Source of the DNA: Tubiluchus corallicola
Lineage: Eukaryota > Priapulida > Priapulimorpha > Priapulimorphida > Tubiluchidae
Direction of reading: 5' to 3'
DNA length: 64,000 bases
Assembly (NCBI GenBank): GCA_030141605.1
Contig: JAQGDQ010000036.1
Coordinates: 620,001-684,000, forward strand
Below the pieces are notes generated by a model. It ran no database searches. It saw nothing but the letters and a program-made list of their open reading frames with translations, and was not told the DNA's origin. Made by a program: the position numbers and the translations under genes. The stretch's first letter is position 1. Every line of letters starts with the position of its first letter. Shown here one piece after another: positions 1 to 64,000 of this stretch.

Positions 1-573
1 ACGTAGTATAATTATTAAAATGGCTACAATTTTCTTAAAGTCTTATTTCTCATTACCATTTTCAAAACCATTTTAGTTTTCATTTTTATTTCAGTATAGC
101 TATCAGTTCAGTATCCGTTTGGCTTTCGGCGAAAAATTACATGTACTATAAATTCTTTGTACAAAATTTTTGCCAGTTGCAAATTTCTCTGGTACCAGAT
201 TTACCTGTACCAAACTTGATGGTTCCAAACTTTCCTATATTCGGTTCATATAATAATAACATTATAACCTAACTGATTTTTCATCATACAGATTTAACTG
301 TTTTCAATTTTTCCTTCTACACTGAAAATAACAGGAAATAATATACTGGTTATTGATTGATTTTTTTTCTGATCTGTACTTTAAAAAAAATCAAGTCACC
401 TTTTAACACAACAGTAACTTTGATTTTTATGTAATATTATTATTTTACATGTGTTACATGGTAAAGCTGTAGACCTAGATCTGTATGCTACAGTTGAATG
501 GTAAAATACAACTTATGCACTGTCAAGTAACATAGCCAAGAGAAGTAACAATGATTTTTATCTTTTCTTGGAG
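1..573. other. Non-coding: presumed intron of the first MARVEL gene
   Basis: Precedes a splice acceptor at 572-573, so it is most likely intron. No coding exon was found in it. A short cluster at about 190-235 (ggtaccagattt, ctgtaccaaactt, ggttccaaact) echoes the 'gtaccaaa' minisatellite at 16241-16450. Confidence 0.5.
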
Positions 574-2705
574 GAAACAATAGAGCAAGCTCTGTGGTCA
601 TTGCTTTTGGTTGTAGCTGCGCCAATGACAGCTGCCGGAGTGTGTAATGGTGCTAAAGCATCACATATTATAGGTGTTGTGAGTATACATTTGTAGTTTT
701 ACTCTTCCATTTATGAAAACTAAAAAATAGTATGTGATACATTGCATTTTGCTTACTAATGATTACTTACTGCTCGGTGTACTGTAAGCTTGTACTCGAC
801 AGTAATGCTTATTTATTATGTTGATGGTTGTGGCAGTGTTAAAGCCTCGTTCATTGTCAAATGTGATCATTTAAGATAAAATACTGAACTTCCAGAGGTG
901 TCTTTGTTAAAATCAATAGAGGGAAAATGACAATTCAAAAGAACATCTATAAGTGTTTCTTGGTGGCTTCCATCCATTTAAAGCACAAGAAAACATTCTT
1001 CATAAATAAAGGTTAAAAAATTCATCAGATAACATTGCGTAAACGTAAAGTTTGAAAAAAATCAGGCCATTCGTAACAAACTCTCTTTTAACTTTAAATT
1101 ACTTTATATTGGCAGTAAGATCAATAATGTGGTTTTTTGGTGAATTAGTAGTGTACACGAGATGACGATGCCGTGCCATTTTATTGGGTGGCGCAAATAT
1201 TTTAAATTATTAAGAAATTTCTTAATAAAATTAAAAATTTCAGATTTTAAATGTTTCAAATAGGTTAGCGTAATGCTGAGTAATACAGTTAGTAACGGAA
1301 ATTTTTTGGGATATACTTTAAAATTCTCTTTTCTTACCTTCTAACAATGGGTGCGACCTAACATTCTGAATGCTGAAACTGGCCAGTCAGCTATAAGGTT
1401 GAAGTTTAGTGTTTCAACTGTCATGTTCACTGAAAAATGCAGTAGTCTAACTGAAGTGGCACCCTCCTTTTAAGCAGAAGGTCTCTTGTTCGAATCTAGG
1501 CTATTCAAGCTTTTTCATATTTCTTGTTCTTCAAAGTTTTATTTCAAAATCCAATTAATTGTTGGTTTGTGTCATCTTTAAAATAGTCTTGATATTAGGA
1601 TTCTAAACAGTTAATTCATCCAGTCCAGTTTACATTATGACTCTGTCACTGTTTAAGTAGGTGTAAGTGGTAGGAAGAAAATATTTCCAGAGGGAAAATT
1701 AATTTTATGTAGCATCTTCGAATCTTCGTGGCAAAACTGATATCTAGTTCTTTCTCACATGTAGTCATCTGAAATGATATACTGAACATGATAGATACTG
1801 ACATATGGTGGGAAATGTTATATTATGTTGTTACTTGATTGCTAATCAGACATGCTACATGCCTGCCTTGCAAAATTTATTCCTTACATAGCAATTTAGA
1901 AGTATGGGATTTGACATTTGCAAAGACTGTTATATAGTAGACTAATGACAATGGAGGAGAGTAAATAGAGAAAAAATTGACTTGTCACTCAAAACCTTTT
2001 ACGTAACGCCTGTTATTTTCACCTGTAGTTATCTGAGGGGAGATGAATTCTGTTCAAATTTTGATAATACATTGTTGTGTTATATGTTTATGTAAGCTAT
2101 AAGATGTAACTTATGAAACATTAGACTTGTATCTTATATGGGAAATTAGCAGCAATAACAACAACATTATATTTTTCAAAAATGTTTCACCTTCTCAAAT
2201 GGTAAATTCATTTATTTCTTACACTTCTTAGCCGTCCACTATTTAGCAGTTAATCACTAAATGACATTGACAGAAATGCTTTAATTACTAAAATTGCTAC
2301 AACATTCTGACACTGTAGTTTTTACCAGCAATGACTGTACTGACATTACTGTCGTAACATAGAAAAAAGGCCAGTTTCTACAAGTTACAAATACATTGCC
2401 ATAATATCCCCAAACTATATTTTTTACAGATTTTGGCCTTTACTGCCTTACTGGCATACGTTGTTGGTGTGATAACTGGAGTTTTAAACTTGAGGAGTGG
2501 TGCGTCATTTACTCATGTTGATGAAGCTTTGCCAAGAACTGCTCAGGTAGCATCACAGTCTGGAACAACCTCAAAGAGACCAGCTACATCAGCAACAACA
2601 ATTAGTAACCGAAGTATTGAGGCTGCTGTTCAAAACCCAAGAGCAATAGATCCTAAAATATCATCCTTGTATGATCCAAATACAGCATGGCAATCATCTG
2701 CTTGA
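574..2705 (+). CDS. MARVEL-domain (plasmolipin/MAL-like) membrane protein, 3' part; first exons before the window
   Basis: Two coding exons are visible: 574-678 (35 codons, acceptor after ..cttggag, donor gtgagt) and 2430-2705 (acceptor ttttttacag, stop tga). Both junctions are phase 0. The 126 residues include two hydrophobic segments, one around ALWSLLLVVAAPMTAAG and one around ILAFTALLAYVVGVITGVL. These correspond to transmembrane segments 3 and 4 of a four-pass MARVEL protein, a family acting in membrane apposition and vesicle sorting. A hydrophilic, Ser/Thr-rich tail of about 70 residues, presumably cytosolic, ends DPNTAWQSSA. Exons 574-678 and 2430-2705 align with the last two exons of the complete gene at 7481-18204 (shared ETIEQALW/EVVEQAWW and IIGV-ILAF/IIGA-ILGF), so the pair arose by tandem duplication. 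This copy lacks the PPxY motif of its neighbour. No candidate for the upstream exons was found in 1-573. The membrane fold is well supported; a precise orthologue is not assigned. Confidence 0.8.
1000..1230 (+). repeat. Dispersed repeat, inverted copy near 17380-17590
   Basis: The segment from about 1026 (agataacattgcgt, then agtttgaaaaaaatcagg, then cattcgtaac) to about 1215 (ccgtgccattttattgggtggcgc, then attttaaattatt; shortened here) reads like the reverse complement of 17380-17590 with scattered differences. Each copy lies inside an intron of one MARVEL gene. The family is unknown; it is probably a non-autonomous DNA element. Confidence 0.45.
1436..1507 (+). repeat. tRNA-like remnant (tRNA pseudogene or SINE head)
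   Basis: A perfect pol III A-box fit, tagtctaactg at 1443-1453, is followed 34 bases later by a perfect B-box core, gttcgaatc at 1488-1496. Between them lies an anticodon-arm-like stretch with possible loop tttaagc. Acceptor-stem pairing is not convincing, so a functional tRNA is unlikely. Confidence 0.4.
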
Positions 2706-5263
2706 TGTTTAATACAGGACCTGTATTATAAATTACAAAGCTTCTAAGATCATTTCATAGTGTTTTGTGTATTGTCAACGATCCCATAATCATTACACAT
2801 TATAAAATGGCTGTTACAAGACAGAAATTCAGCATAATTATACTAAAGATGGTTGTACTGTTCTTAGTTAGCTATGTTTTGTTTTGAAGTTAATAAAACT
2901 AAAACTTGGACGCTAAGACTTGAGCTAAGCATTCACTACCAGAAAGCGAATTTGCATCGAATCGAACCGAATTTCAGTATTTGGAATCAAATTCGAATTG
3001 ACTTTGAAAAAGCGGTCTTACACAGATCATGCATATTACTCGATTTTGTTCTGCAACAAAACCACTAATAATTTGTTTAAAAATTGTGCTTAGAAATCCC
3101 TGCTAAATTGTGCCAGTTGTGTGATGTTTCAAACGTTTGGAAACTTTTTGGCAGAATACCCGATCACTGAAATTTGTATAAGTTATGTGACTGATTAGAC
3201 CTACATATCATTTGTACAAGACCTAATAATTATAAAAATAATAATTCTTTTATAATAATGTATTATAGTGACTATTTCTAATATTTACTGATGTGATTAT
3301 TGTGCTGTTATTCTTGAGAAATTCCTTATTTATACCTTATTTATACATTATACCTAAATGTTTTGGTCCAATGTATATAAAATTGTTTTTGTCTTTTACA
3401 ATTATTATTTACAAATATTTCCAATTGTATTAAATCAATAATTTCATTAATCTATTTTCATATATGTTATCATTTATTTTCCAAGAAAAATGTAATGTTT
3501 TTTTGTTTTAGTTGATTAGTCCTATTTGTCGGAAAATTTACTTTTTTCCATATTAACAAAATAAACATTTAAAAAAGCGTTTTTAAATGCACTATATATA
3601 AAATTGCTGTATACACCAGCAACAGTATTAAAATGCTATTTAACCTGCCTTGCGTAACACTATCTGGTGTACTGTAACCACATGTAACCTAAGTGTTTCG
3701 AATTATGTGGATAAATATTGTATGAAGCTCAAAAGTGACCAATCTGTAACCGATGTGTTAGTAAGTATCTAAAACTATGAACTCATTGTTTATAGCAGAC
3801 TCTAACTATATAATGTAGGCCTATGTGCTGTTAAGTATTTGAGTGACTATAAATAGTGCCATAATAATAATAGTGGTATGGTTTAATCCACATATTGTGC
3901 TTGCACTAAGATTGTGAATTTGAAATGTTAAATCAAAATATGAACTGTTTGATTGTGGTAAAAAAATAACAACTGTAGTTTGGTAATCTAAATTTATAAT
4001 GTAATTAAAAGTGCAATAAAAGAGAGACGTGTTCCTGCTAAGTCAAATAAATTGTATTTTGACTGTGATCAGTATATATACATCAACTTGTTACTGTTTT
4101 ATTATAACTATTTCCTGATTAATTTGTTTTCATGGCATAATCGACGGAAGTCACGTAAGAACAAACAAATCAATACCCACTAAGGTTTAAGCATGATGCA
4201 ACTATCTTGACTGCAGAAAAATACATAATTAAAATTAATACATAGTACTGTTTTCAGTACTCAGACAGGTTAGTTAAAAATAGTCAAGTCTTTTAGGTAA
4301 CATGTTTCAGAAATAGAAACGAAATTTCTCACCACTATTCATTAACTAAATAAAAATGATGGTGACTCATCAACCCTTGTGATCACGATACTCAGTTCTG
4401 GCAAGGTGAAAACGTAATGAGTTTCGCTATTTGCGGCTCTTTTCTTGTGATCAGCTCAAATTTGGTAAAGCTAGGGGCTTAAACTCTCCAGTTTTGGTTA
4501 CAAAGATTGTAAAAATTAGGTTATCGATAAAGAATTTCTAAAAACTGTTAAGAATACGAAAATTAAAACAAGGTTTCAAATTGTAGTATCACATTATTTA
4601 CACATAAAATACACCAATATTGTACAGCGTGTGGAAGTACTTATTTGTAAGCCCTCTACTCACCAGTGGTACAAAGTCCGCATTCGCAAGTTCACATTTT
4701 TACTCGCTACTATTGATAATAATAGCGAGACCCTGAGGGTGTGTGTATAAATCACTTCAGTTAAAATATCTCGTTTTTAGTGAATATAATTGTATTACTC
4801 GAACGCTAAAAGTGAGTGAACTTGATTTAAATTAAAATTGACAGTGTAAAGCAGTCAGTTTTTTATTTTACAACTGCTTCAAATATTTGCGCTTTCTTAA
4901 TCTTGAAAATCATGAAGTAAAATTAGACCTATTTATGTTAAACAAGATAGATATTAAAATACGTCTTTAAATAAATTTGTCATTTACCTATCTAACATAA
5001 ATAGCTATAGTGTCGCAAATTAAAAATGTCGATTGTTTTTAGAAGTGTGTTACCCAAGGCAAAGTGCGATAATGCAAAACTTGCAATGACATTTGAATTA
5101 TAGTAGGATTGGTGAAAAATGTAACTTGGTCGCAGTTTATAATAACATTTTTGATCGCCGTGTCTGTCACTAGGCTTACATTGATAATTTACAACCAATA
5201 TGTAATAAAATCTATGGTATAAGCCTGCATTGATAAACTGATTCTGTCCATCCCATGTCGTTT
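2706..5263. other. 3'UTR and intergenic DNA after the first MARVEL gene
   Basis: Apart from the MITE copy at 2918-3170, no gene was seen. Possible polyadenylation signals (aataaa) occur near 2893, 3560, 4014 and 4046; which is used cannot be told. Confidence 0.5.
2918..3170 (-). mobile_element. MITE, 'ggggtgagcat' family, degraded copy in reverse orientation
   Basis: It begins near tgagctaagcattcac and runs through agaaagcgaatttgcatcga, tcaaattcgaattgac, cagatcatgcatatta, ttctgcaac. Read in reverse complement, the same succession occurs at 37401-37777 and 60081-60500. The terminal repeat is degraded. It lies just 3' of the first MARVEL gene, within its probable 3'UTR or flank. Confidence 0.6.
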
Positions 5264-6000
5264 GTTAAGATGATTTATCAATGTAATACATTACAACATT
5301 ATGTAACAAAAATGCTACATTAGGTAGCAGATTTTACGTCATTACATATACCAATCATTATGTTTCAAAAATGATACAATCATTATGTGACAGTCTAGAT
5401 ACAATCATTATGTGGCAGTCTAATGTAGTGTAGTTTAGAGGTCTGTGGTTAAGTCTTGTCATGGTTTATATAGTGCGTAGGGTATATTGGACTGGATCAG
5501 TTTCATTCTGTTGTAGATGTGGTCTGGCACCGGCTCGGTGTGATTTGGTCTGTCTGATGTCTGGATTGCTAGAGTAGAGTTCTGTTCTGTGACTGGGTTG
5601 GGGTTGTAATGTCGTCACAAAAGTGACCGTATTTGGAAACTGAAATATCATGCTCATTTACGACCTGCGTACTAGTCTGTAGTATTTTATATAATTGTTC
5701 GAAATTTCAATTTCCTACATGTTTACATGCACTATTATATCATAATATGTCGCAGTATTTTATAACTACAGTAATTGTTGTCGGGTAAATATGAATCGGT
5801 GACGATAAATAGGGCATATTCAGTCTTATATCGTTGACCGATGCCACTTAGCCAGAATAGACCACAGTCAGACTGCCCAGACTAGATTTCTGGCAGACCA
5901 GACCCAAGATTGAGCCACGTCTAGAACAGAAAATCTGCCCCAGTCCAGTAAATAGAGCAAACCAGACCGTGACAAGACCAAGCCGCAGACCGTGAAAATA
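5264..6000. mobile_element. Fold-back (MITE-like) element with long degenerate inverted repeats
   Basis: The left arm near 5436-5580 (ggtctgtggttaagtcttg, ggactggatcag, gtctggca) is matched in reverse complement by the right arm near 5850-5995 (cagaccgtgacaagacc, gtccagtaaatagag, aggttctagac-like). Outside the left arm, two 25-base units beginning gatacaatcattatgtg lie in tandem at about 5380-5429. A related, larger copy is at 20430-22560. No transposase is visible. Confidence 0.5.
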
Positions 6001-7470
6001 ATAATGCACTAAAAAGACGGTTAACCAAAATAGAGTTTTTTATTTTTGACTGCAAATAATGTATAGGTAGGCAATTTTTGTGAAGTCAAATATAGCACTA
6101 AATCATTCAGCAAGCTAAAGTACCACTCAGCAGGTATGAAGACAAAGGATACTGTTCGTGAACAGCTCGACGAGAAGGAGAAACCAGAGTTTTTGTAAGG
6201 GGAATCAAATTGATAGAGATTATTGATACAAGGGCAGAAAGAACCATTGACGTACACGAGATTTCTGTGGAGAATATTCAGCAGGTTATAAAGTGACAAA
6301 TTGAATAGATATGATTATGCGTTATTAATAACCAAAGTCCATAAGGTCGGGAGTTTCACTTCTATTGTTCGATTGGAATGCCTGTTTCATAAACAACTAA
6401 CTTATATTACCCAGATACAACAGATGTAATAACTCCGGATTTTATGACCTTTGATAATTAATAATACATAATAACAGCCATCCCATTTGTTACTTTACAA
6501 CCTGATCAATAGATCACAAATTTCTCCGGAACTTGTGTGCGTCAATACCCGACATGCTTGTTTCTACCCTCTTATTGGATACACTATATCGATTTGATTA
6601 CCCTTATTAAATCTGTGGTTCCTACTCTCTGAGCAGTTCGTGAATAGTCTCCTTCATACCTGTTGTGTGAGACTTTGACTTGTTGATTTATTGTTATACT
6701 TGGCTTCAAAAACAACTTGAAAACAGTAATACAAACTAGCTCCATATTGAACAAAGTAAGATAAGGTCTCAGGGTTCGTATTAGAATCACACCATATTAA
6801 CTGACCTTAATATGAAGACTGAAACCTTATAGTTACCCTATTCAGGTTTTTCCAAATTGCTCAGTTTCTTGTCTATTTACTAGCTACTTACTCCCGATTT
6901 CCCATCATTTAGCAGATCACCAAATCCTAAGCCTTGCGAGAGTTGAGACACTTAGCATAGCAGTTTCAATAATTATTATAAGACTGTGCTCAACAAATCG
7001 GTTGTGCTTAACGTGAAATTAAACAATAAAGAAATCAGAATACAACCTATCACACATGTAAGACCGGCAGCTGTTTCAATTTTCCCAATACGAGAATTCA
7101 GATTCACATGAAGACTTGAAACCATGTAAATTAAGTTTCAGAAAATAAATAAAACAATAATGAAGTTGATATAAATATAATCTGATCGTGGAGACAGAAA
7201 TCTCAATACAAGTTTTTTAATGTTAGCATACTAAAGTTATTTTTCAAAAACTGCAATTATTGTACGTTAAAAATGTAATCAAATAAAAGAATCAAATTAC
7301 ACATACATTGTTGAAATGTTTAACGTTGACATGTAGTGGCCTTTATATTTTCATTGTCAATTTAGTGCGATGCAGAATTTAAAAAACGTTTTTGTTGCAA
7401 ATTAATTTATTACGTTATATTTTTGCGGTACTGCGTTTGTATTCACATATTCTGAACATTTGTTTTTCAG
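6001..7470. other. Intergenic DNA between the two MARVEL genes
   Basis: No gene recognised. The tttttcag at 7463-7470 just before the second MARVEL start suggests that the promoter or a non-coding first exon of that gene lies here. Confidence 0.4.
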
Positions 7471-7480
7471 CGAAAAACCA

Positions 7481-10400
7481 ATGGCTATAAACACATTCTA
7501 TATAAGAAATCTCAATGGAATTTGCAGACTAGTTCAATTCGTAAGTCACTGCTTACTCACTCTATTTTTACACTACCTGGAGGCTTGTTTCTAGCTGATA
7601 TTCATCCAGCAAAGTAAATGCTGAATTGGCATGGCTTCATAAACGATGAAGACAGACTTGATTGCATATCATTTCTGTAAGTTAACAGGTTAATAGAACT
7701 GTGATATGCTTTCTCAAATCCTTCATATTACGGTCATGTTAGCCTATATCCTACTGTTAGTAAATATGATTTTGAAGCCATTCTAAATAGCCATTCACTG
7801 TCTTTCTTATTGCATCTTGCGTTGTTTATCGTCAAATGTGTTAATAAACCTTAACAATTATTAAGCGAGGTTAGGTTATTAGCTCTAGCTCTAGCATAAA
7901 TGTGCATTTCGTTTTTTTTCGTTCATAGCCTTGTCTTTTTATCTATTAGTAATTTTGTTGATTTAATTATTTATTTAGTTATCTCCATTAGTTGTCTATT
8001 AATAATTTTGCTAATCACCTTGGAAGTACCGTTTCATGATTTTAATGTTTCCAAGTTAAAAAAAATCAGTTTTTATCTCATCTCGCTGCATCTCGTTCTG
8101 CCGCATCCCTTCTCGTTCTGTCTCGTCATCATCTCATCTCATCTCCATGCTTTCAAGAGGTCTACTCCACAAAGTTTAATCGCGTTGCATCCACAAGAGT
8201 TTCAAAGCAAGGTTGTGTGATAAAATGTCGTTCGAATGAGATGAAATTATGGCCATAAAGTTGAACTTGATGGATTTAAAAGCTAATTTTAAAAATTGAT
8301 AGGAAGCTGACTTAAAATGTTCATTCTGCCATTTTGCAAACGATACTACAGAACATATTTTTGAAAATACATCGATATACATTAATAGATGTGTGTTATC
8401 GTGCAAGATATAAGTGAAACCAATATTGATAAATTAATAAAAGTTGGAATATGTTTTAAGGAGCTGTTGCAGTTAAAGATATAAAGAATGACGAGTAAAC
8501 AGTTAGTTATACACCGAGCGAAAAGTTAGCATTTACGTGTATTTCTAAAGTGAATAAAATACGTATCTTTGATCTTGCAAACTGGCACTTTTTATTAATA
8601 CCAGTTTGCTCACCAATTTGGTGAAGAGAATCGAGCGTATCGACTATATGCGCTTTAATATGTCTCAGGAATTCCCAACCAGGGGTGCTGGTCAACAATT
8701 CAGGGGTTCGAAAACTCGGATTTGGCAATTTACAAATTATTACTGTCAGTAAGTTAAGTTCCGCGATTTTTCTTCTTATCAACCCTTATCCATATTTTCC
8801 TTTTCACTTTTCACTTTTTATTTATAGCCATTTTAGAGTTAGCGACGTTAGTCTTACAAGGAGTGATTTGAATAACAAAAGCAAAACATAATAATTTTGA
8901 TATTAAGCCAATTTTTTTTATTTATGTTCTTTGTCGTACTTACCTTACCCAATTTTTGCTATCTCATCGTCATTTTGACACATGTATTCACTCTACTGGT
9001 ATTCATTGTACTCTACTGTAAATGAAACTAATTGAAATGATTATTCAATGACTCATAAACCATAAGGAAGTGAAGTCTAGCATAGCTGCGTAACGTCCAA
9101 CAAAATCTAGCAAACGTATAATTTGCACGCTTATCATTTTCCCAGCAATAATATTTTTTCATAATGGATCGCAATCCTGTCAAAACCCCTTTATCTATAG
9201 TGTGGAGTTATATTTGTTGTTATAATATTAAATTATTGTCCATTGCAGATCTGTCTGTTTGCTTCGTTTATCGCAGTATTTGCTAATAACTGTAACATCA
9301 AGGCACGAAGAGGATGGTGGGGATTTTGCTGCTGGGGAGGAATGATTACATGCGTATCTTTCTACCTTATTCATCTCTTTTTCGTACCTGTAAAAGTCCC
9401 CACTGTTCCCTGGCGATTTCTTGTGAGTATTGGATTAAAGTGAATGCTATATTTGTAGAAGTAGAAAGTTGAACAACATGTTTATTGAGCGTAGGCGATC
9501 GACTGTTGCAGTCGAAACGATCGTCTACACTCAATAAACATGTTGTTTCCTAGTGGCTAGCTCTTTTACCCTGCTGGTTTGTTATTAACAGTGCCAATTT
9601 TACTGAATTAGGCCTATACTTGATGCCCTCCACTGTCCACGAACTTTTATGTAAAATCGTCCCGTGCAGTGTCCGGCTAACCAACGCGGCAACGCCTATA
9701 TCCATTTGACAGTTTGGTATTTTTCTATTGTATTGCATTTGCATCGAAATATTAGTCTCTATATTAATACTGTTAATATTTGAACGCCACTGTCACCACT
9801 GTGCAAAAATACCTACGACCTTCCAAAGTAGGGAACTTCAGTGATTGCTTTACTTCTAGTAGTTCAACACTTTTTATTTGTTTGTGATGATTTGATCCTG
9901 ATGTTATGGTCTGTCGTGTTTTGGAACAGCATGAAACCATTTCTTAAAATTAGGTAAAATTAGTTTTGTATAGCATTATTTGGCTTGAGCTGTCAGTTGC
10001 TTTGATTTGCCTGAGATATGGAGTGCTTGAAACGATTTCGATAGAACTTTATGGCCTAAACTTTTATATATCTAGGAGCTAAGTTTTCGAATGCTCACTT
10101 ATTTAATACCATAAAACAATCACTATTTTTAATTCACAAACTTTAAATGTTGCGTTAATATTGCTAATAAATTCCCGTTGCTCAGAATAATTTGTGATGC
10201 TCTTTGAATTTTATTAGAATTATTTTACGACTAAATGTAAATTTCGTTGATAAAAACCAGTTTCAGTGGCAACTAGATCATGCTTACAGAGGGTGCACGG
10301 CAAGTTTAGTACTCGGAAAGTTTGGTACTATGAAAATATATTTTATATAACCTACTCGAACAAGTTATAGAAGGCTCATATTGTTGCATTTTTTATTTGT

Positions 10401-12547
10401 TTTTTTGTTCGCTTCCTCTTTGTTTGTTTGTCTGTTGTTTGTTATTTGTCATAGTTGTTGTTATTTGCCTTTTCTCGCTCGCTCTTTTGTTGTGATTATT
10501 ACCACCACTACTACTACTACCAACACCAACACCACCACCACCATTACCACCGCTTTTCTAAACATTTGGAAAAAAAACAACATCGAGTTTCTTCAAGTTT
10601 TTAGTGAAATGAAATGACTTGGTGAAATTGACAAGGGACTTGTCTGGCAAGGTAATTACAACGACGCTTATTGTGTTTATCTATACGCTCATTAGTATCG
10701 TATTCTCCACAATGGGGCTACTTACATGCATAATCTGTAGACGCAAATACCCGGACGCTATTGCACGTTCCGATTTTGGGGATCTAGTAATATGTAAAAA
10801 TGCTATAGATGAATACCACATGGATGAAGTATCGGGCCAAAAGTTGCCAAATAGTATTGTTATCCATGAGATAGACGGCAAAAAATACTCACTTATACAC
10901 AATGAACTCAATTCTTTTGTACAAAATCAGCTTGATAGTGGTGTACCAGCACCTAATTTAACAGAGGTTGTACACAATTTTTACACGGACGAACAAAGTG
11001 AGGAGGCCAAAGCCTTACTTACCTGTCTTATACCTGATGACATATGCTTTAGATCTGACTTTAGACGAAACAAAATCAGAAGCAAAACCGCGAAGCTTTA
11101 ATCTCAACTGAATCCTGTCATCCACTAAGCCGGATATGGCAGCAAATGATTTATAAATAATAATGATAATCTTTATTTAAAGACAGCTTTTGTGCATAAC
11201 AATTAGTAGTATTCAAGATCTCAAAAAGCTTTTTTTGCAAAAACAAGATTTGGCCTACAAAACGAAAAGCAATTTCTGATGACATATTTCAGGATTTTCA
11301 GCTAATGCAATAGGCCTGTTATGGATAGAGAAAAGCCATTGAAATTTTTTGCAGTTTCTTCTCAAAATATTCCACCAATGTCATTAAAGAGTATAGACAT
11401 AATTGTCATATTGAAGCGTTTGCAATCTGTGCAGCAAGACCTAGCACACCTGAAGGCTATCAGTGTAACAAAATATAACTAAATAGACTTTTCTCTAAGT
11501 ATCCAGTAGTAAGAAATAGTGGGCAAAAACAAAGAAGTCACGTTAGCGCTGTGGAAGAAATGTCTGGCAATCACGAAAACATCCTTACTACGTTTAGCGA
11601 AGGTTGCTCTTCCGGGGATGCAGGAAAAAAATACAAACCTAATTAGTCGCCAAAAACACTTCAGAAGTAAATAAGGGCAATGAGGACGGTGCAGGCGTTG
11701 ATGACAATGGGCTCACAGTAAAGAAAGCAAAAGGGAAGCGAAAAACAGAGGCTCCGGCCAAAAGGGTTCAAAGCGTACTATCACAGGTGTGGCAAACGCA
11801 GAGGGTACGCTACTTGAGTCTAACAGGCCATTTGCGTCGGGTTTTTGTTACAAGGCTAGATCCATATACGACTGTAACAAACTTAGAGGAATTTTTATAT
11901 ACTAATCGTGGTGTGGAGGCCGAAATAGAGCAATTACGGGCTACGTACGCGGACTCGTATTCATCTTTTATTATCAATTGCCGGAGCAACAAGGAGCGTG
12001 ATATCGTTATGGATCCTGAGCTCTGGCCGGTGGGAACACTTATAAAGCCTTACTACATATAAAAAAAACACAAATACTCACCCTGCTTCTCGAAACAGAA
12101 AAGTATACTCTTGCCTTACAGGAAAAAAAGCAGAGGCGCAAATATCAATTCGCACGATGATTGGATTAGGGTCAAATCTTAACCCATCTGAAAAGCTTCC
12201 AACAATCCCAAATGATGAGCAGTGACACGAGACTAAGAATTGTAAGCTCATGCCATACCTAGCGTTGTGTGTATGCGTAGACTCGTGAATAAAACAGCTA
12301 ACAATTTTCTTAGTTGCACAGCATTATTTTACTCAATAACAAGATGTAGTTTCAAGCCACAGGTGAATCTAAAAAAAACATAACGAATAGCATGTATAAC
12401 AGTTATAATCAGTATGACTGTGCAGAACAGTACAGAAAATATAACAGTACAGAAAAAATCAGGTACAAAAAAGCAAGTGGTCATCCACTCAATATAGGTG
12501 TAGTCACATTGTTGTTTAAATTTCACCAAAAAATTAACAGACAAAAG

Positions 12548-12643
<96 letters not shown>

Positions 12644-15600
12644 CAAAACTAACAGTAATGCTACTTACATTTCCAATTGAGTAAAAGCTTCAGCATTGTT
12701 TTGGCCAATTAGAATACCCCACATCAGCATTTACCTTGGTAAAGGAATGTTCTGCAAATAAGGATATCCTTCTGTACGAAACGATGGCGCCTCTATGGGT
12801 ATATGATCAACAACATAAACATCCTCAAGAAGTAACAATGGCTTACCATCTACAGAATTCAGGTCGAGATTGACGCACTGGGATGTCACTGGAGTTTTTG
12901 CTTTAGACGAGGTGCTTAAAGTGTAGTTAACAGTAGGACCACTAATTCCCAGTAAATCTGCAAGTTCTTGAGTGCAGAAGCTATGTGAAGAGCCAGAATC
13001 CAACAAAACAAATGTATCTGTTGAGCCATTCACGTTTACTCCTACTATAGCTATATAAGCTTCTATGTTCTTCTGGATGCTAACACATGCTTTGACCTGA
13101 TGATCAATGGATGCAGGAGTTGAAACTAGTTTAGGTGCAGGTGCTGATGTTGTAGTATTCACGTCCACGTGCAGCAGTCCAGAATGTTCTTTGTTGCAAC
13201 CTGGAGCAGTACACTTATACACTTATATGGGGCAGTCCTTCCTGTAATGTCTTCCTAGCAGACATTTTTCGCACAGTTTGTTGTCCTTAACTGTCTTGAG
13301 ATGCTCATCCATGCTCAATTTCCTGAAATCTAGACAAAAGACGAGGCGGTGGTCAGATTTACAAAGAATGCATGGCTTGTACAGTGGCTTAGCAGTCACA
13401 CCACAACTGAATGATTTTTCTCTTTATGCTTCTTTGCAAAACTTTGCGCTAGTTTGCCAGCTTTATCATACAATGGATCTGTAGCATCATCTGCAGCATT
13501 CTTCATGAATTCGACCAAATCGCAGAACTTTGGACACACTCCTCTTGTTTTCTTTGCTTCCAGTGCGAACTTTTTCCACTTCTGTTTAAGGAAAAACTGC
13601 AGGCGGCATACTATGTTAATAATGCATTGCTGGTGGTTTACTTCGGAGAACATGCCCATCTGCTGAACTGAACTGTTGGCATTACCTAGGTCGTCAGCTA
13701 ATTTTCGCAAATCCTCTGAAGACTTCACTGCTTTACCATATCTAAGTTCATTTATGATACTGTCTGCTATAATATTCACATCACCGAATCTCTCTTTCAG
13801 CAGTTCGTTTGCTAACTTGTAGCCCTTGTCGCCACCAACCAGAATGCAATTGCATCATTGGCTGGTCCCGTGGTATACTGAAGCAGTCTGGATAAGTTTA
13901 CTTCACTCTTCACAGGTGCACTATGAACACTTTCATCAAAAACTGCAGTAAAGCTTAGGTATTTGTTTGGATTACCATCATGGACCTCCAGTTCCAATTT
14001 CGGTAAATTCATATATTCCAAAAAGTCAGCTGCCCTACTAGTGAAGGTAGATTCTTGTTTAGTCGGTTCCCCTGACGGTAATGATGATTACTTTAGCAAT
14101 AATTTAGCACTTTTTAAACACTGTAGGTAGCTAGCCAAAATGTCATCATGATACCTGTCACTATCAGCAATCTCTTGTTCAACCTTTAAGTGAATATGAA
14201 ATTTGTCATGAATTTTCTCAAAGTCCACGAACAGCTTCTTCACTTTGTCCCGTGTGACCTATATTATTTAAATTGTATTTTGAGCAATTAAGCAAAAATC
14301 TCACTTCTAGTCGCTTAGGCTGCCATATTGTAGAGGCATATGCAAATCATTTAATGCATGCAGATGATGTGTGTTTGTTGGCAACAACTATTCAAGCATT
14401 GCAAAAACTGTTAGACATCTGTGTGAAATATGCAGATGAACATGATATTAAAATTAATGATGATAAGACTAAATCGACTACTATTAAATCGAGCAATATA
14501 TCACAGTTTGGCACATTATTCCTAAACAGTAAGGCTATAAAAACCTTTGATAAAGAAAAGTACTTTACCTTACTTAGGGCACATTATATCATGTGCTAAT
14601 AAAGATGACCAAGACATTCTCCAGCAGCGGTCCTTATTTTGTTGCAATACGCAAATTTAGTTACTGTTCCGTTCATGTAAAGAATTTTTTTTTCAATTCT
14701 TATGTACGAACTTTTACTGCATGGCTGCCTGGCGCAACTACTATAACTTGTATGGTTTAAAAGTTGCTTATAATTCATCGTTGTGCAAACTTTTTAATCA
14801 TCCATTATTTGATGCTTGTGCTAGAACGCTGCGTGTAAACTATGGATTAATTTATTTTGATGTTGTGCCTATAGTCCACAGAAAAGGTTAAATAGTAATC
14901 AAAATCAATTATGTAAGTGCATAGTAAACTGACATAGCGTTTACATCTCCTATTAAAAGAAATTGGTGTGCAATTTTATACTGTAATTAACTCGATTTTT
15001 GTTGAATGTAATATTGTTCCCTTAACTCATTATCATTGTGTAACTTTTTTCACTGTAACTGCCTCATTTATTCATCGTTATTAATTTTTTGTCATTTTCT
15101 TAATTTTCTGTTTTTTTTAGTAATTTGAGTGTAAATGTGTGATGTTGCATTTTGTAAAATGAACTGTGGTTTGCAATAAAAATATCATATCATATCATAT
15201 CACTGAGGGAGGGAAGGACAGTAGAAGGGGAGAGAATGAACCCATAAATGTAAAACATAAAAAAGTGGTATTAACAATTTCTTTGTTGAAAAACGCGAAA
15301 CCTAAAATTCTTTTTAATACCAAAGATGCTATAAAAATTAATATTTCTAATAAATGGAATGGATTGCGAACTTACAAACTCAGTACGTGCAAAACTGCTA
15401 CTGGTTGTTATAAAAAAACCGAATAATTACAATTTGCAAAAATTCATTGTAACATTCTATTACTTATAACTAGCCATGCCCCATAAAAGACTAGACGGTA
15501 TAGCGTAATGGAAAATATATACGTCTGCTTTATGTCTTGGAGACCCATGATTTGTTTCCGCAGCCTGGTTATACCAAAGCTCAGAAAATGTCATCTGCTC

Positions 15601-18204
15601 TGGCGCATGGTGTTTAACGTAAATAGGGCTAATAATAATAATCTCTGTTATGTAGTTGTAGGAGTGTTATTTCCAGTTGTTGAAAAGGTTTTTGCTTTGT
15701 TAGGATTTTCCACTAATTGGGAACTGATCTGAATCAATCTTACCACCGTCACCACTACATCATAACCATCATTCTCGATGTTTTCGTATTCATTATTATC
15801 ATCATCATTACACCATTGTCTATCTTCATCACCATCACCATCGTTATCATCACCATCAAGAGGTACAGTTCTCACTCCATACTGTGAGCCTCACGCGTAA
15901 AACCAAACTATACTTATGCAGGACGTTTCTGTCCAGTGATATCATTAGCCGTCACTGCCATCTTCTTATCTCAGTTTCACAATTTTTGTAAAAAAAATTG
16001 GAAAATTTGCATGATGAGACCTTTCATTTTTTGCTGAGAAAACTCGTAAATGTACCTACATTGATGGGATAATCACGGATAAAATTTTAGCTGCCACGCA
16101 CTATTAATTATTGTATAATGTTTTATGAACCGTTTAATAAATCAGGCTTTTCTAGTACCTTTTATAGAGAGAAAGTTCTTTATTTTCTAATTGAAACAAT
16201 TAATTTATACTGAGATATAGAAATGCTTTCTTTTTCATTTAGTATCAAATCTTCAGTACCAAATTTTCCCAGTACCAAATTTTTCCTTGTACCATATTTT
16301 CCTAGTACCAAAACTTCCTTGTACCAATATTTCGTAGTACTAAACAATCCTCGTACCACATTTTTCCTAGTACCAAAAATTCCTTCGTATCAAAATTGTC
16401 TGTACCAAGCTTATCTGTACCAAACTTACTTGTACCAAAGCTTCCTACATTGTTACAGAGACATGTATACTGTATAGCACGTTATTGTGTCAACTGTTAA
16501 TGACTGTTTATATTGTTTTCATGAAATACTTTCAAAAATGCACCTACCATAGAAAATTAAAAAACACTCGGCCAGGCTGAGCAGATATTCACACGCATTG
16601 TACAATTTCTTGAGAAACTTTGCTGTCATAGCACGGAATAATTCTTGATGTCAAGAATAAATGCAATTAATAAAAATTCCGCAGTAAAGAAATAAAACTG
16701 TAGGATTTTTTGCCTCAATAATCAGTTTTTCGTTTGCTTGTAATTAATCATAGGAAGTAGTCGAGCAAGCATGGTGGGCCATTTGTTGCGTAATCGGAGC
16801 CCCTCTCATTGCTGCTACTGCAGGAAAATGCGGCTCATTTTGGTATGCTACCAACGCAGGGCTGATAATTGGTGCGGTATGTTATTTCTTTTTGTAACGC
16901 TTTAAAATATAAATCCAAATAATTATAATTTGTAATTTGTTGAGTTTATAATCACATTACATTATAATCACATTCATACGCATGTATTAAATACCTTCAT
17001 GTCCACCCCACCTTACCGATCAGGATGATCGGCTCAGTACAAAAAATCTTAAAAATTCGTCACAACAGTTTTTCTTTGAACACCATAAAGGACAAGAAAA
17101 GGGGGCACCTGAAGTAGGTTTCAAAAAGTTCGCCTTAAAAATTATACTATTTTACAGCAATTTTATGCATATATCGTGCTCGCATTAAAAGGAATTTTTG
17201 TTTGTTTTCATTTTAAATCTCCCGCGATACTGTTCCGACGGCACCATTACATGACGTCACTCACGCAAACGTGAATGAGGGGAAGAAAAAGTAATGTTGA
17301 ATTATGTCCAAAAAACTTTCCATGCAATCTATATTACTTAGCGTTTCGCTTATCTGCTGGAAAGACATATGATATGTAGAAACAATAATTTAAAATGTTC
17401 GTGCCACTTCGTAAAATGTCGCTGGCTCACCCTTCAGGGTGCGCCACTCACTAACCAAAAGCATATTTTTAGTCTTATTGACAAGATACAATAATTTAAA
17501 ATCTTAATTACTTAGTAACATGTGTGCTACGAATGCTCTGATTATTTTTTCAAACTTCACGCGATGTTATCTAAACTTGTATCAAACGACGTACCATTAA
17601 AATGGCTGCGCCTAACGGTCTTCCCAGGAGTTTAAATTTACATGTTTTATACATCGTTACTACCGACGCAAGACCTGCATGCAAAAAGACAGTATGTAAG
17701 TGGTATAAAATTTCAAGACGAATTTCTTAAGCTTTATGCAAACTCTCTATATTTCATATATACATAGATTATAGCACTCTTACTTCCTTCAACGATAGTG
17801 CTAGCCAAGCTGAAACATTCCCATTAATTTAATACAAAATCGCTCTACAGATCAAGAATTTAAGAAGCTATCATGACGTCAAAGATCCAAGCCCCTGCAT
17901 GCATCAGTAGCTCAGAAACGCTTTTCAGTAGCAATGAATATGTATGACAAAATCTTACTGTATTAGAGTCTATGAACTTGATTATTCTAATTTTACAGTT
18001 TTATGTGTTTTTATTTTGTAGATTCTTGGTTTCATCGCACTGTTTGCTTTCATTGTTGGAGCAATATTGGCACTTTTGGCTTGGAAAGCAGTTGGATTTG
18101 CAATGCAAGTACACGAGACCCATAGCACACAACAAACTACCGTCACTGTGGTCAGCAGTAGCCAGCAACCACCGCCAACATACGATAACGCAACGAAATA
18201 CTAG
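7481..18204 (+). CDS. MARVEL-domain (plasmolipin/MAL-like) four-pass membrane protein, complete, 179 aa
   Basis: Four exons, all junctions phase 0: 7481-7540, 9249-9422, 16754-16876 and 18022-18204 (stop tag). Donors are gtaagt, gtgagt, gtatgt; acceptors are ttgcag, catag, tgtag. The start is the ATG in MAINTFYIRNLNGICRLVQF; a tttttcag at 7463-7470 suggests a 5'UTR exon further upstream. Hydrophobic segments lie at about residues 14-34, 44-67, 83-104 and 111-141, the usual MARVEL spacing. A VPW motif before segment 3 resembles plasmolipin/CMTM proteins. The tail ends in PPPTYDNATKY, giving a PPxY motif (about residues 170-173) of the kind bound by WW domains, for example of Nedd4-type ubiquitin ligases. 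Family members organise membrane microdomains and vesicle traffic; the exact role here is unknown. It is the downstream member of a tandem pair with the gene ending at 2705. The first 20 codons are the least certain part, but splice sites and hydrophobicity fit. Confidence 0.85.
7541..9248. other. Intron 1 of the second MARVEL gene
   Basis: GT-AG intron (donor gtaagt, acceptor cattgcag). It contains a short pyrimidine-rich run of tctcatctcg-like units at about 8075-8150. Nothing else is recognised. Confidence 0.7.
9472..9547 (+). repeat. Near-perfect hairpin, 30-bp arms, 16-base loop
   Basis: Left arm 9472-9501 and right arm 9518-9547 are reverse complements at 28 of 30 positions. The loop itself pairs (gactg/cagtc). 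It lies 50 bases into intron 2 of the second MARVEL gene. It could be a small-RNA precursor, a cruciform, or the collapsed ends of a small fold-back element. Confidence 0.85.
10619..12061 (+). pseudogene. Degenerate non-LTR retrotransposon ORF1
   Basis: An open stretch at about 10619-11101 contains NFYTDEQSEEAKALL, reminiscent of the 'Y-t-dE-i-eAK-lL' segment of ORF1 in CR1/Daphne-type LINEs. At 11380-11460 a frame reads LKRLQSVQQDLAHL, a heptad-like continuation. At 11787-12059 HLRRVFVTRLDPYTTV, SSFIINCRSNKERD and PELWPVGTLIKPYY resemble the C-terminal domain of the same ORF1 type. Frameshifts and stops separate the blocks. It may be the 5' part of the element whose RT tail lies at 14259-15203. 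The family name is from memory and tentative. Confidence 0.55.
12548..12642 (+). repeat. (AAT)n microsatellite, about 32 units, uninterrupted
   Basis: Ninety-five bases of pure ataata. The pure state suggests recent expansion and likely length polymorphism. Frames across it give meaningless poly-Ile or poly-Tyr. Confidence 0.98.
12731..14258 (-). mobile_element. BEL/Pao-type LTR retrotransposon fragment: gag and aspartic protease, broken
   Basis: Read on the minus strand from 14258: a charged helical gag start (VTRDKVKKLFVDFEK), the conserved LPKLELEV-DG-P block near 14010, the rest of gag (13779-13396), a retroviral-type Cys/His knuckle near 13240-13300 (CEKCL..H..DCP), then a protease with catalytic LLDSGSSHSF near 12985. 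Frameshifts and a stop separate the blocks, and RT, RNase H, integrase and both LTRs are absent. A dead fragment within the MARVEL intron, antisense to the gene. Confidence 0.8.
14259..15203 (+). mobile_element. LINE (CR1/jockey-like) 3' end: truncated reverse transcriptase with (ATATC)n tail
   Basis: From about 14270 the frame reads LYFEQLSKNL..RLGCHIV..YANHLMHADDVCLLA. The HADD stands at the YADD catalytic box of non-LTR reverse transcriptases, with the Tyr replaced. After frameshifts the thumb region follows (DDQDILQQR near 14605, KVAYNSSLCKLF near 14760). It ends at ccaataaa-like gcaataaaaatatcatatc, a run of ATATC at about 15180-15203 typical of CR1-like 3' ends. The 5' side abuts the BEL/Pao fragment at about 14258. 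Confidence 0.75.
15490..15645 (+). repeat. tRNA-derived SINE remnant
   Basis: Perfect A box tagcgtaatgg at 15501-15511, a tRNA-like middle acgtctgctttatgtcttgg, then a decayed B box gatttgtttcc at 15549-15559. A non-tRNA body follows and the end is gctaataataataat. This matches the plan of a tRNA-derived SINE with a simple-repeat tail. Confidence 0.55.
16241..16450 (+). repeat. 'gtaccaaa' minisatellite
   Basis: About eleven copies of a 16-20 base unit built on gtaccaaa plus t-rich filler ending tcc or ctt (for example agtaccaaattttccc). Units vary in length and spacer. Related motifs occur singly at 190-235 and 10310-10335. It resembles the subterminal arrays of fold-back elements elsewhere in the window. 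Confidence 0.85.
16980..17900 (-). repeat. Dispersed repeat in MARVEL intron 3, partner of 1000-1230
   Basis: The part at 17380-17590 reads in reverse complement like 1000-1230 (gcgtgaagtttgaaaaaat, cattcgtagcac, gtggcacgaac then attttaaattatt). The surrounding bases to 16980 and 17900 are AT-rich with short GC-richer islands (tgacgtcactcacgc at 17251). Boundaries are not clear. It lies in the GT-AG intron 16877-18021. Confidence 0.4.
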
Positions 18205-18631
18205 CATGAGTCATGATGAATTTATGAACAAAACAGATTTGTTCATGCAATGTATAGACGCCCATTTATGCTTTTCAGATCATTTCTCAAGTTTGCGAAC
18301 AAACTTGAACATTATGTCTAATTAAATGGAAGTTTGCAACTTGGTTTGTAATATTTACAGATTAAGTACAAAATTCTTAATTAGATTAAAATCGAAACTC
18401 TAATCACTACAGTGTTAAACTGTGACAAGTGTAAAACTAGCGGGAAAAGCAGAAAACTTTAAAAATATGAATTTACAATATTGTAGTTAAGAGCGCTATT
18501 ATATTTTAATTGTGTTAAATGAAACTGAAAAAGTAATTCGATTTTTATAGATTTAGATAATGTAGATTTACATAGACGTTTTGTGCACGCGAGTGGACGC
18601 ACTTATGATAGCAACATGTGAAACTTGAATG

Positions 18632-19632
18632 TAGGTAAAATGGCACAGGTAAAAATGACACTAGATAAATGTTATAGAAAAAAGTAGCTCAAATAGAAAA
18701 GCAGGTAAGAATGGCACACGAAAATGGCACAGGAAAAATGGCTCGGTAAAATGGCACAGGAAAAAATAGCACAAATGGGAAAGTAGATAAAAATGAAAGA
18801 CATAGTAAAATGTGTTTAGGTTTAGGGTTACAGTGTGGGATAATTATTTTAGTTATTCTTACCTCTGCTAAGGAAGTTATGCTTCAACACAGTTTGTTTG
18901 TATGGCTGTTTTTTTGTTTGTTACGGCAGTAAGCTTATTACGCAAAAACTATCTAACAGATTTCCAAGAAATTTTCTGAAGAAAGACGAGTACAGCGTGC
19001 CAATATGGGAATCTGCTCACCGATTTCTTTTTCGCAAAACTTGACTGAACACCACATACAAAACATTAGTGAAGCACTTCGTGAAGGTCTCAGAGGGAGT
19101 GCCTAGTACTTTTTTGTAATCTCCACCTGGACGAACAACTACGAGCTAGTTCCAGTTTCAACAGATTCTCGCTTGTAGAGTTGCGTAATGCTGTCTATAA
19201 ACCTTGCTTGTTAATCTGTATAGCCTTACAAAGTGACTTGGTATGTAAATACCTATATATTTCTCGTTCTATTACCGTCTCATTATTAATTATAAATCTA
19301 TTTAAGGAACAAATATTCTGTGAGTCTTTTCCTAGTATATATAATACTAAAACAGATACATTTTTGCTTTGTTTGCTTGTTTATCTTTGTGTTAATTTTT
19401 TTAATCAAAAGAATCAGACGAATAAGTGTAGAATTGTCCAGCTTTGGCGGAGATTGCTTCCCACTGAGCGCATTCTGGTTTTGTTATAGAAATCAACTGC
19501 ATCAAAATAACATAATTATGTGCCATTGTTTTCTTACCTTGCCTTTTGAGCCATTTTTCCTGTGCCATTTTTACCTACTTTTCCATTTGTGCTATTTTTA
19601 CTGCTAAAATTTTTCCCGTGTCATTTTTACCG
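18632..19632. mobile_element. Fold-back element with 'aaaatggcacagg' terminal arrays
   Basis: The left array at 18632-18795 has about eight variants of aaaatggcacagg in direct order. The right array at 19519-19632 has the reverse complement (cctgtgccatttttacc and variants). The unique middle contains a repeat core at 18864-18985. It lies about 430 bases after the MARVEL stop. A solitary related pair of units lies at about 61120-61150. No transposase is present. Confidence 0.75.
18864..18985 (+). repeat. Widespread 'tctgctaaggaagttatg' repeat core
   Basis: The order tctgctaaggaagttatg, gtttgtttgtatggctgt, ttgtttgttacggcagtaag, ttacgcaaaaactatc, agatttccaagaaatttt resembles a short repeat core that I recall from many animal genomes (form: gccaaggaggttatg ... 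tttgtttgtt ... ttacgcaaaaa ... gatttc-atgaaattt). Here it is the middle of a fold-back element. Confidence 0.5.
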
Positions 19633-20429
19633 CGCACCGTGAAGCTTATGCTGCTAGAGCACAAGGGTGCATGTGGAATCCAGTGAGAATAATTTTTGTG
19701 AAATCTCACGCGGGGCGGGTTGTTTTGCTACTCGCACAGCCCCCTTTAATCGAAATTTGGTGTTTTCAAAAAAATCAATCTCCTAAATTTCGTATTTTTA
19801 GAAAAGTTCACAAGAAATCATAAGTCAGGTTCACTGTACGTCTTCTTTGCAATACTTATGAAATCTATATACAATTTGAGTTTTTGTGGGTGTGCGTGGA
19901 AGACTTGTGCGCGACACGCAAGACTACAGCTGAGTCTGCGCGGTTAACGATAGCTTTGTAGTACAAACCACCAGAGCTCGAGTATTTCGTGTCCAAACAC
20001 CTGTCACTTAGGCATAGTGCAATGACAAGTTATCAGTAAGGAATGCAGAAAAGTTTGCAGGATTGATCCCAAATCAAACGACGTCTAGACTGACAAGGAT
20101 TTAGCAATGAATCAGTTAGCCGTCCTCTGGCTCGAAAATATATGCATAATTAACTGTTCATGCTGACATGGTTCTATTCTTAGATTATTCAAATTAATGG
20201 AACGAGTGATAAAGCGTTATATATTTGTTAGTAGCTACGCGTTTTTCGAGTTAGTCAACTCTCACTGCAATATTTGTCTTACCAGGTCCAGGTAATAAAC
20301 TATTAATTTTAAATTTCAGAAATACTTGGATATAACTGACAGCTTCAGTGTTCCTGTCGGCCACTTGTTTTTCTTTCTCTTTTTTTGTTATAAGCCATTT
20401 TATTTAGTCATTTTAGAGTACCGTAATGT

Positions 20430-22560
20430 AAGAAAAATGATGCACTATGTAACTGGCTAATGTAGGGTTGATCATGGTTTATGTTTAGGTCTTGTAACAG
20501 TCCGTCTGTGCTCTAATTATTGAACTGGGTCAGTTACGTGGTATGAGTACAGCCGGGCCTGACTAATGCATTTTCTGACCAGACAAGGTAACTAGGTTCC
20601 CGCTTACAATTTATATTCACTTCGGGAAAATAAGTGAACAACTTAATTAATATGCATAATATGTACCCTCTGTAGAAGTCTTGTAACGGGACAGACTCTT
20701 TCCTACCTTTTTTTACCAAACAAATTTACTTTCCTCCAGAAAACATTTTCTCAGAACTGCCGTTTCCCACAATTTTTTCCCAGAACCATCACTTCATAGA
20801 AAATAAAATTCACAGAAAATTTAATAAAGCCCAGTTAGGTAATGCGCAATAAAAAGTAGTTTATTTTTTAACTACATGTATTGATTAATGTGAATCATAT
20901 AACCAACAAATTTGGTCAACTCGTTAAGGCAAGAAAGTAGATTTGTAGTAGTATTGTTGTATCAGAACAGTTGTATTGTTGTATTCTGATTTGTTGTATC
21001 AGAACAGGTACGTAGCGAGTCATGTTGATCTTTGCATATACGAACGTAATAGTGAGTTATCTCGGGATGTGCATTGCTACCAAAGTTAAACAACGCAAAA
21101 CTTGGCAACTAATTTGTTGGGATACGGCTTAGGAATGTCACTCTTGAGGCTTGGGCGGCTACTTTTACCATGATTCCGAATTAATTCTTGGTGTTTAGAG
21201 AAGATGTACGTCCATTAAAATGTGACTGTGACATCATTGTCAATTTAGTATTCACCTTGATAATGAACTAGGATCTGGTCCTACTATAAAAAACTGTAAA
21301 ATCTTGGGAAGGAGCATAATTTACTGGAGTAAATGTTGACACCAAGATATTCACAAAACTATATAGTTCACAAAGTCATGGTATTTTCTATGATTATTTA
21401 TTAAACTGTATTTCAAATCCCATGAAAATCAACTAACGTTGAAGTAATTATATGCAGCAAATGATACAATGCAAACTATTTTGTGAAAATAATTTCATCC
21501 TAAAAACTTGAAATTAGGGCAACGAAGTTTCATAACAAAATTAGAGAAAAATAAGGTAGAAAAATAATGAAACATAAACATTGCGTCATTTTAAGAGATC
21601 TGATTTTAATAGTCATTAGTGAAAGCACTGTAGATAACTAAAGGGGAATAGAAAGAGAAAAAACGAAGGGAGATAGAGAAGTGGGGTGAGAGAAAGGGAC
21701 GGAGGGCAAGGGAGAGTGAGAGGAGAAGAAAGAGGGGGGAGGAAGAGACAAAAGCGTAAAGAAAGACAGACAGAGACAAAGATTAGGAGAGTGGGGGAGA
21801 GACAGGGGAAAAGAGGGATGGGGAGAAAGGGACGGAAAAGGTCAGGGAAGGAGAGAGGCGGAGGAGAGTGGTTAGGAAAGGAGGGAGATAAAGAAGAAGC
21901 AAACAGAGAAAGAGAAGCCGATGGCTTTATCCTACTAAAATACCAGCTTTAGCAATTAAAAAAGTAACAGTGATTTTTCTCTTAAACAGCCTTTCTGGGA
22001 AAATGTTTTTTTCTGTGAAACGAATTCTCTAGTAAAAATATTGTCCGTGAAAAACTTTCTGTTGTTATTTTTTCTGGGAAAAAACGTTCTTTGTTGAGAA
22101 CCTAACCACGTCTGAGGCTGCGTCTGGCTAGATACTCCTGTTAAACCAAACCACAGAATGTAATTTCCGCTACCCTTAAACAAGTTCCATTTATTGAACT
22201 GACCACAGACATACTCACCACAGATCAGTTGTCTGACATTTCAGACTTCAGACAGACCAGGCACGAACTAGATCAGCCCGAGCCAGAACCAGACCCAGAT
22301 CTAGAACAGAAGGAAACTGACAACAATTCACAAACCAATAATTAGATGACACCAAAACCGTGGCAAGGTCATACCATGAGCATAATTATGTTAGTCTGTT
22401 AGGTAATGCATCAGTTTTGTTTATACATAGTGAAGCAAAAGTAATTGTATAATGATCGTTATAATAAAGACAATGGCATTAAATTTGTTACGCACACTGG
22501 CGAATTTTGTGAGTTATTACGTAATGCAGCATTTACGTTACATAATAACCTTTTTGTTGT
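20430..22560. mobile_element. Larger, nested fold-back element related to 5264-6000
   Basis: The left part (20458-20590: ctaatgtagggttgatcatgg, ggtcttgtaacagtcc, gaactgggtcag) and right part (22195-22480: gacagaccaggcacgaac, ccagatctagaacagaagg, ggcaaggtcataccatgag) resemble the arms of 5264-6000. Inside lie degenerate units like ctgggaaaatgt in opposite orientation at 20715-20830 and 21975-22090. The purine tract 21641-21919 is also inside. Boundaries are uncertain. Confidence 0.4.
21641..21919 (+). repeat. Long purine (GA-rich) tract
   Basis: About 280 bases almost wholly A and G on this strand, with scattered single pyrimidines. It is irregular (gaaagagaaa, gggagaaagggac, ggagggagataaag), not a simple repeat. 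Such tracts can form triplex (H-DNA) structures. A frame through it is a composition artefact. Confidence 0.9.
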
Positions 22561-25500
22561 ATGACAATATAATATAATTATACTGATAATGAACTTTAGC
22601 ACCCATCACTAGATTGTTCCACAATTTAGTTTACTTCAGCGCGTCACAAAAATAACTGAATTTATAATTGTATAATCGAAAGTTATAAAACTTACAACAG
22701 AATCAACAACATGTATCGTGTTTTTTTTTGTTGGAAAGCCCAAAATGTGTTACAACTGCAATAATTATTGTGAGCACGTTTATAGTCTGCACAAGACTCA
22801 TATGACTAAGCCAAGATGCTTTTTAATCCATGGTTGCGAAAAATGCGATGATGGGCTGTAGTAATTATGTAGGCATCTCAATGCTTTTTAACACTTCCAC
22901 AGATGTTAGCAAACTATGTAAATTAAATTTAGTTAAGTAACTCTTTAATGGCCATTTATAGAAGCAGCCAACTTTTCCACCACAGCTCTGTTGGATCCCG
23001 CTGAGTCATTTTACTGCAAAATAGAAAATGTTACAAAATTCAAAGGAAATAAAAGCCACTCGGTATCCTGTTATTTACAGAAATCGCGTTCTTATTATTA
23101 ATTATAATATTATAATTTCACTTTGGTAGTTTCAGTGTTAATAGCTTACTCGAAAGGTTTGGCTGTTGGACACGTACGTAAACTTTTTTCACAATTTACT
23201 TCCTAATACTACATGAGAGTCATAACATAGACAATAAATTTAATTTCGTTAATTTACCTGCGCAGCCAACGGTAATAAGTTTTACCCTGCTTGTTTAGAA
23301 GGGCCTTGCTAATATATAAATTGCATAATTTCTCTAACTAAACTTTCCATACTATAAATCTTTCTGATAATACCCAAAAAGACAAAAATAATGTAGTGGA
23401 GAATGTCAGTGGTGGAAAAGCAAATTATAAACTAATAAAATTTGTATGAGGGAATGCTAGTGACCGACTTTGCGCCAATTGCTAAAATACACTGGTTGCC
23501 ATGCAGTTTAGTGTAATGCACCCGCACACATACACTAACACGATTAACTTTTAAGTCTTTTTAGTTAAACTATCTGACTGGATGGTAATGCGAGTAAAAC
23601 GACACTGTGCTGATGTTTAGGAGTTACAGATTTTCGTGAGAAACACATAAATTTGTTACTACTAGCATAAATTCAGATTGATATATAGTAATAGTTTTGC
23701 TGCCTTTTCCAATTAGTAAGCAAACGACATTGTTCGCTTACACCAGTGATTCTCAATCTTTTTCAGTGATAGCATCCTAAACTCGTGTAGTCCTTTCTTA
23801 GTAGCCTTTTTTCAACTGTAGCCCCCTCCACCATCATCACGTCAAACCATCTTACCATTACAGCACGGTGACTACGAATTATCTGTGCTCTCTGTACTCA
23901 AAACAAGCTAAACATAGGATACCCAAATAACAAACGTGAAATTCGTTAGTTTAAAGCAAACTATAAACAAAGAAAAATTTTTAAACAGAGAAAGAGAATA
24001 AATGAGATGCTTTTATATTCTGTTGTCCATCATCTGAATGTCCAGTATCACTGCAAGTATGGTCAAGACGGACATCTGGAAAAAAATTACAATAGCTAGT
24101 GTTCTTTAGTGGTAGTTAATCAACTTACCATCTCCCTCCTGAAAGGGGTTCCTCTAAGATGGATGGTTTGAGAGTACTGGGGCTGTAAGCCACCTTTGCC
24201 CTCTCACATTCTTTGTCATCGTTCTCAACAGGGCGGTAACCTGTTGAGAACCACTGGCTCAAACCTCTAATGTTGATCATTTACAATAAGTTAAGACGAC
24301 GCTTCAAATTTAAAGTTAAAACTGAACGAACCCAACTAATACTGTGGGTTTTTTAAGTATGTTAATCTCTGGCGACTTCAATACTGTATTTATGAAGTTC
24401 ATTTTACTGTCGCAACACCTTCATATCATAAAAGGTAATCTACATTTTGTTGACGTTTCTTGAATTAAAATAAGTAATGAAACCAAAGAAAGTATAATGC
24501 AAGAAGTAGAGCACAGACAAGCAAAGGTCAAATAACTATAAGAAACTCAAAAATGCATCATGCGCATTTTGATTATGCACCATGCTTTACAAAAGAGTCG
24601 TCAGTAAGTGTATTCCTAGCTAACAGACCTGATAAACAAATTATAAAGATGACAGATATCAACATTTGAATACTGGATCTTCCAAAGTATATATTCTGTC
24701 GTATGATTTCCTATGTAGAAAATGGCAAAAAATCTCATTGCATGAAGAATATCAGTAAGAAATCCGTCAGCTTTTATGATAGAATGCACAGAAGATTGCA
24801 TTATAATGTATATCCAAATCACATAAAAAAACGAATTGCTCAAATTGAGATTTATCCAATAATTTACTACTACACTACAATGTATAGCTTGCTCTAACCC
24901 AGTCTTGGAGACACCTCTTTGGAACATCAGTAGACAATCAAAGGAATGTGTAGACAAATAAGTAAAATAATAGTATACTTGATGGTGGCAGATCGGTAGT
25001 TTGTTTGTAAGTACAGCTGGCACATATCTTTCACTGCTCAACAATAACTATTGCTAACAATTATTAATGGTTTGAGAAAAGAGACCTAGCAAAAACTCTT
25101 TCTGAGTGCAGACCATTAAAGCGCTACAGTATTCGAAAGCTCTACAGCATCATTCAAAGTTTTACATTTTTGTTATGCTATACTAAACCTCAAACTAATG
25201 TTAAAATCTAATACAAGTACTTTACGTACTTGCTACTGCAATGAACAACAAATAGGTCTTAAACAAAGTTGTTGGCTCAGCTACCAACAACTAAAGTAAT
25301 CGAAATTGTTAACGAAGTAGCATCATTATTAGTTTAGTTCTCTGAAGATGCTGTAACATAAAGAAGTTAGAAGTTATGTTTAAACTAAACAACATGAAAC
25401 ACACTTTCCAATTACCAAAAAATACGTTACAGTCGTATTTTTTGAGATTAAATTCTGCACGAGCTTCCAAATATTTAATATTGCATTGATACAGGTCTAC

Positions 25501-26195
25501 AGGCTCATAATAAATGCTAAGAGCAGACGAGAAATTGTTTTTAAAGCTTAAAAACGGAGTTTGAGTTGTCAGCAAGTAACATGATTTGAAATGTTGAAAA
25601 CATCAATACTGGCAACTGAATAGAAGGCAAACTTTCACCAGTCAATTACGGCAAAGTTTAGCGAAACTATAAATAATATTTTCTGTTTGACAGTGAATAC
25701 TGGATATGTTTTCAATAGTGTTCTGGACATTGATGAATTCGTATATAAATGGATCGGTAACTGAAGTACATATTGAATGTTTAAGTCAAATTGGATACAG
25801 AAAAACACCAAATCACTAAAATTTCAAAGTATTTATTCAATTTTGTTTATGTTTCCATGAAATTGCTGTTCAGGAAAATCAAGGAGAAATTTCAGGACAA
25901 AAGGAAAGTGAATTATCATCACTTAAACATACGTGTGGCTACAAATTAGTGCGCAATCAAAACAATCAAAGGCAAAATGCCTTTTGTTCATTAAAGACAT
26001 TGCAGTACTGATCTCGCAGTATATTTTACCCTAAAGAGACCCCAAAATCGTGTTTAAGTGAACACACAATTCTGTTGGCAAAACCTAAACTTAAAAAACA
26101 AAGAATCGTGCTTAAAAGTAAATATTTAGTTATGGTATGTACGTTTTTAACAGATATACAATTACAGTCCCAATTTTTAAGTCTATTTTCTAATG
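22561..26195. other. Intergenic DNA and probable DNAJA2 3'UTR
   Basis: Besides the hAT element no gene was recognised. A minus-strand frame of 142 codons at 24616-25044 is rich in Phe, Tyr, Ile and Ser and looks like chance. The DNAJA2 3'UTR (minus strand) may end near the tttatt at about 25833, which reads aataaa on the minus strand. Confidence 0.45.
23744..24256. mobile_element. hAT-type non-autonomous element, 513 bp
   Basis: Terminal inverted repeats are cagtgattctcaatc at the left and, in reverse complement, cagtggttctcaacag at the right; this is the familiar hAT end. Flanks gcttacac (23736-23743) and gctcaaac (24257-24264) fit a decayed 8-bp target duplication (6 of 8). No transposase is inside. 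Confidence 0.85.
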
Positions 26196-29100
26196 CTATT
26201 GATGTGCACAAGCAATGCCAGGTCCACCACCATGCATATCACCCTCTTCATCCTCATGGTAAGCCTCCCGATAGCCGCTACCTTCACCACCTTGCTCGTG
26301 TGGGTTGTAGTCATGAAGATTAACTTCTTCCACGTGTTCTCCTTCAGGTGCTACAAATCGAGGGCGCTTTGGCAAAAAATTTTCTAATGCCTAAAAAATT
26401 AAATAGGCTTTGATGTTCAGTTATTCACTTAAAAACAGCAAAATGAGGTGATGAAGCAAATTGCTATTTCTAGTTAGACTTGATACATTAATTACATTCT
26501 TCTCACAAATGAGCCAATATGATCATAAAGAAAATGTTTGCATACACTCAGAGAATATAGTAAAACAGTCGAAGTGAACTAGAAGTACTTACAAGACAAT
26601 ATACATAATGCATTGCCAGGTTTTTAGGAAAAACATTTTTCTGACAATTTTTTGCCACCAATTACTTGAAAACTTTTTGAGAAATTTGCATTGAAAAATC
26701 GCATTTTCTTACATCCAACATTGCATCTTTGTTTTTATGGCAAAAAAAGATAAAAAGGAAACAAAATGAGGATAGCATGAAACACCCTTTTGCTAACTGA
26801 CAAAAATAATTTAGAAAAAAATCACTCTGATAAACCTATATTGCTACCTAGCATGTTAATCATTCTATAAGTTACTAATTCTAATCTAAATATTATAATA
26901 CGTCATCATTATTCTTTGTAACAATGTGCATACCTTTAACTGGGCTTCATCACCAAATCCATTTTCTGGAAACTTGATATCAAATCGGATGTGTAGATTG
27001 CCTTTATCGAAAGGATGTTTATACATTGGCATACCTTCATTTTCTACACTCATTACACTACCTAAAAATTGAATATCAAAAGAAGAAATATTAAGTCTGC
27101 TGCTTTAAGAAAAATGAAAATGCAGTATATAAAACTCGGCAATAACTTGCTGCTACAGAATCTCAGGCTTATATGCACGTAAACACTAAAACAATGTTGG
27201 CAAATTACAGTTGATTCAAATGAATTTGTTGACCTTTAAACCATGAACTATTATAATGCTTGACAAACGCACATGCCATCGTCACGTAACCTAAAATCGT
27301 GAAAACTAATTAGCCACAACGAGCGTGCCCTGGTCGCCGAATTATGGCAATTCTAGACAATTTCTACAATTTTCTGACCACCATGACTTACAACTAAGAA
27401 AGGTTTCACATTCTATACAAGCAGCAAATAGATACAAACTAAGGGTACTCATTCTAATCTAGACGATATTTTGATTTGAGGATAATAGTGATATATTCTG
27501 ACAGATCCCGTCAACTTCAACTTGAAACTCATCAAAGGATATTTCTGCTTGTCGAAGCGAAGCTATAACTAACTAACAAGCTAATACATATTTCAAAAAG
27601 GAGGGATAGTAGCAAGATACAAATTATGGCTATTTTCTATTAAACAGAAAGTACTGATGTACAGCATGTTTTCTTATTTCTTTAATACATACCATCCAAG
27701 CAACAAGCATTATATGGAATTTAAATAAATAGTATAACGTTTCACACTGAAACTTACCTGGTTTAATAACAGTGCCTGGTTTATTATGTACTACTAGGGA
27801 CCTGTCGTCGAGGTGTTTTACCAAAAACTGACCGCCACAAAGTGCCTCTGCTAGACTAATTGTGTGTGTCATCCATAAATCATGACCGTCACGTTGAAAA
27901 ATTTCATGATCTTTAACCTGAAGCACTATGATTATATCCCCAGGCTCAATGCCAGGCTGAAACAAACACATTTATTTAGCTACTAACACATTTATACACT
28001 AAACTTGTGAGGTTTGTTCAATTAACATTATTATTTTATCATGTAATGTGGGAGCGCATACGAATCTAGGTTTTGCACACGCAGAGATACTTTCCAATGG
28101 TAAAACACCAATTATTGGAAACTGACAGAAAAACAGTTGCACAATACTTGCACAAACTGTAGCAACCGAACAGTTATATCAAGTTGAATACAGGACAGAA
28201 ATTTGATATAAAATTTGAACAATTAACATTCATAGTGCAGATATCAGCAGTAAATATTCAATGCATCAATATGTGTCACTTCAAGCATCCTAAGTATACC
28301 CTAGGCCACATCCAATTAATGTCAATCATCCTCGGTCAAGTTCTGCTGACTGTCCAATCAGCGTGCATTATTTTTGACACACCTGTACAATCTATGTGTG
28401 GCTGTTCTTTTGAGACTTTAGCCGCAGCTATGTATTGCCGGTATACAGGGCTGGCTCTAACTAGTTTGATGCCCTAGGTATAATCAACTCCTTCCATGCA
28501 GTTTCCACCACAATTGCAAAATTAAATTTTTCTTGTATAATACTATAATAAAGTATAATTGTACTTTGTGTTAGGCTTATACATGTATTATAGTGTACTA
28601 ATTATGTGTAGTTTAGTACCTATCTACAGATACTGTTAATTGAGATTGAAGTTGAATTTCAGAAAAATGAAATTTATGTTCAGATCTCTATCACCCTTTT
28701 GGGCAAAAGAGACATTACAATTACAAGCAAGACATGTTTACGAGAAATATGGTAAGCATTAAGTAGGCACAATTAATTATAACTAGTGCAAAAGAAATTA
28801 CAGTAATCTAGTTAAATTCAGACATTTCAGCACTGCCAAATTGTTTAATTCCCTTGGTTTACTAGTTGAGAAAAGCTGTTCATACTTTAAAGTATTAAGC
28901 CTCCTGCTTTAATGACCCCATTGTACAGCTTGGGTCTTAATGAGCAATCAAATTTTTGCAGTTTCCCTTGGCTAGACTTTCCTCAGCCTTCGCATCAGAA
29001 AATTTTGGAACTCCATAACTCCTCTTTTTCAGGTATACATCCATTTCACAATCTGGCTTCACCATCTTCACAACTAGTTGCGCACTTTATTAGCTGTTCA

Positions 29101-32100
29101 ATGTCCACCAGCTTTTTTACCTTTCATTTCCTGTACTCGGCTCCCGAAGATTTAAATTTTTATAGGTTTATCCGCCATAATTAAATAAATGTTATCGTAA
29201 GAAATTTTCTTTATTAAGGGGAAAGATCATTACTATAAGCATTTACACAGTTCTGCTGCTCTGTGCATACAATAGAAAATGTGAGCAAAAGCAGTGGTGC
29301 CTGAGTGAAATCACGTAATCTTAGGAAACCAGATAAGGCAAAAGTAGAAAGTGTTTTGCTGCGGGAACAAACCTCAGCGTCAATAAAGCGTACATTTGAA
29401 CAGGACAATGACGCATATACATAGTTTCATTTAATTTAAATGTTGGGTACTTAGGTAATTATACATACACTAAGTTATTATTACTCCAACTTTAAAAATT
29501 AAAGAATTACTCCTAGAATTTGACGCCCTAGGTAACTGCCTAGTTTGCCCAGCGGTAGAGGCGGCCCTGCTGGTATACGTTATACTGTTATGAAAAACGT
29601 TCAACCTTTCATTAGTTCGCAGGAATTCACTTGATTCTAGATTTTATTACAGATTGTCAATTGCCTGTATTGTCATTTGAAATTGCAAGTGAATTAATGG
29701 AAATGTATAGTTTAATTTCGTCTTTTATAGGAAGAAATGCACAACACCTTCATCTATAAATTCCTGATTAAACCATTTTGCCATCAATAAAATACACAGT
29801 TTACTTTAATTTATGGCTTTGCAAGTTAGATAAAGACAACTATTTGATTAACTAAAAAAATAACCAGTTACCTAATGAAGTTAAACTGATCGTATGACGC
29901 TGCTTTAATGATTGCAAATATCAAACAAATATCAAATAGATTACCTGAACAAAGGTGATGATGAAATTTACAAACTTCAGTATGAAGCCCGAGTTAACAG
30001 GTATAAATGAGTCAAGCCTTCAAGGTTAAATTTCAAGTAAACGTCACAGACTTAGTTGTAATTACCTTTACACAGGTTGTAGACACAGGAATAAGCTAGT
30101 CAGCAATTCAGCAAATCTGTTTAGCTGGTCAAAAGTTATATTATATATCTATGTAATATTAGCATCCGGAAATAGTTAATTTGATACTTAAAATATGTCA
30201 TTGGGACTTATGTAATTCGGGCAGTCGATATAAGAATCGTCTACGGAATGGAATAATCAATTTTATTCCATTTTTGTAACCTAACAAACAACTGATGTAG
30301 AAAAGAATATGTCGCAGGTATGAAATGCTCGTATATTCAAAGGCAAGAAAGGCTTTCGCAAATTCTTTTTATTCCCCATTTGTCTAAAAGCCCTGGCTTA
30401 GTTCCTTTATAATAATGACCTGACTAGGCACTCATGTAACTGATGTCCCAATTTCCAGTCAGCGATAGACCAATGTGCTTGGCGTCAATTTTCTGTAACT
30501 GTTGTTATTCTGATAATTATCAACAATGGCGATGATGATAAATTTTAAAGATTTTATAAAACTAATTCTTCAGTGAAACTTTCTAAAAAATGATCTGCAT
30601 TTCAACAGAGCAACAACAACTATGATTATGGTTAATCCATGGATATCAACCCATACCTGCTGATCGCCTTCACCACGGAAATAAATCTTTTGTCCATCTT
30701 TCATGCCTTTTTCTATATGAACTTCTAACACTTTGGTCTCATTCTTTATTTTTTTACCAATACAGTCTCTACACCTGTCCTTCTCTCTAATAACTTCTCC
30801 TACAAAAATGTAATGAACATGTTAAGTTTATGATTAGTCAGCAAACTCAATAAGATGAATAAGTATTACACTGTGCACATCAGCTTACTTTTACAAAGAA
30901 TAAACTTTAAAGTACAATATCACTCAGTAGAAAGTTAGCACATGAAGACATTGTCAGCAACATAGACTGAAGTTGTTACTTCTTCTGTAATCACTATTCG
31001 TGCTCATCACGGTGACCAAATTTCTTTCGATTAGTGCACTAAAAAAAGTTGGAAGAAGTTTTTTGCAACTTGCTTTAAATTATTAATGGCTAACAATCTT
31101 GAGTTTTGCTTTTCACTTTTTATGAGAATAATAGAGTTGATTTTTTGAATCTCTGGTTAAAACAGCCAGTACGGTACTACGGTTAACGGTACAAATATGC
31201 TAACCATGGTATTTAATTTATTTGGATAGAAAATATCATATTGTCGCCATTGTTTCACTCCGCACACACATGTATGCAAAGCACTCGTAAAAAAACTAAA
31301 ACAAAAATTGTGTGATGTTAAAAAAGAAGCTGTTAAAACAATTTCAAGGCTAGGTGGACTGCGTAATTTTCATTGCTTTCTATACTAAAGTAAAAAATTA
31401 TTTGACGTAGGAGTACCAATCAAGGAAAACAGAAAAACAACTGCCTTTACTATTGACATGCTTATAAATTACAACCTTCTCCACCACAGTCAAAACACGG
31501 CGATTGAATCTGTTGTACCATGCCAGGACCAAGCTGTCTAAGCTGTACTTGAATGCCTCGACCGTGACATTTAAAACAGTCAACCACAGCACCAGGTTTT
31601 CCTCCTTGGCTGAAAAATGATATGAAAGATGATGATCAGAACATGGTCCCTACAGTAATATATCATTTATTTGGACTTATGAGGCAGACGCCTAAAAAGA
31701 CGCTTCTACTTCTAGATATAATCATTACAGTAGTATTTTTCTTGTCATAATATTTCCATAAATTGTATATGTTTCATTTCAAAATAAAGTACTTGCTATA
31801 TTTCCATATACAAACTTGAAAACAACAAAATACAAAACTAACTATAAAATATTAACTTTAAGTTCACAACCAATTGCTCTTAGATCCTAATGTAAAGCGT
31901 AATGTAGGTAAAAACATAATGCATGCCATGACCACTAATAATTGGAGTATCACACCTTCCACATCTGGCAAGTATTAATGTCAACTATAAAACAAAATTA
32001 AAACCAATATTAAAATTTGATAAAATGAGTAAATGTCAGTCATCACTTTTGTAATACACGATCACAAACAATACATACCCGTGACAGGAAGGACACATAA

Positions 32101-35100
32101 CCTTTTTGTTAAGCTGTAATTTTGCTGTTTTCCCATTATATAGATCTTCTAATGTCACTCTAAACAATTAAATTCAGAAACATTTTTGATTTTGTAATGG
32201 CAAGCCTGTCAAAAAACACACGTTACACAAACAAAAAACAATAAAAGCGGCATTTTCTATACCATAGTGAATTCTGGGCCTGCACTCTGCAAAAAATAAA
32301 AGCTAAATTGCAATATTTCCCACATATATTCTAGCATAACAATACCTCAGATATCCACTTTGTAAAAAAATGTAACTTTAAATGAACATCGAAATTAGGA
32401 CTTGGGAATACACATTTTGCATTTAATTATTGTCAGACCTTTCCATTCATATGAAATAACTAATTCAGTGCCATGCACAAGATCTCCGTACTTTCTGTCA
32501 CCTATGAACAGACAAAGATATTGTGCCAAGTGCTCGAGAATATTAACTTTTAACCTAGAAAGACGTACTCAAGGTAACTAAGCAACAGTCAAGATCTGCC
32601 CACTTTTAAGTATTGTAAGTAGCAATAATACGCTTGTGTAATATTCTTATACATTCCATATCATTCTGCCACATTACTGTTTTTGTCTCCTCATTATTGT
32701 CCACTGTTAAGCATTTTAAGGTTTCTTACTTCATATAGACAAAAAGAAATCAATAGACTAATATTTTACTATTTCACAGCAAAATATAAAATACCATGTT
32801 TCCAATACATAAAAGTTAAAGGTAATTACCGTAAAGGATGCAGTGTGTCTTGTCCGCGAGTCCGACGAGGTCGTCTACCGCCCATGCCTCCAAAACCACC
32901 AAATAATCCTCCTCCGAATATGTGGGAAAACAAATCGTCAGCAAACAATCCTAGTTAAAAGCACGAAAGTTTAGTATGAAATGCAAATTACAATTAGAAA
33001 TTAAAGCATGCTCTTTACTGTAAAATTAAAGTGAAAATTTGATACTAATAATTTAAAAATAGAACTGAGTTCCAGTACGTGTACAAGTAACAACATCAAC
33101 AGTTACTATTAATGAGAATCCAGAAAAAAGCTTTTGCTTTAGTTTAAATAATGCAAATGTTGCAGTGCAATACCATATAGAATCACAATCTCCTTCACGA
33201 TAAAGCTCAAAACAACTACAGTTTCATTTCGTAGCCAGCTGTCTGCTATAATTTCTAATATCAACAAAGGTAACCCAAACAAAGGGAATTACAAAAATCG
33301 ATAACCCATTAGATAATTTTAAGTGATTTCTAAAGTCAAGCATTAATGCTATATACATTTACATAGATAATTTACATTTACAGACAGAAATATACCACAT
33401 TAAAACAACATTTCTCCTATACTGTTTTTGCATTCTGTGACTAAACTAAAAAACTTTAACTTATATGCAAAGTCAGAATGAATTAAGGTTAAAAGTGACA
33501 TACTATTTTAGCAATAAAACAGCAGGATTTACATTAAATACCAAAACTAGATTTAAAATAAATTGATTAAAATTAATTGGTAGCATAACAATGAAAAAAA
33601 CTGGGAAATGAGACAATGGAAAGTGATCAAACGGTTACTGACTGAAAGTGTAAGCAAATTTTACCAGAGTGGTCACTTCCACCTTCTTGCAGACCTTTTA
33701 ACCCATACTGATCATATATACGTTTTTTCTCTGCATTCGAGAGAACATCATAGGCAAACGATATTTCTTTAAACTAAAAAAATATGTATAATGTTGAATT
33801 ATTAGTTCAGTTTCACTTGCTCTTAGCTGGATGGGCGCACGACTGCACTTCCTCATAGGTACTAAATATAAGTAAAAGAGTTGTTATAACAAGGTGAGAA
33901 ATTCATTAACAGCAACATTAAAAATCACTATAAGTTATAAGTTATGTTATATAAGTTACATCAACCATAGAATAAAAAATGAGATTTACAAAAACAAATA
34001 GATCTCACATTTACAGCTCACAAATGTTTCTTGGTGTTTTCTTAAAAACTGATATTTTTTGCACTCTGATGAACTAAAGTATCACTTGCAGCATTAAACA
34101 AAGTATTAGGCTATTTGTTAAACAAAAATCATCAATTATCCTTGAAAGTCATGGCCTGACCTACATGCATAACACTCCAATGACGGTACCATTTTCGATA
34201 ATCTATACATCAAACAAAGGTCTGGACCCACAGATTTGCCATTGGGGGTTCATTTTTCAAATTGGGTCCACCGGGAGGAATGGGGGGGGGGCAAAAAACC
34301 TAAAATAATGGCCTTTTTTGCGAAAATTTGCAAAATTTATACCTCTTATTTCTAGAGAACGGGAACGTGTGGGAAGCGGAGCCAGTAATGGCTAGATAAG
34401 CTCATTCAATGGTGGGTGTTATAGTCATATTTAGATTTTGCGGAAGGGCCACTAATACCCGCTACGGGATTTTCCCGGACCCATCCACACAAATTTTGCA
34501 GAAAATATCGGAGGGGTGATAGGGTGTGTCTAGTGTTGGTGGAGTGGTGTAGGTGGTGTGGTATAGTGTGGTCTGGGTGGAGGGGTGTGGGTGTTGTGGT
34601 GGCGTAGTAGGGTATGTGTGGTGTGTTGTGAGAGGTGTGGTGGGTGGTTGTGTGGTGTGGTGTGGGTGGTTGGTGTGGTGCGAGTTGTTGTAAGTTTATG
34701 CGCAAAATTCTTTTTGCGGGGTTTGCCTAGAGCAAAATTAAACCTCACAACACTTTCAACACAGATCAAACGTTTCTGTGAAATAGTATAAAATCCAACA
34801 TATATATCTGTTGCTAGTTTTTACCTTAGGCCGTTGTAATAGACTAGATGAAATAAACAAGCTAGAAGAACATGAATTCTGATGTTGCATGAACAGAATT
34901 AAAATATTAGATATTGTGGGTTCATTTCGAGGATCAGCTGCAAACACACATATAAAATGGGCCTTCAAACATTTATCATTTGAACATTTCAAACGACCAA
35001 CAATGGTTAGTATGTTACAAAATGTGTACTCACAATCTCGCCATTTTCAGGATTTTTGTCTGGATGATATTCTTTTGCCAATCTGCGGTAAGCCTGAAAT

Positions 35101-36633
35101 AAAATTCGTGCGTAGAGCTCATACATAATTTACACATATAAGGTACATCAAACAAACTGTTCCTGTAGATTTTCTTACGACTACATCAGTATTTTGCACA
35201 TGGCACATGTTGAGACTGTGACACATGAGTACCAAGACTGATGCAAATAATAAATTTTCACCAAATAATACAGGTAAGGGTGAAGTTTGCTAGTTTATTA
35301 TAAATGCTAGTCTGTTTGTCAAACTATAAATGAAAATTTGGCATAGAAAACTGTTGCTCCAGACTCACTTCTACCAACTGCAAATAGAAAGTTGGTAGAA
35401 AGGAATATAGGGCAATAATTTTAATTAAAACATTGCAAATCTGAGACTATATCTACAGTATATAGAAGTAATAAAATGACTATATAATTTCATCACTAAA
35501 AAAGCTTCAAAAATATCTAAACTGCAGGAATGTACCACTAATCTGTAGTCATTTCCTTTTGGCACCGGTTGCTTGAATTAGACTGCTAAATTTTTAACAA
35601 GCAAAAGCACCAGGGGTAACTTTTTTGAAACATTACAGTTTTGCACATTACAATTTTGCACAAGTTGCCTCAGAGACGACTAAACTGATTTGAAACCTGG
35701 CAAAATACAAATTCCATATGAAATTCCACACTTCAAGAACATGTAAAATTTACAACCATCACGCAATAGTACAGTTTACACTGTTTACTAGGTACCACAA
35801 CAATCAGTGTTTCTAGCAAGCAGTTTCCAATCATATTCGATTTTCAGCATCAAAAATATTCTTGATTTGTTATGACCAACTTCCACTTACAAGCCTAGGG
35901 ACTGAATAATATGAACAGGAGACTTAATCAACCAGTAATTTCCTGAGAAATTAACTGAAATGAAACCATAAATTTGTATCAATCTTTTACTTGTGTAATT
36001 TGCTTGGAATGATGTGTTGCAAAAAGATCATTTCGCAAAGCCAGCTTTAAAGTTAAATTTGCAAAACTTTAGAGCACAATTTTTTCGAGTTCACAGCAGA
36101 AGACTAAGAATGACTAGAAGAACTTAATCTAATTTATGCTAAATCTTAATTAATTTAAGTAATTAACCTAAGCCAATACATATATTTATAAACATATGTG
36201 GTATGTTTTTGGCCTTGGCCTTGGAATTCAATTCTTATTTTTCTAAATTTTACTTCTGGTGGGGATTCCGGGGAACTCAAACTATGCTTCTTCGATACGT
36301 AGTTGGGTTTCACTTCAATAACTGTAGCCGAAACTGGATAAGATTTGTTTCGGCTGGTTTTGCAATTATGTTGTAACAGGATGTGCCCAACTATATACAG
36401 GATACCTACTTAGTGTTGAAATGAATGTCACTGTCAGTGTCAATAATCAAAGACAACAGTATCAACTGGCATGTGAGTTCATACAACCTCTCAAAATACA
36501 TTGGCTTATGAATATATAAAAAGCATTGTTCTTAAAAATTGCAAAATGACCATACACTAACCTTTTTTATATCTGAATCACTTGCATTTGGTGAAAGTCC
36601 TAGAACTTCGTATAATTGAGTCTCTGCCATCAT
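26196..36633 (-). CDS. DNAJA2: DnaJ homologue subfamily A member 2 (type I Hsp40 co-chaperone), complete, 413 aa
   Basis: Ten exons on the minus strand: 36633-36562, 35093-35034, 33773-33665, 32950-32830, 32159-32079, 31609-31476, 30799-30657, 27956-27758, 27061-26934, 26390-26196. All have GT-AG borders and the phases join without a break, giving 413 aa against about 412 in vertebrate DNAJA2. Order of parts: J domain (residues 1-70, HPD at 34-36), Gly/Phe-rich stretch (about 81-110), four CxxC zinc-binding pairs (C143/C146, C159/C162, C186/C189, C202/C205), two substrate-binding beta domains, and a Gly/Glu-rich tail ending CAHQ. That final CaaX box is the one of vertebrate DNAJA2 and predicts farnesylation. 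The protein stimulates Hsp70 ATPase and delivers unfolded clients in the cytosol. The start is MMAET; the second Met (36630) is also possible. The fourth zinc motif is CRDCIGKK. Upstream lies a solo LTR with a heat-shock element (37786-38150). Confidence 0.95.
28446..29569. mobile_element. hAT-type non-autonomous element, 1124 bp, in DNAJA2 intron 7
   Basis: The left end is cagggctggctctaact; the right end, in reverse complement, is cagggccgcctctaccg. This is a classic hAT terminus. Flanking 8-bp direct repeats are ccggtata (28438-28445) and ctggtata (29570-29577), 7 of 8 identical. Just inside both ends sits gccctaggta. No transposase was recognised in the interior. Confidence 0.9.
29578..30656. 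other. Remainder of DNAJA2 intron 7
   Basis: AT-rich intron DNA between the hAT element and exon 7. Nothing recognised. Confidence 0.6.
34270..34700 (+). repeat. G-rich / GGTGTGGT-rich low-complexity tract in DNAJA2 intron 2
   Basis: A run of ten G (about 34279-34291) is followed at 34509-34690 by about 180 bases made of ggtgtggt-like units with almost no C on this strand. The DNAJA2 transcript carries the C-rich complement. Frames through it (Thr/His/Pro-rich on the minus strand) are artefacts. Confidence 0.85.
35094..36561. other. DNAJA2 intron 1
   Basis: GT-AG intron (donor gttagt on the minus strand, acceptor tttcag). AT-rich, nothing recognised. The remaining DNAJA2 introns not listed separately are also without recognisable content. 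Confidence 0.7.
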
Positions 36634-36792
36634 AATTGAGCATCCAAAGAAATCTAACTGCAAAAGGCGCAACTTACAAAATTTGCGTGCATTCGGCCTA
36701 GATTCATATCCATGGTCCGTGCATTGAACCATAGTAAACATCTTGAAAATTATTATAAAGTATCATAATAATGATTTGCGGTCTATCAATAG

Positions 36793-37059
36793 TCAAATGA
36801 CATTAAACCTAAAGTACCGTCCACTGACCGCCGCTAAACTATGTTCTTTTGCTACTACTGTCCATGATGAAGAATCTTTAAAAACTAAAGAGGTTTTTTC
36901 AGGTCTTTTGTGTAAGATCCATTTACCTCTTCTAGGCTTCTTTGACAGTTGAATTGATTTATGGAAAGCTTTAATAAGTGGCCTACTTCTGGTAATCTCA
37001 GAGAATAACTCTGTTGTCTTCCATTTTCCGTTTTTCTTCCTTGACCTTGTCCTACACAT
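36793..37059 (-). CDS. Doubtful small basic ORF upstream of DNAJA2, 88 aa
   Basis: A minus-strand frame from ATG at 37059 to the stop at 36793 encodes 88 residues rich in Lys, Arg and Ser (starts MCRTRSRKKNGKWK, ends SGRYFRFNVI). Composition is less biased than most noise frames in the window. It lies about 160 bases upstream of the DNAJA2 start on the same strand, so it would fall in the 5'UTR or promoter of that gene. No family is recognised and no splice structure supports it. It may be chance, an upstream ORF, or a remnant of mobile DNA. Confidence 0.2.
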   Translation of the reverse strand: MCRTRSRKKNGKWKTTELFSEITRSRPLIKAFHKSIQLSKKPRRGKWILHKRPEKTSLVFKDSSSWTVVAKEHSLAAVSGRYFRFNVI

Positions 37060-37400
37060 TCTTGTTTCTTATAAAATTTTGTCCATTTCAATCAGCATTT
37101 TCAAAATCTACGATTAAATTACACTCATGCTTACTTAAAATTCAAGCAGCTTACAAACCTGGTTGTTAGGTGTAATTATGTAAAAGTCGTAGTTAGCAAT
37201 ACGTAAACTTAAGGCTGTACGTGCACCAGCATGAGGGGTGCAGGAGGGCAGGGTCGTTGAAGGGAAATCAACAATCAGTGAGATGTTTTAATAACCCTTT
37301 TAAATGTCTGCGTTAATAAATTTTTGTAATTAAATTATGCAGATGTTATTAATTTAAATTGCTCTTACCTGATTAAATCAACCTTGCATAACGTAGTTAC

Positions 37401-37777
37401 ATTGGGGGTGAGCATCGATCATTCAAGTTTGAAAGGTTTGAATTCGATTAGCAAGAGTTTTTTTAGGTGGGATTCGATTCGAACCTAATAATAAGTTTGA
37501 ATAATTCAGTACTTTGACTGTATACAATATTTAGTCGTAAAACATTTGAAACATTATGCAATCAGCACAATTTACCTTTGATTATTAGAGTTTTTACTGC
37601 AGAAGGAAACTGAGTATTAATGTGCATAATCTTTGTGAGACTCTTTTTACTAATGTTTCGAAAAACCTTAAAGTGGGATTCAAATTTGATTCGAATTCAA
37701 TACTCGGTTTGATTTGAGCTCAAAAGTCGCAAATTCGATTCGAATTCGCTTTCTTGCAGAGAATGCTCACCCCTAAT
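37401..37777 (+). mobile_element. MITE, 'ggggtgagcat' family, most complete copy
   Basis: The left terminus attgggggtgagcatc (37401-37416) matches the reverse complement of the right terminus aatgctcacccctaat (37762-37777) at 14 of 16 positions. Subterminal regions are crowded with attcgattcgaa-like palindromic words. Other copies lie at 2918-3170 and 60081-60500. It lies immediately beside the solo LTR (37786), upstream of DNAJA2. Confidence 0.85.
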
Positions 37778-37785
37778 GATGAAAG

Positions 37786-38150
37786 TGTTGTGGAGATCCA
37801 CTAGAATCGTTCTATAGTATATTAGAACCAACCTTCTTACCTTATAGAAGCAGTCGAAGTTTCGAGAACTTCCTATACGCGATGCGCGTAGTAGTTTCTA
37901 GATTGTTCATTGCACTGATATATAAAGCGTAACTGGCCACTCAAGTTTATCCTCATATTGTCGTATTCTCAGATTAATCTCAGATTCTCGCTTTCTCGCT
38001 TTTACATTTCCAGATTATCACTTGGCTGTACATATTTTGCGTTCCTTCATAGTTTTGGGTTGTAGAATTCTCGCATAATAAACTAATTTAATTTGATGAC
38101 GTGTTTTCTGGTTTTCTCTACGAGCCGTCCGAGAGAAACAAAACACAACA
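37786..38150 (+). mobile_element. Solo LTR, 365 bp, with 5-bp target duplication
   Basis: Starts tgttgtggagatcc and ends aaacacaaca, so the ends form the perfect 7-bp inverted repeat tgttgtg/cacaaca with TG...CA borders. It is flanked by gaaag on both sides (37781-37785 and 38151-38155). It has the layout of an LTR promoter: heat-shock-type element at 37856-37868, TATA-like atatataaag at about 37919, and aataaa at about 38078. No internal retroelement genes adjoin it, so it is a recombination product. The parent family is unknown (5-bp duplication fits Gypsy, Copia or BEL). Confidence 0.9.
37856..37873. promoter_or_regulatory. Heat-shock element (three perfect nGAAn units) in the solo LTR
   Basis: GAAgtTTCgaGAActTCC gives three perfectly spaced alternating GAA/TTC units plus an imperfect fourth. 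This is the known binding site of trimeric HSF. It lies about 50 bases before a TATA-like atatataaag. It is inside the LTR, 1.2 kb upstream of the Hsp40 gene DNAJA2; HSEs act in either orientation. Function is inferred. Confidence 0.65.
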
Positions 38151-39289
38151 GAAAGCTACATATCACAACATCCTAAATTAACACCCGGGTCTTACGCTAC
38201 AGTTGAAGAACTTTCAAAAACAGCATTTGTTGTGGCACATCAACTGCAAATTTTAGTAGCTTGCTATCAAATATTACACGTGCCACTTGGTCTTACAGTG
38301 CCCGAGAATATCAATTAGCAGTGCTGTAAAAACCTACATTGAAATTAACCGAGAGCAAGATAATTTACAATAGATTTTACAGATGCTTGATTAAGTGTTT
38401 ATGAACACAACAATGTTGTAATCGCAGAGCCCATGCACTGTTGTAACTTGGCATCTTTGTAAATTGTATGGATGCTCTCAAATTACTACACTGAGCAGCC
38501 TCGTGCATCATAGATTGAATGCTACACAAAACTGTACGTTGTAAGCAAAACAAAATAAAATAGAAAGTTTAGGCACCATGTAAAGTATAGGAACTCATCT
38601 AAATTTAGCCATTTATAAGTTTTTCAGTGAAAACAGACACACACTTGGTAATTAATCAAAAAAATTTTGTCAACTTGAATTTTTTCAAGCAGTAGCATTG
38701 CTACCTTCAAATTATGCCTACGTGTAGTAGCTAATGGTGTTCAGATAAAGAACAGCACGAAGTCTAAATCGATAAGCCCATAAATAATTTTATAGGCATG
38801 TTGCAAATCAAAAATGCATCAACGGCTATTCTAAGGGCTCAAGATTAAACGTTTCTAACATTGGCAAATATTCATCCTACAAATCAAACATACCTTGAAG
38901 TTTAGTGAGAATGTGCGTTGCATTCTTTCATTAATTCTTATATCCTCAACTACAAATGGGGATTCAGCGCAGGAGTGGCACTTGTATCAAGTTTTGGTTG
39001 CACGCAACTTGATACAATATGTATTGTATATAGTTTATAAAATCACTGTTTGTATTTGTAAATGAAATTATTTATGTTTACAAGAAGCGTCAGATGTTAT
39101 GTTTCTGTTTGTTTACAATGTGTTTAGAAAAACTAGGATGCGAACTGTGGTTCTGCATTAAGTCTGTTTATTGAACCTAGAGAACTTCTTGAAAATTTGC
39201 AAACTCTAGTATTACTGACTTTATTATTAGAAAAATCACAGCTATTTGTTTACTGACAAAAATTTCAGATAAATTACGGTCAGGCATAT

Positions 39290-40640
39290 CTAAAACTCAA
39301 GCAAATGCTCACCAACCTGACCGTGATACTTCTGAACTTGTTCCCACATGCAAGTTATAAGCAGAAAAAGCCATTTAATCCATTAACTATTCTGTTCACA
39401 TGCTTCTTCTTGATAATGTCAAAAGCTTTTGACACAATTAAAAGAAACGTCTTACTTAACGAGTCAGATGTTTTAGATGACGATGATTTGCACTTTATCA
39501 GCATATTCTCGCTATCCATGTCTGATATGAAGTAATGAAGGATGAGCATGCGATTCTTTTCTAATGTCGGTGTTCCTCAAGAGATTGTCTGAGCTTCATC
39601 TTTTCCACTTTTTTCTTGCTGTAGCTATAACAGACAATAACTATATATATCTTGTAAAGAAATAATGGACCATCCACACTTACACTGATCTTAATCTAGA
39701 AAAGCTCAGTGCAATATGCAACCGATACTACCTATACGTAGCTAATATAGAAGAACTGCAAGACACAAAATGCACAATCAGCCTCCGTTTAGAAAAATGT
39801 AATCTTAAAGTCAACAATACGAAGACTGAACACTATTATAATCAGCGGGTATTTAATGATTCGTGAAAGAGATGAAAATACCTTTATCAGTTTCCCAGGC
39901 AGAATAGCAATATTGTACCAGTCTTGTTAACAATATTTTTGCAAATATTGGCATAATATGGAAATGTGGACTTGCAACAACAATGTACCAATATTTTTGA
40001 CAATATGTGTAAGAATTATGTGTTTCCAATATCGGACGACAATATTGGTCCAATGGTGTATCAATATTGACAAAAATATCCAATATTGTTCCAGCATTGT
40101 GACAATATTTTCCAGGTCCAGACCAGATCATGACCATAATTTGGTGACAAAATTGTGTGCTACCAGAGTTGTTATAGACAATAAAGCCGACGTACAACAA
40201 AGGAAAATTCTAACATTGTCTGCTTACTTATTAGCTATCTAATACATATTATCTATTATCAGTTCTCGCAATTGTTTTTCAAAATAATACATTTTCTCTT
40301 GTATCCCGAGCCTTTTAACTTCAATCAAGCCAGTATCTTTATACAATGCTGAGCTATGGAGAATAAAAATTAAACAGAGGAAGGAAATTGGTGCTTTTCA
40401 GTGACTTCTCTGGTCATTAAATTGCTAGTCATTAAATGGACCAACAGAATAATCAGTGATTATATGTATGATGCGATGAAGAAAAACCCTTGGAGTAAAT
40501 CAAGCCAAGTAAGAAGAGCGTATTGGATTTGGCATTCACCTAGTCTAACTCAAGAATTTCCACTTTCTATAGCATTACGTAAAGTGCTTAAAATTTAATG
40601 ACAAAAAGCCGAAAGAGGGGTAGGTAGTGACATGTATAGT
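39290..40640 (+). pseudogene. Broken LINE reverse transcriptase with an inserted CAATATTG-rich array
   Basis: SKAFDTIKRNVLLN at about 39420 matches the 'DF-kAFDTi' block of non-LTR reverse transcriptases; DDDDLHFISIF and, after a shift, MRFFSNVGVPQ follow (GVPQ box). Near 40440-40590 a frame reads NPWSKSSQVRRAYWIWH..SLTQEFPLSIALRK, like the C-terminal part of such ORFs. Stops and frameshifts are frequent. The two blocks are separated by the repeat array at 39898-40120. Confidence 0.65.
39898..40120. repeat. CAATATTG palindrome array
   Basis: About nine occurrences of caatatt or caatattg, a self-complementary word, with variable 12-25 base spacers. The ends are cagaatagcaatattg at the left and gacaatattttccagg at the right. 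It interrupts the LINE pseudogene and so is probably a separate small insertion. Confidence 0.75.
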
Positions 40641-41480
40641 TATACTGCAAAAAGATTTAGCAAAGCGAACTCTAGATTTGAGGGACGGGCGGTGATGTCA
40701 GATAGAAATGCATTGCATCCACAGGTAGAACATGCCATATTTTACAATATAGAAGCATGCAAATGATGATCATGATATTGAACCATACACATATTATAGT
40801 CACCATCATAATCATCATAAAATTATCATATAGCCTACGAAAACTACACACTAATTTTAAATTACTGTTTCATTTTATTACTATCCAAAAATCAAACTAG
40901 CTGTTTATGTGAAGGACAATAACAATCGCTAATAAAACCACAATCTTTATGATTCAAAAAAACTCTTCTAGCGTAAACGCATATGATTTACGCGTTTAAA
41001 ATCTTTGACTTGGGTTTTTAGAGCCCATGAATAATAAAATATTACTTTGCAGTAATATTATCTGTGGTCTAGGCCATAGATTAGCTAAAGGGCGGGCGCA
41101 TGAGCGTGTGTATTTATATCCATCCGCACGAAAAAACACAAAATTTATTAAAAAGCTGTAACTGTTAACTGCAAGTTAAGTATTATTACTACTTTACTAG
41201 TTTCTCCTAGATTACATAACGCCACAATTGTTTCAAAATTAGTTTTGATAACTTTGAAAAGTCGTGTGTTTTTAATTTTAGGTTTATTTTCTAGTACGCT
41301 CACCCAGATTACATATTAAGTTATAAGTCCAAGTAAGTATGGCTGTTGGAACGGAATAAATGGATAACTGACTTTTGTTACATTTTCGATTTAAAGTTTA
41401 GTCACACTCGAAATACGCAGCAATGTGTATATATTAGCAACATGTAACTGATACTGCGTTTTTATTGCAACGTAACAGAA

Positions 41481-44400
41481 ATGGGTTGTGGGCACAGTAA
41501 AACTGTGCCAGAGAGTGGTGAGATCGACAAACTTGGTAAGCTTAAGGAAATGAATATTTTGGATATCGGCGATGGTGGAAAATGCGAAAAGAAAATGAAA
41601 CAAGACACCGCGAGAAGGAAGTCAAAAAATCGATGGAAATTTAAAACTAACAAAACGGCTCAGACAAAAGAATCTGCGGAAGAAAATTTTGTAAAGGAAG
41701 GTGGCAATCAAAAAATACAGAAGTATCGTGCGAAATTTGATCCTCGTGTGACCGCGAAATATGATATCAAAGCTTTAATTGGACGCGGAAGCTTTAGCAG
41801 AGTGGTGCGTGTTGAACATCGCATTACCCGCCAGCCTTATGCAATAAAAATGATAGATGCGTATGAAGGAAGAGAAGTGTTTGAAACTGAGCTTGCAGTA
41901 TTGCGACGCGTGCGACATCCATACATTGTTCATTTAGTGGAAGTTTTTGAAGCGAGGGATCGTATATACATGGTGATGGAACTTGCAACAGGTGGTGAAC
42001 TTTTTGACCGAATAGTTGCAAAAGGTAGTTTCACAGAACGAGATGCAACGCGAGTTTTACAAATGGTGCTTGATGGTGTACAATATCTTCATAGTTTGGG
42101 TATTACACATAGAGACTTGAAGCCTGAGAATCTGTTGTACTATCACCCTGGTTATGACTCCAAAATATTAGTAACAGACTTTGGACTAGCTAGTACCCGA
42201 AAAGCTGGGGATGATGTAACAATGAAAACCACATGTGGTACACCTGAATATATTGCCCCAGAAATTTTATTACGGCATCCTTACACCAATGCTGTAGATA
42301 TGTGGGCAATTGGGGTTATAACATATATATTATTAAGTGGTGAAATGCCATTTGATGATGAAAATAAAACAAGACTCTACAGAATGATATTAAAGTCCAG
42401 CTATACTTATGAAGGCGAGGTACGTATTAATATTCTAAAATAATTTGCGATTGTTTTCAAATTCTTTTAAGCAGTTGATTGAGTACTTGAATGTAATTTG
42501 AAACCCAAATTTTTGTAATGAAAAGACTAATTTATTACTAATGATGAATTGGCCCTTTTATATTCGACCAAGTTAACCCTTGCCACTGACTCATGGTCAC
42601 ATGATTTCAGCCCATAGAGTGTAGTAATTACATCCTTTATGCAGAAGAAATTCTATTGTACCGCTTCCATTGATGACTGATCTATGTTAAACTATTGCTT
42701 ATTTTGCTGTACGCACTATGCGCACTATGAAAATAGATTCGTATCTCGGTTTGCTGGACCTCGCTTTTACGATCTCGACTTGTAATGGCAATGATTTTGC
42801 CTTCTTTCTTCTTTCAGTGAAAGTCTTCTTTCTTTATTTTATTTATTTGTTTGTTTATTTATAAAATAATCTTAATTAAAAGAAAACAGAATCCAATTTT
42901 ACACCATGGCAGTGTTTACTTTGTGCTATGCCTTTGCATCATCGTGGCTAAGAATTTTTAATTTTCATATTTGTCAATGGTGGTTGCAGTGACTACGTCC
43001 CAACAGGCTTAAGAAAATTAAGAGTGAGACATACTAATATCAATGTCCCCACCCAAACTTTACTTGAAAAGACGTAATCCGTGCTTGTAGACTGGCTTCG
43101 TTTTCTGTGCTTTGAACAGCTAAAGTCTCAAGTGTGACAGTGAAAGTTTCACAACAGAAGTCCAACCAAATGCTGTACTGAAAATCGTCACCCTGATGCA
43201 AAAGACTTGTAGGCAATAGACCGCCAGGTCGGAGAGTGTAAGGAAAATTCACCTGCTTTAATAGTGCACATTACCTTGCTGACTGGGCTGATTGTATGTA
43301 TTACCTTGGAGCTTACAAATGCGGATTCGATCCTCCTTAGATGTCTTGTGCTAGGCCGGATTCCAAGCTAAACAACCTAGCAGTATCATGCTTAGAGTTT
43401 AACAACTACCATTTAAGTGCTACATTTATAAGCACTAATACTATCAGAACATTAGGTGTATATTATTCTATATATTTGTTTTCTTTTATGTAAGAAGTGC
43501 TTAAATGAGTGATAATATTTGAGAATAATTATTTTTAAGTTGTCAATATTTGTTTCTCTTTAGCATGTTTGGAAATTGCGATTTTACTTTTTGGTACAAA
43601 TGCCATAATAATAATTCAAAATTACTGAGAATTTCAATTTCTATAATTTCCAGGCAATAATCAGTATAATTCCCAAATAATTTCCTGACTGTGAACCTGA
43701 CACTTCTAGTTGTCTACAGTTACTTCTAAGGGTTGTAGGCGCTTCCTTTTGTAGGGTGCCCTTTACCGTACTAGCCCATATACCGCAGTTGCACAACTAT
43801 ACATGTGCTAAATTAGCAGTGTGATATGTGGGTTAGACAGAAAAATCGAGTTACGTTACTACAACAGAATTTATTCTGTGATGTGTTGAACTTCAGAGAA
43901 TGAATTGTGTTGGAGTAACATAACTTTATTTTTTCTTTCATTTGGCATTTTATCACATGATCTGAACGTTTACAATTTAGTGTTTGCTTTACACAATTTG
44001 GATTTTTGTAATTTTTATACACCATATTTATATTCAGGTGGATTCAGAGGTAATCATGACCATGCTATGGTCGAAACATTGCAGATGAGCAGATGTTTGT
44101 GTTTAAATAATTTAAGCTGTCATTTTCATGATACTAGCTGTCATTTTCATTTTAACTATTTTAAATTTTCATTTTAAATTATTGTTATTATTAAATAAAC
44201 AAGGAGAATGGATGCTGCCAACCTGCCAGTAAGTTAAATTCAGCTCACTTTCTGACAAAATCGGGTGCAGTATTTTGGCAGCCCGTATAATAAGAAATCA
44301 CCTCACTTTGCGCTATATGGGCTAGCGCGATAAATGTTTAAGTGTTTAGATAGGCACTATGCATGAAAAATGACAAAAGAATGGCTTACTTGAAAGAATT

Positions 44401-47400
44401 ATGCGTTCCACAAAGAAAAGGTTCTGTACCTGATTATAAGAACACATGCGTTCCACAAAAAAAAGCTTCTGTACCTGGTTATAAGAACACATTTCTCTTC
44501 TGACTTGGCACATTCTCATGAAACCCGTTAATGCAGCATTAAATTTGGAATTTAGGCAACTTAAAATTTGATGAGTTTTTCAATTTTCTCATTTTAATTT
44601 TTGCTTTGCAAATGGGTGCAACAGGCTCACGGAATGTCTCTGATGTTAGAAAATTACATCTTTTCATCTTCGGTAGCTGTGCTTGCCTGCCATTAATTAG
44701 GTTTCTAGGGTAATATCTAATTATCAGAAACATGATTTTGGCATTACAGATAATAAAATGTATATTTTTTACCATACTTCAAACTGAGATATGAACTGTA
44801 AAATCATGTTTCTTGGTTAAGTTTTCTAAATGTTGTGTGAATACGAAAATTATGACGTTCGAATCGTATGTCTCAATTTTACCTTATGGTGTAACTTTTT
44901 CCAATAGAAATACACTTTCTTAAAGATGACTCACAATAATGCATTTCGTAGGCTCTTCAACTTTTTGGGGAGATGTAGCACAAGTGAAAAATCGTAAATT
45001 TTAATATTCTCCACTATATCAAGAAAGATAAAACAGGATCATTTATATATGGGCTGGCAAAACTACTTAATGATGTAATTGATAAACTGTTTGATTACTC
45101 CTCATATCATAATACGATTATATGGACTTATTGGTATGGACTATACTATGCATTATGCAATTAACATTTTTTACCTTTTTAGATATGTAACTTTTATTGT
45201 GTTATATGCCCCTGTGTATTGTATTTTTAATGGTCTGCCTTGTGTAATTATGTTTAGTGTCTGGATGTATATGTAAATACTTTTAGTAGCTTCTATTGTA
45301 ATTTTTGCAATAGCCAGTATAGAGTGTTTAAATTTTTTATATAATGCTATGTACTTTTAAAATGTGCAAAAGAAATTTAAAATAGTAATTGTAGTTTAAC
45401 TGTACAGTATGACATGCTATTTAAGCAGGTTAACCTCCTCTAATTTGCCCTACTGTATTATCTATAAACTGCAGTGCACCTCTCATAGAAAGAGTTTAGG
45501 TTATAGCTTTATTGGTCTTTCTATTCAGATTCACAGTTCCCAAAACCAGTCTTTCTTCTAGCATTGTTCTGTGTGCATTCAAAGCTACTTTGTGTATACA
45601 ATGTACTCACAGTTACCCTTTGTACAAGACTACTAGGCAAGGAGGTAGAAAATACCTAATATTGTCTGTATAAACAAGTGATATGGGAAAAGGGCTGTAG
45701 GGTAGTTAAAAGTAAATAGTTATCTGTTAGATTTCGATTTTACTGGTCTTTTGTTGTGTGCAAATGCACTGGTACATCCAGTTAAATTATTTCTTGCTTT
45801 AATATTACTAAGGTATTTTTGGCATTTCGTAACGTAATTCGGTATTACAAGCAGAATGCCGATTTTATTTGTTAAATATTTCAGGTCATATTTTGTCAAA
45901 CAGGCTATCATGGGTCATAATTCAAGAAAACGTGTTCATAATTCAATTCAACACAATTCAAGAAAGCATGTTTTAAACTTTAGGTCTGCTAAACCTTATG
46001 ATGTCAATGTGTTTTTACTTTTTTGGTGTTTTATTATTTTATTTCATTTGCAAGTTACTCATTTGTGGTAATCTTACAATGTAAGATTTACACGTTTAAA
46101 TACAGTGTAATCTTTACAGTGTTTTAATTTTTTTAAGTATCCTTTGTACCTACTTCTGAACGGGTTGTTAGGCAGTGACCTTTTCGAGGATTTGGTTCCT
46201 TGCTGTCACTCGTGGGACATGGATGTGGCAAAACAGTCATATTTAACATGTCTATAAACCCTACTGTTTATTTTTTACTAATATATGCATGTACATATTT
46301 TTATGCCTAATAAATAATTTTAATAGCAACAATAATTTATAATAATAGAATAAAAATAATATCAAGAAGTCGAAAACGCGTGCAATTTCGAGTATAAAAT
46401 GCACCATCATTTTAGGATTAGACAATTTGCTTAGCTGGTTGGCGTGAGTGCTATTACTTAGCTGTAAATTTGTAAATGTGAGATGTATACATAGATTTGG
46501 AAGGCGAATGTGTACGAACTGTTTCTGGCACTGTATAAAATAATTGTGTAGCTATTTATTGGCAAAAATATTTGAGGTAGCAACTGACTTCTTACGCCTA
46601 GTTTCGGGCTATCACAGAAGCTGTGAAGGGTTGATGTGAACCCGAAGCACTTGCTGAACATGCGTCTAGGCAAACATTTCTCGCATAACTTGGTTATTTT
46701 CCTGCGCGTATCACTCGCACATTATATTTAGCGCGTTAAGTCGTCCGAAATGGTAGAATCGCCTGGTTACAGGTTCGCGATTCAGCTTCGAAAATGGCGG
46801 AGTTGTAATAAAGGAAAGTTGCAAAATTCCTCATTCTGCTATTGCCTAGTTGACAAGCTTTGATTCAAATTGCATGTAACTTAAATATTACTTTTTGACA
46901 AACTAGGTATGCCCCTGACGAAGTCTACTGACTAGCAACATATTAATAGCAAGCCAGCAGGAAGTAGATGAGAGGAATACTTCGTGAGCTGCGTTGCTAA
47001 TGAATGTTTGCAGGCTTCTCCAATAAACAAACTGATTAAATGAGCAGCCAGCAATGTCTGGTCACTGTTTATTTAAACAAGCGTTCGTGGGTTCATGGCG
47101 TAAGCTGAAAAATCATGTTCTTTTAAAAATTTGAATTTAGCCTTTTTGTTAACCTTTGTGTACATAACTTCAGGTATAGGAATTTTAGATTGAACAAATT
47201 GTCATCACAGAAAATAGTATAACCTAAAGAGTTTTCCACTGCGTCCGGCGAAGCAGCCGGTGATAAAAATTTAAAGGGAAAACAGCATGATTTTTCATAT
47301 CTTACTCCACTTTCAAGTACGGCAAACATTAAAAAGTGTACATTTTAACATCTATAATAATGTCAAAGTGTTTCCAATTAGAAACTTAAAGCAAAACCGG

Positions 47401-50400
47401 ACCCAATCTTAAACTGTAGGTCAAAACGATCAACTCTTTAAAATATTGAAAGGGAACAGACTATTTTTTAAAGAATGATTTACGTGAAAGAATTATTACC
47501 TCACAAATACAATTTCGCATTCGCGCCACTAGTTCTTCACTGTTACATGCATTTCGCCATTCGCTAGTTAGACGGGCATTAGCGCCTGCATTTCGGAAAC
47601 GCATTATGCAAAAACAGGTACTGTACCTCTCAGTTCAGATGTGTTAGTACGTTCGATAGCTCATGCGCGAGCATAGCGGTAAATTTGAAATTTGAATTTT
47701 TATCTTAAAACATGCCTAGTTTTAGTACAATACACTGAATATCTTACGGTAGCACTGTACTTTAATTTTCGCTTTCGCAAACGCGTACAACACGCTCGTA
47801 GAATATTTTTGCTGTTGAAAATTATGTTAGTTTATGATGTCGTCAATAGTTGGGCTCGCCCACCGTTAATTAAATTTTTAATCTATTATTTAATTATTAG
47901 AAACGCTTTTGCAATATTAGTCGTGTTAAAATGTGAACTTTTTATCGGACTTGAAAATGAGATAGTATATGAAAAATCATACTGTCTTCCTTTAAGTAAC
48001 GGCCAGCGAGCCAGCTAGTGATGATGTCACAATTTTTAACGGCACAAACATTCCACGGTCGTGTTGCACGTGGTTGCGAAACGAAAACTGAAGTACAATG
48101 TTACTGTACGCATTAGCATGATAGGCAAAAACTGGTCAAATTTATGTTTATGTTAAAATTTTTAATTTCAAGTTTACCGGTGTGTTTAGGGCATTCACTG
48201 TACACAACATGACAACTAAACCGAGAGACCCGGTTTTTTTTGTGTGCAATGCATCTCCGAAATGCAGGCGCTAATGTCCATCTAATTAACTAGCAAGTGA
48301 CGACGTTCGACGTGGTCCCAGTATTTAGCTCTAGCTAAAGACAATCTAAACTACTTTCTTTTTTAAGAAAGAATTATTACCTCAAAAACTTAGTTCTGCG
48401 TTCATTTACTCAAGGTATACATTTTAATGCCTACAATAATGCCAAAGTGTTTCTGATAATTAAATAATAAGTTAAAAACTTTGTAAACGGTGCGTAAGCT
48501 CAGCTAGTGATGATACAATTGAACATAATTTTCAATAGCACAAACGTGGTATGAGCGTGTTGCATATGTTTGCGAAAGCAAAAATTTAACTATGTGCAAC
48601 TCGCACAACATTCAATGTGACGTGCAATTTTAAGTTTAAAATTCAAATTTCAAGTTTAATGCTGTGCTCACGCATAAGCTGTTTAACATGTGCACTACAT
48701 CACAAATCTGCAACTTTGAACTATGAGGTACAGCACCTGTTTTTGCGCAATGCATTTCCGATATGCAGGCGCTGGTGCCTATCTAACTAGCAAATGTGAA
48801 ATATTTATAACAGCCAGTAACTAGCCGCACGATCGCGAAATTAGGTTCATGTCATGTGGAAATAATTCTTTCTCATGTCCTTCCTGAAAAGATAGTATGT
48901 TTCCTTTCAATATTTTGAAGGTTAGATTATTTTCAACTATAGTTTATGGTTGGGCCCTTTTTTACTTTAACTGGTAAAAATAAGAGATCCCTCTGCTGGC
49001 ATAATTGAACTGTAACAATATTACATGTTTATGTAAAAAACGATAGTGAAAAAGTCGAGGGGGGTACAAAGTAGAAGTCAATAATATAAACTCATTGGCT
49101 AAACGTGGACATTGTCTTTAAAATAAGTTTTTAAAATTCCAGAGTGAGCCATTTAGATTTTGACATTGCATTTGTAGTAATTGTCTAATGTGTTATGTCC
49201 AAACGTGCATAATGCAAAAGTAATTATTATGCCCAGTATCCCGTATTCCCAAAAGTATCTGTGCCCAGTGTATTGTGTGTCAAAAAGTATGTGTGTGTCC
49301 AATGTGCGATGTGCCCAAATGTCTATGTGCCAAAACGTTTGTGGCGAGAGTGGCTGGGTCGAGAAGTGTATGCAGAAAAGCTTTACTATCCCTTCTCGTG
49401 AAATTATGTAACGCGCAACAAGCTTTGACAGCACAGGTAACGTAGAGCAGATGTAGTTAGAAGCTTTGACAGCACAGGTAACGTAGAGCAGATGTAGTTA
49501 GAGGTTCAGCGCAGTCTCTAAAATTTCATTTTTTGTACTCGAGTTCTACAAGCAAAGTTGACTCTACAAGATGTAGCTGCTTCAGTGACTTTGCTCGAGG
49601 ACAGTCTGTATAAAAATGTAGGTAATTCTGAGCTTAGTTAGTTCAACCCAGAAAAAATTCCACTTGATTACTATAGGTCTACTCATATTAATAAGTGTAT
49701 GAAGATGTTTTGAAGAGCGATGATCAATTTAGCTTTAAATTATTCAAAGCGGCTGATAAATGAACTGCTTTGCTAGCAACACCTGATGTGTGTAGCTGGC
49801 AGTGGGATGCACTTCGAACTATCAGTGGTATGGTTGCTAGGCAACCGCATCGTGGCAAAAATTAAGTCAGTTAAGAAGTTCGAAAAATCAAAAATAATGT
49901 GGTTAATTACATTTAAGCTGGTAAAAGTTGTCACTTGTTGTTTGTGTCATAGTAATTTGATACTTGCTAAATTGTTTAGTGTTCATGAGCTATGAGCGCT
50001 TTACTAGCAACAATGGTTTCAGTCTGCTGGGAGGGGCAGGCATTTTGATTTTTTTAAATTACAAGTGATATTAAAACTTCATTCACTTTTATCGCGTTAG
50101 TATAATAATTTGTTGTATGCGCACAAGATTCCCTAGATTTGCGCATATGTGTTTTTCCTTCTGTACGAAAATCATTTTATAAAACAATTCAAGGAGTGAG
50201 ACTTGTTGATGTTTTCTAGATGGCGTTGTCTATCATGACGTAACAACGTCGGGCAAGCGGATGTATGCACAAGCACTTGAGAAATGTCCTGTACTCCTAT
50301 TGTAAACTGTAGTACGTGTAGTAGTATTAATATGGTAGACTAGTAAAGTCTAGTAGTGACTGCTGTCTGAGATGCAAGGCAATAACTTTCTTCTCTACTT

Positions 50401-53400
50401 TGAACTTCAGAATGCATATTTTGCCAGAACAGTTGTCCAAATTGATTTAAGCCGTTTGTAGTATTTTATACGTCATTAGATCTTATTGTTATTTTGCTAT
50501 AAAATAAGGTGTAGATGCAATAATATGTTTTAAACCCATAAGCTTCTTTAAAACGATAAACCTGCTATTTTCTCCACTATTGTCTTTTCTGCGATTTTGT
50601 ATTTTTTTATATTTTTACGTGCTATGTATGAGGGATTTTAAAAAGAACTCGTTTTCTTAAAGCTGTCTTTAGATTTGAACCACTTATTGTTCTCAATTCT
50701 CACATTTTTATTTAATGTGTTTCATCCCGTTTCATTTGGTTTAAACATGTATTTATTTTGTTAAAAAATACATTTACAATATTACATGTCACATTTGTAA
50801 GGTAAGAGAAATGAAATCGTCCAGTAGACCGTTTCATTTGCTAAATGATCTCACAGTAAATTTGAAGCACGATAATATAACTCATAATTGATGTAAAGGA
50901 AATATCTAGTTTCGCATTAAATTTGCATTTTTGACATTGGCTCGCCTCATCGTAGTCACACAATAGGTTACTGTTGCAACAGGCCAATCATTGTGAGATC
51001 TGCTGGATGTCTGTGGATGAGATCTAGGCCTCATACAGACGGTTATTGTGTTTCATCTTATTTTCCCATCCTAATTGCGTATTGGTCAAACGATATCTGG
51101 AAGTCCTTGAAATTGGGTAAATGCGTTCAAATTTATATTTGAATCAGAATGGTGGGAAAAACTTCTCATATTTTGTATGTCTTTTGACATTCGTAAATGT
51201 TATTCAATAATACTTCTTGTTATTTCAGACCCCTTACGTCAAAAGTCGTCAGAACTCTCCGAAAAGTTAATTTTTTAATCCACTAATTAGTAAATTCGGG
51301 ATTTAATTTTTTCTTTCGTTTAAACCGCATTTTTTCATTGTAGTGATCGCTTTAATGTTTTTATGTAGTTACCGTCCTGCAACGTTGATGGAATGGTTAG
51401 TAAAAAAATGAGTTTAATCCTCGTGTTCGTCTGTGTCACATTTAATGGACGTCTGATCTTCTCTAACGCAATTGTGAAGTACCCTCAAATGTTACTGACT
51501 TTCAAGTAGAATTTCTTTTCAGTGATATTCACAATGGTTTCGCAATCATAATTTCTGTTTGTACTATCATTTAATTTCCATTCATAAACACCGTAAGTAT
51601 CAAAGTAAACAACAATGGCAGAGCTAGACGCTAAACTTATGTTAACTAATACGCAATATTACCTTTTGAGTGTACCAATTACTGCCTTATTGGAATTTGC
51701 CTAATACAAGTGTACTATTATTACTATTTTGATAGACGCCTCATTAGAATCCCTTACTACAGTTAACGGAAACCTGCCTCCAGTAAAAATGATTGGTACT
51801 AATGGAACTCGTTTGGTTGCTGCATGAAGTCAGCATGAAATGATTGCACGATTAGCAGTAAGCCTACCTGAATGTAGAAAACTAGTCCTTGCGCGTGTGC
51901 ATATTTGTGTTCAGTTGAATTTATTGTTGCTGAAAATGATCAATACTAATCCGATTTGGGCATGGTTCATCCAACTTGCGACCGTCCGAGCATACAATTT
52001 ACTTCGCACAATTTGCTGTACATTTGGAAGATTTTCGGCCACAGCATTCAGCATTCCGCGTATGTTGGTTTTTCTACTCGTTTTTGAAGGTAACGTTTAT
52101 CATCATGTACGGCAAGGTTCCTGATGAATTCACTCTTGATGCCTATCATAATTAAGTCATTTAAGTGGAAAATTAAGACGTCTATCTTAGTGTTAGAATT
52201 TTGCCACTGCTCTACACTATACAGCAGTTATAATTATAAGATCGCAGAATGGAATTCACCATACATTAATTATTATGATGACTTTTATTGAAAAGTTTCT
52301 TCATTTTGTTTTTCGCAAGACTTTTGTGCACGGAGTAGCACTTCTTTCCAATTTCCTCCTTTAAGATAGCTTGTTACTAGTGGCACCTTAAAAGCAGTCA
52401 TTCCGACGTAAATTTGCTTTATAGCCCAAGTACAAAGGTCCACAATTTCTGGTGAGAATGCCAATGCTATAGAATTTGTCCGGCTCACAGTGGTTCCATT
52501 GTTCGCATTGCCCCCGGACATGTTTCGTTATCATCCTCTCAGTTTTCTCATTCATTCATCCATGCCTAGGTGCCATTATTAAGGCGAATAACAAGATATT
52601 AATTTAAGTTGTCACTCAAGGCTGATATTTTACAATCTAGAAACAAATACCAGATTTTACAACCTGAAGAACTCTAACCTGAGGCAAACCACCTTGCTGG
52701 CAGCCTAAAATAAAACGCGTCGGTAAAGTGTTTTTTACTTCCCAGCCACCCACTGCTTTGATTACTGCTATTTGGAGCTAACTTGAACTAATGTGCGTTT
52801 TGACCAGTTTGAAGGCCATATATTTTATTTGCCATTGTTACGGACATAAAAGAATTATGTGTTATTTTGAAAAAGGGTTGGAATTACACGTCTGTTGTCT
52901 TTCAGTTCTCAAGTTTAATTTGTCAAAATTGCGTGCTAAGTGTTACACAAAGATCTCACAGCTTAGATACATCCCGAAATGTAAAAAATCGTAAAGAAGG
53001 TTATCTATTTAGCCTTTTGACAAATTGCCATTAATTTATTTCCGACTCATGTTTTTTTTTATTTGACGCCCGTGCAATCTTGCACTATATTGCAGCGCTA
53101 AGTCTTATTAGTGCTAAATTAAATCACAATGAACAGTGCTGGGTGAACATAATTATAATGTAGACAGTAGGAAGGAAAAATTCCTACTAGTTTAGCACTG
53201 CAGAAGAATTGCCTTGTTGTATATGTTTGATCCATTACATTTACTGGAAGTTATATTAGATAAAAATCATGAGATTGTTTACCTATCACAACCAGCGCCT
53301 CATGTTTTGCTGATTCTTTACAGCACTGGCGGGATATATCCCCACAAGCTAAAGATTTCATAGATCGCCTGTTGACAACCAGCCCAGATCGTCGTATGAA

Positions 53401-54427
53401 AGCAGCTGAGGCAGTCAAACATACGTGGATTATTACAAATGCAGCACATTCTAATATGCGTAATCTACATCGGGCTATTAGTCAAAACCTGATGAAAAGA
53501 CAATCAATAAGAAGCTCCAAGTCTGGCCGATCATCTCGATCAAATAGGTTTGTGCTATTATTAGTTTTGCATGTTTCGTTTAAAGTTGTGTTACAGCTGA
53601 GTTTGTACTGGGTTTGTTTTAAGTGTCGTTAGAATTAACACTAGAATGAATACAAACTGGACATTCTATCTGTAAAGAACATGTTATCACATAATTAATG
53701 ATTGGAATTTGTTTGCCGAACATGAAACATTACGTGATATAGTTTATTTCTTTCCGTTTCTTTCCTACAAGTTACTAACCTTGAACTGTATAAATGTACG
53801 TTGCCTGCAGTTCTAACTGAAGCCAGCAGCCTGATTCAATGGAATTTTGCCTTGACAGGGGTTTGCCCAGAGTAAACCTACTATTTTGTTCATAAAGTAA
53901 CGCATGTTTTATGTCCATATAATTTAAATTCCTATTCCACTTATAATTTACACTATTCCATGGAGAAACTGGTTACATTAATTTTAGTTTAAGCAAAGTA
54001 GATTACTTTAAGCCAGAATATTGGGCAAATTCATTGATTAAGTGGATAACAATTGCACTGAAATCTTTTAATGAAGGCATTGTATAGTATTGAATCACAT
54101 TCAACAAATGTTTCTTCTCTAATGATTTTCTTTCTACAGAAATCTAGAAAGCCCATTCAGTAGACATCGCTAATATAAACGATAGAACACTTCTTATAAT
54201 AGATTGTCGCTTATAAAATAATTGTGAGCGCTTAATTGTTATCATTCATTAGTTTGATCTTTCCTCTGTTGGTTTTTAAAATGGTGCATTATCATGTTTC
54301 TTGGCATTTCAGGTCTAGTAAGAGTGCAAAGAGTTTAAGGTCACAACACGGTCGCGTGAAGCGTGAAGACTTGGATATGATCGAGAAAGAACTAAAGCAG
54401 AGCCGGCAACTTGCTGACCAAACTTAA
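41481..54427 (+). CDS. PSKH1: Serine/threonine-protein kinase H1 (PSKH1), complete, 425 aa
   Basis: Three exons: 41481-42419 (donor gtacgt), 53324-53547 (acceptor ctttacag, donor gtttgt) and 54313-54427 (acceptor atttcag, stop taa). They join in frame to 425 aa, against about 424 in vertebrate PSKH1. The N-terminus MGCGHSK carries Gly2 for myristoylation and Cys3 for palmitoylation, as in the family. A lysine-rich linker follows, then the CAMK-type catalytic domain from about residue 95: Gly loop GRGSFS (101-106), AIK lysine K123, HRDLKPEN (210-217, D212 catalytic), DFG (233-235), then TTCGTPEYIAPE. Exon 2 gives the lower C-lobe (AKDFIDRLL) and the conserved NLHRAISQNLMKR segment, and the tail is Ser/Arg-rich. 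The kinase is known from Golgi, centrosome and nuclear speckles. All catalytic residues in the visible motifs are present. The first intron is 10.9 kb and full of repeats. Divergent from DNAJA2, 4.8 kb apart. Confidence 0.95.
44401..44490 (+). repeat. Tandem duplication, 2 x 45 bp
   Basis: Units 44401-44445 and 44446-44490 both begin atgcgttccacaaa and end ataagaacac, and match at 42 of 45 positions. Confidence 0.97.
47120..48957. mobile_element. Nested fold-back (MITE-like) complex
   Basis: Outer ends of the main unit are ggacccaatcttaaactgt (47399) and, in reverse complement at 48957, gggcccaaccataaactat, followed on both sides by aaaatattgaaagg and gaattatt. Inside, gcatttcggaaacgcattatgc at 47592 is mirrored at 48240-48265 and 48745-48765 (shortened here). 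A second inverted pair, 47255-47340 against 47927-48010, shares tatgaaaaatcat and aaagtg words. No transposase was recognised. Confidence 0.65.
49185..49345 (+). repeat. Irregular 'tgtgcccaaa' minisatellite
   Basis: Eight or so diverged units such as ttatgtccaaacgtgc, atgtgcccaaatgtc, tatgtgccaaaacg, of 12-20 bases. Unit length varies. Confidence 0.6.
49420..49501 (+). repeat. Perfect tandem duplication, 2 x 41 bp
   Basis: Units 49420-49460 and 49461-49501 (start aagctttgacagcac, end gatgtagttag) are identical, so the duplication is recent or an assembly artefact. Confidence 0.98.
51614..52124 (+). other. Unexplained short ORF remnants
   Basis: An ATG frame at 51614 reads MAELDAKLMLTNTQYYLL and stops after about 30 codons. 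At 51740-51826 a frame reads LTTVNGNLPPVKMIGTNGTRLVAA then stop; another open frame lies at 51840-52124. They look less AT-driven than the surroundings but match no family I recognise. Possibly a decayed mobile element or gene. Confidence 0.25.
52285..52521 (-). CDS. Hypothetical intronless small protein, 78 aa, nested antisense in PSKH1 intron 1
   Basis: An open frame on the minus strand runs from ATG at 52521 to TAA at 52285 and encodes 78 residues starting MSGGNANNGTTVSRTNS and ending KQNEETFQ. Composition is balanced (Trp, Cys, Tyr, Gly, many charged residues), unlike the Phe/Leu/Ile/Lys-rich noise frames of this AT-rich DNA. Third positions are mixed. The AATAAA at the stop codon could serve as a polyadenylation signal. 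The middle (LCTWAIKQIYVGMTAFKVP) is mildly amphipathic with no clear membrane segment. The family is not recognised. It could be a small gene, one exon of a longer gene, or a retroposed copy of a spliced gene, since it has no introns. It lies antisense within the 10.9-kb PSKH1 intron. Confidence 0.4.
   Translation of the reverse strand: MSGGNANNGTTVSRTNSIALAFSPEIVDLCTWAIKQIYVGMTAFKVPLVTSYLKGGNWKEVLLRAQKSCEKQNEETFQ
53548..54312. other. PSKH1 intron 2
   Basis: GT-AG intron of 765 bases. Nothing recognised inside. Confidence 0.8.
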
Positions 54428-56280
54428 TGACCAAACTCATGAATGATCAAAAGGAATGTCAGCCTACCTGCCACAGCTAGTCTAGCAATCTTTCAGGCCT
54501 TGCACACAGTGTTTAATGGAAACTGCATTCTGCCAAGCGCAAGTCTCAGCAGCAAAAAATGTAGTTGCATGTAAATAAACACCCTCTCTTCCTGTTATAG
54601 AAGAACAGATGGATCTCTTGAAAAATTTAAACAAAGACGTATTTACGTAAAGGTTTTGATGCGCATATGTTGTTTTCTCCCGCAACGATACATTTTTTCA
54701 TTTTTTGCCAATGCGCTGTTGAATATATTTACTATAACATTTTTCTGTAAAACAATATTGTAAGGTTTCTTAGGTTAAAGTTCAGATAACAGTGTGCTTG
54801 AGATTATTCCTCTGGTTTCTCTTTAGTTGTCATGCATTTCTTTATATATCACTTGTCAAGATTTCACTTGACCATTGGCTAAATAAAGTTTAGGCTGTCA
54901 TTAAAATTTATTTTACTTAAATAATCCTAAGGAGATTATCGGATTGCTGAGGTTGAAAATTTCCATTCCGAAACGTCTAGAAACTACTCATACTAGAAAT
55001 AATTAAAATTGCCTTTGTGTTGAAAAATTTAACATGCAAACCTTTTTTGTTGTTACAAGCCTGTGTTGTTTTGTTTATTTTTATTTTTTTATTATTTTGC
55101 TGGTGTTGAGTGGTAGACATGTTGTACTTCTTTTGTTAATGAGGTAAAGTAGTATTACTTTAAATAAATAAAACAGCTAAATTTCGTTGCTGTTTGTCTG
55201 TAGTTGACTTATCGCAAATAATTTTCGTATGTTTGCTTGCGCAATTGAATGTTAGTGATGTTGCGTACGATATGTTCCTTTAGCTATACTGTAAAGATGC
55301 CAATTGTTTATCTATTAAAAGACATCTGGTTAATAATTGATTGTCCTTTTTTGGTTGACAGTTTTGTGTAAAGATTGTCTGTCGACATTAGTGGTTTACC
55401 TGTTTTGATATTTGTAATTATACAATAAAAATCTTGCTTTATAGACCAGTTACAACATTTGTCTGCTTTCTTAAAGTGTCATAAAATTGTCCCAAATGTT
55501 TGTCTCAGTCTTGTTATTTGAGTATTGCTTGTAAATACGGCTTATTTTTTATTTTAGATGGGTGAAGTTTAAACTATATGCATATACATGCATTTTTTCT
55601 CATAAGCTATGAATGTTTTTATACATTCTTTTTTTTTCTAAATGTTGTAAAATCAGCTATGCAAAATATCATAAAGTTGAGAAATAGCAACATCAATACT
55701 CAATAGCTGCGATGTACATATAACACTGTTCGCAAGCCTTATCTTTCTTGTTTAGGTTGCTTTCGGCTCAACCTTTGAGAATATAAACCTTTACATAGTG
55801 ATAGTCATTTGTAAAAATCTTCTTATAACAACAGACTGTGCATATTATTAGCATTTTATGCAAACTATAGTTGTCTATGCATTTTATGTTGCACAATCAT
55901 GTTGACTTTGTAATTATTGTGTTCCTGAAATTTCTTATAGGTGAAAATCTCATCGTAACTTAGTATGTATTAAAAAATATTTGTTATTTGCAGATCATTT
56001 GCATGTACTTCAAAAATATAATAGACCTTTGGATCTTGCATATTTTGAAAGTAGCATCCATAAAACATTTTAGCATTAACACAGTCTTATGAAAATGTCA
56101 GTGCACTGTAATCATATTCTCCTTTTTGTATGTACTGCCCACATTTTGGCTCACTGCACGCCCAATAGTCAGCACTTAGTGTAAACTTACTAATATTGAT
56201 GGTTGTGACAGGACCATAATCTAATTCACTGTCAAGGTTAGTCTGGTGATAGGCCCTATTTTGTATATTATTATACATGC
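54428..56280. other. PSKH1 3'UTR and intergenic DNA
   Basis: Possible polyadenylation signals lie at about 54884 (aataaa) and 55424 (aataaa). No other gene recognised. Confidence 0.5.
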
Positions 56281-56290
56281 GGGATATGTA

Positions 56291-56450
56291 GAGTCAAGCC
56301 TCTTTATACCACCTACTTTGAGACTGCAAGGAAGTTGGCATTATGGCGAGGTGTATTAATACATATATGTCTAAGCAAATATACATATTTTGTTTTGCTA
56401 AAAATCTGGGCATTGAGGTTGGAAGGGCATTATAATGAGGTTTGACTGTG
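56291..56450. mobile_element. pogo/Tigger-like MITE, about 160 bp
   Basis: The left end gagtcaagcctctttata and the right end, in reverse complement, cacagtcaaacctcattata form the inverted ends usual for pogo/Tigger-type elements. A further partial copy starts at 57168 with cactcaaacctctttata. Confidence 0.65.
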
Positions 56451-56496
56451 TGTGTACATGTGCGTGCGTGCGTGTGTGTGTATAAGAAAATGTCAT

Positions 56497-56895
56497 GACA
56501 ATAAGCTCCGTGTAACTCAAAATCGCATAGCTCAAATTTTTGCTTAACTCAAAAGAATTTCATTGGAGCAGATGAAATCCTTTTTTCCCACAAAAAACAT
56601 CGCTTAATTCAAAATATGTAACTCAGATAAAAATTATGAACCATTTAATTTACATAATATACATGTAATTTACTTCGCCTGGCTGAAAAATGCAATTTGA
56701 CTACATAATTTGTTATTCTTTATGTAATTGTCATCAAATCTCGTCGTTTATGTATAGAAGGGTTGATTGCCTTTTATTTAGCTCGCCGTCTGGCGGAAGT
56801 GTTTAGAAATTCTATGCTGGAAAATGGTCAGCATCGCTTAACTCAGTTTTTGTCGGTCCAGTTTAGTTATGCTGAGTAATGCGGAGTTTACTGTA
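56497..56895. mobile_element. Second pogo-like MITE, about 400 bp
   Basis: The left end acaataagctccgtgtaac resembles the reverse complement of the right end, tacagtaaactccgcatta. The interior repeats taactcaaaa. The superfamily is inferred from the termini only. Confidence 0.45.
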
Positions 56896-57163
56896 GTAAA
56901 TAATTCTTGTATTCTACAATGATTTCTGACTTAAAAACAGTTTGTAGGAATTTATTTATTTAGAATTTACAGTATTTACTTGATTAGTTTTTTCGGTATT
57001 GTAAACAATTATTTAAGATGCATTTCTTTTATAGTTTACTATTTTTAAGTTTTAACATTATGGATGATTTTATTTCCACATGCATTTTCATTAATCCAAC
57101 TCAAACAATAGTCTTGTTTTGGATTACCTAGATCTGATTTTGCTAAATTTAAGGATGTGCACT

Positions 57164-57255
57164 CAAACCTCTTTATACCGCCTACTTTGGGACTGCAAAA
57201 AAACTTTGCGTTATACCGAGGTTGGCATTATAAAGGGGGCATTATAACTGCAGTA
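57164..57255 (+). mobile_element. Partial pogo-like MITE copy
   Basis: Shares cctctttata, cgcctacttt, gggactgcaa and aggttggcattata with 56291-56450, about 870 bases upstream. The right end is unclear. Confidence 0.55.
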
Positions 57256-60200
57256 TGCTTAATCACAAGTGTACTCTAAATCTTCTTTTATGTAAAATAT
57301 ATTCCAAATAATTTTGCACTCGTAAATGCTTATATAATTGAGCTGGAGAGAAGAACGTGAACAGTGTAAGGTCACATTTGACAGTTGTGGCTAGCATTTC
57401 TTTTAAATATACTGTCTCTAAGATCTGTGCTATTTCTTTGAAACAAATAATCTAATGCCTAAAAAATTGTAGATCAAGTGCAGTGCTATGTAGGGAATAC
57501 AGCACTACTTACACTGCATAACTTACACCTTTATTATAACTTTGTCACAGCACTCAAACGCTATCGTATTTCAATGCTGGAAGCAGCATTAAGTGTGTTA
57601 AAATTATTTTGAATGCTCTGTGTTCATATTTGATATTCACGTTCTATATGTCATTTGTTGCAAATTTATTCTGGATGTGTATTATACACAAGTGCCTTTC
57701 CAATTGTGCCTTCAAATGCATTTGCAAATTCAACTCCTGTTTTTATTGTTAATCTGATAATGCTAAAAAGTTAATTATTTTTAATAAATCATGATAATTA
57801 GTTGGGAAATGTTATATGTCTTCCGTGCAGTTTCCTTTTTAGTGTCTAGAACTTTTAATTTAATAGTCCCCAGTGGCTTGTTCCTTTGTACTCTGTTATT
57901 TGATCTCTTAGAATATCATTCAGCATCCATGTTTGTCCACTGTTTAAGTCATTTAACATTAACTATTTGGTGTTTACATAGCCTTAATTTTTTTGGTTTT
58001 GGCAACTTAAGGAAGATATTGGTAAAGATTATAAGACCAAAGTTCTTACTAAGGGCATATTTGTAACCATGGCAAACAGGTAGAATTAAACGTCAATACT
58101 CGATAGGCGCACAGCTGTGATGGTTATAACCAGACGGTCCGAGTCGGCTTAATGTAAGGAAGTAGCGTGATCTCCACCTCACCAACCCAACGTCAACCAA
58201 AATAATTAATGCCCTCATTTTAGGACATTATAATTGCAACAATCTCCCGTAAAGTGTTGCTTGTAAATGCTAGGTGGTGAGTAACAAGTTTTTGGATGAT
58301 AGCCTGTAATGATCCTGGGTCCAAAGGTCGCAGTCTTGGGATTGCAGAAACTGCTGAATGCAGTCGAAGACATCAACATTATAAATAATTTTGATGTATG
58401 TAATCATTGGTAAATGTATGTAGAAATTTTTTGATTAAAATTTGAATAAGAAAAATTTTAGATCCTGGATCAAAGAAAGGTTTTTCACCCTGGATCAAAG
58501 GTCAAGGGTCCTGACAGGGAAATTAGCGCTTTTTTGCATGCAGTGTGTTAGAAGCCAAGCAAAAAATTTTGGAAATGTAGAGGCACTTTCTATGACTATG
58601 TTGAGTACGTTGAACATGAGAATTAGGTGATGTAAGTGTAGCATCATGTCTGAACTTGCCATGCAATAATAGCCAGATTTTGCAAAATTTTGGTGGTGAA
58701 AATTTTTTGCCTTGTTTTTAACCTGTGGCTGATGCATTGCTCAAATAAATTTTTGCATTCGTAATCAAAGCAATAATACATGTGTGGATTTATCTTGACT
58801 TTTTGCATTGTAGCTCTAATGCCAAATGTAAGTCAACATTTTTGTGATGTGTTTCCTAATTAATGTCTAATTAGTGTTTTATGTATTTTACCTTAACGAT
58901 TTCAAGCTTTAAAGCTAAAATGATTAGAAGAAAAAAATTTTCTTGATTTTTCAAATAACTAATCTTTCTGGTGCTCTAGAAATTTATTAAATTATCTCTA
59001 AATCAGCATAGCCCTATTTTGCCTCACAAGAGTCGAAACTGCAAAACGCCCATGGTTATTATATTGGACATCTGGAAAGGCACATTTTGGTGGGAAAATT
59101 GATTGCATGTTGCAATTAAAACAAGACGAGGTTTGATATTTTCAGTGGAAAAATTGAAACAACTTTTGTATAGTGTGATCAACCTTTTCCACATTTCGTT
59201 TAATATCACAGCAGCATATATGAGCTGGAGCGTTAATTTGATTTGTTTCGATCAAACGATGGTTTTTGTCGCACAATTCGATTCTAACTGTGCTACCTGA
59301 GTCTTATGAGAGAGCAAAGTCCATAGATGTTGGCAGAAATCAACTCATGAGCGATAAAGTATTGAACAAAGATTTTTCTTCTTGTTGAACTTTGTTCTGA
59401 TTCTGAACGTGATACAGTTGGGAACGGGGTAGGACACTAGCCCAAGTAAGACAATTGGCATACGTGGGCTAGCGCATGTAGGACGCGTCGTTCATGGCCT
59501 GTGCCCAACTTGGCAGCGTCCGTTGTCCTTTGTTTACTTAATATTAATAATTGAAGACGTCAATACACGTTGAATAATTTATTATACATCTGATGAAATT
59601 AAAAATATTACTCAGAGGTAGTAGAACAGCCAATATTAAACTTGGCTTCGATATTAATCTTTTTGAAGTGAAATAAGCCCTCTTTTTAGGCGATTCCAAC
59701 ATTTGCTTAAGATATATCATTTTTTATTTTGTCTCGCTTCATGATAGACAGGTGATCCGTTTCGCTACCTCTTGGACAAATAATTATTGTTTTTTACTAA
59801 GTGTGATAACAGGATGGTTTAATAAACATCAAATAAAATCTGATACAAATGACTGTGTTAAAGTCGCCATTGATTATTATCCAAAAACAAGAACAACAAC
59901 GAATATGCGCTCAAACTCAGGCGCTCAATCACTTATATTGCCATCTGTTGTGATTTATGTAAATTATGATTAATGAACAAACTCATATCATTACACTAAG
60001 TAAACAGGCTAGCGTTTTTACGTGCCCTACATAATTTCTCTCTTTAAAGCATTAGATACTTATGCTTAAATGTTATGATGATTAGGGGTGAGCATCGAAC
60101 GTTCGAGTTCAAACGTTCGAATCGAATTCGAATGCTCGAATTCGATTCGAACAAGCTTTTTCAGTTCAAACTCGATTCGAATCGAAAAGTATAGATTCGA

Positions 60201-61962
60201 ATAATTCAGCACTTCAATCACATATGTTCTTTATCACTAAAACGATTGAAACGTCATACAATTAGCATAATTTAGCTGTGAGTTCTGCACACATTTTAAA
60301 GAAATTACTAGTAGTTTTACTGCAGAACAAAATCTAGTGATATGCATGATCTTTGTAAGACTAATTTTTACGGGTGGTTCGAAAACTTGTTCGACAATCT
60401 TTCAATCTCAATTCGAATTCGAAACACTGAAGTTCGCTTCGATTCGAATTCGAAAAGTCACCAATTCGATTCGATTCGATTCGAATTCGCTTTCTGGTAT
60501 AATGATGATATTATAGTAAGAAATACATTTTGTAAATTGTCAAGGACAATCCATATAATAAATTAAGTTACTTTTTTTCTAAAACATATTTAGTTTTATG
60601 TTTTATTATGTCATAATTTTCTATTCTAGAGAGATATCGCCAATGCCCTACTTGGGCGCTCGTGTCCGACACTGCTTTTCCGCAAATTTAGTACATGCGT
60701 TTTAGCGGAAGTGTCCTGCTTCGGCTAGTGGCGTATTCCGCGCCCTACAATATATACAAAAACGTTTTAGGTAATGAGTTGCCAAAGAAAATTTCAAATA
60801 AAGATTTGTTCGCAAAATAAAACCATTGAACAAGAAAAATAAAAACGGCTATTTAAGATGGATCGGCATATACTTAGAATATTGATGATAGGCCAGCACC
60901 AGGACAGATGTTAACGTATTTAGATTTTACACAGAAAGACTTAACCACTTCAGCACTGATCCTTAAAAATAGAAGCACTTGGTCCATTGCAGAGAGTAGA
61001 TAGTTTTGGCATCAAGAAGTGAAAAGTATCATGTCTCTGGACGCATGATTCAATGGACGACGACGACGGACATGATAAATAAAGGACCCGACATACTAGG
61101 TGGTTTTGCCGGTGCGCGTGTGCCATTTTTTCCTGTGCCATTTTTATCTACATTCGGTTTTGCCTGCCATGCGCACGCTGATTTGATTTCCTGTAAGTCT
61201 TCTTTATTTTTATTTATTTATTTTTTTGTCTGGCAAAACGTGTTAACTGCATTCCCACTGTGTAGAATAAACGCAAAGATAAACTTGTGTTGTTGGATTA
61301 AGTGTTGTCAGCAAATGCGGACAATCTATCTGGCAGCAAAGCTTGAAGCTTACCTGTTCAAAAAGCCAAGCTAGGCCTATATATTTGAAAAGCAAGCCAA
61401 AGTTTTAGTATTATAACTGTGCCTGTTATATTATTACTTTTAAGTTATGAACTATTATTACTTATAATCTTAATCCCTGCACTGTATGTCCTGCAATGCC
61501 TAACACCTATAAAACAATGATGTTGTTAGTCAGTGAGTATAACTGTGAGTATATGAAACAGCAGGCCTAAGCCAGGATACAACCTACAATGTTTTTTTAT
61601 AGTAGATCTTAAATTTAATCAACTAGTATAATTTAATTGCAAATGTTTTATAATAGTTGTGTTGGGAATGCAATTGTTTGAACTCATTGCATATAGCTTT
61701 TGCTAGCAATAATTGCTCTAGGGGATTCTGATATGCCTCGTATGCCTCGACAGCCTGATTACCTCATACAGGATAAATAATAAACTGTATTATATGTCAG
61801 TAAAATAACATAAGCACAGTGCTTTAGTACTAATTACTTGTTGCTTGTAGTAATAATGTCTAACTAAAAATAACCTTCATTAGATATTTATTAGACATTG
61901 AAGGTACATATGACATCCTGAGATTTAGACTTATGACGGGAGTTTTTATTTTGCCTTTGTAG
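57256..61962. other. Intergenic DNA before the PRPP synthetase gene
   Basis: Holds a MITE copy at 60081-60500 and a fragment of aaaatggcacagg-type units at about 61120-61150. The promoter and any 5'UTR exon of the PRPP synthetase gene probably lie in the last part but could not be pinned. Open frames at 59752-59973 and 61006-61374 look non-genic. Confidence 0.45.
60081..60500 (+). mobile_element. MITE, 'ggggtgagcat' family, copy without intact right end
   Basis: Starts attaggggtgagcatcgaac. The interior follows 37401-37777: gaataattcagcactt, actgcaga, atgcatgatctttgtaagac. It ends attcgctttctggtat then aatgatgat, lacking the gctcacccc terminus. It is packed with attcgattcgaa words. Confidence 0.75.
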
Positions 61963-63484
61963 GAGATGAAGATGTAGCTATGGCTCATGCACGGCAGAAT
62001 GTAATTGATTATTTTAAAGAGTGTAAGTTGCTATTTTGTGAAGAGCTTTCTTAAAAGAGGTTTTGGCTAGCTTTTTTTAATGTATATTACTGGAATTATG
62101 CTTACTAAAGCTTCATAACTAAATGATAAAAGAAACTCGAAAACATTTCCTTGATTTTACAACTAACTAACCAAGCAAGTAATTGTGCTTTAGATTATCT
62201 TTGATTTACTGATCACAATTTGATAACAACTGAGATACAGTAGAAAGAAATTTATGTATGGAATGATTACTTAGATTTTTTACTTCTTCCTGTTGGCAAA
62301 TGTATGCCTGCAATTCTATTTCTGTCATCATTAAGAAATTACTCTCATTTAAAAACTGGTATTCTAGTGCTCACCTTACACCTTTTCACTGGTTTAGCTC
62401 TTTCAGTCAGCAAGGAAGAGGTGTGGTTAATGTGCCACAGCAGTACGGAACAGTTGGCGAAAAACATAGTTGAGAGGTGTGAAATTGCTGCTCAAACTAA
62501 TGAATTGGTAATTTGTTTTATTTATTCATCAATAGCTTTGAGACATTAATGACAAATGAGTAAAAAGTTCTGTCTTTATTTTTATATAAGCCAAGTGAGC
62601 AATCATCGTGGAAACATTCCTTTTAGTACTTAGTATTAAGAATACTTATTAGGTTTCATGTGAACAAATTAGTTTCTCAGCTTCGCTGTAGTACTGCGTG
62701 CATATAAACAAGTATACTAAGCTGACAATGACTTATTGCAGTGCAAGTTTAAAAAACTTTTAATTTTAAGCTATTTTTTTTAATTTTCATAAGCTCACAG
62801 TATTCATCCTTGCTACATCTTTGTACTTTTACATACACATCTTGCTTTCTTAGATAGTAGCCTTTCAGCTTGGTAATATTTGTCTTTGTATGGCACTCGA
62901 AATCTACATTTGCTTAATATCAAGTAAATTAATTTCTAAGTTCTCGTAGTTTGGGCTAGTATGTTTTTAGATTTTATCTTGCATTCTAGCTCTGACATAG
63001 AGAAAATTTAATTTGTGATTTTAAAAATTAATACGGATTAACTCTAATATTCCAGTAGTTTAATAATACTACTGTCTTAGTTTTTTTTCAGAATGTCAGG
63101 CGTGCAGTTTCTTTTAAAAAGATTATTCACTGGGACCATTTTGCTGATGGTTTTCCAAATATATTTATTGATGACGTGAAAGAAATGGCAGGAAAAGATG
63201 GTATGTAGACAATTAAACATGTGGTCAAATTTTATACTGCATAATCATATGAAACTTCGGGCAGTTTTAAACACTCTTTGACATTCGAGAGTAACAGATA
63301 ATTATCTAATAATTTTGAATTGCTTTTTGGCTAATTATTATTATTACATCTATATTTTTGATCTTTTATGGTTTCATGATTTTAGAAAATATGTTTTTTT
63401 CTTTGTTCAAGTTGTGTTTCTTGCCAGCTTTCATTCACCACAAGTGATATTTGAACAACTTTCCTGTCTGTATGCCATACCAAG
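61963..63484 (+). CDS. Ribose-phosphate pyrophosphokinase (PRPP synthetase), plant PRS3/PRS4-like, N-terminal part; continues past the window
   Basis: Four exons with consensus borders: 61963-62022 (donor gtaagt), 62407-62507 (acceptor ctttcag, donor gtaatt), 63092-63200 (acceptor tttttcag, donor gtatgt), 63412-63484 (acceptor ttcaag, donor gtaaga). Phases join 1, 0, 1, and the last exon ends in phase 2 with the next exon outside. The most likely start is the ATG at 61980 (MAHARQNV), though an upstream exon could add more, since the frame is open to 61963. Key segments are IIHWDHFADGFPNIFI and VVFLASFHSPQVIFEQLSCLYAIPR (written here split by exon). These match, from memory, the N-terminal half of plant PRS3/PRS4, the class II phosphate-independent PRPP synthetases. 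The enzyme would make PRPP from ribose 5-phosphate and ATP for nucleotide synthesis. The PRPP-binding loop would lie downstream, so catalysis cannot be judged. The family call is firm; the class call is probable. Confidence 0.8.
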
Positions 63485-64000
63485 GTAAGAGTTTCACTGT
63501 TGTTGCCTATTATAGGTTAACTGTTTTTTGCCACTAACTGAAATTTTCATCGATCAGCCTTTTCAGAATTTTGCTACATGCACACGCAGTTGCAGTAGGT
63601 CAATGGTTATATGTATCATTAGCCTGGAATGCCCCCACCTATACTATCAATGGTCTCGTACTAGCATTTAACAATAGCATTTAAATCTATAGTCAATAAT
63701 TGCATGATTACATTTCGAGTGTCAACAATAGGACACCTGACTCAAGTTTTTTGTACAAAATTTACTAGGCTGATAGCTAACTGAAATTGTTTATTTGTGA
63801 TCTAATCTAATCTAATTGTTTCTTTGTTTGAATGTAAATCGATTACGATACTCTTATCTGAATAGCATAACTAAATAGCAGAAGCAGATGGTGGGTGTAA
63901 ATAAATGTTTCTTCAAACACCATAACAACTAAAGCTTGGTGTAGTCCGTGCGCACAAACCATTACTAACGTTGCTAGGTACAAATAACCTTTGACCCTCT
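63485..64000. other. Start of PRPP synthetase intron 4, running off the window
   Basis: Follows donor gtaaga at 63485. No further coding block (expected next: the conserved LPFFPTGT-type region of the family) was found before the window ends. Confidence 0.6.

Follow-up and report, generated by a model that had tools for sequence, protein, structure and literature searches.

The window, by which we mean the whole 64-kb stretch of DNA that was analysed, contains a 365-bp LTR on the plus strand at positions 37786-38150. Its ends, TGTTGTG...CACAACA, match one another as inverted repeats at 7/7 positions, and inspection of the sequence placed the target-site duplication gaaag immediately to its left (37781-37785) and right (38151-38155). 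No second copy of the LTR was found within the 64-kb window and the internal region is absent from this copy; we identify it as a solo LTR of a Ty3/gypsy retrotransposon family on the basis of its relatives genome-wide, 5-bp duplications and the internal domains of other copies. Three perfectly spaced GAA/TTC units, which together make up a perfect three-unit heat-shock element (HSE; GAAgtTTCgaGAA), were located at 37856-37868 as the original prediction had placed them, ahead of a TATA box (TATATAA; 37919-37925, plus strand). The family alignment shows these units to lie within a four-unit register on the plus strand, GAAgtTTCgaGAActTCC (array 1; 37856-37873), in which unit 4 has decayed from TTC to TCC. 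Array 1 ends 45 bp before the TATA box, and a weaker array 2, TTCtaGATtgTTC (37896-37908, plus strand), lies in between; array 2 is one mismatch short of three units and, as judged by eye, is repeated across the family alignment. The two arrays are separated by a CpG-rich inverted repeat, TACGCGATGCGCGTA (37876-37890, plus strand; identified by eye), which by eye was also found in many aligned family copies with CpG-type changes. An RNA hairpin between the arrays was not strong (z = -1.61), with 14 of 200 shuffles being equally or more stable. The LTR holds 17 CpG in total, and a polyadenylation signal (AATAAA) is found at 38077-38082 on its plus strand. Just beyond the LTR, the host DNA at 38203-38220 reads TTGAAGAACTTTC, which is one mismatch from a three-unit HSE.

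On the minus strand, a DNAJA2-like gene of several exons occupies positions 26886-36633, with an approximate low end (the last exon is untraced) and a start that is a candidate only. One of its exon regions matches both DnaJ_C and DNAJA2 in the PDB, and further exons follow by eye in reading order. The candidate start, ATG ATG at 36628-36633 on the minus strand, is 1153 bp from the LTR, which confirms the predicted DNAJA2 neighbour about 1.15 kb away on the opposite strand, with a provisional start: the frame stays open upstream of 36628-36633 and there are more ATGs there. The sense direction of the LTR is away from DNAJA2 and toward the first coding exon region of a protein kinase (41481-42443, plus strand; kinase domain by Pfam), which we take to be PSKH1-like and whose ATG, at 41481, lies 3.3 kb downstream. 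Situated between the LTR and DNAJA2 is a MITE-like element (approximately 37403-37775) with GGGGTGAGCAT / ATGCTCACCCC inverted ends and a TTCGAATTCG-rich interior. It is presumably hAT-like, and relatives of it were found at 60138-60481 (65%) and within two further sequences, L012 and L022. Elsewhere in the window there is an aspartyl protease domain (Asp_protease_2; 12731-13222, minus strand) that is a relic of another retroelement, as well as a reverse transcriptase fragment (RVT_1; 14258-14599, plus strand) that is possibly a LINE relic.

The original prediction had regarded the LTR as clear from its TG...CA ends and duplication. Simulation did not bear this out: across 60 simulated 64-kb stretches, TG..CA pairs that combine inverted ends of 7 bp with a duplication of 5 bp came up 0.97 times on average, and two such pairs are present in the window; identification from the ends was therefore rejected. 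In 200 simulations, requiring a TATA box followed by AATAAA on either strand kept 33 of 217 pairs, and requiring a length of 250-700 bp as well kept four. Similarly, 0.73 perfect three-unit HSEs are expected per 64 kb and two were observed, and 20 of 100 shuffles hold at least two. The second of these is at 55922-55934, and there are no further ones in the window. Since the ends and a single HSE are each near the chance level, relatives of the LTR are needed to make the case.

Using the window LTR, we searched the genome (343,548,820 bases; 343.5 Mb) and scored the best 40 of 1011 first-look candidates. This gave 41 matches among the scored candidates, so that related LTRs are present at no fewer than 39 other places; apart from one fragment at 89% and the window's own match, identity to the window LTR was 77-87%. 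For the analyses that follow, the sample comprised the 39 other places, which were recruited through similarity to the whole window LTR, one further sequence (L005) from 250 kb of genome stretches picked irrespective of content, and the window copy. Of these 41 sequences 38 are distinct, L036 and L037 having been dropped as identical to L035, and L062 as identical to L061; in the HSE counts L005 was taken as 584-950 and L052 as 345 bp. Exact 5-bp target duplications flank 17 of the 40 other sequences examined, a count that includes both L061 and the identical L062; in it the interval for L052 spans an insert, and L005 was mis-trimmed. The window copy and the family thus share TG...CA LTRs with a short target duplication (4-6 bp). 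It is the existence of this family of copies that confirms both the LTR and the HSE, and with the ends, the gaaag duplications and the related copies taken together, the predicted solo LTR at 37786-38150 is a genuine LTR. Three LTR patterns had no match in viral or prokaryote collections. One LTR copy is present on three contigs (L035, L036 and L037), two of which are of nearly equal length, and this suggests that the three are haplotypes retained in the assembly. A tandem array with a unit of approximately 60 bp was seen by eye in L005 at 4230-4905.

The family was assigned to Ty3/gypsy from internal pieces of other copies. A primer-binding-site-like sequence following the LTR is common to five LTRs (L029, L034, L040, L047 and L053), and a purine tract preceding it is common to three (L041, L044 and L050); in this comparison the right flank is uninformative for rows without a located right end. 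As these LTRs run into common internal sequence, the family includes elements that have an internal region. RVT_1 and RT_RNaseH are encoded by two such internal pieces of 2 kb each, L065 and L066, and in L065 an rve integrase domain lies downstream of reverse transcriptase and RNase H, with Integrase_H2C2 there slightly below the curated cut-off. The pol order, complete in L065, is reverse transcriptase, RNase H, integrase, which is the Ty3/gypsy order. The reverse transcriptase piece of L066 also matched the PDB entries 4ol8 (labelled RT/RNase H), which we take to be Ty3, 7q5b, which is Ty3-G Gag-Pol, and then 8r0s. The family of the window LTR is thus Ty3/gypsy.

The four-unit register of array 1, aligned as GAAnnTTCnnGAAnnTTC, is widespread in the family. 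All four GAA/TTC units are perfect in 17/38 distinct copies, three in 19/38 and two in 2/38, such that at least three of the four units are kept in 36/38; taken singly, units 1, 2, 3 and 4 are intact in 27, 33, 35 and 34 of the 38 copies, respectively. Counted as perfect contiguous runs, 17 copies have four units, 12 have three and nine have two. A contiguous run of at least three units was therefore present in 29/38 copies versus 0.24% of 3,800 shuffles of the same first 200 bases of each copy, none of which held four units, and nine copies are without a contiguous run of three. When the copies were divided by similarity, four-unit sites were found in 8/18 of the more similar half and 9/18 of the less similar half, and this likeness argues against a strong recruitment bias. 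L005, whose U3 is strongly diverged with nearly no blastn match there and which was matched chiefly via R/U5, carries a perfect three-unit HSE (GAATGTTCTAGAA) and a four-unit array with one mismatch, both ahead of its TATA box. That most examined copies carry the HSE indicates that a heat-response switch is probably the element's own. The HSE thus probably belongs to the retrotransposon family and not to this locus alone. Its retention in other copies was the first check that the original prediction had proposed, and the idea that heat inducibility may have come to the retroelement with the LTR is now the foremost interpretation of the sequence.

Conservation of the array was then compared with that of the surrounding U3. 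When all unit columns are included, the HSE register comes only 49th among 244 placements, because unit 1 reads GTA or ATA in 11/38 copies; these copies do not form a single clade in the tree. With the GTA/ATA copies and L005 excluded, intact sites numbered 17 of 26 versus 11.8 expected from each copy's own divergence, and departures ran at 2.4% across the nine non-CpG unit columns versus 7.0% across other U3 columns (position 72 left out). Intact sites exceed the number expected under neutrality by a modest margin. The window copy itself retains units 1-3, and its TCC in unit 4 is private among the 38 copies, being one of 12 private states in this copy and the one private loss in its 12 HSE unit bases. 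Its HSE is, as read from the alignment, a decayed four-unit site. The end branch of the window copy, whose sister is L029 (97/83), is 0.067 versus a median of 0.053, and this similarity to other copies gives no sign of constraint on the window copy. A very young insertion, as suggested by CpG richness, was rejected on the same grounds, as an end branch of 0.067 is not short.

Alternating GAA/TTC units in an exact 5-bp register near a TATA box are the layout of an HSE, and heat-shock promoters are built with an HSE a short way ahead of the TATA box. The locus holds a solo LTR of a multi-copy Ty3/gypsy retrotransposon family, and we consider it likely that this family has a heat-shock promoter of its own, with the heat-shock element in U3. 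Where an element has internal sequence, HSF activated by heat would bind the four-unit array upstream of the TATA box, transcription would start approximately 30 bp beyond the TATA box, and stress would be followed by an HSF-driven burst of expression of the element. At the locus, the two LTRs of an insertion would have recombined to leave one LTR and the gaaag duplication; the HSE of the solo LTR has since begun decaying, with the loss of unit 4, and weak HSF binding may remain. The HSF binding, heat induction, start site and recombination origin in this account are ones that we infer from sequence. DNAJA2 would most likely be a chance neighbour of the LTR. Chaperone genes number around a hundred, and if hundreds of copies of the LTR are assumed in 343 Mb on the strength of its abundance in the searches, a copy within approximately 1 kb of one of these genes would be unsurprising; with many family copies, a single copy beside a chaperone gene would need no special cause.

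The array could also be inherited family sequence with no HSF function, for example a site used by a different factor or a chance feature of the founder element. GAA/TTC arrays can serve factors other than HSF, all copies share common ancestry, and the array is conserved only modestly over the rest of U3, each of which is consistent with such an origin. Against this, the units keep the exact 5-bp alternating register near the TATA box that is the HSE layout, array 1 is followed by a second near-HSE array, and L005 has an HSE despite its highly diverged U3. We therefore regard an array without HSF function as unlikely. Going beyond a heat-shock element in the family's own promoter, the family may have captured a four-unit heat-shock promoter, been amplified by it and scattered many HSF landing sites through the 343-Mb genome, some of them rewiring genes in their vicinity, DNAJA2 or the PSKH1-like kinase among them; this larger scenario is speculative, and we hold it to be doubtful.

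The original prediction also proposed that the LTR now acts as a stress enhancer for DNAJA2, in which case the solo LTR would have been co-opted and HSF at 37856 would raise DNAJA2 transcription from 1.2 kb upstream. The LTR is 1153 bp from the ATG, the interval between them is without any other perfect three-unit HSE, enhancers act in both orientations, and the heat-shock response of Caenorhabditis is reported to have been made more diverse by Helitron-borne HSEs (PMC6927752). However, the LTR points away from DNAJA2, the loss of unit 4 is private to the window copy among the 38, and its end branch (0.067 versus the median of 0.053) gives no sign of constraint. Moreover, the cited passages of PMC5059998 give functional heat-responsive elements in 0/16 ONSEN fragments and solo LTRs of Arabidopsis. 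The proposal is thus unsupported, and we judge an enhancer role at DNAJA2 to be highly improbable. We give very little credence to the LTR, if active, being a heat-inducible sense promoter with a transcript that runs toward or is spliced into the PSKH1-like kinase, or is a noncoding RNA: the TATA box and AATAAA are both on the plus strand, 3.3 kb separate the LTR from the downstream ATG of the kinase, which has an AG immediately ahead of it, and there are candidate donor-like sites at 38905, 40009, 40509 and 41333 (the last being GTAAGT), but the LTR's own AATAAA should terminate most transcripts.

The likely reading, a heat-shock element in the U3 promoter of a Ty3/gypsy family, can be set beside known heat-responsive mobile elements, as described in the cited passages of the papers concerned. 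In Arabidopsis, the LTR of ONSEN/COPIA78 has a cluster of four nGAAn units that HSFA2 binds, activating the element (PMC3907296, PMC5059998). The LTR of the window family likewise has a four-unit GAA/TTC cluster, and runs of at least three GAA/TTC units are kept in the promoters of 29/38 copies, these having been recruited by whole-LTR similarity. ONSEN is, however, a copia element of plants for which binding by HSFA2 and induction by heat have been shown, whereas the window family is a Ty3/gypsy family known from its sequence and, judging by the gene content, apparently one of an animal. Furthermore, the ONSEN promoter is described as without CG sites (PMC3907296), compared with the 17 CpG of the window LTR. 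Membership in ONSEN/COPIA78 was ruled out, as the family is Ty3/gypsy and not copia; the family may nonetheless work like ONSEN.

Other elements resemble the family in part. Copia of Drosophila, also an LTR element of an animal, contains heat-shock consensus sequences and is expressed more strongly under heat (Strand and McDonald 1985, cited in PMC3907296), but it belongs to the copia superfamily. Helitrons of Caenorhabditis carry many HSEs (PMC6927752) and are likewise HSE-bearing mobile elements of an animal genome, although they are DNA transposons with no LTR promoter. The Cryptococcus LTRs of TCN3 and TCN12 contain putative HSEs, and the retrotransposons are mobilised at 37 C (PMC12810828); these elements are fungal, with two putative HSEs in TCN3 and one in TCN12. 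Tf1 of fission yeast is a Ty3/gypsy element mobilised by stress, but it is fungal and the passage of PMC6927752 that mentions it describes no HSE array. Thus, HSE-bearing LTRs are already known, within the passages cited, in plant copia, in Drosophila copia and putatively in fungal LTRs, as are HSE-bearing Helitrons in nematodes. In the open-licence literature searched, for which passages of the papers were the source, a four-unit HSE was not found in any Ty3/gypsy family of an animal, and neither was a paper on HSE insertions in heat-shock promoters. If heat-induced, the family would amount to a counterpart of ONSEN among animal Ty3/gypsy elements, arrived at in a different superfamily. It would then also be a source of dispersed HSEs, and its effects on the host heat-shock response would be testable copy by copy.
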